Positions 1 to 38,264 of a DNA stretch of 38,264 nucleotides are shown here, piece by piece (position 1 is the stretch's first letter; every line of letters starts with the position of its first letter). The stretch covers positions 1 to 38,264 of the forward strand of contig JAFYUS010000001.1 of NCBI GenBank assembly GCA_017549505.1. Direction: 5' to 3'. The stretch comes from Bacteroidales bacterium. Its GTDB lineage: Bacteria > Bacteroidota > Bacteroidia > Bacteroidales > UBA932. The notes below the pieces were generated by a model. That model was not told where the DNA came from and ran no database searches. It saw only the letters and a program-made list of their open reading frames with translations. The position numbers and the translations under genes were made by a program.

Positions 1-519
1 AATGTAAAGAATATGGTAGCGGTCAACTGCTCGGACGACTCCTTTGACTGGACTGAAGGCTGGAACGGAAGGGGAGAGAATCTGGTAGCTTTCCAGGCGC
101 CTGAATCAGTCCTCGGTTATGACTGTGACTGCCTTGTCGAGTCAGACAACAACGAGAATAACTTTGCCGCAACCCCTGTGTCGCATCCTGTACTGAGCAA
201 CCTGGTTCTTGTAGGAAATGGTGCAGGGAAGCAGGGCATCCGTCTGCGTAGAGGAACCCAGGTGGAGATAACATCAGCCAAAGTGACAGGCAAGGGCAAG
301 CCTCTGGCTGTAGAGAGTGCGGAAACTGAAAATGCCCTTCTCGAGAAGGTATCCAGACTCAGTGGAGTGGCAATCTCAGGAACGCTTGACAGTAAGGAAG
401 GCATCTATACCAATGACAAGTTCGTGGCAGATGGAAACACGTCAAATGCAACACTCGGGTATGCGTCCCTTGAAGATATTGCGAAGGAGTGCAGCTGGAT
501 GAACGGCTGGACAAGGTAG
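1..519 (+). CDS. Surface/secreted beta-helix-like protein, C-terminal fragment (5' end outside window)
   Basis: The reading frame is open from base 1 and ends at the TAG at 517-519, so only the last ~172 residues are present; the ATG at 13 is unlikely to be the true start. Recognisable segments are DDSFDWTEGWNG, GYDCDCLVESDNNENNFAATP, GIRLRRGTQVEI and the end CSWMNGWTR. This pattern resembles the C-terminal half of a large Bacteroidota family of secreted or lipid-anchored proteins with repetitive beta-strand turns (often annotated as hypothetical, or wrongly as multidrug transporter). I recognise the family from memory only. The function is unknown; surface exposure is inferred from the family. 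No membrane segment is visible in this part. It is followed by a ~430-bp gap with a strong terminator hairpin at 826-874. Confidence 0.6.
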   Translation, partial: NVKNMVAVNCSDDSFDWTEGWNGRGENLVAFQAPESVLGYDCDCLVESDNNENNFAATPVSHPVLSNLVLVGNGAGKQGIRLRRGTQVEITSAKVTGKGKPLAVESAETENALLEKVSRLSGVAISGTLDSKEGIYTNDKFVADGNTSNATLGYASLEDIAKECSWMNGWTR

Positions 520-825
520 GATGATATCTGCTCCACTATAGACTCTGCCCTATCTTTCTTTATCCCAAGATATGGCGTTATGGATAATGCCAGATCATAG
601 TCAAGCGAATTGTCTGTAAATAAATAAGATTATGAATTGAATAAAAGCGGTCTCGCCCAAGATGCCTTTCTACGAAAGTCACAGTCATCGACGAAGTCGC
701 TTGAGCGTCAGCGAAAGAACGCAACCATCCATAACTCGCTTCGCTCGATGAAACAAAATCGGTCTTGAGACTTAAGTCTTCTTCCTCCGCAATCACTGCT
801 ATCCTCCCGGTGCAATATAAAATGA
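520..825. other. Gene-free stretch; possible degenerate repeat
   Basis: No convincing gene was seen. A 72-codon minus-strand frame (796 to 578) exists but its peptide matches no family I know. The stretch is rich in short palindromes: a CGAAGCGAG/CTCGCTTCG type element near 735-750 and gacttaagtc near 767-776. It may be a decayed interspersed repeat; see findings. Confidence 0.35.
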
Positions 826-874
826 AAAAGAGGCTAACCTCAAAGTCTAATTGACTTTTTAGTCAGCCTCTTTT
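826..874 (+). terminator. Rho-independent terminator-like hairpin
   Basis: AAAAGAGGCT (826-835) pairs perfectly with AGCCTCTTTT (865-874). Inside it, AAAGTC and GACTTT can form a second stem. The A-rich left and T-rich right flanks make it potentially bidirectional. It would end transcription from the surface-protein side before the promoter of the acyl-CoA synthetase. Confidence 0.7.
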
Positions 875-879
875 CGTTA

Positions 880-913
880 TTGAAATAGATACCGAAAATT
901 AATGTTATCTTTG
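880..913 (+). promoter_or_regulatory. Promoter of the acyl-CoA synthetase operon
   Basis: TATCTTTG at 906-913 matches the Bacteroidota -7 consensus TAnnTTTG. A TTG at 880-882 is a possible -33 element, although the 23-bp spacing is slightly long. Transcription would start near 920, about 30 nt before the ATG at 951. Confidence 0.55.
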
Positions 914-950
914 AAGGATTTTTAACCGCGTGTACCTCAAAACCTAAACA

Positions 951-2687
951 ATGAATAAGAATTATCCTATTTACAAGACAACCTTCATCGATGATATGCG
1001 TTCGCTGGTCGAGGAGGCTGCACAGAATTTTACGGACAGTACGGCGATCTCCTACAAAGAGAATTATTGGGACAAGGAAGTCTGCAAGGTATCATTCAAC
1101 CAATGGCGTGACGATGTCAGGCATCTTGGTACTGCCCTCTTAGCAAGCGGATTGAGAGAAGAGAAGATTGCCATATTGGGAGAAAACTCCTACGGCTGGT
1201 GCTGTTCTTTCTTCGGTGTCATGGCCATCGGGTCAGTTACAGTACCGGTAGACAAGGAACTTCCGATTGAAGATATCGACGGTATCGTGACTACAACAGG
1301 AAGCAAGGCTCTGATCTTCGGCAAGACAGCCGAGGAGAAGGTAAAGGAACTTCTCCGCAACGGATGTCTCACGACAGTCGAGACCCTTGTCTCAGTCGCT
1401 CCTGAAAGCACAGTTTCAAAGGAAGAGGCTGGAGCAAAGATACTCACTTCCCTTAAGGAACTTCAGGAAAAAGGTGCCGTACTCTATGCAGGCGGAGACA
1501 ACTCCTACTATGATTATAAGATCGATACCAACAAGCTCGCGTCAATAGTCTTCACATCCGGAACGACAGGAAAGGGAAAGGGAGTGATGCTCTCACAGGC
1601 AAACATTGGTCTGGACATGACGCTCGGAATGTACAACTTCGATATCACACGAAAGACCCTTCATGTACTTCCTCCACATCATACTTTCGGTTCGACAGTC
1701 AATTACGTAGGTCATCTTTCACAGGGCTGTGAAGTCTATATTTCAAGCGGCCTCAAGCATGTGAGCGATGAAATCCGCGAACAGCAGCCGACGCATCTGA
1801 TACTGGTGCCTGCATTCCTTGAAGTCATGAACAGAAAGATCTGGACAACTGCGCGTAAGAGCGGCAAGGAAGGTCTGCTTAAAGCTATGATGAAGGTCAG
1901 TGACCTTTTAAGAAAAGTAGGTATAGACGTCAGAAGAAAGCTGTTTTCAAGCGTCCTCAGCGCCTTTGGCGGCAAGCTGGAGCTTGTGATCTGCGGAGGA
2001 GCGAAACTCGACGAAGAAATAATCCGTACTTTCGATTCTCTTGGAATAACCATCCTTAACGGATACGGAATCACAGAGTGTGCTCCTTTGATCTCGGCTA
2101 ACAGAAATAAGTACCGCAAGCCTGGCAGCGTGGGTACTCCGATTCTTGCATGCCGTGTAAAGATCGATAATCCGGATGAAAACGGAGAGGGAGAGATCTG
2201 TGTGAAGGGACCGAATGTGATGCTGGGATATTATAACAATCCTGAAGCGACAGCAGAGGTCTTCGACAAGGACGGCTTCTTCCATACGGGCGATTACGGC
2301 AAGCTGGATGAGGAAGGATGGATATACATTACCGGAAGAAAGAAGAATCTGATAATTCTCTCGAACGGAAAGAACGTTTATCCGGAAGAGATCGAAGCTG
2401 ACCTTCAGAAAGTGGAGGGTGTAGCGGAAGTAGTGGTATACGCAGGAGAAAGCAGGGTGCAGAAGGACAAGATCACTATCGTGGCAGAAATCTTCCCTGA
2501 TGCTGACCTTCTGGCACACAAAGGAATTACAGATCTCCAGGCGTACTTTGACAATCAGGTCAAGATACTTAATGGAAAGATGCCTTCTTACAAGGCAGTC
2601 AAGCATGTAAAGCTGAGGGATACTGAATTCCAGAAGAATACTTCAAGAAAGATCACAAGGTTCTCAATAGACAAGACAATCGACTAG
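951..2687 (+). CDS. Long-chain fatty acid--CoA ligase (AMP-forming), paralog 1
   Basis: This 578-residue protein belongs to the ANL adenylating superfamily, which activates a carboxylate with ATP to an acyl-AMP and then a thioester, usually with CoA. The ATP/AMP loop TSGTTGKGKG is at residues 202-211, the NGYGITECAPL motif (A5) follows in the middle, and the hinge region has FHTGDYGKLDEEGW and GRKKNLIILSNGKNVYPEE. The catalytic-lysine region FQKNTSRKITRF is near the C-terminus. No signal peptide is visible, so it is cytoplasmic or peripheral at the inner membrane. It leads a three-gene operon with two alpha/beta hydrolases, which fits activation of fatty acids released by lipases. The substrate chain length cannot be read from sequence, and use of acyl-carrier protein instead of CoA is possible. 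Confidence 0.88.
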   Translation: MNKNYPIYKTTFIDDMRSLVEEAAQNFTDSTAISYKENYWDKEVCKVSFNQWRDDVRHLGTALLASGLREEKIAILGENSYGWCCSFFGVMAIGSVTVPVDKELPIEDIDGIVTTTGSKALIFGKTAEEKVKELLRNGCLTTVETLVSVAPESTVSKEEAGAKILTSLKELQEKGAVLYAGGDNSYYDYKIDTNKLASIVFTSGTTGKGKGVMLSQANIGLDMTLGMYNFDITRKTLHVLPPHHTFGSTVNYVGHLSQGCEVYISSGLKHVSDEIREQQPTHLILVPAFLEVMNRKIWTTARKSGKEGLLKAMMKVSDLLRKVGIDVRRKLFSSVLSAFGGKLELVICGGAKLDEEIIRTFDSLGITILNGYGITECAPLISANRNKYRKPGSVGTPILACRVKIDNPDENGEGEICVKGPNVMLGYYNNPEATAEVFDKDGFFHTGDYGKLDEEGWIYITGRKKNLIILSNGKNVYPEEIEADLQKVEGVAEVVVYAGESRVQKDKITIVAEIFPDADLLAHKGITDLQAYFDNQVKILNGKMPSYKAVKHVKLRDTEFQKNTSRKITRFSIDKTID

Positions 2688-2708
2688 TCTGAGCACAGAT
2701 TTTGACAT

Positions 2709-2757
2709 AACGCAGAAGAAAAGGACATTATTATGAATGAGACTTTTCTTCTGCGTT
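2709..2757 (+). promoter_or_regulatory. 15-bp inverted repeat bracketing the start codon of the hydrolase gene
   Basis: AACGCAGAAGAAAAG (2709-2723) is the exact reverse complement of CTTTTCTTCTGCGTT (2743-2757). The 19-nt loop holds the ATG at 2733. The right arm lies within codons 4-9. In RNA this is a stable 15-bp stem placing the initiation site in the loop, so a translational control element is plausible. No U-tract follows, so it does not look like a terminator. Confidence 0.6.
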
Positions 2758-3659
2758 CCGGTTATGACGGTGTCGACATCAGCACAATGGTAGTAAGGCC
2801 GGATTCGAAACCGACTGCTGTCCTTCAGCTCGCGCATGGAATGCGCGGGTGCAAGGAACGCTTCCTGCCATTCATGGAATATATGTCGGCGCATGGTGTC
2901 GTCTGTGTCGCCAATGATCATCGTGGCCATGGCGGAAGCGTAAAGACGGTCGAAGACCGTGGATACATGTATGACGGCGGTCATGTCGCATTGGTCGAGG
3001 ATATGAGGATGGTCACTGACTGGGCACATGCAGAATTTCCCGACCTGCCGGTCTTTCTGCTGGGACACAGCATGGGATCCCTGGCGGTACGGAATTACAT
3101 GAAGAGATATGATGCCGATATATCCGGGGTCATCATATGCGGCTGTCCGAGCGACAGCCCTCTGGTGCCGGCGGCTTTGCTCATTTCTCGTCTGCTCTGC
3201 CTCTTCAATGACGGGCGCATGAAGACCGGGATAATCCAGAATATTGTTTCATGGACATATAACAGGCGGTTCGCTTCCGAAGGAAGGAACGCCTGGACAT
3301 GTTCGGACCCCGCGGTCCGTAAGGACTTCGCGGAAAATCCCTCATGTACATTCGTGTTTACCGCAAACGGTATGCGCTCGCTCCTGTCGATGATGAAGGA
3401 AACATATTCCCGTAAGGAATGGAGAGGGACACATGCGGACCTGCCGGTATATTTCATCTCCGGGGCTGATGACCCCTGCATGAGGGGAGAGGCTGCATTT
3501 CATGCTTCCGCTCAATATCTCGTGGATCATGGCTATAACGATGTGACCTCTGCTATTTATACGGGCATGCGCCATGAAGTTCTGAATGAAATCGGAAAGG
3601 AAATGGTATGGGAGGACGTGCTTTCTCATATTAATTCACTATCTTTATCGGATAATTAA
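2733..3659 (+). CDS. Alpha/beta hydrolase, monoacylglycerol lipase-like (serine aminopeptidase S33/Hydrolase_4 type)
   Basis: The 308-residue protein has the order of motifs expected for monoacylglycerol lipase-like esterases: LAHGMRG (oxyanion HG, about residues 34-38), NDHRGHGGS (61-69), the nucleophile elbow GHSMG with Ser113, the acid in SGADDP (Asp246 or 247) and the catalytic His281 in GMRHEVLNE. A cap region of about 100 residues lies between the elbow and the acid. No signal peptide is seen, so it should act in the cytoplasm on monoacylglycerols, lysophospholipids or similar esters. It lies 45 bp after the acyl-CoA synthetase and 10 bp before a lipoprotein hydrolase. The start at 2733 is preferred because the N-terminal beta strand begins immediately. 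The start is enclosed by a long inverted repeat. Confidence 0.85.
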   Translation: MNETFLLRSGYDGVDISTMVVRPDSKPTAVLQLAHGMRGCKERFLPFMEYMSAHGVVCVANDHRGHGGSVKTVEDRGYMYDGGHVALVEDMRMVTDWAHAEFPDLPVFLLGHSMGSLAVRNYMKRYDADISGVIICGCPSDSPLVPAALLISRLLCLFNDGRMKTGIIQNIVSWTYNRRFASEGRNAWTCSDPAVRKDFAENPSCTFVFTANGMRSLLSMMKETYSRKEWRGTHADLPVYFISGADDPCMRGEAAFHASAQYLVDHGYNDVTSAIYTGMRHEVLNEIGKEMVWEDVLSHINSLSLSDN

Positions 3660-3669
3660 TGACACCGAT

Positions 3670-4569
3670 ATGAAAAAGTTGTTCTCTTTTGTTTGCGCAG
3701 CGGCATTTCTTGCCTCGTGCGCTTCTGGTCCGGTAGCACCTGAAACTGTTCAGTCCAAGATCGTTGAAGATGGTGGAACCGGCCCGTACAAGGCTCTGAT
3801 GTATGAGGCACCTGCTTTCGAGGCCCATACTGTCTTTGCACCTCAGGATCTGTCCAAGTTCAACAGGAAGAACCCACTGCCTGTCCTCGTATGGGGCAAC
3901 GGTGCGTGCACTAATTCACCTTGGGAGCATTATAAGTTCCTTAACGAAATAGCTTCACATGGATTCCTTGTGATAGCAACCGGACATATACCTATGGAAG
4001 AGGTCCCTTATCATGGCCCGAGGTCAACATCGCAGCAGCAGCTTGAGTCTGTAGACTGGGCGATAGCTCAGAATTCCGACAAGAACAGTCCTTATTATGG
4101 AAGAATCGATGTGGATGCCATCGCAGCTGCGGGAATGTCGTGCGGAGGTCTTCAGACGCTCGACAATTCAGCCGATCCTAGATTCAAGACCCTCATGATC
4201 ATGAACAGCGGTCTGTTCGTTAACCCTGCCGGAGCTGTTCCAGGTATGCCGATGCCTGAAAAGGAGAAACTTCAGAAGATACAGGTACCTGTCATCTATA
4301 TCCTCGGTGGCCCTGAAGATATTGCATATGGTAACGGAATGGATGATTTCTACCGTATCACAAAGGTCCCTGCATTCGCAGCCAATTATCCTGTAGGCCA
4401 TGGCGGAACATACAGACAGCCTCATGGTGGTGAATTTACCATCCCGGCACTTGCATGGCTCCAGTGGCAGCTTAAAGGAGATGAGGAGGCTGCCAAGATG
4501 TTCAAGGGAGATCCTTGCGGACTTGCCCTCCGCGATGACTGGACAGTCGAGAAGAATGCCCTTCTATAA
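3670..4569 (+). CDS. Lipoprotein alpha/beta hydrolase (cutinase/PAF-acetylhydrolase-like)
   Basis: The start is set at the ATG at 3670, because MKKLFSFVCAAAFLASC is a typical signal peptidase II leader with lipidated Cys17; the frame is open further upstream but would mask it. The mature protein has a GMSCGG nucleophile elbow (Ser157), VLVWGNGAC near the oxyanion hole (about 73-80), an acid candidate in LGGPEDIAYG and a histidine in PVGHGGTYRQPHGG. This resembles Bacteroidota members of the polyester/cutinase and platelet-activating-factor acetylhydrolase group. No acidic surface-export tract follows the lipid cysteine, so a periplasmic face is more likely than the outer surface. It starts 10 bp after the preceding hydrolase, so it is co-transcribed. 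The substrate is unknown; an ester is inferred. Confidence 0.78.
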   Translation: MKKLFSFVCAAAFLASCASGPVAPETVQSKIVEDGGTGPYKALMYEAPAFEAHTVFAPQDLSKFNRKNPLPVLVWGNGACTNSPWEHYKFLNEIASHGFLVIATGHIPMEEVPYHGPRSTSQQQLESVDWAIAQNSDKNSPYYGRIDVDAIAAAGMSCGGLQTLDNSADPRFKTLMIMNSGLFVNPAGAVPGMPMPEKEKLQKIQVPVIYILGGPEDIAYGNGMDDFYRITKVPAFAANYPVGHGGTYRQPHGGEFTIPALAWLQWQLKGDEEAAKMFKGDPCGLALRDDWTVEKNALL

Positions 4570-4614
4570 CATAAGATAAACGGTCCCTGATGCGAAACCG
4601 ACTTTTTCATTATA

Positions 4615-5877
4615 CTATAATCTGATACCGACACTGAATTCGAGGTATTCGGCTTTGATGCTGTGGGATTTGATCGCGAAGCCGAGGTATGTGTCAGCCA
4701 GTTTCGGGAAGTAATATCTTATACCGGCCTTTTCATAATGCCAGCCGCGCTCACGGTCATCAATCTTCTCGTTGAGTTCCTTGTCATTCACACCCTTATG
4801 ACGGTACGGATATGCTCCTATGGCAACATGCACTGCGAAATTTTTCCAGTATACCTCCTGCACGACCGCCACACCAACGGAAATCGGATCATAACCAGGG
4901 CTTGCATCTACAGCCGCATCACCATAGAGAATCCTGTCTGCAGCCTCAAGTTCCTTCATGTTTGAAGAATAGAACATATCGATGCCGATACCGGTCGCGT
5001 ACCTTAATGCATAGCGGTACATCGCATCAAAGCTGAGGGAGAATTTCGGATAAGCCTTCAGACCTGCAGCCTCCTCTTTTGTCGGCACACGGGCAGGCTT
5101 GGACGGATCGCTATGGTCATAGGCATATGTGTTCCATTCTGCCTGACATGTATGGAAACCTGTACCGAATGTGATCATGTACTGCATGCCTTTCCTGAAG
5201 TCCGTAGCTTTCTGCGGCTTACCCATATATTTGGCATACTCATAGTCTGAAAGCCTGTAACGGGCAAAGATACCGCCTCCGAGCGCGTTGATGGCTTCGT
5301 TCGGAAGAGCAAGGCGTCCGTTCGAATAGTGACGGAACATGAAGTCCGCTCCTACTTCCCACCTTTTGCCAACATGGAACTTAGCAAATGCTCCCACACC
5401 AAAATACGCCATAAAAGGTGCGCTCAGCCAGTTATTGCCGGGATTCTTGACAGGATCATACTTTCCGGGATTATACGTTCCACCAAAATCAAACAGATAT
5501 CCCAGAGAAAAATGCTCGCGTCTCAGAAGCGAACGCTCAAACGAACCATATATAGTATAAAGGTCCGGGAACTTAGTGTGGTCAGAGAACTGAAAATGTC
5601 CCATCCTGGCCACTGACATTCCCACACCGATGACTGGATATCCGAACTGCTGGGCATACATGTTTCCGCTTTCCGGTTCGGTCTGGAAACCAAGTCCCAG
5701 TTCATATGTCATATAGCCGAAAGTCGTCTGGTTCGGATGAAGCTTCTCCACATCATATCCATACCAGCCCTGTCCGGAAACTATCATATTGCTGCCTTTT
5801 CTAACCTGGGCATCAGCAGGATTCAGAAACGATAGAACCCCTGCCAATACTATAAACACTACTACAAATCTCTTCAT
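4615..5877 (-). CDS. Acyloxyacyl hydrolase / lipid A 3-O-deacylase (PagL family), outer membrane
   Basis: The 420-residue protein starts with a signal peptide (MKRFVVVFIVLAGVLSFLNPADAQ, cleavage after ADA) and continues with alternating beta strands, as expected for an outer-membrane barrel. FRHYSNG at residues 181-187 carries the H-x-S-N catalytic signature of PagL (His183, Ser185), embedded in a run of strand-like segments. PagL removes the 3-O-linked acyl chain from lipid A in the outer leaflet, changing endotoxicity and membrane permeability. Bacteroidota homologs are longer than the ~170-residue PagL of Pseudomonas and have a large additional C-terminal part, as here. It is a monocistronic gene with its own -7 box, convergent with the lipase operon across 45 bp in which I see no strong terminator. 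The family call is good; the exact activity is inferred. Confidence 0.75.
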   Translation of the reverse strand: MKRFVVVFIVLAGVLSFLNPADAQVRKGSNMIVSGQGWYGYDVEKLHPNQTTFGYMTYELGLGFQTEPESGNMYAQQFGYPVIGVGMSVARMGHFQFSDHTKFPDLYTIYGSFERSLLRREHFSLGYLFDFGGTYNPGKYDPVKNPGNNWLSAPFMAYFGVGAFAKFHVGKRWEVGADFMFRHYSNGRLALPNEAINALGGGIFARYRLSDYEYAKYMGKPQKATDFRKGMQYMITFGTGFHTCQAEWNTYAYDHSDPSKPARVPTKEEAAGLKAYPKFSLSFDAMYRYALRYATGIGIDMFYSSNMKELEAADRILYGDAAVDASPGYDPISVGVAVVQEVYWKNFAVHVAIGAYPYRHKGVNDKELNEKIDDRERGWHYEKAGIRYYFPKLADTYLGFAIKSHSIKAEYLEFSVGIRL

Positions 5878-5917
5878 ATTAAATTACTTATATCCAACTG
5901 AATTCAATTTCGGGCTG

Positions 5918-5925
5918 CAAAGATA
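5918..5925 (-). promoter_or_regulatory. -7 box for the PagL-like gene
   Basis: On the minus strand, TATCTTTG (5925 to 5918) matches TAnnTTTG, about 40 bp upstream of the ATG at 5877. No convincing -33 element was found. Confidence 0.5.
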
Positions 5926-6106
5926 CAAAAACGCACAATAATTCATAATTTTTCACAGTACCAATCAGCAGTGGTGGGATTGGACACCCATGCAGAGTAT
6001 TAATTCGAAGATTTAAAAGAAAAACATACCTATTCTGTGGACATTTTGGGAATAGTTGAGGATAACTTTTGTATAAACTTTGGTTACTGAATGGTACCAA
6101 AAAGGT
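5926..6106. other. Intergenic stretch without recognised features
   Basis: AT-rich spacer between the PagL promoter and the DUF2795 terminator. Related short sequences (ggttact, ggtacc and two copies of ggttacc nearby at 6164-6181) were seen, but nothing that identifies an attachment site or gene. Confidence 0.4.
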
Positions 6107-6149
6107 ATAAAAAATAACGGTGAGAATAGTATAAGTTATTCTCACCGTT
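6107..6149 (-). terminator. Rho-independent terminator of the DUF2795 gene
   Basis: AACGGTGAGAATA (6116-6128) pairs perfectly with TATTCTCACCGTT (6137-6149), with an 8-nt loop. On the minus strand the stem is followed by a T-rich tract (complement of 6107-6115), as expected for intrinsic termination of the leftward transcript. Confidence 0.8.
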
Positions 6150-6184
6150 TAATTCATTTATTTGGTTACCAATTGGTTACCTCA

Positions 6185-6406
6185 TTAGTATTCTTCTTCG
6201 TTAAAGAAGAAATCGTCCTTGGTAGGGTAGTCAGGCCAGATGTCTTCGATGCTCTCGTAGATCTCTCCGTCATCTTCAAGTTCCTCAAGGTTCTCGATAA
6301 CCTCTGCCCAAGCTCCGGAACGTGTAGCATAGTCGATGAGCTCTTCCTTCGTTGCTGGCCATGGTGCATCCTCAAGCTTTGATGCGAGTTCAAGTGTCCA
6401 ATACAT
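6185..6406 (-). CDS. Small acidic DUF2795 protein
   Basis: The 73-residue protein MYWTLELASKLEDAPWPATK... is strongly acidic, with the patterns APWPATKEELIDYA and EIYESIEDIWPDYPTKDDFFF. These match the DUF2795 family as it occurs in Bacteroidota, where it is a conserved single-domain protein of this length. Its function is unknown; a cytosolic protein is expected since no signal or membrane segment is present. It is transcribed divergently from folE, and a near-palindromic element lies between the two. It has its own terminator downstream. The length and both termini agree with the family, so the gene call is secure even though it is short. Confidence 0.85.
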   Translation of the reverse strand: MYWTLELASKLEDAPWPATKEELIDYATRSGAWAEVIENLEELEDDGEIYESIEDIWPDYPTKDDFFFNEEEY

Positions 6407-6466
6407 AGTTCTATGGTTTAAATGGTTAATAATCAGTATTTAAGCATTCCCTATTCCTTAAGGGGC

Positions 6467-6497
6467 GGCAAATATAGACAAAAAAATCTATATTGCC
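6467..6497. promoter_or_regulatory. Divergent promoter region with near-palindromic operator candidate
   Basis: GGCAAATATAGA (6467-6478) and TCTATATTGCC (6487-6497) are inverted copies differing by one inserted A, separated by an 8-nt A-rich spacer. The left arm contains the minus-strand -7 box TATATTTG (6476 to 6469) of the DUF2795 gene. A dimeric repressor site is possible. Confidence 0.45.
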
Positions 6498-6508
6498 GTT
6501 CTTTTTGT

Positions 6509-6516
6509 TAATTTTG
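6509..6516 (+). promoter_or_regulatory. -7 box for folE
   Basis: TAATTTTG at 6509-6516 fits TAnnTTTG. Transcription would start near 6523, giving a leader of only about 10 nt before the ATG at 6534, so no riboswitch can be present in front of folE. Confidence 0.5.
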
Positions 6517-6533
6517 CACAAAAATTATGCAAG

Positions 6534-7121
6534 ATGGCTTACATTAAGGACGAAAGATACGACGAACAGACAACTGCAGCTATAGCACAGCACTATAAGG
6601 AAATCCTCAGACTGCTTGGTGAAGACCCTGAAAGAGAGGGACTTGTCAAGACTCCGGAGAGAGTGGCAAAGGCCCTTCAGTTCCTGACTCATGGTATGAA
6701 TCAGGACGGTGCGGCTATCCTTAAGAGCGCTATGTTCAAGGAAGAATATCAGCAGATGGTCCTGGTAAAGGATATTGAACTGTATTCTACATGCGAGCAT
6801 CATGTCATGCCGTTCATCGGAAAAGCCCATGTGGCATACATCCCTAACGGAACAATCACAGGACTAAGCAAGATCGCGCGTGTCGTCGAGACATTCGCGC
6901 GTCGCCTGCAGGTGCAGGAAAGGCTGACCACCCAGATCCGAGACTGCATACAGGAGACTCTCCAGCCTCTTGGAGTTGCTGTCGTCATAGAAGCGTCGCA
7001 TACATGCATGACGCTTCGTGGCGTGCAAAAGGCCAATGCGGTCACAACCACATCGGCCTTCAGCGGTATCTTCCTTCGCGACGAGCGTACCCGCAACGAA
7101 TTCCTCAATTTGATTAAATAA
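6534..7121 (+). CDS. folE: GTP cyclohydrolase I
   Basis: The 195-residue protein converts GTP to 7,8-dihydroneopterin triphosphate, the first step of tetrahydrofolate (and queuosine precursor) synthesis, as a homodecamer in the cytosol. Family signatures are clear: [17 protein letters not shown] near residue 31, the zinc-site segment [20 protein letters not shown] with Cys87 and His89/His90, [25 protein letters not shown] (108-132), and [11 protein letters not shown] with His156 and the third zinc ligand Cys158. All zinc ligands of the type IA enzyme are present. The length is normal for bacterial FolE without an N-terminal extension. The stop codon TAA (7119-7121) directly abuts the stop of htpG on the other strand. 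Confidence 0.96.
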
Positions 7122-9119
7122 TTATTTCAGATAAGCATCTTCTACGACCTTGGCACTTCTTGCAATGAAGTCGCTGAGGTCTTTTCCTTTCAGCATGCCG
7201 TTGGCAAGCAGGGCCAGATCTGTAATCTGCTTCAGTATCTCGTTGTCACCGGCAAAAGCCTCAAGGTCGGCTTTATGCGCTGCTGCCGCAGTTTCCTTAG
7301 CCTCGGTCACTGTCCTCTTTACATCATCGGATGCATCTTCTGCAGCGTCAGGAATGATCTGTGCAGGAGCTACGTCTTCTGCCTTTGCCGAAAGGATGCG
7401 TGCAACAAGAGGATTCTCCATGTTGACTGTAATGTTGTACATTGCCGGCATCTCTCCATAGAAGTTCATACCTCCTCCCATTGCCGACATCTCACGGTAG
7501 CGGCGCATGAACTCGCTTTGTGTGATAAGGATAGGTGCAGCGTCGGCGCCAAGGTTGTCGGCCTGTACATAATACTGGTTCTCCTTAGGAAGTACTGCCT
7601 GGAAGATTACAGAAAGGTCTTCCTGTTCAGCTTCGGTAAGAACCGGCTTCTCCTTGTCTTCCTTAGGAATAAGGTTGTCTATGCTGTCAGAATCCACACG
7701 TGCAAATCTGGCATTCTCAACCTTGGTCTCAAGAAGATTCACAAAATGGCTGTCCAGCTGGCAGTCCATTACAAGCACGTCATATCCCTTTGATTTAGCT
7801 GCCTCAATGAATGTATACTGGCTCTCCACATCTGTAGCATAGAGGAATACGACCTTCTTATCCTTGTCTGTCTGGCCTTCCTCGATTGCCTTCTTATACT
7901 CCTCGATGCTGAAATACTTGCCTTCTGCATTCTTGAGAAGGCAGAACTTCATTGCCCTGTCGCAGAACTTCTCGTCTGAAAGCATTCCGTACTCGATGAA
8001 GAGCTTGAGGTTGTCCCATTTTTCCTCCAGCTGTTCACGCTCGTTTCTGAAGATCTCGTCCAGACGGTCCGCCACCTTCTTTGTGATGTAGGTTGAGATC
8101 TTCTTTACATTGGCATCGCTCTGCAGGTAACTTCTCGATACATTGAGAGGAATATCTGGAGAATCTATCACTCCGTGGAGGAGAGTGAGGAAATCCGGAA
8201 CAATGTTGTCTACTGAATCAGTCACGAACATCTGGTTGCAGTAAAGCTGGATCTTGTTGCGCGAGATCTCTACGTTGTTCTTGATCTTAGGGAAATAAAG
8301 GATACCTGTGAGGTTGAACGGATAGTCGACGTTGAGGTGGATGTGGAACAACGGTTCTTCTCCCATAGGATAAAGTGCTCTGTAGAACTCGTTATAATCC
8401 TCCTCCTTCAGGTCGGCAGGCTTGCGTGTCCAAAGCGGAGCTACGCTGTTGATGACCTTATCCTTGTCTGTATCGACATATTTTCCGTCCTTCCATTCCT
8501 GCTCCTTTCCGAAAATTACAGGTACCGGCATGAACTTGCAGTATTTGCCAAGGAGGCCTTCGATGCGCTTCTTTTCAGCATATTCCTTCTCATCGTCAGC
8601 TATGTAGAGGGTGATTACTGTACCTCTGTCCGACTTCTTGCATTCTGTCATCTCGTATTCCGGTGAACCGTCGCAAGACCATTTTACAGACTTTGCTCCG
8701 TCCTTCCATGAAAGGGTCTCGATGGTAACCTTATCTGCCACCATGAATGCAGAATAGAATCCCAGACCGAAGTGTCCGATTATGCTGCTCAGCTGATCCT
8801 TATACTTCTCAAGGAACTCTCCCGCGCTTGAGAATGCAATCTGGTTGATGTATTTCTCAACTTCCTCAGACGTCATTCCGATACCGTTGTCAATGACCTT
8901 CAGGGTCTTTTTCTTCTCGTCCAGTTCAATCCTGACTCCGAGTTCACCAAGCTCACCGCTGAATTCACCTGAAGCTGCAAGGGCCTTCATCTTCTGAGTG
9001 GCATCCACTGCATTAGCTACAAGTTCTCTGAGGAAGATCTCATGATCAGAATAAAGAAATTTCTTGATGACCGGGAATATGTTCTCGGTAGTAACTCCAA
9101 TTTTTCCTGTTGTTGCCAT
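7122..9119 (-). CDS. htpG: Molecular chaperone HtpG (Hsp90)
   Basis: The start is placed at the ATG at 9119 (MATTGKIGVTTENIFPVIKKFLYS, 665 residues); an in-frame ATG at 9143 would add eight residues not typical of the family. The N-terminal GHKL ATPase domain shows EIFLRELVANAVDATQKM, DNGIGMTSEEV, and the lid and glycine-rich segments AFSSAGEFLEKY and IGHFGLGFYSAFMVA. The middle domain has the expected LYFPKIKNNVEISRNKIQLYCNQMFVTD and the ISRSYLQ-like NVSRSYLQSD. HtpG is a dimeric cytosolic chaperone that acts on near-native clients under stress. No CIRCE inverted repeat was found upstream; instead a GC-rich perfect hairpin lies at 9143-9172. The 3' end meets folE with no intergenic base. Confidence 0.96.
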   Translation of the reverse strand: MATTGKIGVTTENIFPVIKKFLYSDHEIFLRELVANAVDATQKMKALAASGEFSGELGELGVRIELDEKKKTLKVIDNGIGMTSEEVEKYINQIAFSSAGEFLEKYKDQLSSIIGHFGLGFYSAFMVADKVTIETLSWKDGAKSVKWSCDGSPEYEMTECKKSDRGTVITLYIADDEKEYAEKKRIEGLLGKYCKFMPVPVIFGKEQEWKDGKYVDTDKDKVINSVAPLWTRKPADLKEEDYNEFYRALYPMGEEPLFHIHLNVDYPFNLTGILYFPKIKNNVEISRNKIQLYCNQMFVTDSVDNIVPDFLTLLHGVIDSPDIPLNVSRSYLQSDANVKKISTYITKKVADRLDEIFRNEREQLEEKWDNLKLFIEYGMLSDEKFCDRAMKFCLLKNAEGKYFSIEEYKKAIEEGQTDKDKKVVFLYATDVESQYTFIEAAKSKGYDVLVMDCQLDSHFVNLLETKVENARFARVDSDSIDNLIPKEDKEKPVLTEAEQEDLSVIFQAVLPKENQYYVQADNLGADAAPILITQSEFMRRYREMSAMGGGMNFYGEMPAMYNITVNMENPLVARILSAKAEDVAPAQIIPDAAEDASDDVKRTVTEAKETAAAAHKADLEAFAGDNEILKQITDLALLANGMLKGKDLSDFIARSAKVVEDAYLK

Positions 9120-9142
9120 ATTATTATGTATTTGATAAATCA

Positions 9143-9172
9143 ATAAGGTCGCCCCCGGGGGAGCGACCTTAT
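9143..9172 (-). terminator. GC-rich hairpin between the acyl-CoA synthetase and htpG
   Basis: ATAAGGTCGC (9143-9152) pairs with GCGACCTTAT (9163-9172), with a C/G-rich apex (CCCC and GGGG). A second perfect 9-bp hairpin, AAGACTGAC/GTCAGTCTT, lies at 9199-9221. The minus-strand 3' flank lacks a good T-run, so it could be a terminator for the synthetase gene or a leader structure of htpG only 24 bp before its start. Confidence 0.55.
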
Positions 9173-9229
9173 ATAGTCAAATTATGTTCCAATGCGGTAA
9201 GACTGACTAATTGTCAGTCTTGACTGACA

Positions 9230-10864
9230 CTATTTGTACATGAATCTCTTGATGCTCATCTTTGGAGTCTTCTCGAACGGCTGGTCCATGATCTCCACGA
9301 TATTGATCTTGCTGTATGCAGGCATTGACTTGTTAACTTCGAACATGAGGTTCTTCTTGAATTCCTCTACGTCTACTGCATCTGCCTTCATCTTGTCGCT
9401 GTCAGTAAATACCAGTGCAACAAGTCTTGCTCCTCTGTCTACAACTACCGATTCGATCACATATGGCTGGTTGTTTACAACAGCCTCCACTTCCTCAGGA
9501 TATATGTTCTGACCGTTTGCCGAAAGAATCATGTTCTTGCTGCGGCCCTTGATGAAGATGTTGCCCTTCTTGTCAAGGAGTCCGAGGTCACCTGTCCTCA
9601 TCCAGCCGTCAGCGGTAAATGCTGCCTGTGTTGCCTCTTCATTCTTGAAGTATCCGCTCATGATGTTCATACCGCGTGCCTGAATCTCGCCGACCTTGTT
9701 GTATGGATCTTCAGAATCAATACGTACCTCGATAGTATCGATCGCCTTACCGCACGACTTTGATGCGAAATCCCACCAGTCTTCATATGCCATGAGAGGC
9801 GCAGCCTCTGTCATACCGTATCCTACGGTGAACGGCAGCTTGAATTTCTTGAACCATGTCTCGACCTCAGGGTTAAGCGCAGCTCCACCCATGACGATTT
9901 CACGGACATTTCCACCGAATGCATTCATAAGAGAAGTGCGTACTTTTTTGAAGATGATCTGGTTAAGACCAGGAATGGCGCAGATGACCTTCATGATAGG
10001 CTTGTTGACGATAGGAGCGACCTTGCTCTTGAAGATCTTCTCCATTACAAGAGGAACAGTGATTACCAGATATGGCTTCACTTCTGCCATTGCTCCCAGA
10101 AGAAGAGCAGGTGTCGGAGTCTTTCCGAGATAATAGACGGCTGCACATCCGCAGAGAGGGTAGATGAGCTCGAACATCATTCCGTACATGTGTGCCATAG
10201 GAAGCATCGAAACGATCTTGTCTCCCGGGTATGATGGCAGTCTCTTCTGACCGAATGTCACATTGGCAGAGATGCACTCATAGCGGAGCATCACGCCCTT
10301 AGGTGCGCTGGTTGTTCCGGAAGTATAATTGATGATGGCAAGATCCTTGGCGTTGTCTGTAGGATATGAAATATCAGCTGAAGTATATCCGTTCGGATAC
10401 TTCTTCTCGAAGAGTTCCTGAAGGTTGTCGTTGGCCTTGCTGATCTTCTCGTCTGCAGCGTAAAGCAACTTGAAGTCTGCGGTCGATACCACAGCCTTGA
10501 CCTGAGGCATCTTCTCGATGTCCAGTTTGCCCCAGATGTCGGTGTCTGTGAAAAGTACTGTGCTTTCCGAATGGTCCACAAGCGAATTTACGCTTTCCGG
10601 ATGGAAGTCTGCAAGAATAGGAACTACTACTGCCTCATATGTATTAGCTGAGAAGAATGCAATACCCCAACGTGCGGAGTTCTTTGCACAGAGTGCAACC
10701 TTGTCGCCTTTCTTGAGTCCGATCGCTTCATAAAGTACATGAAGCTTTGCAATCTGTGTGGCAACTTCTCCGAATGTAAATGTTTCTCCACGATAGTTTC
10801 CAAGAGCCGGGCGGTCCCAGTTTGAAGTCATCGCCTCTTGAAGTCTGGTAAAGTAATGTTTCAT
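9230..10864 (-). CDS. Long-chain fatty acid--CoA ligase (AMP-forming), paralog 2
   Basis: This 544-residue ANL-superfamily enzyme has an adenylation loop at residues 181-190 that reads TSGTTSAPKG, with Ser where Gly is usual. Other motifs are VGYGMTEAAPL (A5), MRTGDLGLLDKKGN and GRSKNMILSANGQNIYPEEVE (hinge), and the catalytic-lysine end PFEKTPKMSIKRFMYK at the very C-terminus. It is cytoplasmic by lack of a signal sequence. It differs from the 951 paralog in length and N-terminus and is closer in its ending (PFEKT...K.I+RF.YK) to the paralog at 15693. It is transcribed alone, from a -7 box at 10905 to 10898, divergently from the HAD phosphatase. Acyl chain preference cannot be determined. 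Confidence 0.87.
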   Translation of the reverse strand: MKHYFTRLQEAMTSNWDRPALGNYRGETFTFGEVATQIAKLHVLYEAIGLKKGDKVALCAKNSARWGIAFFSANTYEAVVVPILADFHPESVNSLVDHSESTVLFTDTDIWGKLDIEKMPQVKAVVSTADFKLLYAADEKISKANDNLQELFEKKYPNGYTSADISYPTDNAKDLAIINYTSGTTSAPKGVMLRYECISANVTFGQKRLPSYPGDKIVSMLPMAHMYGMMFELIYPLCGCAAVYYLGKTPTPALLLGAMAEVKPYLVITVPLVMEKIFKSKVAPIVNKPIMKVICAIPGLNQIIFKKVRTSLMNAFGGNVREIVMGGAALNPEVETWFKKFKLPFTVGYGMTEAAPLMAYEDWWDFASKSCGKAIDTIEVRIDSEDPYNKVGEIQARGMNIMSGYFKNEEATQAAFTADGWMRTGDLGLLDKKGNIFIKGRSKNMILSANGQNIYPEEVEAVVNNQPYVIESVVVDRGARLVALVFTDSDKMKADAVDVEEFKKNLMFEVNKSMPAYSKINIVEIMDQPFEKTPKMSIKRFMYK

Positions 10865-10897
10865 TTTTTTTTCAGTCAGATTTTAGTTTTTCTGTCG

Positions 10898-10905
10898 CAA
10901 AAGTA
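10898..10905 (-). promoter_or_regulatory. -7 box for acyl-CoA synthetase paralog 2
   Basis: On the minus strand TACTTTTG (10905 to 10898) fits TAnnTTTG, about 34 bp before the ATG at 10864. Confidence 0.5.
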
Positions 10906-10912
10906 GCCAAAA

Positions 10913-10945
10913 TTGTTCTCGCGCGTGTATAATTCATTATATTTG
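10913..10945 (+). promoter_or_regulatory. Promoter of the HAD phosphatase gene
   Basis: TATATTTG at 10938-10945 is a perfect -7 match, with TTG at 10913-10915 as -33 element (22-bp spacing). The leader would be about 45 nt. Confidence 0.55.
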
Positions 10946-10997
10946 TGGTGAAACGCAATTAAATGTGGCGTTTTTGGACCCTTTATAATATCTTTAT

Positions 10998-11831
10998 ATG
11001 AGAAAGAAACCGATCGTTGCCCTCATCTATGACTTTGACGGCACACTCTCTCCTGGAAACATGCAGGAATTTGGTTTTATCCAGGCTATAGGAAAGTCCC
11101 CGAAAGAGTTCTGGACAGAAAGTGATAACATCGCTTTGGGACAGGATGCCAGCAATATCCTCAGTTATATGAAACTGATGTTTGATGAAGCACGAAAGGC
11201 AGATATCAAGCTTCGTCGCGAAGATTTCAGAAGCTTCGGAGCTTCGGTCGAACTCTTCAAGGGCGTGACAGAATGGTTCTCTCTTATAAATGCATATGGA
11301 AAGGAAAGGGGAGTGAAGATCGAACATTACATCAATTCGTCAGGTCTGGCTGAAATGATTGAAGGTACGTCGATAGGTAAGGAGTTCAAACGTATATTTG
11401 CCTGTTCCTTCATATATAATGAAGACGGTGAGGCCGAATGGCCAGGTGTTGCTGTCGACTACACTGCAAAGACCCAATTTCTCTTCAAGATCAATAAAGG
11501 AATACTTAGTGTCAGAGATAACAAGAAGGTCAATGAAAGTCAGGCCGAAGACAACAAGCGCATTCCTTTCCCTCATATGATATATTTCGGCGATGGAGAG
11601 ACTGATGTGCCATGTATGAAGATTGTCAAGATGTTCGGAGGTAATTCTATAGCCGTATATAATCCTGATATCAAGAAGAAGGTAAATGTTGCCAAGAAAC
11701 TTCTCAGACAGCAGCGTGTCAATTTCATCACCCCGGCTGACTATACAAAAGAAAGTCGCACATACGAGGTCGTATGTGCGATAATAGATAAGATCAAAGC
11801 TGATTGGGTGCTTTCCGGCTTGAAGAAGTAG
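10998..11831 (+). CDS. HAD-superfamily phosphatase (phosphoserine phosphatase-like)
   Basis: The 277-residue protein has motif I YDFDGTLS with nucleophile Asp12 and general acid Asp14, a motif II serine in INSSG (about Ser114), and the metal site GDGETDVPCM with Asp199 and Asp203. A helical C1-type cap lies between motifs I and II (about residues 20-110). It is a soluble cytoplasmic enzyme without signal peptide. Bacteroidota carry this ~275-residue type widely; the substrate is not known, and a small phosphorylated metabolite is the default guess. Its stop is only 3 bp from that of purT on the opposite strand. A perfect 10-bp hairpin inside its 3' end probably serves to terminate purT. Confidence 0.85.
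   Translation: MRKKPIVALIYDFDGTLSPGNMQEFGFIQAIGKSPKEFWTESDNIALGQDASNILSYMKLMFDEARKADIKLRREDFRSFGASVELFKGVTEWFSLINAYGKERGVKIEHYINSSGLAEMIEGTSIGKEFKRIFACSFIYNEDGEAEWPGVAVDYTAKTQFLFKINKGILSVRDNKKVNESQAEDNKRIPFPHMIYFGDGETDVPCMKIVKMFGGNSIAVYNPDIKKKVNVAKKLLRQQRVNFITPADYTKESRTYEVVCAIIDKIKADWVLSGLKK
11757..11780 (-). terminator. Terminator-like hairpin for purT, inside the HAD coding sequence
   Basis: CGCACATACG (11757-11766) pairs perfectly with CGTATGTGCG (11771-11780) with a 4-nt loop. On the minus strand it is followed by ACTTTCTTTTG, a T-rich tail. It lies 55-78 bp beyond the purT stop, so an intrinsic terminator embedded in the facing gene is likely. Confidence 0.6.
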
Positions 11832-11834
11832 CTA

Positions 11835-13019
11835 CTAGTATACCTTTACTTCAAGTTTGGCATAAGCTCTTTCTGCCTTTGCGAGCGCCTCTTCTACCGT
11901 ATCAGCTGTCGCCAGGATTACTCCGACTCGGCGATGACCTGCTATTTCAGGTTTTCCAAAAAGGCGGATCTGAACACCTGGCTCCTCAAGTACTTTGTCA
12001 AGGTTACAGAATTCGTATTCCTTTGTATTGCCCTCTACAACGATTGCCTTTGATGCTGACGGACCATAGAACCTGATCTCAGGAACAGGCAGACCAAGGA
12101 TTGCGCGAGCATGGAGAGCGAACTCTGACATATCCTGCGATATCATTGTTACCATTCCTGTATCATGTGGTCTAGGGGAAACTTCGCTGAAGATGACATC
12201 TTCTCCCTTGATAAAGAGTTCTACGCCAAAGATTCCGTATCCTCCAAGAGCGTCAGTAATTGCTTTTGCAATTGCTTCTGCTTTCTGAATTGCAGTTGGG
12301 GACATCTGCTGTGGCTGCCATGACTCACGATAGTCTCCATCTACCTGGTGGTGTCCTACTGGTTTTACGAATGTTGTTCCTGCGCAGTGGCGGACTGTAA
12401 GGAGAGTGATTTCGTAATCGAACTTCACGAACCCTTCCACTATGACCTTTCCGCTGCCGGCACGGCCGCCTTCCTGCGAAATCTTCCATGCCTTGTCGAT
12501 ATCTTCTGCACTTTTGATGGTGCTCTGACCATGTCCTGATGAGCTCATTACCGGCTTGACGACGCATGGGATTCCTATCTCTGAAACAGCTGCGTCAAAT
12601 TCTTCGCGATTTTCTGCAAATCTATACGGTGATGTAGGAAGGCCAAGAGTTTCTGCTGCAAGTCTGCGAATACCTTCTCTGTTCATTGTAAGGCGAGTTG
12701 CCATTGCAGTCGGGACTACATTATAACCCTCTTCTTCAAGTTTTACAAGACGGTCGGTTGCAATCGCCTCAATCTCAGGAATAATATAATCGGGCTTCTC
12801 TTCCTTGATTATTGATTCCAAAGCCTCTCCGTCCAACATGGAGAGTACGTGACTCCTGTGAGCCACATGCATGGCTGGAGCGTTTGCGTATTTGTCGAGT
12901 GCAACGACCTCTACTCCATATCTCTGAAGTTCGAGTGCAACTTCCTTTCCAAGTTCGCCTGATCCGCAAAGGACAGCTTTCTTGCCTGATTTAGTGAATG
13001 TAGTACCGATTTTTGTCAT
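11835..13019 (-). CDS. purT: Formate-dependent phosphoribosylglycinamide formyltransferase (GAR transformylase 2)
   Basis: This 394-residue ATP-grasp enzyme makes formyl-GAR from GAR, formate and ATP, a step of purine synthesis that does not need 10-formyl-THF. The N-terminal domain has [20 protein letters not shown] and [15 protein letters not shown]; the ATP-grasp core has [44 protein letters not shown] and the magnesium/GAR site [15 protein letters not shown]; the C-terminal domain ends with [18 protein letters not shown]. Length and termini are canonical for PurT. It has its own -7 box (13053 to 13046), which immediately follows the terminator of the upstream ompA gene, so it is monocistronic. 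Confidence 0.96.
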
Positions 13020-13045
13020 AGCAGTTCTTGTTATTTAACCGAAGA

Positions 13046-13053
13046 CAAAGATA
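13046..13053 (-). promoter_or_regulatory. -7 box for purT
   Basis: On the minus strand TATCTTTG (13053 to 13046) matches TAnnTTTG, about 27 bp before the ATG. It sits directly behind the T-tract of the ompA terminator. Confidence 0.5.
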
Positions 13054-13091
13054 ATAAAAAAAGAAGACGTCCCACATAGTGGAACGTCTTC
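13054..13091 (-). terminator. Rho-independent terminator of ompA paralog 1
   Basis: GAAGACGTCCCAC (13063-13075) pairs with GTGGAACGTCTTC (13079-13091) with one mismatch. The complement of the A-tract at 13054-13061 gives a T-run on the minus strand directly after the stem. Confidence 0.8.
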
Positions 13092-13111
13092 GGTATGTAT
13101 TTTTTCGAAGA

Positions 13112-14233
13112 TTACTCGAATGATACAACAACTGCTCTGTCGAATGCAGCCTGACCGTTCGCAGCCTTTACAACAGCGTTCTTGACAACGATGTTCTCAG
13201 TTGCGATACCCTTCTTCTGGAGGAGGTTGATCATGTACTCTGCACGCTTCTTGCTGAGGTACTCGTTACGCTTAGCATAACCAGTGTTGCTGTCAGCTGT
13301 ACCTGTTACTACAGTTGCCTTTCCGTTCTTCACGTAAGGAAGTACGTTTGCAAGGTAGAAGTCGAGGTGCTTGAGCTCCTTAGCGCTGAGCTCAGTCTTA
13401 CCGATCTCGAAGAAGAATGAAGCAGGAGCAACATCCTTAAGGCTGTTAGCGTTAGCAGCAGCGTCCTGAGCAGCCTGTGCGAGCTGAGCGTTCTTAGTCT
13501 CGAGAGCGTCGTTCTCCTTCTGGAGCTTAGCCTTGTCAGCAGCGAGAGCAGCGTTAGCAGCAGTAAGAGCGGCAGCAGCAGCTTCAGCAGCAGAGATCTT
13601 GTCGAGGTCAGCAGGGTTGTGGTACTCAGAAGCGCGAGTCCAGTCAGTTCTGCCAAGATTGAATGAAAGACCGAGGGCAGTGCTGATGAAACCTGCAGGT
13701 CCCTGACGCTTGTAAACTGTTCCACGAACGTCGAGAGTAAGGTCAACTCTCTCACCGAGACGGATTACGTTGAGGAGACCGGCACCAGCTGCGAGTTCCT
13801 TACCTGCGATTGGCTTGTCGATCATAAGACCAGCGTGTGCGTATGGAACGAAGTCCCAGATACGTGACTCCTTGTAACCTCCGATTGCGTTAGAGATGTT
13901 CCACATTGCGTCGCCATGGATGTAACCATACTTTGCGTCAACACCTGTGATACCGTTGTAACCAGCGCGGAGACCTACTGATGGAGTCACCCACTTTCCA
14001 ACGTTTACATCGATTGCATAACCTGTTGCCCACTCGCCACCATCATAGAAGAGGTTAAGACCTACTGGGTTAACGTTTACGAACCAGTTGTCCCAAAGAC
14101 CGTTTGTAAGGTAAGGGTGACGGATTGTGTTACCCTCAGCGTCCTTGTTCTCCTGTGCGTTCACAGCAGGAGCAGCAACCATTGAAACAACAGCGAGAGC
14201 CATAGCTCCCAAGAAGAATTTAACTGTTTTCAT
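13112..14233 (-). CDS. OmpA-family outer-membrane porin, paralog 1
   Basis: The 373-residue precursor has a signal peptide (cleavage after VNAQ or VNA, about residue 26-27), an N-terminal beta-barrel of about 200 residues starting with the conserved NGLWDNWFVNVNPVGLNLF, an alanine-rich coiled-coil linker with heptads (ISAAEAAAAALTAANAAL... about residues 213-265), and a C-terminal OmpA peptidoglycan-binding domain (FFFEIGKTELSAKELKHLDF; GTADSNTGYAKRNEYLSKKRAEYM). This domain architecture and the tandem arrangement with a second copy parallel the OmpA-like pair Pgm6/Pgm7 of Porphyromonas gingivalis, which forms heterotrimers. The role is cell-envelope integrity and a diffusion pore. Strong terminator, perfect -7 box and a 5'-terminal RNA stem-loop suggest high expression. 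Confidence 0.92.
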   Translation of the reverse strand: MKTVKFFLGAMALAVVSMVAAPAVNAQENKDAEGNTIRHPYLTNGLWDNWFVNVNPVGLNLFYDGGEWATGYAIDVNVGKWVTPSVGLRAGYNGITGVDAKYGYIHGDAMWNISNAIGGYKESRIWDFVPYAHAGLMIDKPIAGKELAAGAGLLNVIRLGERVDLTLDVRGTVYKRQGPAGFISTALGLSFNLGRTDWTRASEYHNPADLDKISAAEAAAAALTAANAALAADKAKLQKENDALETKNAQLAQAAQDAAANANSLKDVAPASFFFEIGKTELSAKELKHLDFYLANVLPYVKNGKATVVTGTADSNTGYAKRNEYLSKKRAEYMINLLQKKGIATENIVVKNAVVKAANGQAAFDRAVVVSFE

Positions 14234-14281
14234 AACTACTGATAATTAAACTTATTTTAGTAAAACTTAATTCCAAACACC

Positions 14282-14318
14282 TGTGTGCGCATAATGCGCA
14301 TACATAAATGCAAATATA
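14282..14318 (-). promoter_or_regulatory. Promoter and 5'-terminal mRNA stem-loop of ompA paralog 1
   Basis: The minus-strand -7 box TATATTTG spans 14318 to 14311, which puts the transcript start near 14304. TGTGTGCGC (14282-14290) and GCGCATACA (14296-14304) form a 9-bp stem (one G-U) with loop ATAAT, so the mRNA would begin with a stem-loop, similar in position to the stabilising 5' hairpin known for E. coli ompA mRNA. The remaining leader is ~45 nt. Confidence 0.55.
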
Positions 14319-14374
14319 GCACAAGTTTTTGAATATTTACTAATATTTCGTAAATTTTAGCTGCTTGAAAACCA

Positions 14375-14411
14375 AAAAAGCAGGCGTATAATACGTTTAC
14401 GCCTGCTTTTT
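14375..14411 (-). terminator. Rho-independent terminator of ompA paralog 2
   Basis: AAAAAGCAGGCGTA (14375-14388) pairs perfectly with TACGCCTGCTTTTT (14398-14411), a 14-bp stem with a 9-nt loop. T-runs occur on both sides, so it may work in both directions. Confidence 0.85.
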
Positions 14412-14429
14412 ACTGAATTTGGACCTATA

Positions 14430-15617
14430 CTAGTTGAAAGTAATTATGACAGCTCTGTCCATCTTAGGGTCTGAGGCAGCTTTGACGACTTCAGATTTCA
14501 CTGTGATGCGATTCTTGTCAAATCCATATTTTTCAGAAAGAAGGTTGACGATATATTTGCCTCTTGCTTCGCTCAGAAACTGATTCCTCTTTGCTGTTCC
14601 GGTGTTGCTGTCAGCTGATCCCATCACGATGATTTCTGCATTCGGATTCATGTTCACTTTTTCGATTATATGTCTTGCGTAAAAGTCAAGATGCTGAAGT
14701 TCAAGGTCTTCAAGTGTTGCTCTTCCTATCATGAAGTATACGGTCAAAGGCTGCATCTGCTCGTATGAAATCTCATAGACGGTTTCTTGTGCCTCCATTC
14801 CCTTGACAGTCTTCTTCAGCTCGCTGTTCTTCTTCATGAGATTCATGTTTTCGGCTTCAAGTGATGCGTTGGCTACCTCAAGTGCCGCAATCGCTGTTTC
14901 AAGTATCACGGTCTTTTCGGCATTTACAGCTTCAATTGCTCCGACGATGGTAGATGTACGTACAAAATTCGGCCATCCCAGGTCATATGCCACACCTGCT
15001 GTTACAGATGGTAGTACAACTGCCCCGGATGAATTATGGATGCTGCCGTTTACGACTGTAGCTCTCATGTCAATCATGACATCCAGCCTGTCGGTAAGTC
15101 TGAGGTTGTGGAGAAGGCCGGCACCCATTGCAAATTCGTTGTCGCTGAACTCCGATCCGTCTGTTCCGTATGAGCGGAAGAAACCGGTGTGGACATAAGG
15201 GATGAGATTCCAGAATCGTGTTTCCTTGTATCCGCTTATGGCATTGGAAGCATTCCATAGGAAATCACCATGAATGTACATGTATCCAAGTCTTTCGCTG
15301 TCAGCATCCTTGGCCGAGATGAAGTTCAGACCCTGATAGCCTGCTCTCATTCCGATTGAAGGAGTGAACCATTTACCGAAATTCACATCGAGAGACGGTC
15401 CGACTTTCACATCATATCCATCGTCAAGCAGCATGTTTATTCCGCCACCGAGCCCGATGAACCAGTTGTCTCCTAGTCCGTTGGTCTCATACGGGCCTCG
15501 AACTATGTTGCCGAATTCATCCCTGTTTCCGTTCTCCTGGGCGTTTGCATTGATTTGAGCTGCCATCATCAGGGCAGCAAGAGCAGAAGCTCCGTAAATA
15601 AAATAAAGACGTTTCAT
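14430..15617 (-). CDS. OmpA-family outer-membrane porin, paralog 2
   Basis: The start is placed at the ATG at 15617 (MKRLYFIYGASALAALMMAA..., 395 residues); a GTG two codons upstream is possible. After the signal peptide (cleavage near NANAQ), the barrel begins YETNGLGDNWFIGLGGGINML, matching paralog 1. A coiled-coil of about 60 residues (TAIAALEVANASLEAENMNL...) follows, then the OmpA domain (TVYFMIGRATLEDLELQHLDFY; GSADSNTGTAKRNQFLSEARGKY) ending FN. Compared with paralog 1 the sequence is clearly homologous but diverged, and the gene is separated by its own terminator, so the two can be regulated separately. The start codon itself lies in an 11-bp inverted repeat. Heteromer formation with paralog 1 is an inference from P. 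gingivalis Pgm6/Pgm7. Confidence 0.9.
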   Translation of the reverse strand: MKRLYFIYGASALAALMMAAQINANAQENGNRDEFGNIVRGPYETNGLGDNWFIGLGGGINMLLDDGYDVKVGPSLDVNFGKWFTPSIGMRAGYQGLNFISAKDADSERLGYMYIHGDFLWNASNAISGYKETRFWNLIPYVHTGFFRSYGTDGSEFSDNEFAMGAGLLHNLRLTDRLDVMIDMRATVVNGSIHNSSGAVVLPSVTAGVAYDLGWPNFVRTSTIVGAIEAVNAEKTVILETAIAALEVANASLEAENMNLMKKNSELKKTVKGMEAQETVYEISYEQMQPLTVYFMIGRATLEDLELQHLDFYARHIIEKVNMNPNAEIIVMGSADSNTGTAKRNQFLSEARGKYIVNLLSEKYGFDKNRITVKSEVVKAASDPKMDRAVIITFN

Positions 15618-15660
15618 AACCACTAATTTTATTGTGTATGAAACGTCCTATACAAATTTG
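15608..15660 (-). promoter_or_regulatory. 5' leader hairpin covering the start codon of ompA paralog 2, with putative -7 box
   Basis: TATGAAACGTC (15637-15647) is the exact reverse complement of GACGTTTCATA (15608-15618). In mRNA the downstream arm contains the ATG and codons 2-3, so the 11-bp stem would hide the initiation site. An imperfect -7 box, CAAATTTG at 15660 to 15653, would start transcription near 15646, at the beginning of the upstream arm. Confidence 0.5.
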
Positions 15661-15692
15661 GTGTAAAAACCTGTTTTTGGAAAGAAAAAGTT

Positions 15693-17369
15693 TTATTTAT
15701 CTTTCTTTTCTTCCTCTACGGTAGGTGCTGAATCCTTGTATTTGAAACGACGGATCTTCTGCGTAGCAGTCTTTTCAAACGGTTCCTTCATGACCTCGAC
15801 TGAACTTACCTGAGAAGACTTGTTCACATTCCTGTTCACGATCTTCAGCACCTTGGCCTTCCAGGCGTCAAGTTTCTCATAAAGCTTGTCTTCGCTCTCG
15901 TTATCCCACTCCACGAAGTCCGGCTGGACGAGAGCGACGAGACGGCCGTCGCGTTCCACGACGATCGATTCGCTTACGCCCTCGACATTGTTTATTACGT
16001 TTTCAATTTCTTCCGGATAGATATTCTCGCCCGAAGGGCCGAGAATCATGTTGTTGTTGCGACCCTTGATGAAGAAACGACCTTTTTCATCCTGGATGGC
16101 TATGTCGCTTGTGCGGAACCAGCCGTCTTCGGTGAAGACGCTCTTTGTCCTTACCGGGTCCTTGTAGTATCCGAGCATCACGTTAGGACCTTTGGCGACT
16201 ATCTCACCTTCTCCTGTCTCCGGATTTACATTGTGGAGCTTGAGCTTTACGTTGTATACAGGATATCCGAACGAACCTACTGCGCGCCATCCGTTCATGG
16301 CGTATCCGAGCAGAGGGGAGGTCTCTGTCAGTCCATATCCGATGGCATATGGGAATTTTGCTTTCAGAAGGAAGCTCTCTACTTCAGGGTCGAGCTTGGC
16401 ACCGCCGATTCCATAGAATGAGATGTGGCCTCCAAAGGTCTTCTTGATCTTCATGCCGATGATGCGGCACATGAGTCCGTGCATGTGTTCATTCATCCAT
16501 GAGAGTGTTCGGCTCTTCTTTATGGTAGGGAGAATGCTGCCTTTATATACCTTTTCGATGATCAGAGGCACTGTCAGCATTGTTGTCGGCTTTACTACCT
16601 TAAGCGCCTTCATCAGGAGAGATGCCACCGGTGGCTTAGGGAGATAATAAACTGTAGCTCCGCAGTACATCGGATACAGCATGCTCAGGGTCATTTCAAG
16701 CGTATGCGCCATCGGGAGAACGGACAGCCATCTGTCCTTATCTGTTCTTTTGCATGAATGGTAGCAAGTAATGACGTTCGAGGTGAGGTTGCGGTGGCTC
16801 AGGACTACGCCCTTCGCACTTCCGGTTGTTCCGGAGGTGTAGATGATGGTCGCTATGTCGTCAGGTGTCGGTACGGATGTCTTTCCGTCGCATGTGAATT
16901 TTTCTTCATCCGCATGCAGGACTTCAAAAGTGTCAAGTTCGATGACAAGAGTCATCTTGTCGCGGCATGCCTGGCTGAGCTTTCCTGCAAGTCTTTTTGA
17001 TACGAATATCACCTTGCTCTCAGAATGTTCCAGGATATTGGTAACCTCATTTTCTGAACTGTCAGGAAGAATAGGGATGGCGATGCGTCCGAATGGGGCA
17101 GTCGCAAAGAATGCCACAGACCAGTTAGGCATGCTCTGAGAAAGTATTGCGACCTTGTCTCCTGCACCGATTCCGTACTGGGTCAGCTTCTTTGACAGGC
17201 TGTCGCACTTTCCTTTGAAAGAACTGTATGTATAACCGCCTTCCTTTGTGTCATACCATTGAGTGTACTGCTTCTTGGAGTACACTGTGGTTGCATACTC
17301 ATACAGTTTTGCGAGGGTGTCAACGTATTTCTCCCTCATCCTCTGCATGCGCTTGTAAAGTTGAATCAT
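15693..17369 (-). CDS. Long-chain fatty acid--CoA ligase (AMP-forming), paralog 3
   Basis: The 558-residue ANL enzyme has TSGTTGSAKG at residues 178-187, IGYGLTETSPLLGY (A5), a hinge reading FRTSDIAIQDEKGR (Ser replaces the usual Gly of TGD but the AMP-ribose Asp is kept), GRNNNMILGPSGENIYPEEIE, and PFEKTATQKIRRFKYK. A charged tail of about 15 residues (EEEKKDK) follows. No signal peptide is seen. It starts 10 bp after a PlsC-like acyltransferase and is the last gene of the parE operon, suggesting that it activates (exogenous) fatty acids for transfer by the neighbouring acyltransferase. An acyl-ACP synthetase role is an alternative. The weak hairpin AAAAACAGGTTTTT after it is not a strong terminator. 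Confidence 0.87.
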   Translation of the reverse strand: MIQLYKRMQRMREKYVDTLAKLYEYATTVYSKKQYTQWYDTKEGGYTYSSFKGKCDSLSKKLTQYGIGAGDKVAILSQSMPNWSVAFFATAPFGRIAIPILPDSSENEVTNILEHSESKVIFVSKRLAGKLSQACRDKMTLVIELDTFEVLHADEEKFTCDGKTSVPTPDDIATIIYTSGTTGSAKGVVLSHRNLTSNVITCYHSCKRTDKDRWLSVLPMAHTLEMTLSMLYPMYCGATVYYLPKPPVASLLMKALKVVKPTTMLTVPLIIEKVYKGSILPTIKKSRTLSWMNEHMHGLMCRIIGMKIKKTFGGHISFYGIGGAKLDPEVESFLLKAKFPYAIGYGLTETSPLLGYAMNGWRAVGSFGYPVYNVKLKLHNVNPETGEGEIVAKGPNVMLGYYKDPVRTKSVFTEDGWFRTSDIAIQDEKGRFFIKGRNNNMILGPSGENIYPEEIENVINNVEGVSESIVVERDGRLVALVQPDFVEWDNESEDKLYEKLDAWKAKVLKIVNRNVNKSSQVSSVEVMKEPFEKTATQKIRRFKYKDSAPTVEEEKKDK

Positions 17370-17379
17370 ATATATAGGT

Positions 17380-17931
17380 TTAGTGAGTTATGTACATTTC
17401 AGGGTGTTTGCCCACAAGATGCATCTCTTCGTATAATGCCTGAATACGTGCCATGTCTGCCTTAGGGTCGTCGGTAAGCTCGATCTTGTGGCCACGGCTG
17501 ATGCGTTTTGTACCCCAATCGAAATAGCCCATGTATACAGGGCAACCCACCTGGCGGGCAATCGTGTGGAAACCTGTCTTCCAACGTTTTACAGGCTTGC
17601 GGGTGCCTTCCGGTGCGAGGGCGAGGTGGATTCTTGGGGTTGCCTTCATTTCCCTGATTACGCTGAGTGCAGCGTTTCCACCTTTCTTCCTGTCAACGGG
17701 AACGGCTCCTAATTTACGTAGCAGCCAGCCAAGAGGCCCCCAGAAGAATTCTCCCTTGACCATGCAGTATGGCTTTCCGCCGACAGATACATAATATAGG
17801 TAAGAGATCACGAAGTCCCAGATGGATGTGTGCGGGACTCCAAGGATGATGCATTTGTCTTCAGGGGCTACCGGGTCTACGGCTGTCCAACCCAATGTGC
17901 GGAGTAGCCATCCGCAGAATTTTCTCCACAT
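17380..17931 (-). CDS. 1-acyl-sn-glycerol-3-phosphate acyltransferase-like protein (PlsC family)
   Basis: The 183-residue protein carries the acyltransferase signature H-x4-D as HTSIWDF (His34, Asp39) and the APEGTR block (Glu108 to Arg111), in the spacing usual for the glycerolipid acyltransferase family. At under 200 residues it is shorter than canonical PlsC (~240) and resembles the short Bacteroidota acyltransferases whose acceptor is not known. The first helix (WLLRTLGW) and the segment WDFVISYLYYVSV may associate with the inner membrane. It lies 11 bp after parE and 10 bp before an acyl-CoA synthetase, which would provide its acyl donor. Lysophosphatidate or a lysolipid is the likely acceptor; this is inference. 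Confidence 0.8.
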   Translation of the reverse strand: MWRKFCGWLLRTLGWTAVDPVAPEDKCIILGVPHTSIWDFVISYLYYVSVGGKPYCMVKGEFFWGPLGWLLRKLGAVPVDRKKGGNAALSVIREMKATPRIHLALAPEGTRKPVKRWKTGFHTIARQVGCPVYMGYFDWGTKRISRGHKIELTDDPKADMARIQALYEEMHLVGKHPEMYITH

Positions 17932-17942
17932 AACGATATGTA

Positions 17943-19874
17943 TTAGATGTTAACGTCTTCCAATTCCTGTGCACTTCTGAGGTTGCGGCTGATGAAGATC
18001 TGTCTGTCGATGGTGTTCTCGCCCATGTAGAACTCCATTATGTCAGCAAGCGGTTCTTCGTCGCTGAGTCGCACCTTGTCCAGGCGCATGTCCTTTCCGA
18101 TGAATCCGGTGAACTCATCCCATGAAATCTCTCCGAGACCTTTGAATCGTGTTATCTCAACCTTTCCGGTCATCGACTTGATGGCCTTCTCCTTTTCCTC
18201 CTGGTTGTAGCAGTAACGGACCTCGTTCTTGTTCTTTACCCTGAAGAGCGGGGTCTGCAGGATATAGAGGTGCCCGCGTCTGATGAGGTCAGGGTGGTAT
18301 TTCATGAAGAAGGTGAGCACGAGCATGCGGATATGCATTCCGTCGTCATCGGCATCGGTCGCGATGATGATCCTGTTGTAGCGGAGGTCGTCGATGTCCT
18401 CCTCAAGGCCGAGCGCGTTGATGAGCAGGTTGAGCTCTTCGTTCTCGGCAATCTTCTTGCGGCTTTCCTTGTAGGAGTTTATAGGCTTTCCTCGGAGGGA
18501 GAATACAGCCTGTGTCTCTGCGTTACGTGCCTTGGTGATTGTTCCGCTCGCAGAGTCTCCCTCCGTGATGAAGATGCTGGTCTGTTCGCGGAGCTCTTCC
18601 TTGCCTGCAGGCATCCTGTCCTTGAGGTGATACTTGCAGTCACGGAGCTTCTTGTTGTATACGCTTGTGCGCTTGTTGCGCTCCTTTGTCTTCTTCTGGA
18701 TGGATGATATCTCCTGACGCTCCTTCTCGGAAGAGGCGATCTTTGCCTGAAGGGCAGGGATGATCTCCTTGTGCATGTGGAGGTAGTTGTCCAGATGGGT
18801 CTTGACGAAGTCGTTCACGAAGCTTCTGATGGTCGGTCCTACGTCATATCCATGGGTGCCGTCCTCGTTCTCTATGACCTGGTTCCACATGTATGTCGAT
18901 CCGAGCTTGGTCTTGGCCTGGTTGGCGAAGATAGGCTCCTGGATCTGGATGCTGATGGCACCTATGATGCCCTGACGGATGTCCTCCGGTGCAAAGTCCT
19001 TCTTTGCGTATACCTTGAAGAAATCCTTGAGAGTCTTTGATATGGCTTCCCTTACGGCAACGAGATGTGTACCTCCGTCACGCGTGTTCTGTCCGTTCAC
19101 GAAGGAAGTGATGTTTTCTCCGTAGCTGTTGCCGTGGGTGATCACAATTTCTATGTCTTCTCCGGAAATATGGATAGGGGCGTAGAACGGATCTTCGGAC
19201 ATCTTCTCGTTGATAAGGTCGAGAAGTCCGTTCTTTGAGATATATGGCGTTCCGTTGAGGTTGAGGGTCAGACCTTTCTTGAGGTACGAGTAGTTCTTGA
19301 TCATGGACTCCACAAACTCGATGTTGTATGAGTAGTCCACGAACAGGTTTTCATCAGGAGTGAACCTTACGAACGTACCGTTCTTTTCCTTTGTCTCCTT
19401 CATGCCGTCGTGTACGAGCTTTCCTGCCGCGAACTCGGCATATGAACACATTCCGTCGCGGTATGCCTCGACGTAGAAATATGAGGACAATGCATTTACG
19501 GCCTTCAGACCGACACCGTTCAGACCCACAGATTTCTTGTAACCCTTTGAGTCGTACTTACCACCTGTGTTGAGGATGCTGACAGCCTTGACTACCGAAT
19601 TGAGGGGAATGCCTCGTCCGAAGTCTCTGACTGATACTTCCTTGTCGGTTACGGTAATCTGGATCTGCTTTCCGAAACCTGCCGAGAACTCGTCGATGGA
19701 GTTGTCCACTACTTCCTTGAGAAGTACATAGATACCGTCGGCCGGATCGTCTCCCTTTCCGAGGGTTCCGATATACATTCCCGGCCTGAGTCTGATATGT
19801 TCGACACCTTCAAGAGTCCTGATGTTGTCGTCGCTGTAATTTACGTTATTTGTGTTTTCTGTCGCCATATTCAT
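17943..19874 (-). CDS. parE: DNA topoisomerase IV subunit B
   Basis: The 643-residue type IIA topoisomerase subunit has the GHKL ATPase (LKEVVDNSIDEFSAGFG, GRGIPL, GLNGVGLKAVNALS) and the TOPRIM domain with EGDSASGT (about residue 440) and DADDDGMHIR. EGDSASG rather than the GyrB-type EGDSAGG, together with the short length without a GyrB insertion, favours ParE. It provides ATP-driven strand passage for chromosome decatenation with ParC. parC, often next to parE in Bacteroidota, is not in this window; plsC and an acyl-CoA synthetase follow instead with 11- and 10-bp gaps. Two candidate starts exist, ATG at 19874 and ATG at 19868; the difference is two residues. A -7 box lies at 19899 to 19892. 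Confidence 0.92.
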   Translation of the reverse strand: MNMATENTNNVNYSDDNIRTLEGVEHIRLRPGMYIGTLGKGDDPADGIYVLLKEVVDNSIDEFSAGFGKQIQITVTDKEVSVRDFGRGIPLNSVVKAVSILNTGGKYDSKGYKKSVGLNGVGLKAVNALSSYFYVEAYRDGMCSYAEFAAGKLVHDGMKETKEKNGTFVRFTPDENLFVDYSYNIEFVESMIKNYSYLKKGLTLNLNGTPYISKNGLLDLINEKMSEDPFYAPIHISGEDIEIVITHGNSYGENITSFVNGQNTRDGGTHLVAVREAISKTLKDFFKVYAKKDFAPEDIRQGIIGAISIQIQEPIFANQAKTKLGSTYMWNQVIENEDGTHGYDVGPTIRSFVNDFVKTHLDNYLHMHKEIIPALQAKIASSEKERQEISSIQKKTKERNKRTSVYNKKLRDCKYHLKDRMPAGKEELREQTSIFITEGDSASGTITKARNAETQAVFSLRGKPINSYKESRKKIAENEELNLLINALGLEEDIDDLRYNRIIIATDADDDGMHIRMLVLTFFMKYHPDLIRRGHLYILQTPLFRVKNKNEVRYCYNQEEKEKAIKSMTGKVEITRFKGLGEISWDEFTGFIGKDMRLDKVRLSDEEPLADIMEFYMGENTIDRQIFISRNLRSAQELEDVNI

Positions 19875-19891
19875 TAAAAGACATAATCATG

Positions 19892-19899
19892 CAAAGGTA
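19892..19899 (-). promoter_or_regulatory. -7 box for the parE operon
   Basis: On the minus strand TACCTTTG (19899 to 19892) fits TAnnTTTG, about 18-24 bp before the start codon, giving a very short leader. Confidence 0.5.
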
Positions 19900-19992
19900 G
19901 TAAATTTTGATGAAAATTTGGGAAAATTCGTTTGCAACTTGTCCTGTTTGGCCTAAGATGTGGTCTGTTCCTGGCCGTGGAGATGTAAAATC

Positions 19993-20023
19993 TTTGGTTT
20001 TTTATGAAAAATATCCAAATTTG
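19993..20023 (+). promoter_or_regulatory. Promoter of the DUF3575/DUF4493 surface operon
   Basis: TTTG at 19993-19996 and CAAATTTG at 20016-20023 have the standard 19-bp spacing of Bacteroidota promoters; the -7 element differs from TAnnTTTG only in its first base. The start would be near 20030, about 16 nt before the ATG at 20046. Confidence 0.5.
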
Positions 20024-20045
20024 CAGAACGAAAGATTCTTGACCA

Positions 20046-21479
20046 ATGATAATGAAATACGTTAGAAGAGTACTCCTTATAGGGGTACTATGCGCTTTTC
20101 TGACGCCTCGTCATGCCTGTGCCCAGGCATATGTGAGGTATGCAGACCAGCACGAACTGACTTCCAGGACAGCACACGTGGACTCGGTTCTTCATTTTGT
20201 TCCCATGCCCAAGGGTGTGGTGAATCTCGATAATTATCCAAAGATCAATGTCGCAGCGCTTGAACTTTCCCGTATCCTTCAGCAGGGTGGGGAACTGCTT
20301 CAGGTGTGGGTGTGCGGTTCGGCATCTCCTGAAGGAGACTGTGATGAGAACTCCAGCCTGGCACGTGCCCGTGCCGAGGCTGGAGTGTCTTATTTCAAGT
20401 CTGTCGCCGATATCCCGGATTACAAGATCGTAAAGGAAAGCCACAACGAAGACTGGTATACTCTCTACCGTCTTGTCGAAGAATCTCAGATGCCATACCG
20501 TTATGATGCTCTTTTCATCATCAGGACCATGCAGGGTGAGGAACGTAAGACTGCCTTGAAGAAACTTGATGACGGCAGGGTGTGGGATTATATGGCCCGG
20601 GAGTTCTTTCCTCAGATAAGAGGCGTACGTTTTGCTGTATTCTGCAGGAAAGGACATGAACCTCAGAAGGAACATGTTAACGATACCGTATATGTAAGGG
20701 ATACCGTGGTGATAATGAAGGAAGTTTTCTATATGCAGAAGGATAATAGTCAACAGCCTGTTTCTCAATCTGTAAAGAAGATCAAGACTCGGGACGGATC
20801 AAGGCACGAAAGGAGTGCCGGGATCTGGGATTCTCCATGGCTTGCAGCCGTAAAGACTGATGTGGCAACAGATGTTCTTGCTCTTCCTCAGGTCGGATTC
20901 GAAATCCAGCTGAGTGACAGGTTCTCCTTTGAAACGATGGGATGGTATTCGGAATGGCCTTACATCAATCCATCCGAAGAACATAAGATATATGGATTCC
21001 GCCCGGAAATCAGATATTGGATGAATGGCGTGATGCGTAAAGGATTGTTCTTTGGCCTTCATTCCAATGTGACGTGGTATGCAATGATGGTGAATGACAG
21101 AGACTTTTATCAGAATGCGTCATTGTGTCGGGACAAGGGTTGCGCAGGACGCCATTTCTATGAATATTCATATCAGACGGAAGATGGAGCCAATGTGACA
21201 AACAGATATCACGATACTCCTGCATGGAGTACAGGACTTACTGTCGGTTATTCACTCCCTCTTGATAAAGGACAAAGGTGGGCGGTAGAGTTTGTCGGAG
21301 GTATCGGCTATGCCCGTTATGAACAGAACTGGTATCAGAAGAGTTCCCCTTGGACTCTGAAGACAGTCGAAGCACCTCAGGCGAGAGATTATTTCGGACT
21401 GACTCGTGCAAGTGTCAATCTGACATACCGTTTCTCAGTGCGCAGATATGAAAAGAATACGATCAATAATAATTTTTAA
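20046..21479 (+). CDS. OmpA-like domain / DUF3575 outer-membrane protein, first gene of the surface operon
   Basis: The 477-residue protein has a signal peptide (cleavage after HACA, residue 26). Residues about 45-120 look like an OmpA-type fold with VWVCGSASPEGDCDENSSLARARAEA, where N..LA..RA is the usual helix. After a linker with VNDTVYVRDTV, residues about 266-470 match DUF3575 (AAVKTDVATDVLALPQVGFEIQLSDRFSFETMGWYSEW; GFRPEIRYWM), predicted to be an outer-membrane barrel. DUF3575 proteins are commonly encoded beside type V fimbrial (FimA/Mfa1-type) genes in Bacteroidales. Here it precedes four surface lipoproteins and may anchor or organise them in the outer membrane. An in-frame ATG at 20052 is an alternative start. 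The GCC-rich segment at 20350-20386 can fold into a 15-bp hairpin. Confidence 0.75.
   Translation: MIMKYVRRVLLIGVLCAFLTPRHACAQAYVRYADQHELTSRTAHVDSVLHFVPMPKGVVNLDNYPKINVAALELSRILQQGGELLQVWVCGSASPEGDCDENSSLARARAEAGVSYFKSVADIPDYKIVKESHNEDWYTLYRLVEESQMPYRYDALFIIRTMQGEERKTALKKLDDGRVWDYMAREFFPQIRGVRFAVFCRKGHEPQKEHVNDTVYVRDTVVIMKEVFYMQKDNSQQPVSQSVKKIKTRDGSRHERSAGIWDSPWLAAVKTDVATDVLALPQVGFEIQLSDRFSFETMGWYSEWPYINPSEEHKIYGFRPEIRYWMNGVMRKGLFFGLHSNVTWYAMMVNDRDFYQNASLCRDKGCAGRHFYEYSYQTEDGANVTNRYHDTPAWSTGLTVGYSLPLDKGQRWAVEFVGGIGYARYEQNWYQKSSPWTLKTVEAPQARDYFGLTRASVNLTYRFSVRRYEKNTINNNF
20350..20386 (+). other. Large hairpin inside the DUF3575 coding sequence
   Basis: ACTCCAGCC (20350-20358) pairs with GGCTGGAGT (20378-20386), and inside it GGCACG (20360-20365) pairs with CGTGCC (20370-20375), loop TGCC. 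The total is 15 bp with a small internal loop. It encodes the RARAEA helix, so chance from codon choice is possible. Confidence 0.4.
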
Positions 21480-21489
21480 CCAAAACCAA

Positions 21490-23700
21490 ATGAGACGATC
21501 AGGATTTCTTATTCCTTGTTTCGCGATCTTGTTGGCTGCATGTAACGAGAGTGTCATCACCGATGTTCCGGTGGATGCCTCCGAGGCAGGAAAGGTCACT
21601 TTTACCCTTTCCGCAGACTTGCGCAATGATGTCGTGGACGTAAAGTCTTCTGCGGAAGAGATTTCCGTGGATGATTTCTGGGTTGAGATCTTCAACTCAA
21701 AGAAGATCAGGATCTTTTGCGAGAAATATGCAGACGCAAAGGATACGACTCTTTATGTGAATTCGGGAGATTACACGCTCCTCGCCACTTACGGAACCGA
21801 AAACAGCGTCGGTTTCGACAAGCCTTTCTATAAGGCTGAAGAACCATTTACAGTAGGGCCTCAGGAAACCAAGCCTCTTGCTGCCACTGCAACTCTTGCC
21901 AACGTCAAGGTGGCAGTCAACTTCGATGAAGATCTGGACAACAAGCTCTCCTATGAGCAGTATTGGGCTGTCGTCAGGAACAATGGAAAGAAGCTCCGTT
22001 TCAACCCTGCCGAGACCCGTGCCGGCTATATTCCTGCGGGAAATCTGGAGTTCGTGCTTGTAGTGAAGATCAACGGTGAGTATAAGCAGTATGTCCACCC
22101 CGCTGCGGAATATGCACCGAACGACTTCGTTACTTTCAATGTCAGCGCTCCTCTCATGGATGGAAATGTAGTCATCAAGGTGCTCATCGACAATACGGTG
22201 GAGATTGTGGAGGTCGATGAAATAGTTGTACCGATCGAGGATATGCTTCCTCTTGAAGAACCTGCCATTTATTCAGAAGGTTTCGATAATGACAATTCCA
22301 TCACTTTCGTGGATACGAAGGCACCGGTCAAGAACGAACTCTGGATCAGTGCCACAGCCGAAGGTGTGCTTTCATCGGCCGTTCTTTCCATCGACTGTCC
22401 TGATCTCGGCCTTCCCGCCGAGATCGACCTCGCGACAGCGGATGACGCTGTCGCCTCTGCATATGAGGCCAAGGGCATATGGTGGAAGTTCAATGCAGAC
22501 AGGACTTCTCTTTCCATCAGTCTCCTTGATGCATATGATGATCATATCTCCAAGCTCGGATATCGAGGCTATGACCATGATGCGGGCAGACCTCTGCCTG
22601 CGGCAGAAATCGGTCTGAAGATCGAGACCGCAGGCGGCGCAGCCAGGACTGCGGAGGAAAGCTATGCAATATATGTCGAGCCGAATGCTGCAAGAGGTTC
22701 TTTCTCATGGAATGACTATGATGTCTGGGCTACAAAGATCGTGAATCCTGTCCTGACTCTTGGAGAAGGCAAATATGACAAGACAAAGATACAGTACAGT
22801 ATGGACGGCCAGACGTGGGTTGATTTCCAGGATGTTACCTCTTCTGAATATTCTATGGGTACGGTCGAGGGACTCGATGCCGGTACTACATATTACCTTC
22901 GTGCCATTTACGACGGATGGCTTGAGGTGGCGGCTCCGGTAAGCTTTACTACAGAAGCGGCGCAGCAGGTGGGAAATGCCGGGTTTGAGGAATGGACGAC
23001 TGATTCCTGGACTTATGAACAATCTTCGCTTGGACGTGGTGAGAGTCCGATGAAGTGGTATCATCCTTGGGGAAATGAGGCGGATCAGTGGTGGGATACA
23101 AATGCCACGGTATCGATGAGGGATGATCTGACAATTGGATATACATATTTCAAATCATTCCCATTGGTACATTATTCGAACGATGCCAGAACAGGGTCAA
23201 GAAGTGCTCAACTTACTGTGGCAAATATAGGAAACTATAACAGCCTGGTTAGTACGAACGGCACCTGGTACGTAGGTGAGTTGTTTTCAGGAAGGGGAAA
23301 TGATGCTTCTTCCTGGGCAAAAGTGGCAGAGGGCAAACCTTTGTCTTCGAGACCTGCAGCATTGACTTTCTGGTATGAGTATGATGCATATACAGATACG
23401 GATATGTTCAGCGCGGAAATAATCATAAAAACCCAGGACGGAACAGTCCTGGCTTCAGGATACGGGACCTTCGGTGAGGGATCTGACTGGACACAGGCGA
23501 CTGTCGCTCTTCTGTACAATGTGACAGATAAGAAGGCAGATACCGTTCTTGTAAGGATTAATGCATCGACAGCATCTGACCATTCATGCAATAAAACCGG
23601 TACTTATCTTGAGATTGCCGGGTCGAAAAAAGAGTCAGATCCTTACCGGATAAAGTTGGGTGCGACTCTTCGCATAGATGATATAGAACTTGTATACTAA
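21490..23700 (+). CDS. DUF4493 surface lipoprotein with Fn3-like and divergent PCMD-like module
   Basis: The start at 21490 is chosen because MRRSGFLIPCFAILLAAC is a lipoprotein leader (Cys18, followed by NESVITD), 10 bp after the previous stop. The 736-residue protein reads as modules: DUF4493 at about 20-235, with NSGDYTLLATYG, FDKPFY and TLANVKVAVNFDEDL; a second beta-sandwich at about 255-398; an Fn3-like module at about 399-490 (IQYSMDGQTWVDF...LDAGTTYYLRAIYDG); and a C-terminal jelly-roll at about 497-736 (GNAGFEEWTTDSW ... LRIDDIELVY) resembling a divergent PCMD domain. It should be an outer-membrane-anchored, probably surface-exposed protein. Binding of carbohydrate or assembly with its operon partners is inference. 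The 3' part is visibly more AT-rich than the 5' part. Confidence 0.72.
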   Translation: MRRSGFLIPCFAILLAACNESVITDVPVDASEAGKVTFTLSADLRNDVVDVKSSAEEISVDDFWVEIFNSKKIRIFCEKYADAKDTTLYVNSGDYTLLATYGTENSVGFDKPFYKAEEPFTVGPQETKPLAATATLANVKVAVNFDEDLDNKLSYEQYWAVVRNNGKKLRFNPAETRAGYIPAGNLEFVLVVKINGEYKQYVHPAAEYAPNDFVTFNVSAPLMDGNVVIKVLIDNTVEIVEVDEIVVPIEDMLPLEEPAIYSEGFDNDNSITFVDTKAPVKNELWISATAEGVLSSAVLSIDCPDLGLPAEIDLATADDAVASAYEAKGIWWKFNADRTSLSISLLDAYDDHISKLGYRGYDHDAGRPLPAAEIGLKIETAGGAARTAEESYAIYVEPNAARGSFSWNDYDVWATKIVNPVLTLGEGKYDKTKIQYSMDGQTWVDFQDVTSSEYSMGTVEGLDAGTTYYLRAIYDGWLEVAAPVSFTTEAAQQVGNAGFEEWTTDSWTYEQSSLGRGESPMKWYHPWGNEADQWWDTNATVSMRDDLTIGYTYFKSFPLVHYSNDARTGSRSAQLTVANIGNYNSLVSTNGTWYVGELFSGRGNDASSWAKVAEGKPLSSRPAALTFWYEYDAYTDTDMFSAEIIIKTQDGTVLASGYGTFGEGSDWTQATVALLYNVTDKKADTVLVRINASTASDHSCNKTGTYLEIAGSKKESDPYRIKLGATLRIDDIELVY

Positions 23701-23714
23701 ACCATATTTATAAA

Positions 23715-25040
23715 ATGAAAAAGATATTCTACTCAATATTCGCGGCTGTGGCTATGTTTACGGCATGCAATGAAGAAGTGATCACTGACGGAACAGGATC
23801 GCTCAATCTCAAGATCGGCGAGGTCTCGGATAAATATATGACAAAGGCAGGTGCTATAGATACAGATGAATTCTATGTCACACTTACCGACTGGAGCGGT
23901 AATGCGGTCGAGAGTGACGGTGTGACATATCGGAACATCCTTTACAAGAATCTTCCTGACGAAATATCCGGTCTTCCTTCAGGACCTTACACCATCTCGG
24001 TTTTGTCGCATGAGGAGATTCCTGCAGCTTCCTTTGATACTCCTGTTTATGGAGGTTCGACAGATTTTACAGTGAAGACAGGTGCAACGACTCCTGTTAC
24101 TGTCAGATGTACAGTCCAGAATGTAAAGGTAACCATCAATCCTTCTGCCGGCTTCCTCAGCGAACTTACTTCCTATACCATTACCGTGACAAACGAGGAC
24201 GGCGGCAGCGTCCACTGGACTAATGACGCTGCGGTTACGGGAGTAAATGTGAGCACTGACCTTACTCTTCCGGCACATTTCTCGGTTTCCGCGCTCGATG
24301 TCAATGTTACAGGATACCGTAAGATCAACGGCGCGGAACTCAATCTTCAGGAGAATGCCGAGTGGAACGGAAAGATTGCTAATGTTGCTGCAGCCGACCA
24401 CCATATCATCAACATAGATGCACGGACAACAGGTGCTGCCGGCGGAGAGAACGGCATCACGATCACTGTTGACGGATCGCAGCTGAATGAGGTGGAGTCA
24501 AATCTTGATGTGCCGGGATTCGAGGATGTTCCTGTCGACGGACCGGACTGGGGTGAGAATGAGGAAGGAGGAGATGAAGAAGGTGGAGCTGAAACACCTG
24601 AGGTGGAAGGTCTTGAGTTGATATGGCCTGGCAACGAATCTTTTGAAAGGACTGAACTCAAGTCTGAAATGAGTGTAAACCTTACCATCAATGCTGTAAA
24701 TGGAATCAAGGAATTTGTAGTGTATGTGAACTCTCCTACAGTTGATTTTGTAACTGCTGTAGCTGCTATGGGTGCGGCTGGTGAGACAGAGAATGACGCT
24801 ATATTGGATTTTTCTGATGATATGGTTGTTGAAGGAATGTGTGCAATAGAACTTATTTCTGAATCGCCGATTGGCAAGACTACGGTTGATTTTCCTTTGT
24901 CAGGGCTTCTTCCGCTCATTATCGATGTGGGAAATCCGGAACCCGATACTGTACACACATTTACAATGTATCTTAAGGATATGAAGGATCAGGTACTTTC
25001 AATTCCTCTTGAATTTGTCTATATGCCTTCTGAGAACTAA
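23715..25040 (+). CDS. DUF4493 surface lipoprotein, short form without PCMD
   Basis: The 441-residue protein begins MKKIFYSIFAAVAMFTAC (lipid Cys18) followed by NEEVITD, almost the same post-cysteine sequence as the 21490 protein. DUF4493 spans about 19-225 (LPSGPYTISVLSH, ASFDTPVYGG, CTVQNVKVTINPS). A linker rich in Gly, Asp and Glu (about 268-292, GENEEGGDEEGG) leads to a final beta-sandwich (about 293-437, MSVNLTINAVNGIKEFVVYV) that corresponds to the middle module of the other two DUF4493 proteins. It lacks both Fn3 and the C-terminal jelly-roll, and the frame shows no sign of truncation. It may be a structural subunit where the others are tips or receptors; that is speculation. The gap to the upstream gene is 14 bp. 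Confidence 0.7.
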   Translation: MKKIFYSIFAAVAMFTACNEEVITDGTGSLNLKIGEVSDKYMTKAGAIDTDEFYVTLTDWSGNAVESDGVTYRNILYKNLPDEISGLPSGPYTISVLSHEEIPAASFDTPVYGGSTDFTVKTGATTPVTVRCTVQNVKVTINPSAGFLSELTSYTITVTNEDGGSVHWTNDAAVTGVNVSTDLTLPAHFSVSALDVNVTGYRKINGAELNLQENAEWNGKIANVAAADHHIINIDARTTGAAGGENGITITVDGSQLNEVESNLDVPGFEDVPVDGPDWGENEEGGDEEGGAETPEVEGLELIWPGNESFERTELKSEMSVNLTINAVNGIKEFVVYVNSPTVDFVTAVAAMGAAGETENDAILDFSDDMVVEGMCAIELISESPIGKTTVDFPLSGLLPLIIDVGNPEPDTVHTFTMYLKDMKDQVLSIPLEFVYMPSEN

Positions 25041-25058
25041 TTCCCAAACAGAAACGAC

Positions 25059-27521
25059 ATGATTAAGAATATACTTAGAGAACTGATGCTCATCTTGACC
25101 CTTGCCAGCCTGGCAGCCTGCAATGAGGTTGTGACGGTAGGTGACGGGTACGGCCGCATCGGTCTGAACCTTGGGTGGGACACTTCCCTTGCCACCAAGG
25201 CAGACGGTGATGCAGTTGAGGTCGGAGATGATACTCAGGTGACGGTTTCCGTCTGCGATATGGACGGGAATCCGGTGGCCGGACCTACAACATATGTGTA
25301 TAGTGCCTTGAAGGAGGCTGAGTTTGAGGTGCCGGTCGGAAGATATACAGTGAAAGCTTCAACCGGGTCAAACCATCAGGCTGCCTGGGATTCGCCATTC
25401 TACTATGGTGAGGATGAAGTTACGGTATACGCCGAAAGAGATAATCAAGCAGAGGTAATATGTACTCTTGCGAATGTAAAGGTTACTGTATCTTTCGATG
25501 AGAGGTTCGCCCAGTACTGCACTTCATATAGCGTTACCGTTGATAACGGAGCTGGAGAAGGACTTACCTTCGGAAGCAGAAACGGTAAACTGGATGCAGA
25601 GGGATATTTTGCAGTTACAGGTACTTTGAATTGGAATCTTGTGCTGATCAACAATGACGGGAAGTCATATGTTGCCAGCGGAACTATAGATGGCGTAGAA
25701 GCCCAGCAGCATTATCCGTTGTCATTCTCCCTTTCTGAAATCGTTGAGGATGAGACCGGAGCTTCCGTATTCAAGGTTACTGTAGATGATTCGATAAACG
25801 AGAAGGAGTTTGATGCAGTACTTGATTTCAGCGAGTCTGGAGATTATGAGGTTACTGTATCCGGTTTCGAATATGTTGCCGGAGGTATCGCTGTCCCGAT
25901 GGGAGATCAGAATGTGAAGACGATAACCACATCGATGACCAATGGTATCTCTGCAGCGTTTGTATGTGTCAACGGTGTTTGGTATGAACTCTCAAATGCA
26001 GACCAGGGCACTATAGACAGGCTTTCTGCTCTTGGTATCGATGCTGCTTCGGTTGCTTACGGCGCTTCTTCATTCACTGTGGATGTTACTGACTATCTGG
26101 CATCGATCGGAGATTTCGGATTCTATCCGGTGATTGTTTCTGCATACGATGTAAAGGGTCTCAAGGCCGAGACAAGATTTGACTTCGAGATCATTTCTAA
26201 TGTCGATGCCTCCGCTGTGTCTGCCGAACCTTCTGCTTATTCTGCTGTGATCACTGCGAAGTGGTATGCGAACGAAATACCTGACGGTCTTGGTCTCGAA
26301 TATAAGCCTGTTTCTTCTGCCGACTGGACTTCTGTCGATGCTTCCGCTATATCTTACGATGCGGCTCAGAAGAAATTCTCTGCAGAAATCACAGGCCTGG
26401 CAGCCGGTACTCAATACAGTTTCCGTCCATACTCTGCAAAAGACAGGGATAATATCAAGACTATGGAGTTCTACACCAATTTCACGGCTCCGGTATCTGC
26501 CAAGCCGTGGGCTAAGTTTGCTGTAGTGACCGGTAAATGGTTGACTGATACCGAGCCTGAGGGACTGACATTCAAATATAGGGAATACGGTACCACAGGA
26601 TGGATAGAAGCCGATCCTGCCACAGTGAGACTTTCTGTTGATATCACAGATAAAACATTTACAGGTGATATTACAGGTCTGAATCCAAAGTCTACATACG
26701 AATTCAGAGCAGTTTCTAAGTTGGATGCAGATACTAATCTTCAGATGGGTGAATTTACTACTGCAGGTATGAGCACATTATATAATCTAAACTTTGATGA
26801 TTGGTGTGAGGTGTCTTCAGTATGGTATCCATATTCATCTGATGCGGCAGACCCTACATGGGATACAGCAAACGGAGGCGTCAAGCTTCTGAAGGAGACT
26901 CTGACTACACCTGAATATGATTTCAAGGTTGACAAGTCAGGTAATAAGGCGTCTGCAAGACTTGAAAGCAAGGCACTGACAATGTTTGCGGCTGGAAATA
27001 TATATACAGGAAAATTCATAAAGGCAAAAGTGATAGGTGGTGTCGGTGCAGAACTTGATTGGGGTGTTCCATTTACCTCAAAACCAGTCGCATTGAGGGG
27101 TTATTATTCATATTCTCCAGCTCCTATATCCGTTGTAGGAAATGGAGCGAATGTTTCTAAAGGAGATCCGGATAGATGTCAGATTCAGATTTTCCTGACA
27201 GATTGGGAAGGAGATAATGCTCCATTCCGAATCAATACAGCGACAGGTAAGTTTGTGGAGATGGACGCTGATTATATCATAGCTGCCGGAATGAAAGAAT
27301 CTGCAGAAGACAATAATGGAAGATGGGAGAAGTTTACGATACCAGTAGAATATCGTGATGATCGTACTCCGACTTATATCGTTGTTGCAGCCGCTTCTTC
27401 GTATCTTGGAGATTATTTTACCGGAGGTGACGGATCTACTTTGTTTGTCGATGAGTTCGAACTTATTTACGACATCGGCGATCTTACCGATGAGGAAGCC
27501 GCCAAGGTTAACTACAGATAG
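25059..27521 (+). CDS. DUF4493 surface lipoprotein with two Fn3-like modules and PCMD domain
   Basis: The 820-residue protein starts with MIKNILRELMLILTLASLAAC (lipid Cys21, then NEVVTVGD). Modules: DUF4493 at about 22-245 (VPVGRYTVKASTG, AAWDSPFYYGEDEVTV, CTLANVKVTVSFDERF), a beta-sandwich at about 250-380 (ITTSMTNGISAAFVCVNG), two Fn3-like repeats at about 381-475 and 478-568 (AVITAKWYANEIPDGLGLEYK / AVVTGKWLTDTEPEGLTFKYR; ITGLAAGTQYSF / ITGLNPKSTYEF), and a PCMD domain at about 575-815 (NFDDWCEVSSVWYPYS, FAAGNIYTGKF, GVGAELDWG, SYLGDYFTGG, LFVDEFELIYD). PCMD stands for putative carbohydrate metabolism domain, whose activity is unproven. It is expected on the cell surface. The gene follows the previous one by 18 bp and precedes the OM barrel gene by 5 bp. 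Confidence 0.75.
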   Translation: MIKNILRELMLILTLASLAACNEVVTVGDGYGRIGLNLGWDTSLATKADGDAVEVGDDTQVTVSVCDMDGNPVAGPTTYVYSALKEAEFEVPVGRYTVKASTGSNHQAAWDSPFYYGEDEVTVYAERDNQAEVICTLANVKVTVSFDERFAQYCTSYSVTVDNGAGEGLTFGSRNGKLDAEGYFAVTGTLNWNLVLINNDGKSYVASGTIDGVEAQQHYPLSFSLSEIVEDETGASVFKVTVDDSINEKEFDAVLDFSESGDYEVTVSGFEYVAGGIAVPMGDQNVKTITTSMTNGISAAFVCVNGVWYELSNADQGTIDRLSALGIDAASVAYGASSFTVDVTDYLASIGDFGFYPVIVSAYDVKGLKAETRFDFEIISNVDASAVSAEPSAYSAVITAKWYANEIPDGLGLEYKPVSSADWTSVDASAISYDAAQKKFSAEITGLAAGTQYSFRPYSAKDRDNIKTMEFYTNFTAPVSAKPWAKFAVVTGKWLTDTEPEGLTFKYREYGTTGWIEADPATVRLSVDITDKTFTGDITGLNPKSTYEFRAVSKLDADTNLQMGEFTTAGMSTLYNLNFDDWCEVSSVWYPYSSDAADPTWDTANGGVKLLKETLTTPEYDFKVDKSGNKASARLESKALTMFAAGNIYTGKFIKAKVIGGVGAELDWGVPFTSKPVALRGYYSYSPAPISVVGNGANVSKGDPDRCQIQIFLTDWEGDNAPFRINTATGKFVEMDADYIIAAGMKESAEDNNGRWEKFTIPVEYRDDRTPTYIVVAAASSYLGDYFTGGDGSTLFVDEFELIYDIGDLTDEEAAKVNYR

Positions 27522-27526
27522 TTCTG

Positions 27527-28435
27527 ATGAGGAAGACTTTATTCATAGTATTGTCGGTATTCAATGCATTCATGCTTGGTGCGCGCCCCGCAGGGGCTGA
27601 CACCATGCATGAATGCAGGGACACGATCCGGGTTGCAGATACCGTATGGGTATCTGCAACGGAGCGTGCTCCGCTGACAGCGGAGATTCCGGATGTCATC
27701 CTCGATGATACATTCAACAGAGGTATCGGCAAGGCCACTGCTCTCTTTGTTCCTAAGGGTACGGTATCATTCGGGCTGACGGCATTGTATAATTCGTATG
27801 ATCTGGGATCTGCTGAGGATGATGCCGGTTACAAGATGTTTCTATCTCTTTTGGACGGCGTTTATGGAAATATGACTTCATGCGGCATAGCGCCTGCTGT
27901 TTCATACTTCATCGCTGACAATACCTCGGTCGGTCTGCGCTTCGATTATTCCAAGTCTGTTCTCGGGCTTGGAAGCGCAAGTATTGCTCTCGGTGATCTG
28001 ATGTCATTGGATATCAATGATGTGAATTATCTCAAGCAGTCGTATTCCGGCTCATTGACATTGAGACATTATATGTCCATAGCAGACAGCAGACGTTTTG
28101 CAATCTTCGTGGAAGGAAGAGGAACTCTGGGATATGCCCAGTCTATGAACTATCAGAGGGAAGGAGATGACAAATACGGAACGTACCAGGATATCTACAA
28201 GGCTTCATTGAGTCTGGTACCTGGGGTCGTGTGCTTCATGATGGACAACGCTGCGTTCGAAGTGTCTGTAGGAGTGCTGGGCTTTGATACTCAGAAAGTC
28301 AAGCAGCTCACCAACCAGGTGGAATACAGCGAGATGAAAAGCAGCGGTGCTAACTTCAAGATCAATCTGCTTTCCGTCAATTTCGGTATGTCGTTCTATA
28401 TTTATCCGAAGAAGGCAAGGAGGCACACGTCATGA
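27527..28435 (+). CDS. Outer-membrane beta-barrel protein of the surface operon
   Basis: The 302-residue protein has a signal peptide (MRKTLFIVLSVFNAFMLGARPAGA, cleavage near residue 24-25). The segment DTMHECRDTIRVADTVWVSATE is a short N-terminal linker, followed by the barrel (GKATALFVPKGTVSFGLTALYNSY, APAVSYFIADNTSVGLRFDYSKS, SLTLRHYMSIADSRRFAIFVEGRGTLGYAQ, FKINLLSVNFGMSFYIYP), with alternating hydrophobic and polar strands. No known enzyme motif is seen; a role as channel or anchor for the lipoproteins is inferred from the operon. The gene overlaps the next by the ATGA at 28432-28435, which indicates translational coupling. The DNA encoding residues 13-53 contains four successive hairpins, which is unusual for a coding sequence. 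Confidence 0.7.
   Translation: MRKTLFIVLSVFNAFMLGARPAGADTMHECRDTIRVADTVWVSATERAPLTAEIPDVILDDTFNRGIGKATALFVPKGTVSFGLTALYNSYDLGSAEDDAGYKMFLSLLDGVYGNMTSCGIAPAVSYFIADNTSVGLRFDYSKSVLGLGSASIALGDLMSLDINDVNYLKQSYSGSLTLRHYMSIADSRRFAIFVEGRGTLGYAQSMNYQREGDDKYGTYQDIYKASLSLVPGVVCFMMDNAAFEVSVGVLGFDTQKVKQLTNQVEYSEMKSSGANFKINLLSVNFGMSFYIYPKKARRHTS
27565..27683 (+). repeat. Cluster of four adjacent inverted repeats inside a coding sequence
   Basis: Hairpin 1: TGCATTCATGC (27565-27575) with GCATGAATGCA (27607-27617), continued after one mismatch by TGGTG/CACCA and capped by GCCCC/GGGGC (27585-27597). Hairpin 2: GTTGCAGATACC (27632-27643) with GGTATCTGCAAC (27649-27660), a perfect 12-bp stem. Hairpin 3: GGAGC/GCTCC at 27661-27672. 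Hairpin 4: CCGCT/AGCGG at 27671-27683. They cover the end of the signal peptide and the N-terminal linker. Confidence 0.65.
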
Positions 28436-30030
28436 AGGTGATGAGATATCTTGCATGGATGCTGGCCTTTCTGACGGTTACATCCTGTCTTTTCGACAAT
28501 GACCTGTCATATCCAAATATCTCTGCCGACATCTTATCCTTTCAGGTAGAGGGACAGACATCGGTAAGGATCGACAATGAACTTCGTGAGATTCATGTCG
28601 AACTTTCAGAGTCTGCGGATCCTGCACATGTCAAGGTGCTGGATATTACATTAAGCGAAGGGGCGAGACTGACTGAAGGAGTGCCTCAATACCTTGACCT
28701 GACCGCTCCTGTCGCTTTGACTGTCAAGACATACGGAGAGACGGTGTGGACCATATATGCGACCCAACCGGTAATAAGATACATCAATGTCGAAAATCAG
28801 GTCGGCGAGGCCGAATTCGATGTGAAGAACAGGTCTGCTGTCGTATATGTGTCATCCAGCCAGTCGCTGAGCGCTGTCACTATTCTTGATATGAAACTTG
28901 AGAGGGAGGGATCTGAAGTAGTTTCCACTACTGCAACCATCACTGTTGGCAAGCAGACTGTGGAACAGACGCTTGAGTGTGTGTTTCCTATGACTCTTGA
29001 GTGCGTCATGCTCAGAAAGTTTACAGTTCTTTCCGAAGGAGAGACTGTAGAATGGATCGTAAGGGTTCTGAACAAGGAAGTTGCTGTCGAAGTCACATCG
29101 GTGAATGCATGGGCAAGGCATGCATATGTGACCGCTCTTTTCGACGGAAAGGGAGATCCTTATTTCGAATACAGACGTTCAGGAGAAGATCTTTGGACCA
29201 AAGTCATGGATGCTGCAGTCACAGGAACTGGCGTTTCAGCTGATATCGGAGACCTGGTTCCGGAGACGTCATATGAGGTGCGTCTTGTCAACGGAGAAAT
29301 GATGAGCGATCCGGAAACCTTCGTTACAGAAGAGGCTTCTCAGGTTCCTAACATGAGTTTTGACGATTGGTATTCCCCTGATCCGTCGTCTGCAAAGGCG
29401 GTCTGGTATCCTTACGCCATCGGAGGAATCCATGCTTGGGATTCTGCGAATCCCGGTGCTGCGGCGTTCATAGGATCGTCAACAGTTCCGGAAGAAAGTT
29501 TCGTGGTAAAGGGCATGGCCGCAAAGCTAGAAAGCAAATATGCAGTCATAGCCTTCGCTGCAGGAAACATCTATACAGGAAAGTTCGGAAAGATCGCCGG
29601 AGTCGGCGCTGAACTTGATTGGGGATATGAATTCTCTTCACGTCCTTCTGCACTGAAGGGTTATTATTCATATGCACCGAAGCCTATAGACAAGGCGGAT
29701 AAGGCCAAGGAGGAACTTATAGGACAGATGGACAAGTGCCAGATACAGGTGATTCTTGCTGACTGGGATGCTCCATTCCGTATCAATACGACCAAAGGAC
29801 ATTTTGTCGACATAGAAAAGGATGAACATATCATCGCTTTCGGCAGAATCGAGACCGATCAGGCAACGGGAGGGGAGTACAAGGAATTCACGATCGATCT
29901 GGAATACCGTACAAAGACACGAAAGCCGAAATACGTAGTCATTTCGGCTTGCGCCTCGTACCTCGGTGACTATTTCACCGGAGGTGTAGGCAGTACGTTG
30001 TATGTCGATGAATTTGAATTCGTATATTGA
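28432..30030 (+). CDS. PCMD-domain surface lipoprotein, last gene of the operon
   Basis: The 532-residue protein begins MKVMRYLAWMLAFLTVTSC (lipid Cys19, then LFDNDLSYP). The N-terminal part (about 20-215) is two beta-rich repeats (ILSFQVEGQTSVRIDNELREIHVEL; FDVKNRSAVVYVSSSQSLSAVTI) that resemble the DUF5018-like repeats of Bacteroidota surface proteins, in place of DUF4493. An Fn3-like module (about 218-303, YFEYRRSGEDLWTKV...PETSYEVRLVNGE) and a PCMD domain (about 306-532) follow. The PCMD shares FAAGNIYTGKF, GVGAELDWG, APFRINT, SYLGDYFTGG and VDEFEFVY with the 25059 protein, so the two are clear homologs. It is translationally coupled to the OM barrel gene and ends 5 bp before the convergent exporter gene. 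Surface display is inferred; the ligand is unknown. Confidence 0.73.
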   Translation: MKVMRYLAWMLAFLTVTSCLFDNDLSYPNISADILSFQVEGQTSVRIDNELREIHVELSESADPAHVKVLDITLSEGARLTEGVPQYLDLTAPVALTVKTYGETVWTIYATQPVIRYINVENQVGEAEFDVKNRSAVVYVSSSQSLSAVTILDMKLEREGSEVVSTTATITVGKQTVEQTLECVFPMTLECVMLRKFTVLSEGETVEWIVRVLNKEVAVEVTSVNAWARHAYVTALFDGKGDPYFEYRRSGEDLWTKVMDAAVTGTGVSADIGDLVPETSYEVRLVNGEMMSDPETFVTEEASQVPNMSFDDWYSPDPSSAKAVWYPYAIGGIHAWDSANPGAAAFIGSSTVPEESFVVKGMAAKLESKYAVIAFAAGNIYTGKFGKIAGVGAELDWGYEFSSRPSALKGYYSYAPKPIDKADKAKEELIGQMDKCQIQVILADWDAPFRINTTKGHFVDIEKDEHIIAFGRIETDQATGGEYKEFTIDLEYRTKTRKPKYVVISACASYLGDYFTGGVGSTLYVDEFEFVY

Positions 30031-30035
30031 TGCTT

Positions 30036-31232
30036 CTACATCAGCAGCATGGCTCCGTAGCCTGCTGCCAATGCGATGATGCAGTTTATGAGCTTCGCCC
30101 AGGCGAAGCTCTTTCTGCTTTCTGCCAGAAGCGGAATGGAGGCATGGCCGTCCTGAGAGATCGAACTGGCCAGAAGTACAGGGAACGGCACTACGCCGGT
30201 CGCAAAGAGCGTCACGAATATCATGTGAGGGCCCGATTCAGGGATTATTCCGATCAATGTGGCCAGAAGGATCATCAAGGCTGTATTGTCGCTGATCCAA
30301 TGGTCGATTTCTACATATTGAAGGGCAAAGCCAAGAACAAGAAGCACTCCGAATGTCCATGCAAATATCGTCGGCAGATGCTTCTTTACGATGTGGTCCC
30401 ATAGATGCCCTTCAACGAAATGGTCTGAAGCGAAAAGCAGGACAAAAAGAACGATGACGCTCAGGCCGGCAAAGAGGACGTTCATCCAGTCCTCGCTCAG
30501 AAGGTCGATTCCATGGCTGGAGATGTCTTCTTCATGATGATGGTGTCCATGTTCGCATGCCTCTGTATGTACATGGCCCTCATGACCATGGTCATGTCCT
30601 GCATGCGCAGAATGGTCGTGGCCGAGACGGCCGGTGGCCAATGCGGCAATGAATACCGCCAGTCCTGCAAACATCAGCATCCTCTTCCATCCGTAGTGAC
30701 GTTTCTGATCTTTTCTGTCTTTGTCTTCAGCCCCTGATCCTGCAGTATCGTGGTGGCATTCAGGTGTATGTACGACGTACCCGTCATGACATTCGGACTC
30801 TGCTCCGCAGTCCGAATGGTCGTGCTTGTCGCACTTCTTTGAATGAATCCTGTCATGGACGAAATCAACTCCGACTCCTACCAGAATCGCCAGGACAAAC
30901 AGTACTGCAAACAGAATAAGAGCCTGCTCGGGAATCATGGCCAGCATGACGAAAGCCTCGTCGCCCGATGATGCGATCATCATCGCGACGAGTGCGCCGA
31001 AGCTGAACATACGGTGTGTATAGAGTGATACCGTGGCGAAACCGCCCATGCAGCCGGGTATGGAACCCAGCAGAGAAGCGATCACGACCTGTCCGAACTT
31101 CGTCTTCTTCAATCCCTTGAACACCAGACCTTTCGACTCGATGTTAAGCGACTCGATCATCATCATCATCACTACCACCAGTCCTGTGATAAGGACCGCA
31201 TTTCTCAGCGCTTCAACAACTACATGCCACAT
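30036..31232 (-). CDS. His-rich putative 10-TM heavy-metal exporter (ArsP_2/PF11449-type permease)
   Basis: The 398-residue protein has about ten hydrophobic segments. Two loops are very rich in histidine: residues about 126-162 (HDHSDCGAES..., HHD) and 204-240 (HDHSAHAGHDHGHEG, HGHHHHEED), typical metal-sensing or -buffering loops. The first half contains SLLGSIPGCMGGFATVSLYTH (about 53-73) and the second half the related IGIIPESGPHMIFVTLFATG (about 336-355), which points to two repeated halves. This matches the Bacteroidota family called putative heavy-metal exporter, sometimes arsenic or manganese transporter in databases. The metal is not known. It probably forms an operon with the DUF1573 gene upstream, separated by a 128-bp structured spacer. 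Confidence 0.8.
   Translation of the reverse strand: MWHVVVEALRNAVLITGLVVVMMMMIESLNIESKGLVFKGLKKTKFGQVVIASLLGSIPGCMGGFATVSLYTHRMFSFGALVAMMIASSGDEAFVMLAMIPEQALILFAVLFVLAILVGVGVDFVHDRIHSKKCDKHDHSDCGAESECHDGYVVHTPECHHDTAGSGAEDKDRKDQKRHYGWKRMLMFAGLAVFIAALATGRLGHDHSAHAGHDHGHEGHVHTEACEHGHHHHEEDISSHGIDLLSEDWMNVLFAGLSVIVLFVLLFASDHFVEGHLWDHIVKKHLPTIFAWTFGVLLVLGFALQYVEIDHWISDNTALMILLATLIGIIPESGPHMIFVTLFATGVVPFPVLLASSISQDGHASIPLLAESRKSFAWAKLINCIIALAAGYGAMLLM
30090..30111 (+). terminator. Terminator-like hairpin for the surface operon, inside the exporter gene
   Basis: GAGCTTCGCC (30090-30099) is the exact reverse complement of GGCGAAGCTC (30102-30111), giving a GC-rich 9-10-bp stem. It is followed on the plus strand by TTTCTGCTTTC, and lies 60-80 bp beyond the operon's last stop codon (30030). 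Confidence 0.5.
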
Positions 31233-31254
31233 AATAATGCTTTCTATTGATTAC

Positions 31255-31359
31255 ATCAGGTTAGCCAATTGTGCGGAATTGGCATTTTGCCACCCCCGGC
31301 CAGGGGGAGGGGCCCAGCTTGCTGGGAGGGGGCCAATGGAGCACTTTGGGTAACCTGAT
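31255..31359 (-). other. GC-rich structured spacer between DUF1573 gene and metal exporter (RNA element or REP-like repeat)
   Basis: ATCAGGTTAGCCAA (31255-31268) and TTGGGTAACCTGAT (31346-31359) form a 13-of-14-bp closing stem. Inside are several further hairpins: GCCAATT/AATTGGC (31264-31283), CCCCC/GGGGG around 31293-31307 and CCCAG/CTGGG around 31314-31325. Much of the centre is G/C tracts, unlike the surrounding coding DNA. No T-run follows on the minus strand, so a plain terminator is unlikely. It starts 2 nt after the DUF1573 stop codon. Confidence 0.6.
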
Positions 31360-31360
31360 T

Positions 31361-32452
31361 CTATTCTATGAATCCTGCTATAAAGAGATTGACGATAGGT
31401 CTCAAAGGAGAGTTTGTAGTCAGTGTGACTATTGTAAGAGACTCGCCTTTAGGAAGATCGGTGGTATCCAGTTCGACCTTGAAGGAAACAGATGCCCCGG
31501 GAGCCGCCTGGGGAACTCCGCTGCAGCTGATTGATGCATCAGCATCGACCTTATATACCTCGAAAGGCATCTTTCCGTCGTTCTTGAATGTGTATTCTGC
31601 AGTCACTTTCTGACCCTTGCGTATCTTTCCGAACGAGTAGGTGCTTTCCTTGAATGTAGGTCTCGGACCGTTTCTCTTGTCGTCTGCGGTAACCTTGCTG
31701 AAGTCTTCCTTGGTGAATGCCCAGAATCCGATCTTCCTGTCACCTTCGCTGCTTGTATATGTCCTTCCGTTAATGACCGGGGCAGCCCAATAGTAGTTCT
31801 TGCCCCACAGCTCACGGTCTGCTGTTATTGTATATGTCATTTCTGCCGTTCCGCGTGCAGGAATAGGGTTAGGGGAGACTGAAACCTTGAGGTGCTCGGA
31901 TACGTCAGCGAATGTTACCTTCATAGGGGCATCCGACAGATTAGCCACCATTACGGCTTCGCTTTTCTGTCCGTTCTGTTCCATGTTGCCTCCTTTATTT
32001 ATGTTCTCCTTCAGGCCTAATTTTCCGTATGTTACAGGATATAGCTCATCCAGAGGCTTCACCTTGTCCTGAGAGACTCCTCGAAGCTTAAGGATTACAG
32101 GCTTCTTCATGTCAGAGAGATACATCGTCAGAGTCTTGTCGAACGGGTATGGTCCTTCGTCATTTGAATATGTGACTGAAACAGTACCGGTCTTGCCTGG
32201 ACGCAAAGGCTCTTTTGTCCAGTCTACGTCCGTACAGCCGCAGGTGGTGGTGACATTGTATATCACCACGGGCTTGCTGCCCGTGTTCTTCAATGTGAAC
32301 GTGCAGGAAACCGGACCGCTGTCAAGAAGGATGTCTCCGAAATTGTGGACGAACTTGTCGATTTCCAGACCTTCAGTTATCTTCTCCTGGGCATATGCTC
32401 CGATGCAGGTCATTATAAGTGATGCAAAAAGCGCAGTGAATAATCTCTTCAT
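31361..32452 (-). CDS. DUF1573 domain protein, secreted/periplasmic
   Basis: The start is placed at the ATG at 32452 (MKRLFTALFASLIMTCIGAYAQ..., 363 residues) because it begins a clear signal peptide; an in-frame ATG seven codons upstream (at 32473) would spoil it. The first DUF1573 domain spans about 25-115 (VHNFGDILLDSGPVSCTFTLKNTGSKPVVIYNVTTTCGCTDVDW, RPGKTGTVSVTYSNDEGPYPF) and a second about 260-360 (YSFGKIRKGQKVTAEYTFKNDGKMPFEVYKVDADASISCSG). These are immunoglobulin-like domains common in Bacteroidota; their function is unknown. A -7 box lies 28 bp before the start. The metal exporter follows on the same strand, but no functional link is known. Confidence 0.82.
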   Translation of the reverse strand: MKRLFTALFASLIMTCIGAYAQEKITEGLEIDKFVHNFGDILLDSGPVSCTFTLKNTGSKPVVIYNVTTTCGCTDVDWTKEPLRPGKTGTVSVTYSNDEGPYPFDKTLTMYLSDMKKPVILKLRGVSQDKVKPLDELYPVTYGKLGLKENINKGGNMEQNGQKSEAVMVANLSDAPMKVTFADVSEHLKVSVSPNPIPARGTAEMTYTITADRELWGKNYYWAAPVINGRTYTSSEGDRKIGFWAFTKEDFSKVTADDKRNGPRPTFKESTYSFGKIRKGQKVTAEYTFKNDGKMPFEVYKVDADASISCSGVPQAAPGASVSFKVELDTTDLPKGESLTIVTLTTNSPLRPIVNLFIAGFIE

Positions 32453-32479
32453 ATCGCTTAAGATTAATGTCAAACATTA

Positions 32480-32487
32480 CAAAGATA
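32480..32487 (-). promoter_or_regulatory. -7 box for the DUF1573-exporter unit
   Basis: On the minus strand TATCTTTG (32487 to 32480) matches TAnnTTTG, 28 bp before the ATG at 32452. Confidence 0.5.
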
Positions 32488-32510
32488 GCATAAATCGGGC
32501 TATACCTGTC

Positions 32511-32540
32511 TTTGAATATTGAAATTATTAGCTAAATTTG
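32511..32540 (+). promoter_or_regulatory. Ferredoxin promoter
   Basis: TTTG at 32511-32514 and TAAATTTG at 32533-32540 are separated by 18 bp, a near-ideal Bacteroidota -33/-7 pair. Transcription would start near 32547. Confidence 0.65.
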
Positions 32541-32546
32541 CATCTG

Positions 32547-32586
32547 CAATGCGTTATAGGCATTGTTAATGTAATAGACACATTAA
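32547..32586 (+). promoter_or_regulatory. Two adjacent stem-loops in the ferredoxin 5' leader
   Basis: CAATGC/GCATTG (32547-32552 with 32560-32565) and TTAATGT/ACATTAA (32566-32572 with 32580-32586) follow each other without a gap. The first begins at the predicted transcript start, so it may protect the 5' end; the second lies 20 nt before the ATG at 32606. Confidence 0.45.
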
Positions 32587-32605
32587 CTTTTAATTTATTT
32601 ATACA

Positions 32606-32776
32606 ATGGCTTACAGAATTACAGATGACTGCGTATCATGCGGAAGCTGCGCAGCTGAGTGCCCGAAGGAAGCTATCTTCGAAGGTGCAGAGCACTATGA
32701 AATCAACCCTGATCTTTGCGAAAGCTGCGGTAAGTGCGCTGACGCTTGCCCAATGGGAGCAATCGTAGCAGAGTAA
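32606..32776 (+). CDS. 2[4Fe-4S] ferredoxin
   Basis: A 56-residue protein beginning MAYRITDDCVSCGSC. It has two complete CxxCxxCxxxCP cluster motifs: Cys9, 12, 15, 19 and Cys38, 41, 44, 48, each ending in CP. This is the clostridial/bacterial ferredoxin, a small soluble carrier of low-potential electrons. It accepts electrons from pyruvate:ferredoxin oxidoreductase, whose gene lies 3.5 kb away at 36258, and can supply hydrogenase or Rnf-type complexes (not in this window). Length is exactly typical. The gene has its own strong promoter, a structured leader and a 26-bp-stem terminator, so high single-gene expression is likely. It is shorter than a 60-codon cut-off would allow and can be missed by simple ORF calling. 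Confidence 0.96.
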   Translation: MAYRITDDCVSCGSCAAECPKEAIFEGAEHYEINPDLCESCGKCADACPMGAIVAE

Positions 32777-32781
32777 TCAGT

Positions 32782-32859
32782 CTACAAAAAAGAAGATTTC
32801 CCTACCGGGAGGAAAGCATTTTCTGCTTTCTGACGGTAGGGAAATCTTCTTTTTTGTAG
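32782..32859. terminator. Bidirectional terminator between ferredoxin and the M16 protease gene
   Basis: The arms at 32782-32807 and 32834-32859 are perfect reverse complements over 26 bp, including A-tract and T-tract at the base. Inside, GAAAGCA and TGCTTTC form a second stem. With T-runs in both directions it can end both convergent transcripts. Confidence 0.92.
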
Positions 32860-32869
32860 TATCAGCCCC

Positions 32870-35665
32870 TTAGTTCTTAGGAGCTGATACCACCTGTACC
32901 ATATTGTTCTGTGCCAGGATTGCCTGGAGAACAGTCTTGATGTCTTCTGCAGTAAGAGAATTTACAGCAGCTTCGTACTCTGCATCTGAGTCGATGCCGA
33001 ATTCATACCAGTTGTCGAGTGCGCCCATCCAGTAAGAGTTGCTGATGCGTGACTCCGGTATGTTCTTCTTGAGGTTTTCGACAGCCTTGCTCATCTGCTC
33101 TTCTGTAGGGCCGTTCTGTGCAAGATCGTTCAGACCTTTCACTGCGAGTTCTATAAGCTTAGGAGCGGCTTCAGGATTTGTGTCGAACATTACCTGGATG
33201 ACAGCTCTTTCGATAGGGAGTCTCTGACCTGCCATTGCTGTTCCTACACCGTATGTGCCACCCTCATCCTCGCGGATAGTCTTGGTATAGATCATATCCA
33301 GAACATAGTTGGCTGCTTTAAGAGCTACTTCTGTCTTGGTGTCGATAGGCATGTAAGCTGAGTAAACCTGGAATACTGTAGACTTTGGTGTCGCCATCAC
33401 AAGCTCAACTGTCTTGTCCACGTCTCCCTTTGCAAAATTGATGAGGTTCGCCTCATTGATCTTGCGCGCCTTCTTGTTCTTTGCTATCGATCCGATGTAT
33501 TTTTCTACCATAGGCTTGATTGCCTCAGGGTCCACATTACCCACGATGGTAAGTCTTGCGCCGCCTGCATTCTTGAATAGTTCACGGTAAACTCTCTCGA
33601 TGGTAGCGAGATTTGCCTTCTCGACCACTTCCTCGTTGAGGTCGACAACGCGTGGGTTGTTGTCGTAGAGAACCTTGTTCATTTCCTGCTGGAACTGATA
33701 GTCAGGGTTTGAGAGGATGTTAGGGAGAAGGGCCTTGATCTGCTGGATACCTGGTTCGTACTCATTCTGGTCGAAGCGTGGGTCTGCGAAGTAAAGGTAT
33801 GTGATCTGGAGTGCGGTTTCGATGTCCTTTGGAGCGCACTGTCCCTGTACTCCGTGACGTGTGTTGCTGATATACGGGCTTACAGAAAGGTTCTTTCCTG
33901 CGAGCATCTTAGGAACCTGTGTGCCTGAGAACTTGGATATACCTGAGTTGTTGAGGAAGAGTGTCCAGATGTTATCTTCGAATGATACGAGATCCTCGGT
34001 AGCAACGGCGTTCTTACCTCCTACGAGCTCGATGTTGAAGAGAACCTGGTCCTTCTTGTGCTGGGTAGGGAGGACTACAACCTTGACTCCGTTCTTGAGA
34101 GTCCACTCAGTGGCGCCGAATGCAGTCTCCTTGCTTCCCTTTACTGCTGAACCCTTGAGAGCATCTGCATTAAGGAAAGGCTCGTTGAGGTTTTCCTCTG
34201 CGTTTGCCTGAAGTTCAGCCTCGGATACTGCAGCAAGAACCCCTGTGAGTTCAGCTTCTGTAGGATTTGCAAGGCCTTCCTTCTCAGGACCCTGATATGT
34301 GATGATGATGTTCTCTGAAGGGAGAAGCTGAGCCACAACCTGATTGAGTACCTGTGCATTGATCTGGGCGCAGATGGCCTGGACGATCTGGAGCTCGGTC
34401 TCAGGAGTCATGTATGCCTCGTTCTCGAAGAAATTGTAAAGGAGAGGACGTACAAGTTCTGAATTCTTGCGTGTAGGAGCTGCCTCGACAGCCTTCTCAT
34501 ATGCACTGATGATGTTGTCCTTTGCACGCTGAACCTCACCGTCGTTGAATCCGAATCTCTTCATCTTCTCGATTTCTGTCATCAGAGCTGTGAATGCCTC
34601 TACAGAAGCTCCGTCCTTGAAGAGTACTGCAGCATTGTATGCCTCACATACGTTGCAGAGGTCTCTTGTGAACAGACCGGCAGCAAAGAACGGTGCGTTC
34701 GGTGCAGCTGCGATGTCGTTGAATCTCTCATCCATGATGTTTGAGATGATCGAGAGGAGAAGGTCATTCATGTATGCTACATCGGTATTCTGGAACTGAA
34801 CAGGGATAGGGTCATGTTTCCAGAGGATGTCGATACGTGAGTTCTGAGCCTCGGGGTCTGTGATGATGCCTACTATCGGCTCTGCGTTTGCAGGGAGTGC
34901 AGGCTCGTTCTTTACTGCAACTTCTGCTGCAGGGATGCTGCCGAAGAGGTCTTTGATCTTCTGCTCCACCTTGTCTACGTCAACATCTCCTACTACGATA
35001 ACAGCCTGATTGTGTGGCTGATACCACTTCTTGTAGAAGTTTGTAAGACTTTCGTACTTGAAAGTCTTGAGCTGCTCTTCGCCTCCGATAAGGGTTCTGC
35101 GTGCGTAGTGGGTGTCTCCGTAAAGGTAAGGGAGTGACTTCTCGAACATTCTCCAGCTGGCGTCGCTTCTCTGTCTCTTCTCCTCAAGGATGACGCCTCT
35201 TTCGGCGTCGATCTCTGCAGGATTGCAGGTCACGAAGTTTGAGTAATCATGGAGAACGAGAAGGCATGAGTCGATGATGGTCTCTCGTACGACAGGGATG
35301 TTGTTGAGCATATACTGTGTCTGCTCGAATCCGGTCGATGCATTGATGTTTCTTCCGAATTCAGCTCCGATGCTCTGAAGATACTCGAGGAGAGCCTTGC
35401 CCGGGAAGTTCTTTGTACCGTTGAAACACATATGCTCGAGGAAGTGTGCAAGACCGTCCTGGTCATCTTCTTCCTGATATGCTCCCACATTTGTGGCAAG
35501 ATAGAATTCTGCTCTCTGAGCAGGCTGTTCATTGTGGCGGATGTAATAAGTCAGTCCGTTTTCCAGTTTTCCTACCCTTACTTCAGGGTCGTTTGGAAGG
35601 GGATTCTGTCCGAATGCAACCGCTGCGGCGAATATCGCCGCAATGAAAATGAATAAACGTTTCAT
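32870..35665 (-). CDS. M16-family (insulinase/pitrilysin-like) zinc metallopeptidase
   Basis: The 931-residue protein has a signal peptide (MKRLFIFIAAIFAAAVAFGQ), so it acts in the periplasm or outside. The inverted zinc motif HFLEH is at residues 74-78, and the third ligand Glu155 (AERGVILEEKRQR) lies 76 residues after His78, exactly as in the HxxEHx76E pattern. It is a two-half enzyme: the N-terminal half (about 25-480) is catalytic; the C-terminal half (about 510-925) is the inactive partner with the conserved R-x-Y region near TIREDEGGTYGVGTAM. It probably degrades peptides or processes small proteins. It is transcribed from a -7 box divergently from a LysR-type gene, which may regulate it. 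Bacteroidota often carry several such enzymes of unknown substrate. Confidence 0.92.
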   Translation of the reverse strand: MKRLFIFIAAIFAAAVAFGQNPLPNDPEVRVGKLENGLTYYIRHNEQPAQRAEFYLATNVGAYQEEDDQDGLAHFLEHMCFNGTKNFPGKALLEYLQSIGAEFGRNINASTGFEQTQYMLNNIPVVRETIIDSCLLVLHDYSNFVTCNPAEIDAERGVILEEKRQRSDASWRMFEKSLPYLYGDTHYARRTLIGGEEQLKTFKYESLTNFYKKWYQPHNQAVIVVGDVDVDKVEQKIKDLFGSIPAAEVAVKNEPALPANAEPIVGIITDPEAQNSRIDILWKHDPIPVQFQNTDVAYMNDLLLSIISNIMDERFNDIAAAPNAPFFAAGLFTRDLCNVCEAYNAAVLFKDGASVEAFTALMTEIEKMKRFGFNDGEVQRAKDNIISAYEKAVEAAPTRKNSELVRPLLYNFFENEAYMTPETELQIVQAICAQINAQVLNQVVAQLLPSENIIITYQGPEKEGLANPTEAELTGVLAAVSEAELQANAEENLNEPFLNADALKGSAVKGSKETAFGATEWTLKNGVKVVVLPTQHKKDQVLFNIELVGGKNAVATEDLVSFEDNIWTLFLNNSGISKFSGTQVPKMLAGKNLSVSPYISNTRHGVQGQCAPKDIETALQITYLYFADPRFDQNEYEPGIQQIKALLPNILSNPDYQFQQEMNKVLYDNNPRVVDLNEEVVEKANLATIERVYRELFKNAGGARLTIVGNVDPEAIKPMVEKYIGSIAKNKKARKINEANLINFAKGDVDKTVELVMATPKSTVFQVYSAYMPIDTKTEVALKAANYVLDMIYTKTIREDEGGTYGVGTAMAGQRLPIERAVIQVMFDTNPEAAPKLIELAVKGLNDLAQNGPTEEQMSKAVENLKKNIPESRISNSYWMGALDNWYEFGIDSDAEYEAAVNSLTAEDIKTVLQAILAQNNMVQVVSAPKN

Positions 35666-35691
35666 GTTCTGGTTCTTTTAATTATAATCTG

Positions 35692-35719
35692 CAAATATAG
35701 GATAAAATATCTATATTTG
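35692..35719. promoter_or_regulatory. Palindromic divergent promoter between M16 protease and lysR
   Basis: CAAATATAG (35692-35700) and CTATATTTG (35711-35719) are perfect inverted copies with a 10-nt spacer. Each contains a perfect -7 box: TATATTTG on the minus strand (35699 to 35692) for the protease, and on the plus strand (35712-35719) for lysR. Polymerase binding to one would obstruct the other. Confidence 0.6.
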
Positions 35720-35740
35720 TATGTCAATGATATGTAAGAT

Positions 35741-36256
35741 ATGTTCCAGGATTTCAGGTTGAAGGTCTTTGCCGCTGTAGCGGAAGCCGGCAGTTTTACA
35801 AAAGCTGCCGAGCGTCTCGGCATATCCCAGGCTGCAGTCAGCCAGAATATTTCACTTCTGGAGAGTAAAACCGGAGTCAGGCTATTTGACAGACTTCACA
35901 GGGAGGTCGTGCTTACAAAGGCAGGACGAGTATTCCTTGGGTATGTACGCAATATCCTTAAAGCTTGTTCTGAAGCTGATATCATGTTTGCAGAACTTGA
36001 CCAGCGGACTGTAACGGTCTCAGTCTCTGAGGATATATTTACGACTTACCTGATACCGGTTCTAGCTGATTTTCTTACTGTCCATCCAGATGTCATCCTC
36101 GTACGTTCCGAGGCCGGAGATCATGACCTTGCCGTGTACGTCGTACCATCTTCCATTCCGGGAAAGAACTCGTCTGTCGAGTTCCTATATAAACCGACAC
36201 AGGCCTTCGCTTGCACGAAGACCTGTGTGGTTCTAAGAAAAATTCTTGGTTTCTGA
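35741..36256 (+). CDS. Short LysR-type transcriptional regulator
   Basis: The N-terminal 60 residues are a typical winged HTH (FRLKVFAAVAEAGSFTKAAERLGISQAAVSQNISLLESKTGVRLFDR, then VVLTKAGRVFLGY). A linker helix follows, then only the start of an effector domain (VTVSVSEDIFTTYLIPVLADFLTVHPDVILV, about 91-121). At 171 residues it is well short of the usual ~300, and the last ~20 residues (KPTQAFACTKTCVVLRKILGF) are encoded by a terminator-like hairpin. It may be a truncated gene that now ends by chance in the intergenic region, or a genuinely short Bacteroidota form. DNA binding should be retained; effector sensing is doubtful. It is divergent from the M16 protease gene, a likely target, and its -7 box leaves a leader of about 15 nt. 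Confidence 0.8.
   Translation: MFQDFRLKVFAAVAEAGSFTKAAERLGISQAAVSQNISLLESKTGVRLFDRLHREVVLTKAGRVFLGYVRNILKACSEADIMFAELDQRTVTVSVSEDIFTTYLIPVLADFLTVHPDVILVRSEAGDHDLAVYVVPSSIPGKNSSVEFLYKPTQAFACTKTCVVLRKILGF
36197..36228 (-). terminator. Terminator-like hairpin downstream of nifJ, inside the lysR reading frame
   Basis: ACACAGGCCTTCG (36197-36209) pairs with CGAAGACCTGTGT (36216-36228) over 13 positions with one mismatch, loop of 6 nt. It lies 30-60 bp after the nifJ stop on the minus strand and is followed by CGGTTTATATAG, a weak T-rich tail. Confidence 0.55.
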
Positions 36257-36257
36257 A

Positions 36258-38264
36258 TTATTTCGCGAGTCTCTTGTAAGTCTCGAGTCTGAGCTTAGCG
36301 AATTCCTCTGTCTTCTGGAGGAGCTCCTCTGCGCAGTCAGGATACATCTTGTAGAGTGATGCGAAACGTACCTCACCCTTGAGGAAGTCCTGGAACTTGC
36401 TCCAGTCAGGCTCCTTGCTGTCGAGAGTGAACGGATTCTTGTCTGTTCCCTCGAGTGCAGGGTTGTATCTGTAAAGGTGCCAGTAACCGCACTCTACAGC
36501 GAGCTTCTCCTCCTTCTGGCTGAGACCCATACCTGCCTTGAGACCATGGTTGATACATGGAGCGTAAGCGATCACGAGTGATGGTCCGTCGTATGCCTCA
36601 GCTTCCTTGATTGCGTTGAAGTACTGTGCTGGAGATGCGCCCATTGCTACCTGTGCAACGTATACATAACCGTAGCTCATAGCCATCATACCGAGGTCCT
36701 TCTTACGTACTCTCTTACCTGAAGCGGCGAACTTCGCGATAGCACCGGCTGGAGTAGCCTTTGATGACTGACCACCTGTGTTAGAGTAAACCTCAGTGTC
36801 AAGTACGAGGATGTTCACGTTCTCGCCAGATGCAAGTACATGGTCAAGTCCGCCGTATCCGATATCGTATGATGCACCGTCACCGCCGATGATCCACTGG
36901 CTGCGTGCAGGAATGAATGTCTTGTACTCCACGAGTCCCTTGCATACATCGCATCCGCAACCCTCGCAGAGAGGGATGAGCTTGTCGGCAACCTCGCGTG
37001 TAACCTTTGCGTCTTCCTTGTTCTCGAGCCACTGAGTGAAGAGAGCCTTCATCTCGTCTGTGCAGCAAGAGCATGAGAGACCCTGCTCCATGAGTTTCGC
37101 TACAGTCATACGTGCTCTGTCAGAACCGAGCTTCATACCGAGACCGAACTCGCAGAAGTCCTCGAAGAGAGAGTTTGCCCATGCAGGACCGTGACCCTCG
37201 TTGTTCTTGCAGTATGGAGCAGCAGGGAATGATGCACCATAGATAGATGAACATCCTGTCGCGTTCGCAACCATCATGTGGTCACCGAAGAGCTGGGTGA
37301 TGGTCTTGATGTATGGAGTTTCACCACAACCTGCGCAAGCTCCAGAGAACTCGAAGAGTGGCTGTGCGAACTGTGCGTTCTTCACGTTCTGTGACTTAGG
37401 CTGTACGTTGTCCTTGTAGCCGATGTGTGAGTGCAGATAGTCGAAGTTTGCCTGCTCCGCCTCCTGTGTTCCGAGCGGCTTCATCACGAGGGCCTTCTCC
37501 TTTGAAGGGCAGACGTCGGCGCAGTTGCCGCAACCTGTACAGTCAAGGACTGATACGCTGAGGGCGAACTTGTAAGCCTTGAATGTAGCCTTGCCGTCCT
37601 GAATCTTGAGACCTGCAGGAGCTGCAGCAGCCTCTTCGTCAGTGAGGAGGAAAGGACGGATAGCAGCGTGAGGGCATACGAATGCACAGCTGTTGCACTG
37701 GATACAGTTGTCAGCCTGCCATTCAGGAACCTTCACTGCGATGCCGCGCTTCTCATATGCTGTCGTGCCTGCAGGGATTGTTCCGTCTACATAGTCGTTG
37801 AATACGCTTACCGGGAGAGTGTCGCCGGCCTGGGCGTTCACAACATCGGCAATCTCCTTCACGAATGCTGGAGCGAGACGGTCCTTGTTAGGATTCTCGA
37901 ACTTCGCTGTGATGTCCTTCCAGTCAGCTGGAATCTCAACCTTTGTATACTCGCCGCCTCTGTCTACTGCAGCGTAGTTCATGTTGACGATGTGCTCACC
38001 CTTCTTTCCGTAGCTCTTTACGATGGCCTTCTTCATGTAGCCAACGGCCTCCTCGTAAGGAATGATGCCTGTGATCTTGAAGAATGCAGACTGGAGGATG
38101 GTGTTGGTACGTCCGCCGAGTCCGATCTCTGCAGCGATCTTTGTCGCGTTGATGATGTAGAGGGTGATGTTCTTCTTGCCGATTACAGCCTTCACATGGT
38201 CAGGGATCCTCTTGAGGGTCTCTTCAACGTCCCAAAGGCTGTTAAGCAGGAGTGTACCGTTCTG
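36258..38264 (-). CDS. nifJ: Pyruvate:ferredoxin (flavodoxin) oxidoreductase, C-terminal part (5' end outside window)
   Basis: The frame is open to the right edge (first visible residues QNGTLLLNSLWDVEETL), so about 669 C-terminal residues of the ~1,180 expected are present. Visible parts are the end of the gamma-type domain (GLGGRTNTILQSAFFKITG), the two-cluster ferredoxin domain with CIQCNSCAFVCPHAAIRPFLL and CTGCGNCADVCPSKEKALVM, and the thiamine-diphosphate domain with SGACAGCGETPYIKTITQLFG, NATGCSSIYG and LDTEVYSNTGGQSSKATPAG. The enzyme cleaves pyruvate to acetyl-CoA and CO2 and reduces ferredoxin; it is oxygen-sensitive, which supports an anaerobic host. The ferredoxin at 32606 is a plausible acceptor. 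Its stop codon is 1 bp from that of lysR on the other strand. Confidence 0.96.
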   Translation of the reverse strand, partial: QNGTLLLNSLWDVEETLKRIPDHVKAVIGKKNITLYIINATKIAAEIGLGGRTNTILQSAFFKITGIIPYEEAVGYMKKAIVKSYGKKGEHIVNMNYAAVDRGGEYTKVEIPADWKDITAKFENPNKDRLAPAFVKEIADVVNAQAGDTLPVSVFNDYVDGTIPAGTTAYEKRGIAVKVPEWQADNCIQCNSCAFVCPHAAIRPFLLTDEEAAAAPAGLKIQDGKATFKAYKFALSVSVLDCTGCGNCADVCPSKEKALVMKPLGTQEAEQANFDYLHSHIGYKDNVQPKSQNVKNAQFAQPLFEFSGACAGCGETPYIKTITQLFGDHMMVANATGCSSIYGASFPAAPYCKNNEGHGPAWANSLFEDFCEFGLGMKLGSDRARMTVAKLMEQGLSCSCCTDEMKALFTQWLENKEDAKVTREVADKLIPLCEGCGCDVCKGLVEYKTFIPARSQWIIGGDGASYDIGYGGLDHVLASGENVNILVLDTEVYSNTGGQSSKATPAGAIAKFAASGKRVRKKDLGMMAMSYGYVYVAQVAMGASPAQYFNAIKEAEAYDGPSLVIAYAPCINHGLKAGMGLSQKEEKLAVECGYWHLYRYNPALEGTDKNPFTLDSKEPDWSKFQDFLKGEVRFASLYKMYPDCAEELLQKTEEFAKLRLETYKRLAK

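What the first reader, a model, noticed from the sequence alone, without database searches (positions are those of the whole stretch)
20046..30030. Six-gene surface operon built from DUF3575, DUF4493, Fn3-like and PCMD modules
Six plus-strand genes follow one promoter with gaps of 10, 14, 18, 5 and -4 bp: an OmpA-like/DUF3575 barrel protein, three DUF4493 lipoproteins, a 302-residue OM barrel and a PCMD lipoprotein. The three DUF4493 proteins share the post-cysteine sequence CNE.V and the LANVKV-like core. Known: DUF3575 proteins occur with type V fimbriae, and the DUF4493 and PCMD domains have no proven function. Inference: these form a cell-surface complex or fimbria-like display system, with the two barrel proteins as anchors. 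No classical FimA/Mfa1 subunit is present, so it is not a standard fimbrial locus.
Basis: partly seen in the sequence, partly recalled or inferred. Interest (0 to 1): 0.7.

Follow-up and report, generated by a model that had tools for sequence, protein, structure and literature searches.

The report
Likely fimbria-like glycan-binding surface operon
A conserved gut-bacterial operon appears to build a short pilus-like surface fibre with sugar-binding ends on an outer-membrane barrel base, linking a protein domain of unknown function (DUF4493) to a known family of pili.

Summary
The six genes, their coordinates and gaps are as reported. The operon is real and widespread: 28 of 295 genomes sampled across the order, in 16 families, have a strong match to barrel E, and in 27 of the 28 the PCMD lipoprotein F lies next to it. 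The commonest order is DUF4493, DUF4493, DUF4493/PCMD, E, F.
Three results point to a type V pilus-like system. (1) DUF4493 is a remote relative of the Mfa2/FimB pilus-anchor family: hhalign score 48.5, against at most 25.8 in 200 column shuffles. (2) 96% of 334 DUF4493 lipoproteins carry a Lys/Arg some 25-35 residues after the lipidated cysteine, where FimA-type pilins carry theirs; Mfa2 anchors, SusE and F mostly lack the motif. (3) Relatives encode a fimbrillin-like first gene, and DUF3575 (gene A) clusters with fimbrial genes.
E-F also occurs without DUF4493 genes beside it, so it is the core. PCMD has lost BT2081's proposed catalytic Asp259.
Best reading (0.5): processed DUF4493 subunits form a short glycan-binding fibre on an E-F base.

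The parts
19993..20023 (+). Candidate promoter TTTG-N19-CAAATTTG
   Evidence: Read from sequence; consensus TTTG / TAnnTTTG recalled, one mismatch; no transcript data. The sigma-70 scan found no excess over shuffles (15 against 16.7).
20046..21479 (+). Gene A: OmpA-like half plus DUF3575 barrel domain (20847-21434), 477 aa; alternative ATG at 20052
   Evidence: PF12099 E=1.3e-23; an A gene leads the operon in 15 of 125 E-bearing loci.
21490..23700 (+). Gene B: lipoprotein, DUF4493 (21598-22227) plus weak PCMD, 736 aa; lipid Cys codon 21541-21543, conserved Lys codon 21643-21645
   Evidence: PF14900 E=1.9e-32, PCMD 32 bits against cut-off 28; positions.
23715..25040 (+). Gene C: lipoprotein, DUF4493 (23790-24515) plus unassigned C-terminal part, 441 aa; Cys 23766-23768, Lys 23844-23846
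   Evidence: PF14900 E=3.7e-38; 68 sequences aligned; positions.
25059..27521 (+). Gene D: lipoprotein, DUF4493 (25146-25820), Fn3-like repeats, PCMD (26790-27467), 820 aa; Cys 25119-25121, Lys 25197-25199
   Evidence: PF14900 E=7e-43, PF13201 E=1.4e-41, PF16656 E=1.9e-10 with two stretches; positions.
27527..28435 (+). Gene E: outer-membrane beta-barrel family without a Pfam name, 302 aa
   Evidence: 17 of 77 relatives match OMP_b-brl, best 3.4e-6; 140 of 143 distinct members have a signal-peptide-like start by a loose pattern; strong match in 28 of 295 order genomes.
28432..30030 (+). Gene F: lipoprotein, Ig-like and Fn3-like N-terminal part plus PCMD (29356-30021), 532 aa; Cys codon 28486-28488; family lacks the DUF4493-type Lys/Arg site
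   Evidence: PF13201 E=1e-41; PDB matches 4jrl, 4het, 3hbz, 3s30; overlaps E by 4 bp; site statistics.
30090..30111 (+). Candidate terminator hairpin after F, inside the 3' end of the convergent gene
   Evidence: 9 pairs, 6 G-C, T-rich tail; the scan found 12 sites in the region against 7.1 expected by chance, so weak.

Best explanation
The operon encodes a type V pilus-like surface fibre. B, C and D are made as outer-membrane lipoproteins and moved to the surface (inferred from lipobox and post-cysteine residues). A trypsin- or clostripain-like surface protease cuts each after the conserved Lys/Arg, 34, 26 and 26 residues after the lipidated cysteine, removing lipid and first strand (inferred from the site). 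The opened DUF4493 groove then accepts a strand from the next subunit (inferred from homology; not shown). D and B carry PCMD, D also Fn3-like parts, so they would be ligand-binding end pieces and C a connecting piece (inferred). F lacks the site, so it would keep its lipid and form the base together with barrel E, its constant partner. A is an optional OmpA/DUF3575 accessory of a kind shared with ordinary fimbrial loci. PCMD probably binds glycans and does not cut them.
For: DUF4493 profile (120 rows) against Mfa2/FimB profile (32 rows): probability 89%, E=2e-6, score 48.5; 200 column shuffles gave at most 25.8 and the reversed profile 16.5. 5 of 68 C proteins hit Pfam Mfa2 directly, best 2.7e-4. 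Lys/Arg column in 96% of 334 distinct DUF4493 lipoproteins (K 240, R 79), usually followed by Ala or Ser. Alignment-free motif at residues 15-45 after Cys: 90-99% in four DUF4493 classes (n=103, 94, 67, 81), 84% in Mfa_like_1 (n=25), 81% in the FimA family (n=27), but 22% in Mfa2 anchors (n=32), 22% in SusE (n=23), 32% in F (n=107); shuffles 19-31%, not run for FimA. Mfa_like_1-related first gene in relatives: PF13149 over cut-off in 4 of 12 scanned, profile match probability 97%. DUF3575 near fimbrial markers 56 of 119 against about 4.7 expected. E followed directly by F in 72 of 74 and 49 of 51 E-bearing loci. PCMD: Asp259 of BT2081 replaced in 71 of 71 parsed F and 89 of 90 parsed D; Asp338 kept in 92 of 99 and 94 of 96, pocket-floor positions 202 and 206 mostly aromatic. 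Literature: PMC12632263 section 14, passages of PMC5954841, passages and two sections of PMC2954218.
Against: DUF4493 against the FimA family is only slightly above null (25.1 against at most 19.8, probability 10%) and against Mfa_like_1 nil. The alignment to Mfa2 spans 126 columns at 11% identity and rose from 25% to 89% probability only when the Mfa2 set grew from 8 to 32. F's N-terminal profile also scores 37.2 against Mfa2, but over the signal peptide. No PF08842 anchor over cut-off lies in the operon. In the FimA set the motif is also common at residues 75-105 (44%). E-F persists without operon-type DUF4493 genes beside it in several genomes, so its function cannot be only to anchor that fibre. 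Besides Asp259, the pocket residue Tyr261, strictly conserved among BT2081 homologs, is mostly replaced here (Tyr in 17 of 71 F and 14 of 90 D), which weakens the glycan-binding inference. The Lys/Arg site might be structural.
Confidence: 0.5

Rival explanations
1. A non-polymerising glycan-binding complex. F is a surface glycan-binding lipoprotein sitting on barrel E, and the DUF4493/PCMD lipoproteins are further binding proteins that stay lipid-anchored around it.
For: E-F occurs without DUF4493 genes beside it in several genomes, some nested in full-operon clades. The first PCMD structure has a conserved putative carbohydrate pocket (passages of PMC2954218). F's first 100 residues weakly match PDB 8a9y chain T, a 'DUF4960' protein (E=0.006; that this belongs to a SusCD glycan-uptake complex is recalled). 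Three of the six proteins carry PCMD.
Against: Does not explain the pilin-type Lys/Arg site in DUF4493 and its absence in F, the Mfa2 relation or the Mfa_like_1 and DUF3575 company. No ORF longer than 931 aa in the window and no SusC/SusD family in the 10 flanking genes scanned.
Confidence: 0.25
2. The Lys/Arg site is for release: a clostripain-like protease sheds the DUF4493 proteins from the surface as secreted or vesicle proteins, without polymerisation.
For: [quoted passage not shown] The site is conserved in 96% of 334.
Against: The site lies just after a conserved strand-like stretch, as in FimA-family and Mfa_like_1 proteins; simple shedding would not need a fimbrillin-type domain or the constant E-F neighbour.
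Confidence: 0.1
3. E is a dedicated outer-membrane translocator that moves its partner lipoprotein F (and PCMD-bearing D and B) to the surface.
For: E and F overlap or nearly abut (median distance 0 bp, 30 of 121 at exactly -4) and stay together where the rest is missing. PMC12632263 says the exporter of surface lipoproteins is undescribed (passage).
Against: Only 28 of 295 sampled genomes have strong E matches, while the same passage says most Bacteroidales lipoproteins are surface-exposed, so E is not a general exporter. No PDB relative by sequence, and the Pfam matches are generic barrel families.
Confidence: 0.1

Closest known systems
Type V pili of Bacteroidota (FimA/Mfa1 with FimB/Mfa2 anchor)
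   Same: Lipoprotein subunits, remote homology of DUF4493 to the Mfa2/FimB family, conserved Lys/Arg after a first strand-like stretch, subunits with an extra C-terminal domain that could bind ligand, DUF3575 companion gene.
   Different: No PF06321, PF08842 or PF13149 match over cut-off in the six window proteins; all three candidate subunits are DUF4493 proteins, two of them with PCMD; a constant barrel E plus lipoprotein F.
PCMD protein BT2081 (PDB 3hbz) and relatives in polysaccharide-utilisation loci
   Same: Jelly-roll PCMD with aromatic pocket floor; Asp338 and (by eye in the window alignments) Asp351 equivalents kept.
   Different: Asp259 replaced, mostly by Gln or Ser, and Tyr261 mostly replaced; attached to DUF4493 or paired with barrel E; no SusC/SusD in the flanking genes scanned.
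Canonical type V locus in the same genome, contig C26 (L308)
   Same: DUF3575 gene ahead of the subunit genes; large multi-domain last subunits.
   Different: Has a Fimbrillin_C subunit, a true Mfa2 anchor (E=4.2e-59) and a Mfa_like_1 protein (E=5.7e-10). E has a single match in this genome, the one in the window. L308 was not searched with the F model.

Membership tests
Type V pilus | Subunits exported as outer-membrane lipoproteins | tested here: met
   Lipobox found in 253 of 268 DUF4493, 111 of 114 DUF4493/PCMD and 116 of 124 F proteins, not deduplicated. Sequence signal only.
Type V pilus | Fimbrillin-superfamily domain | tested here: met
   Only at profile level: DUF4493 against Mfa2 score 48.5, null at most 25.8; FimA weak, Mfa_like_1 nil.
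Type V pilus | Arg/Lys processing site after the first strand in polymerising subunits | tested here: met
   96% of 334; same motif in 81% of 27 FimA-family and 84% of 25 Mfa_like_1 lipoproteins. Cleavage itself not tested.
Type V pilus | A lipid-retaining anchor of the Mfa2/FimB family in the locus | tested here: not met
   No PF08842 match over cut-off in the six proteins. F lacks the site and could play the role, but is another family.
Type V pilus | C-terminal donor strand and strand exchange | not testable with these tools
   Structure prediction switched off.
Type V pilus | Filaments on cells | not testable with these tools
   Needs microscopy.
Polysaccharide-utilisation locus glycan-binding set | SusC/SusD pair alongside | tested here: not met
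   No such family in 10 flanking genes scanned; no ORF over 931 aa in the window. Genes before 13.1 kb were not scanned with Pfam.
PCMD glycoside hydrolase (hypothesis for BT2081) | Catalytic pair Asp259 and Asp338 | tested here: not met
   Asp259 replaced in 71 of 71 parsed F and 89 of 90 parsed D proteins; 42 of 113 F and 16 of 106 D could not be parsed by the pattern.
Outer-membrane beta-barrel (E) | Match to a known barrel family, signal peptide, hydrophobic C-terminus | tested here: inconclusive
   For: 17 of 77 hit OMP_b-brl, signal-like start 140 of 143, hydrophobic last residue 86 of 143, alternation score reached by 3 of 1000 shuffles. Against: the DUF4493 domain scores as well on alternation (0 of 1000), the strand count is not above shuffles, and the window E itself has no Pfam hit.

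The most novel reading that the evidence does not exclude
This is a distinct class of Bacteroidales surface fibre: DUF4493 subunits, related to pilus anchors but carrying the cutting site of pilins, are assembled with glycan-binding PCMD ends on a dedicated outer-membrane barrel-lipoprotein platform (E-F), a type V-like system with its own membrane platform.
Probability: 0.3. Interest if true: 0.8.

Novelty: new variant of a known kind. Interest (0 to 1): 0.56.

Why it matters
No paper in the open library searched holds the name DUF4493 (most subscription journals are not in it). Tying DUF4493 to the type V pilus superfamily gives testable functions to the more than 300 distinct lipoproteins seen here alone, and points to a conserved, unnamed barrel-lipoprotein pair (E-F) as a possible platform. 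The predicted Lys/Arg site makes the central claim checkable by one substitution.

Tried and rejected
PDB sequence searches with the C and E alignments and with B found no convincing relative. A sigma-70 promoter scan gave no excess. The count of amphipathic strands in E did not exceed shuffles (14 against mean 12.6; 152 of 500 as many). DUF4493 against Mfa_like_1 profiles: no relation. A first Mfa2 profile of only 8 sequences gave 25% probability; enlarging it to 32 raised it to 89%. A PUL role: the roughly 1055-residue gene after F in some relatives was judged by eye from its first residues only and looks like a multi-spanning membrane protein, not SusC. Four unlabelled genes of about 650 residues ahead of DUF4493 genes (L097, L112, L118, L119) had no Pfam hit. 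A hydrolase role for PCMD was rejected on Asp259 loss.
Full report
Observation. The six genes are present as described, with gaps of 10, 14, 18, 5 and -4 bp. Pfam gives DUF3575 in A, DUF4493 in B, C and D, and PCMD in B (weak), D and F; E has no family. NCBIfam gives one match far below its cut-off. The operon starts divergently from a gyrase-B/ParE-like gene and ends convergently with an ArsP_2 exporter gene.

Conservation. In the window's genome and 100 relatives, E matches 33 of 101 and DUF4493 58 of 101. Gene maps of 40 stretches and 97 more show the recurring order DUF4493, DUF4493, DUF4493/PCMD, E, (second E), F. The gene after E is F in 72 of 74 E-bearing loci from the PCMD-anchored search (77 loci, 3 without E) and in 49 of 51 from the stretches chosen by E or DUF4493 (60 loci, 9 without E). 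No locus repeats within a group, but the two groups share some contigs, so totals over both (125) count some twice. The four exceptions are L139 (next ORF a truncated, F-like one), L152 (rearranged), L072 (weak E match) and L174 (next gene without PCMD). The 77 loci contain a DUF4493/PCMD-like match by construction and are the best 80 of 261 matches; E was not part of that query. E and F abut or overlap (median 0 bp, 114 of 121 between -60 and +30).

Order-wide sample. In 295 genomes, strong E matches (E below 1e-20) occur in 28 genomes of 16 families, DUF4493 in 34 genomes and PCMD in 138; 25 genomes have both E and DUF4493, and all 28 have PCMD (counted by hand). F-type PCMD sits next to E in 27 of 28 (maps; for six genomes by the coordinates; exception G330). 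A further 45 genomes have only weaker E matches, which I left out of these counts.

Core and cargo. E-F occurs without DUF4493 genes beside it in several genomes (for example L043, L046, L055, L065-L067, L169). On a quick tree of 140 E rows this state (20 rows) needs at least 13 changes, which fits repeated loss of the DUF4493 genes. Some of the 20 labels are imperfect: L167 has its DUF4493 genes on another contig, L150 has an interposed ORF, L152 is rearranged, and L174 lacks F. A leads the operon in 15 of 125 loci; a fimbrillin-like gene M in 11, and two more have a DUF4493 gene before a weakly matching M. In other relatives single-domain DUF4493 genes follow F in tandem (L098, L117, L123, L140).

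What DUF4493 is. Its profile aligns to the Mfa2/FimB anchor family over 126 columns: probability 89%, E=2e-6, score 48.5; trimmed profile 91%, 49.3 over 95 columns. Column shuffles of the trimmed profile (200) reach at most 25.8, the reversed one 16.5. Other profiles against the same Mfa2 profile: SusE 24.7, PCMD 12.6, E 26.8, A 25.6, Mfa_like_1 31.8; F's N-terminal part 37.2 and M 41.9, the first over the signal peptide and the second starting in it. Positive control Mfa2 against FimA: 57.0. Against FimA DUF4493 scores 25.1 (200 shuffles, at most 19.8), and against Mfa_like_1 nothing. 5 of 68 C proteins hit Pfam Mfa2. I read DUF4493 as a divergent branch of the fimbrillin superfamily.

Processing site. 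Among 334 distinct DUF4493 proteins with a recognised lipobox (those without, and ORFs cut at locus ends, were dropped first), one alignment column, the 26th filled column from the cysteine, is Lys or Arg in 96% (K 240, R 79), usually followed by Ala or Ser, right after a conserved strand-like stretch. Without alignment, and with a slightly looser lipobox rule, the motif occurs at residues 15-45 in 90-99% of four DUF4493 classes (345 proteins), but in 11-33% in later windows and 26-31% in shuffles; median distance from Cys 28-32. Fimbrillin families show it (Mfa_like_1 84% of 25, M 79% of 14, FimA family 81% of 27 of 30 taken, though that set also has 44% at residues 75-105); Mfa2 anchors (22% of 32), SusE (22% of 23) and F (32% of 107) are near their shuffles. 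In the window the Lys is 34, 26 and 26 residues after Cys in B, C and D. Papers say that type V subunits start as lipoproteins, lose their N-terminus to a surface protease, and that the anchor keeps its lipid (PMC12632263 section 14 and figure legend; passages of PMC5954841, and PMC7616799; passages of PMC11316588 also seen). Lys/Arg then Asp/Glu is common right after the cysteine of DUF4493 proteins and resembles the export signal K-(D/E)2 quoted in PMC12632263.

Companions. A table passage of PMC10434189 lists B. thetaiotaomicron DUF3575 (BT_4234) and an Mfa1 fimbrilin C-terminal protein (BT_4227) close together in numbering. The same genome has a normal type V locus on contig C26 with DUF3575, Fimbrillin_C, Mfa2 and Mfa_like_1, so this operon is an addition and not a replacement.

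PCMD. BT2081, the first PCMD structure, is a jelly roll with a deep putative carbohydrate pocket and proposed catalytic residues Asp259 and Asp338 (PMC2954218: outline, passages, introduction and section 3.6). In D and F, Asp259 is replaced (71 of 71 parsed F, 89 of 90 parsed D), Asp338 is kept (92 of 99 F, 94 of 96 D) and positions 202 and 206 stay mostly aromatic, but Tyr261 is mostly replaced (Tyr in 17 of 71 F and 14 of 90 D). The positions come from text patterns, checked against the PDB alignment for window D and F. Binding without cutting is the likelier role, with an altered pocket.

E. No structure relative by sequence. 17 of 77 members match OMP_b-brl and 11 Toluene_X at E up to 0.1; 140 of 143 have a signal-like start. 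The tree shows two old paralog groups where a locus has two E genes.

Mechanism. Shown: gene order, lipoboxes, remote homology at profile level, conserved basic site, PCMD residue changes. Inferred: surface exposure, cleavage, strand exchange, E-F as base, glycan binding. Novelty: no paper in the library holds DUF4493 or PF14900, PF13201 or 'PCMD domain'; most subscription journals are not in the library.

Noticed in passing
window 32870-35665 (-): Secreted-looking M16 (insulinase family) peptidase two genes after the operon; genes of about 930 residues lie at a similar place in several relatives (judged by length only).
   Followed up: no
L080:7283-8392; own genome contig C69:4426-4716 (cut by the contig end): Many genomes of the genus carry one separate DUF4493 gene of about 360-400 residues; in L080, the one scanned, it is fused to DUF6359. 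Not part of this operon.
   Followed up: partly
L098, L117, L123, L140: Downstream of F, tandem single-domain DUF4493 lipoproteins ending with a larger one of about 680-700 residues, as if stalk and end subunits were added.
   Followed up: no
L056, L155-L157, L164-L172, L176, L177: Many families have two E genes in a row, which fall into separate clades on a quick tree.
   Followed up: partly
window 25059-27521; L081, L082: D shows two hits to the F N-terminal (Fn3-like) model in the window and its nearest relatives but one in most other loci; the 12-row alignment shows the extra repeat in the window only.
   Followed up: no
window 30036-31232 (-): Convergent ArsP_2 heavy-metal exporter with a long His-rich stretch.
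   Followed up: no
window 13112-14233 and 14430-15623 (-): Two neighbouring OmpA-family proteins upstream of the operon.
   Followed up: no
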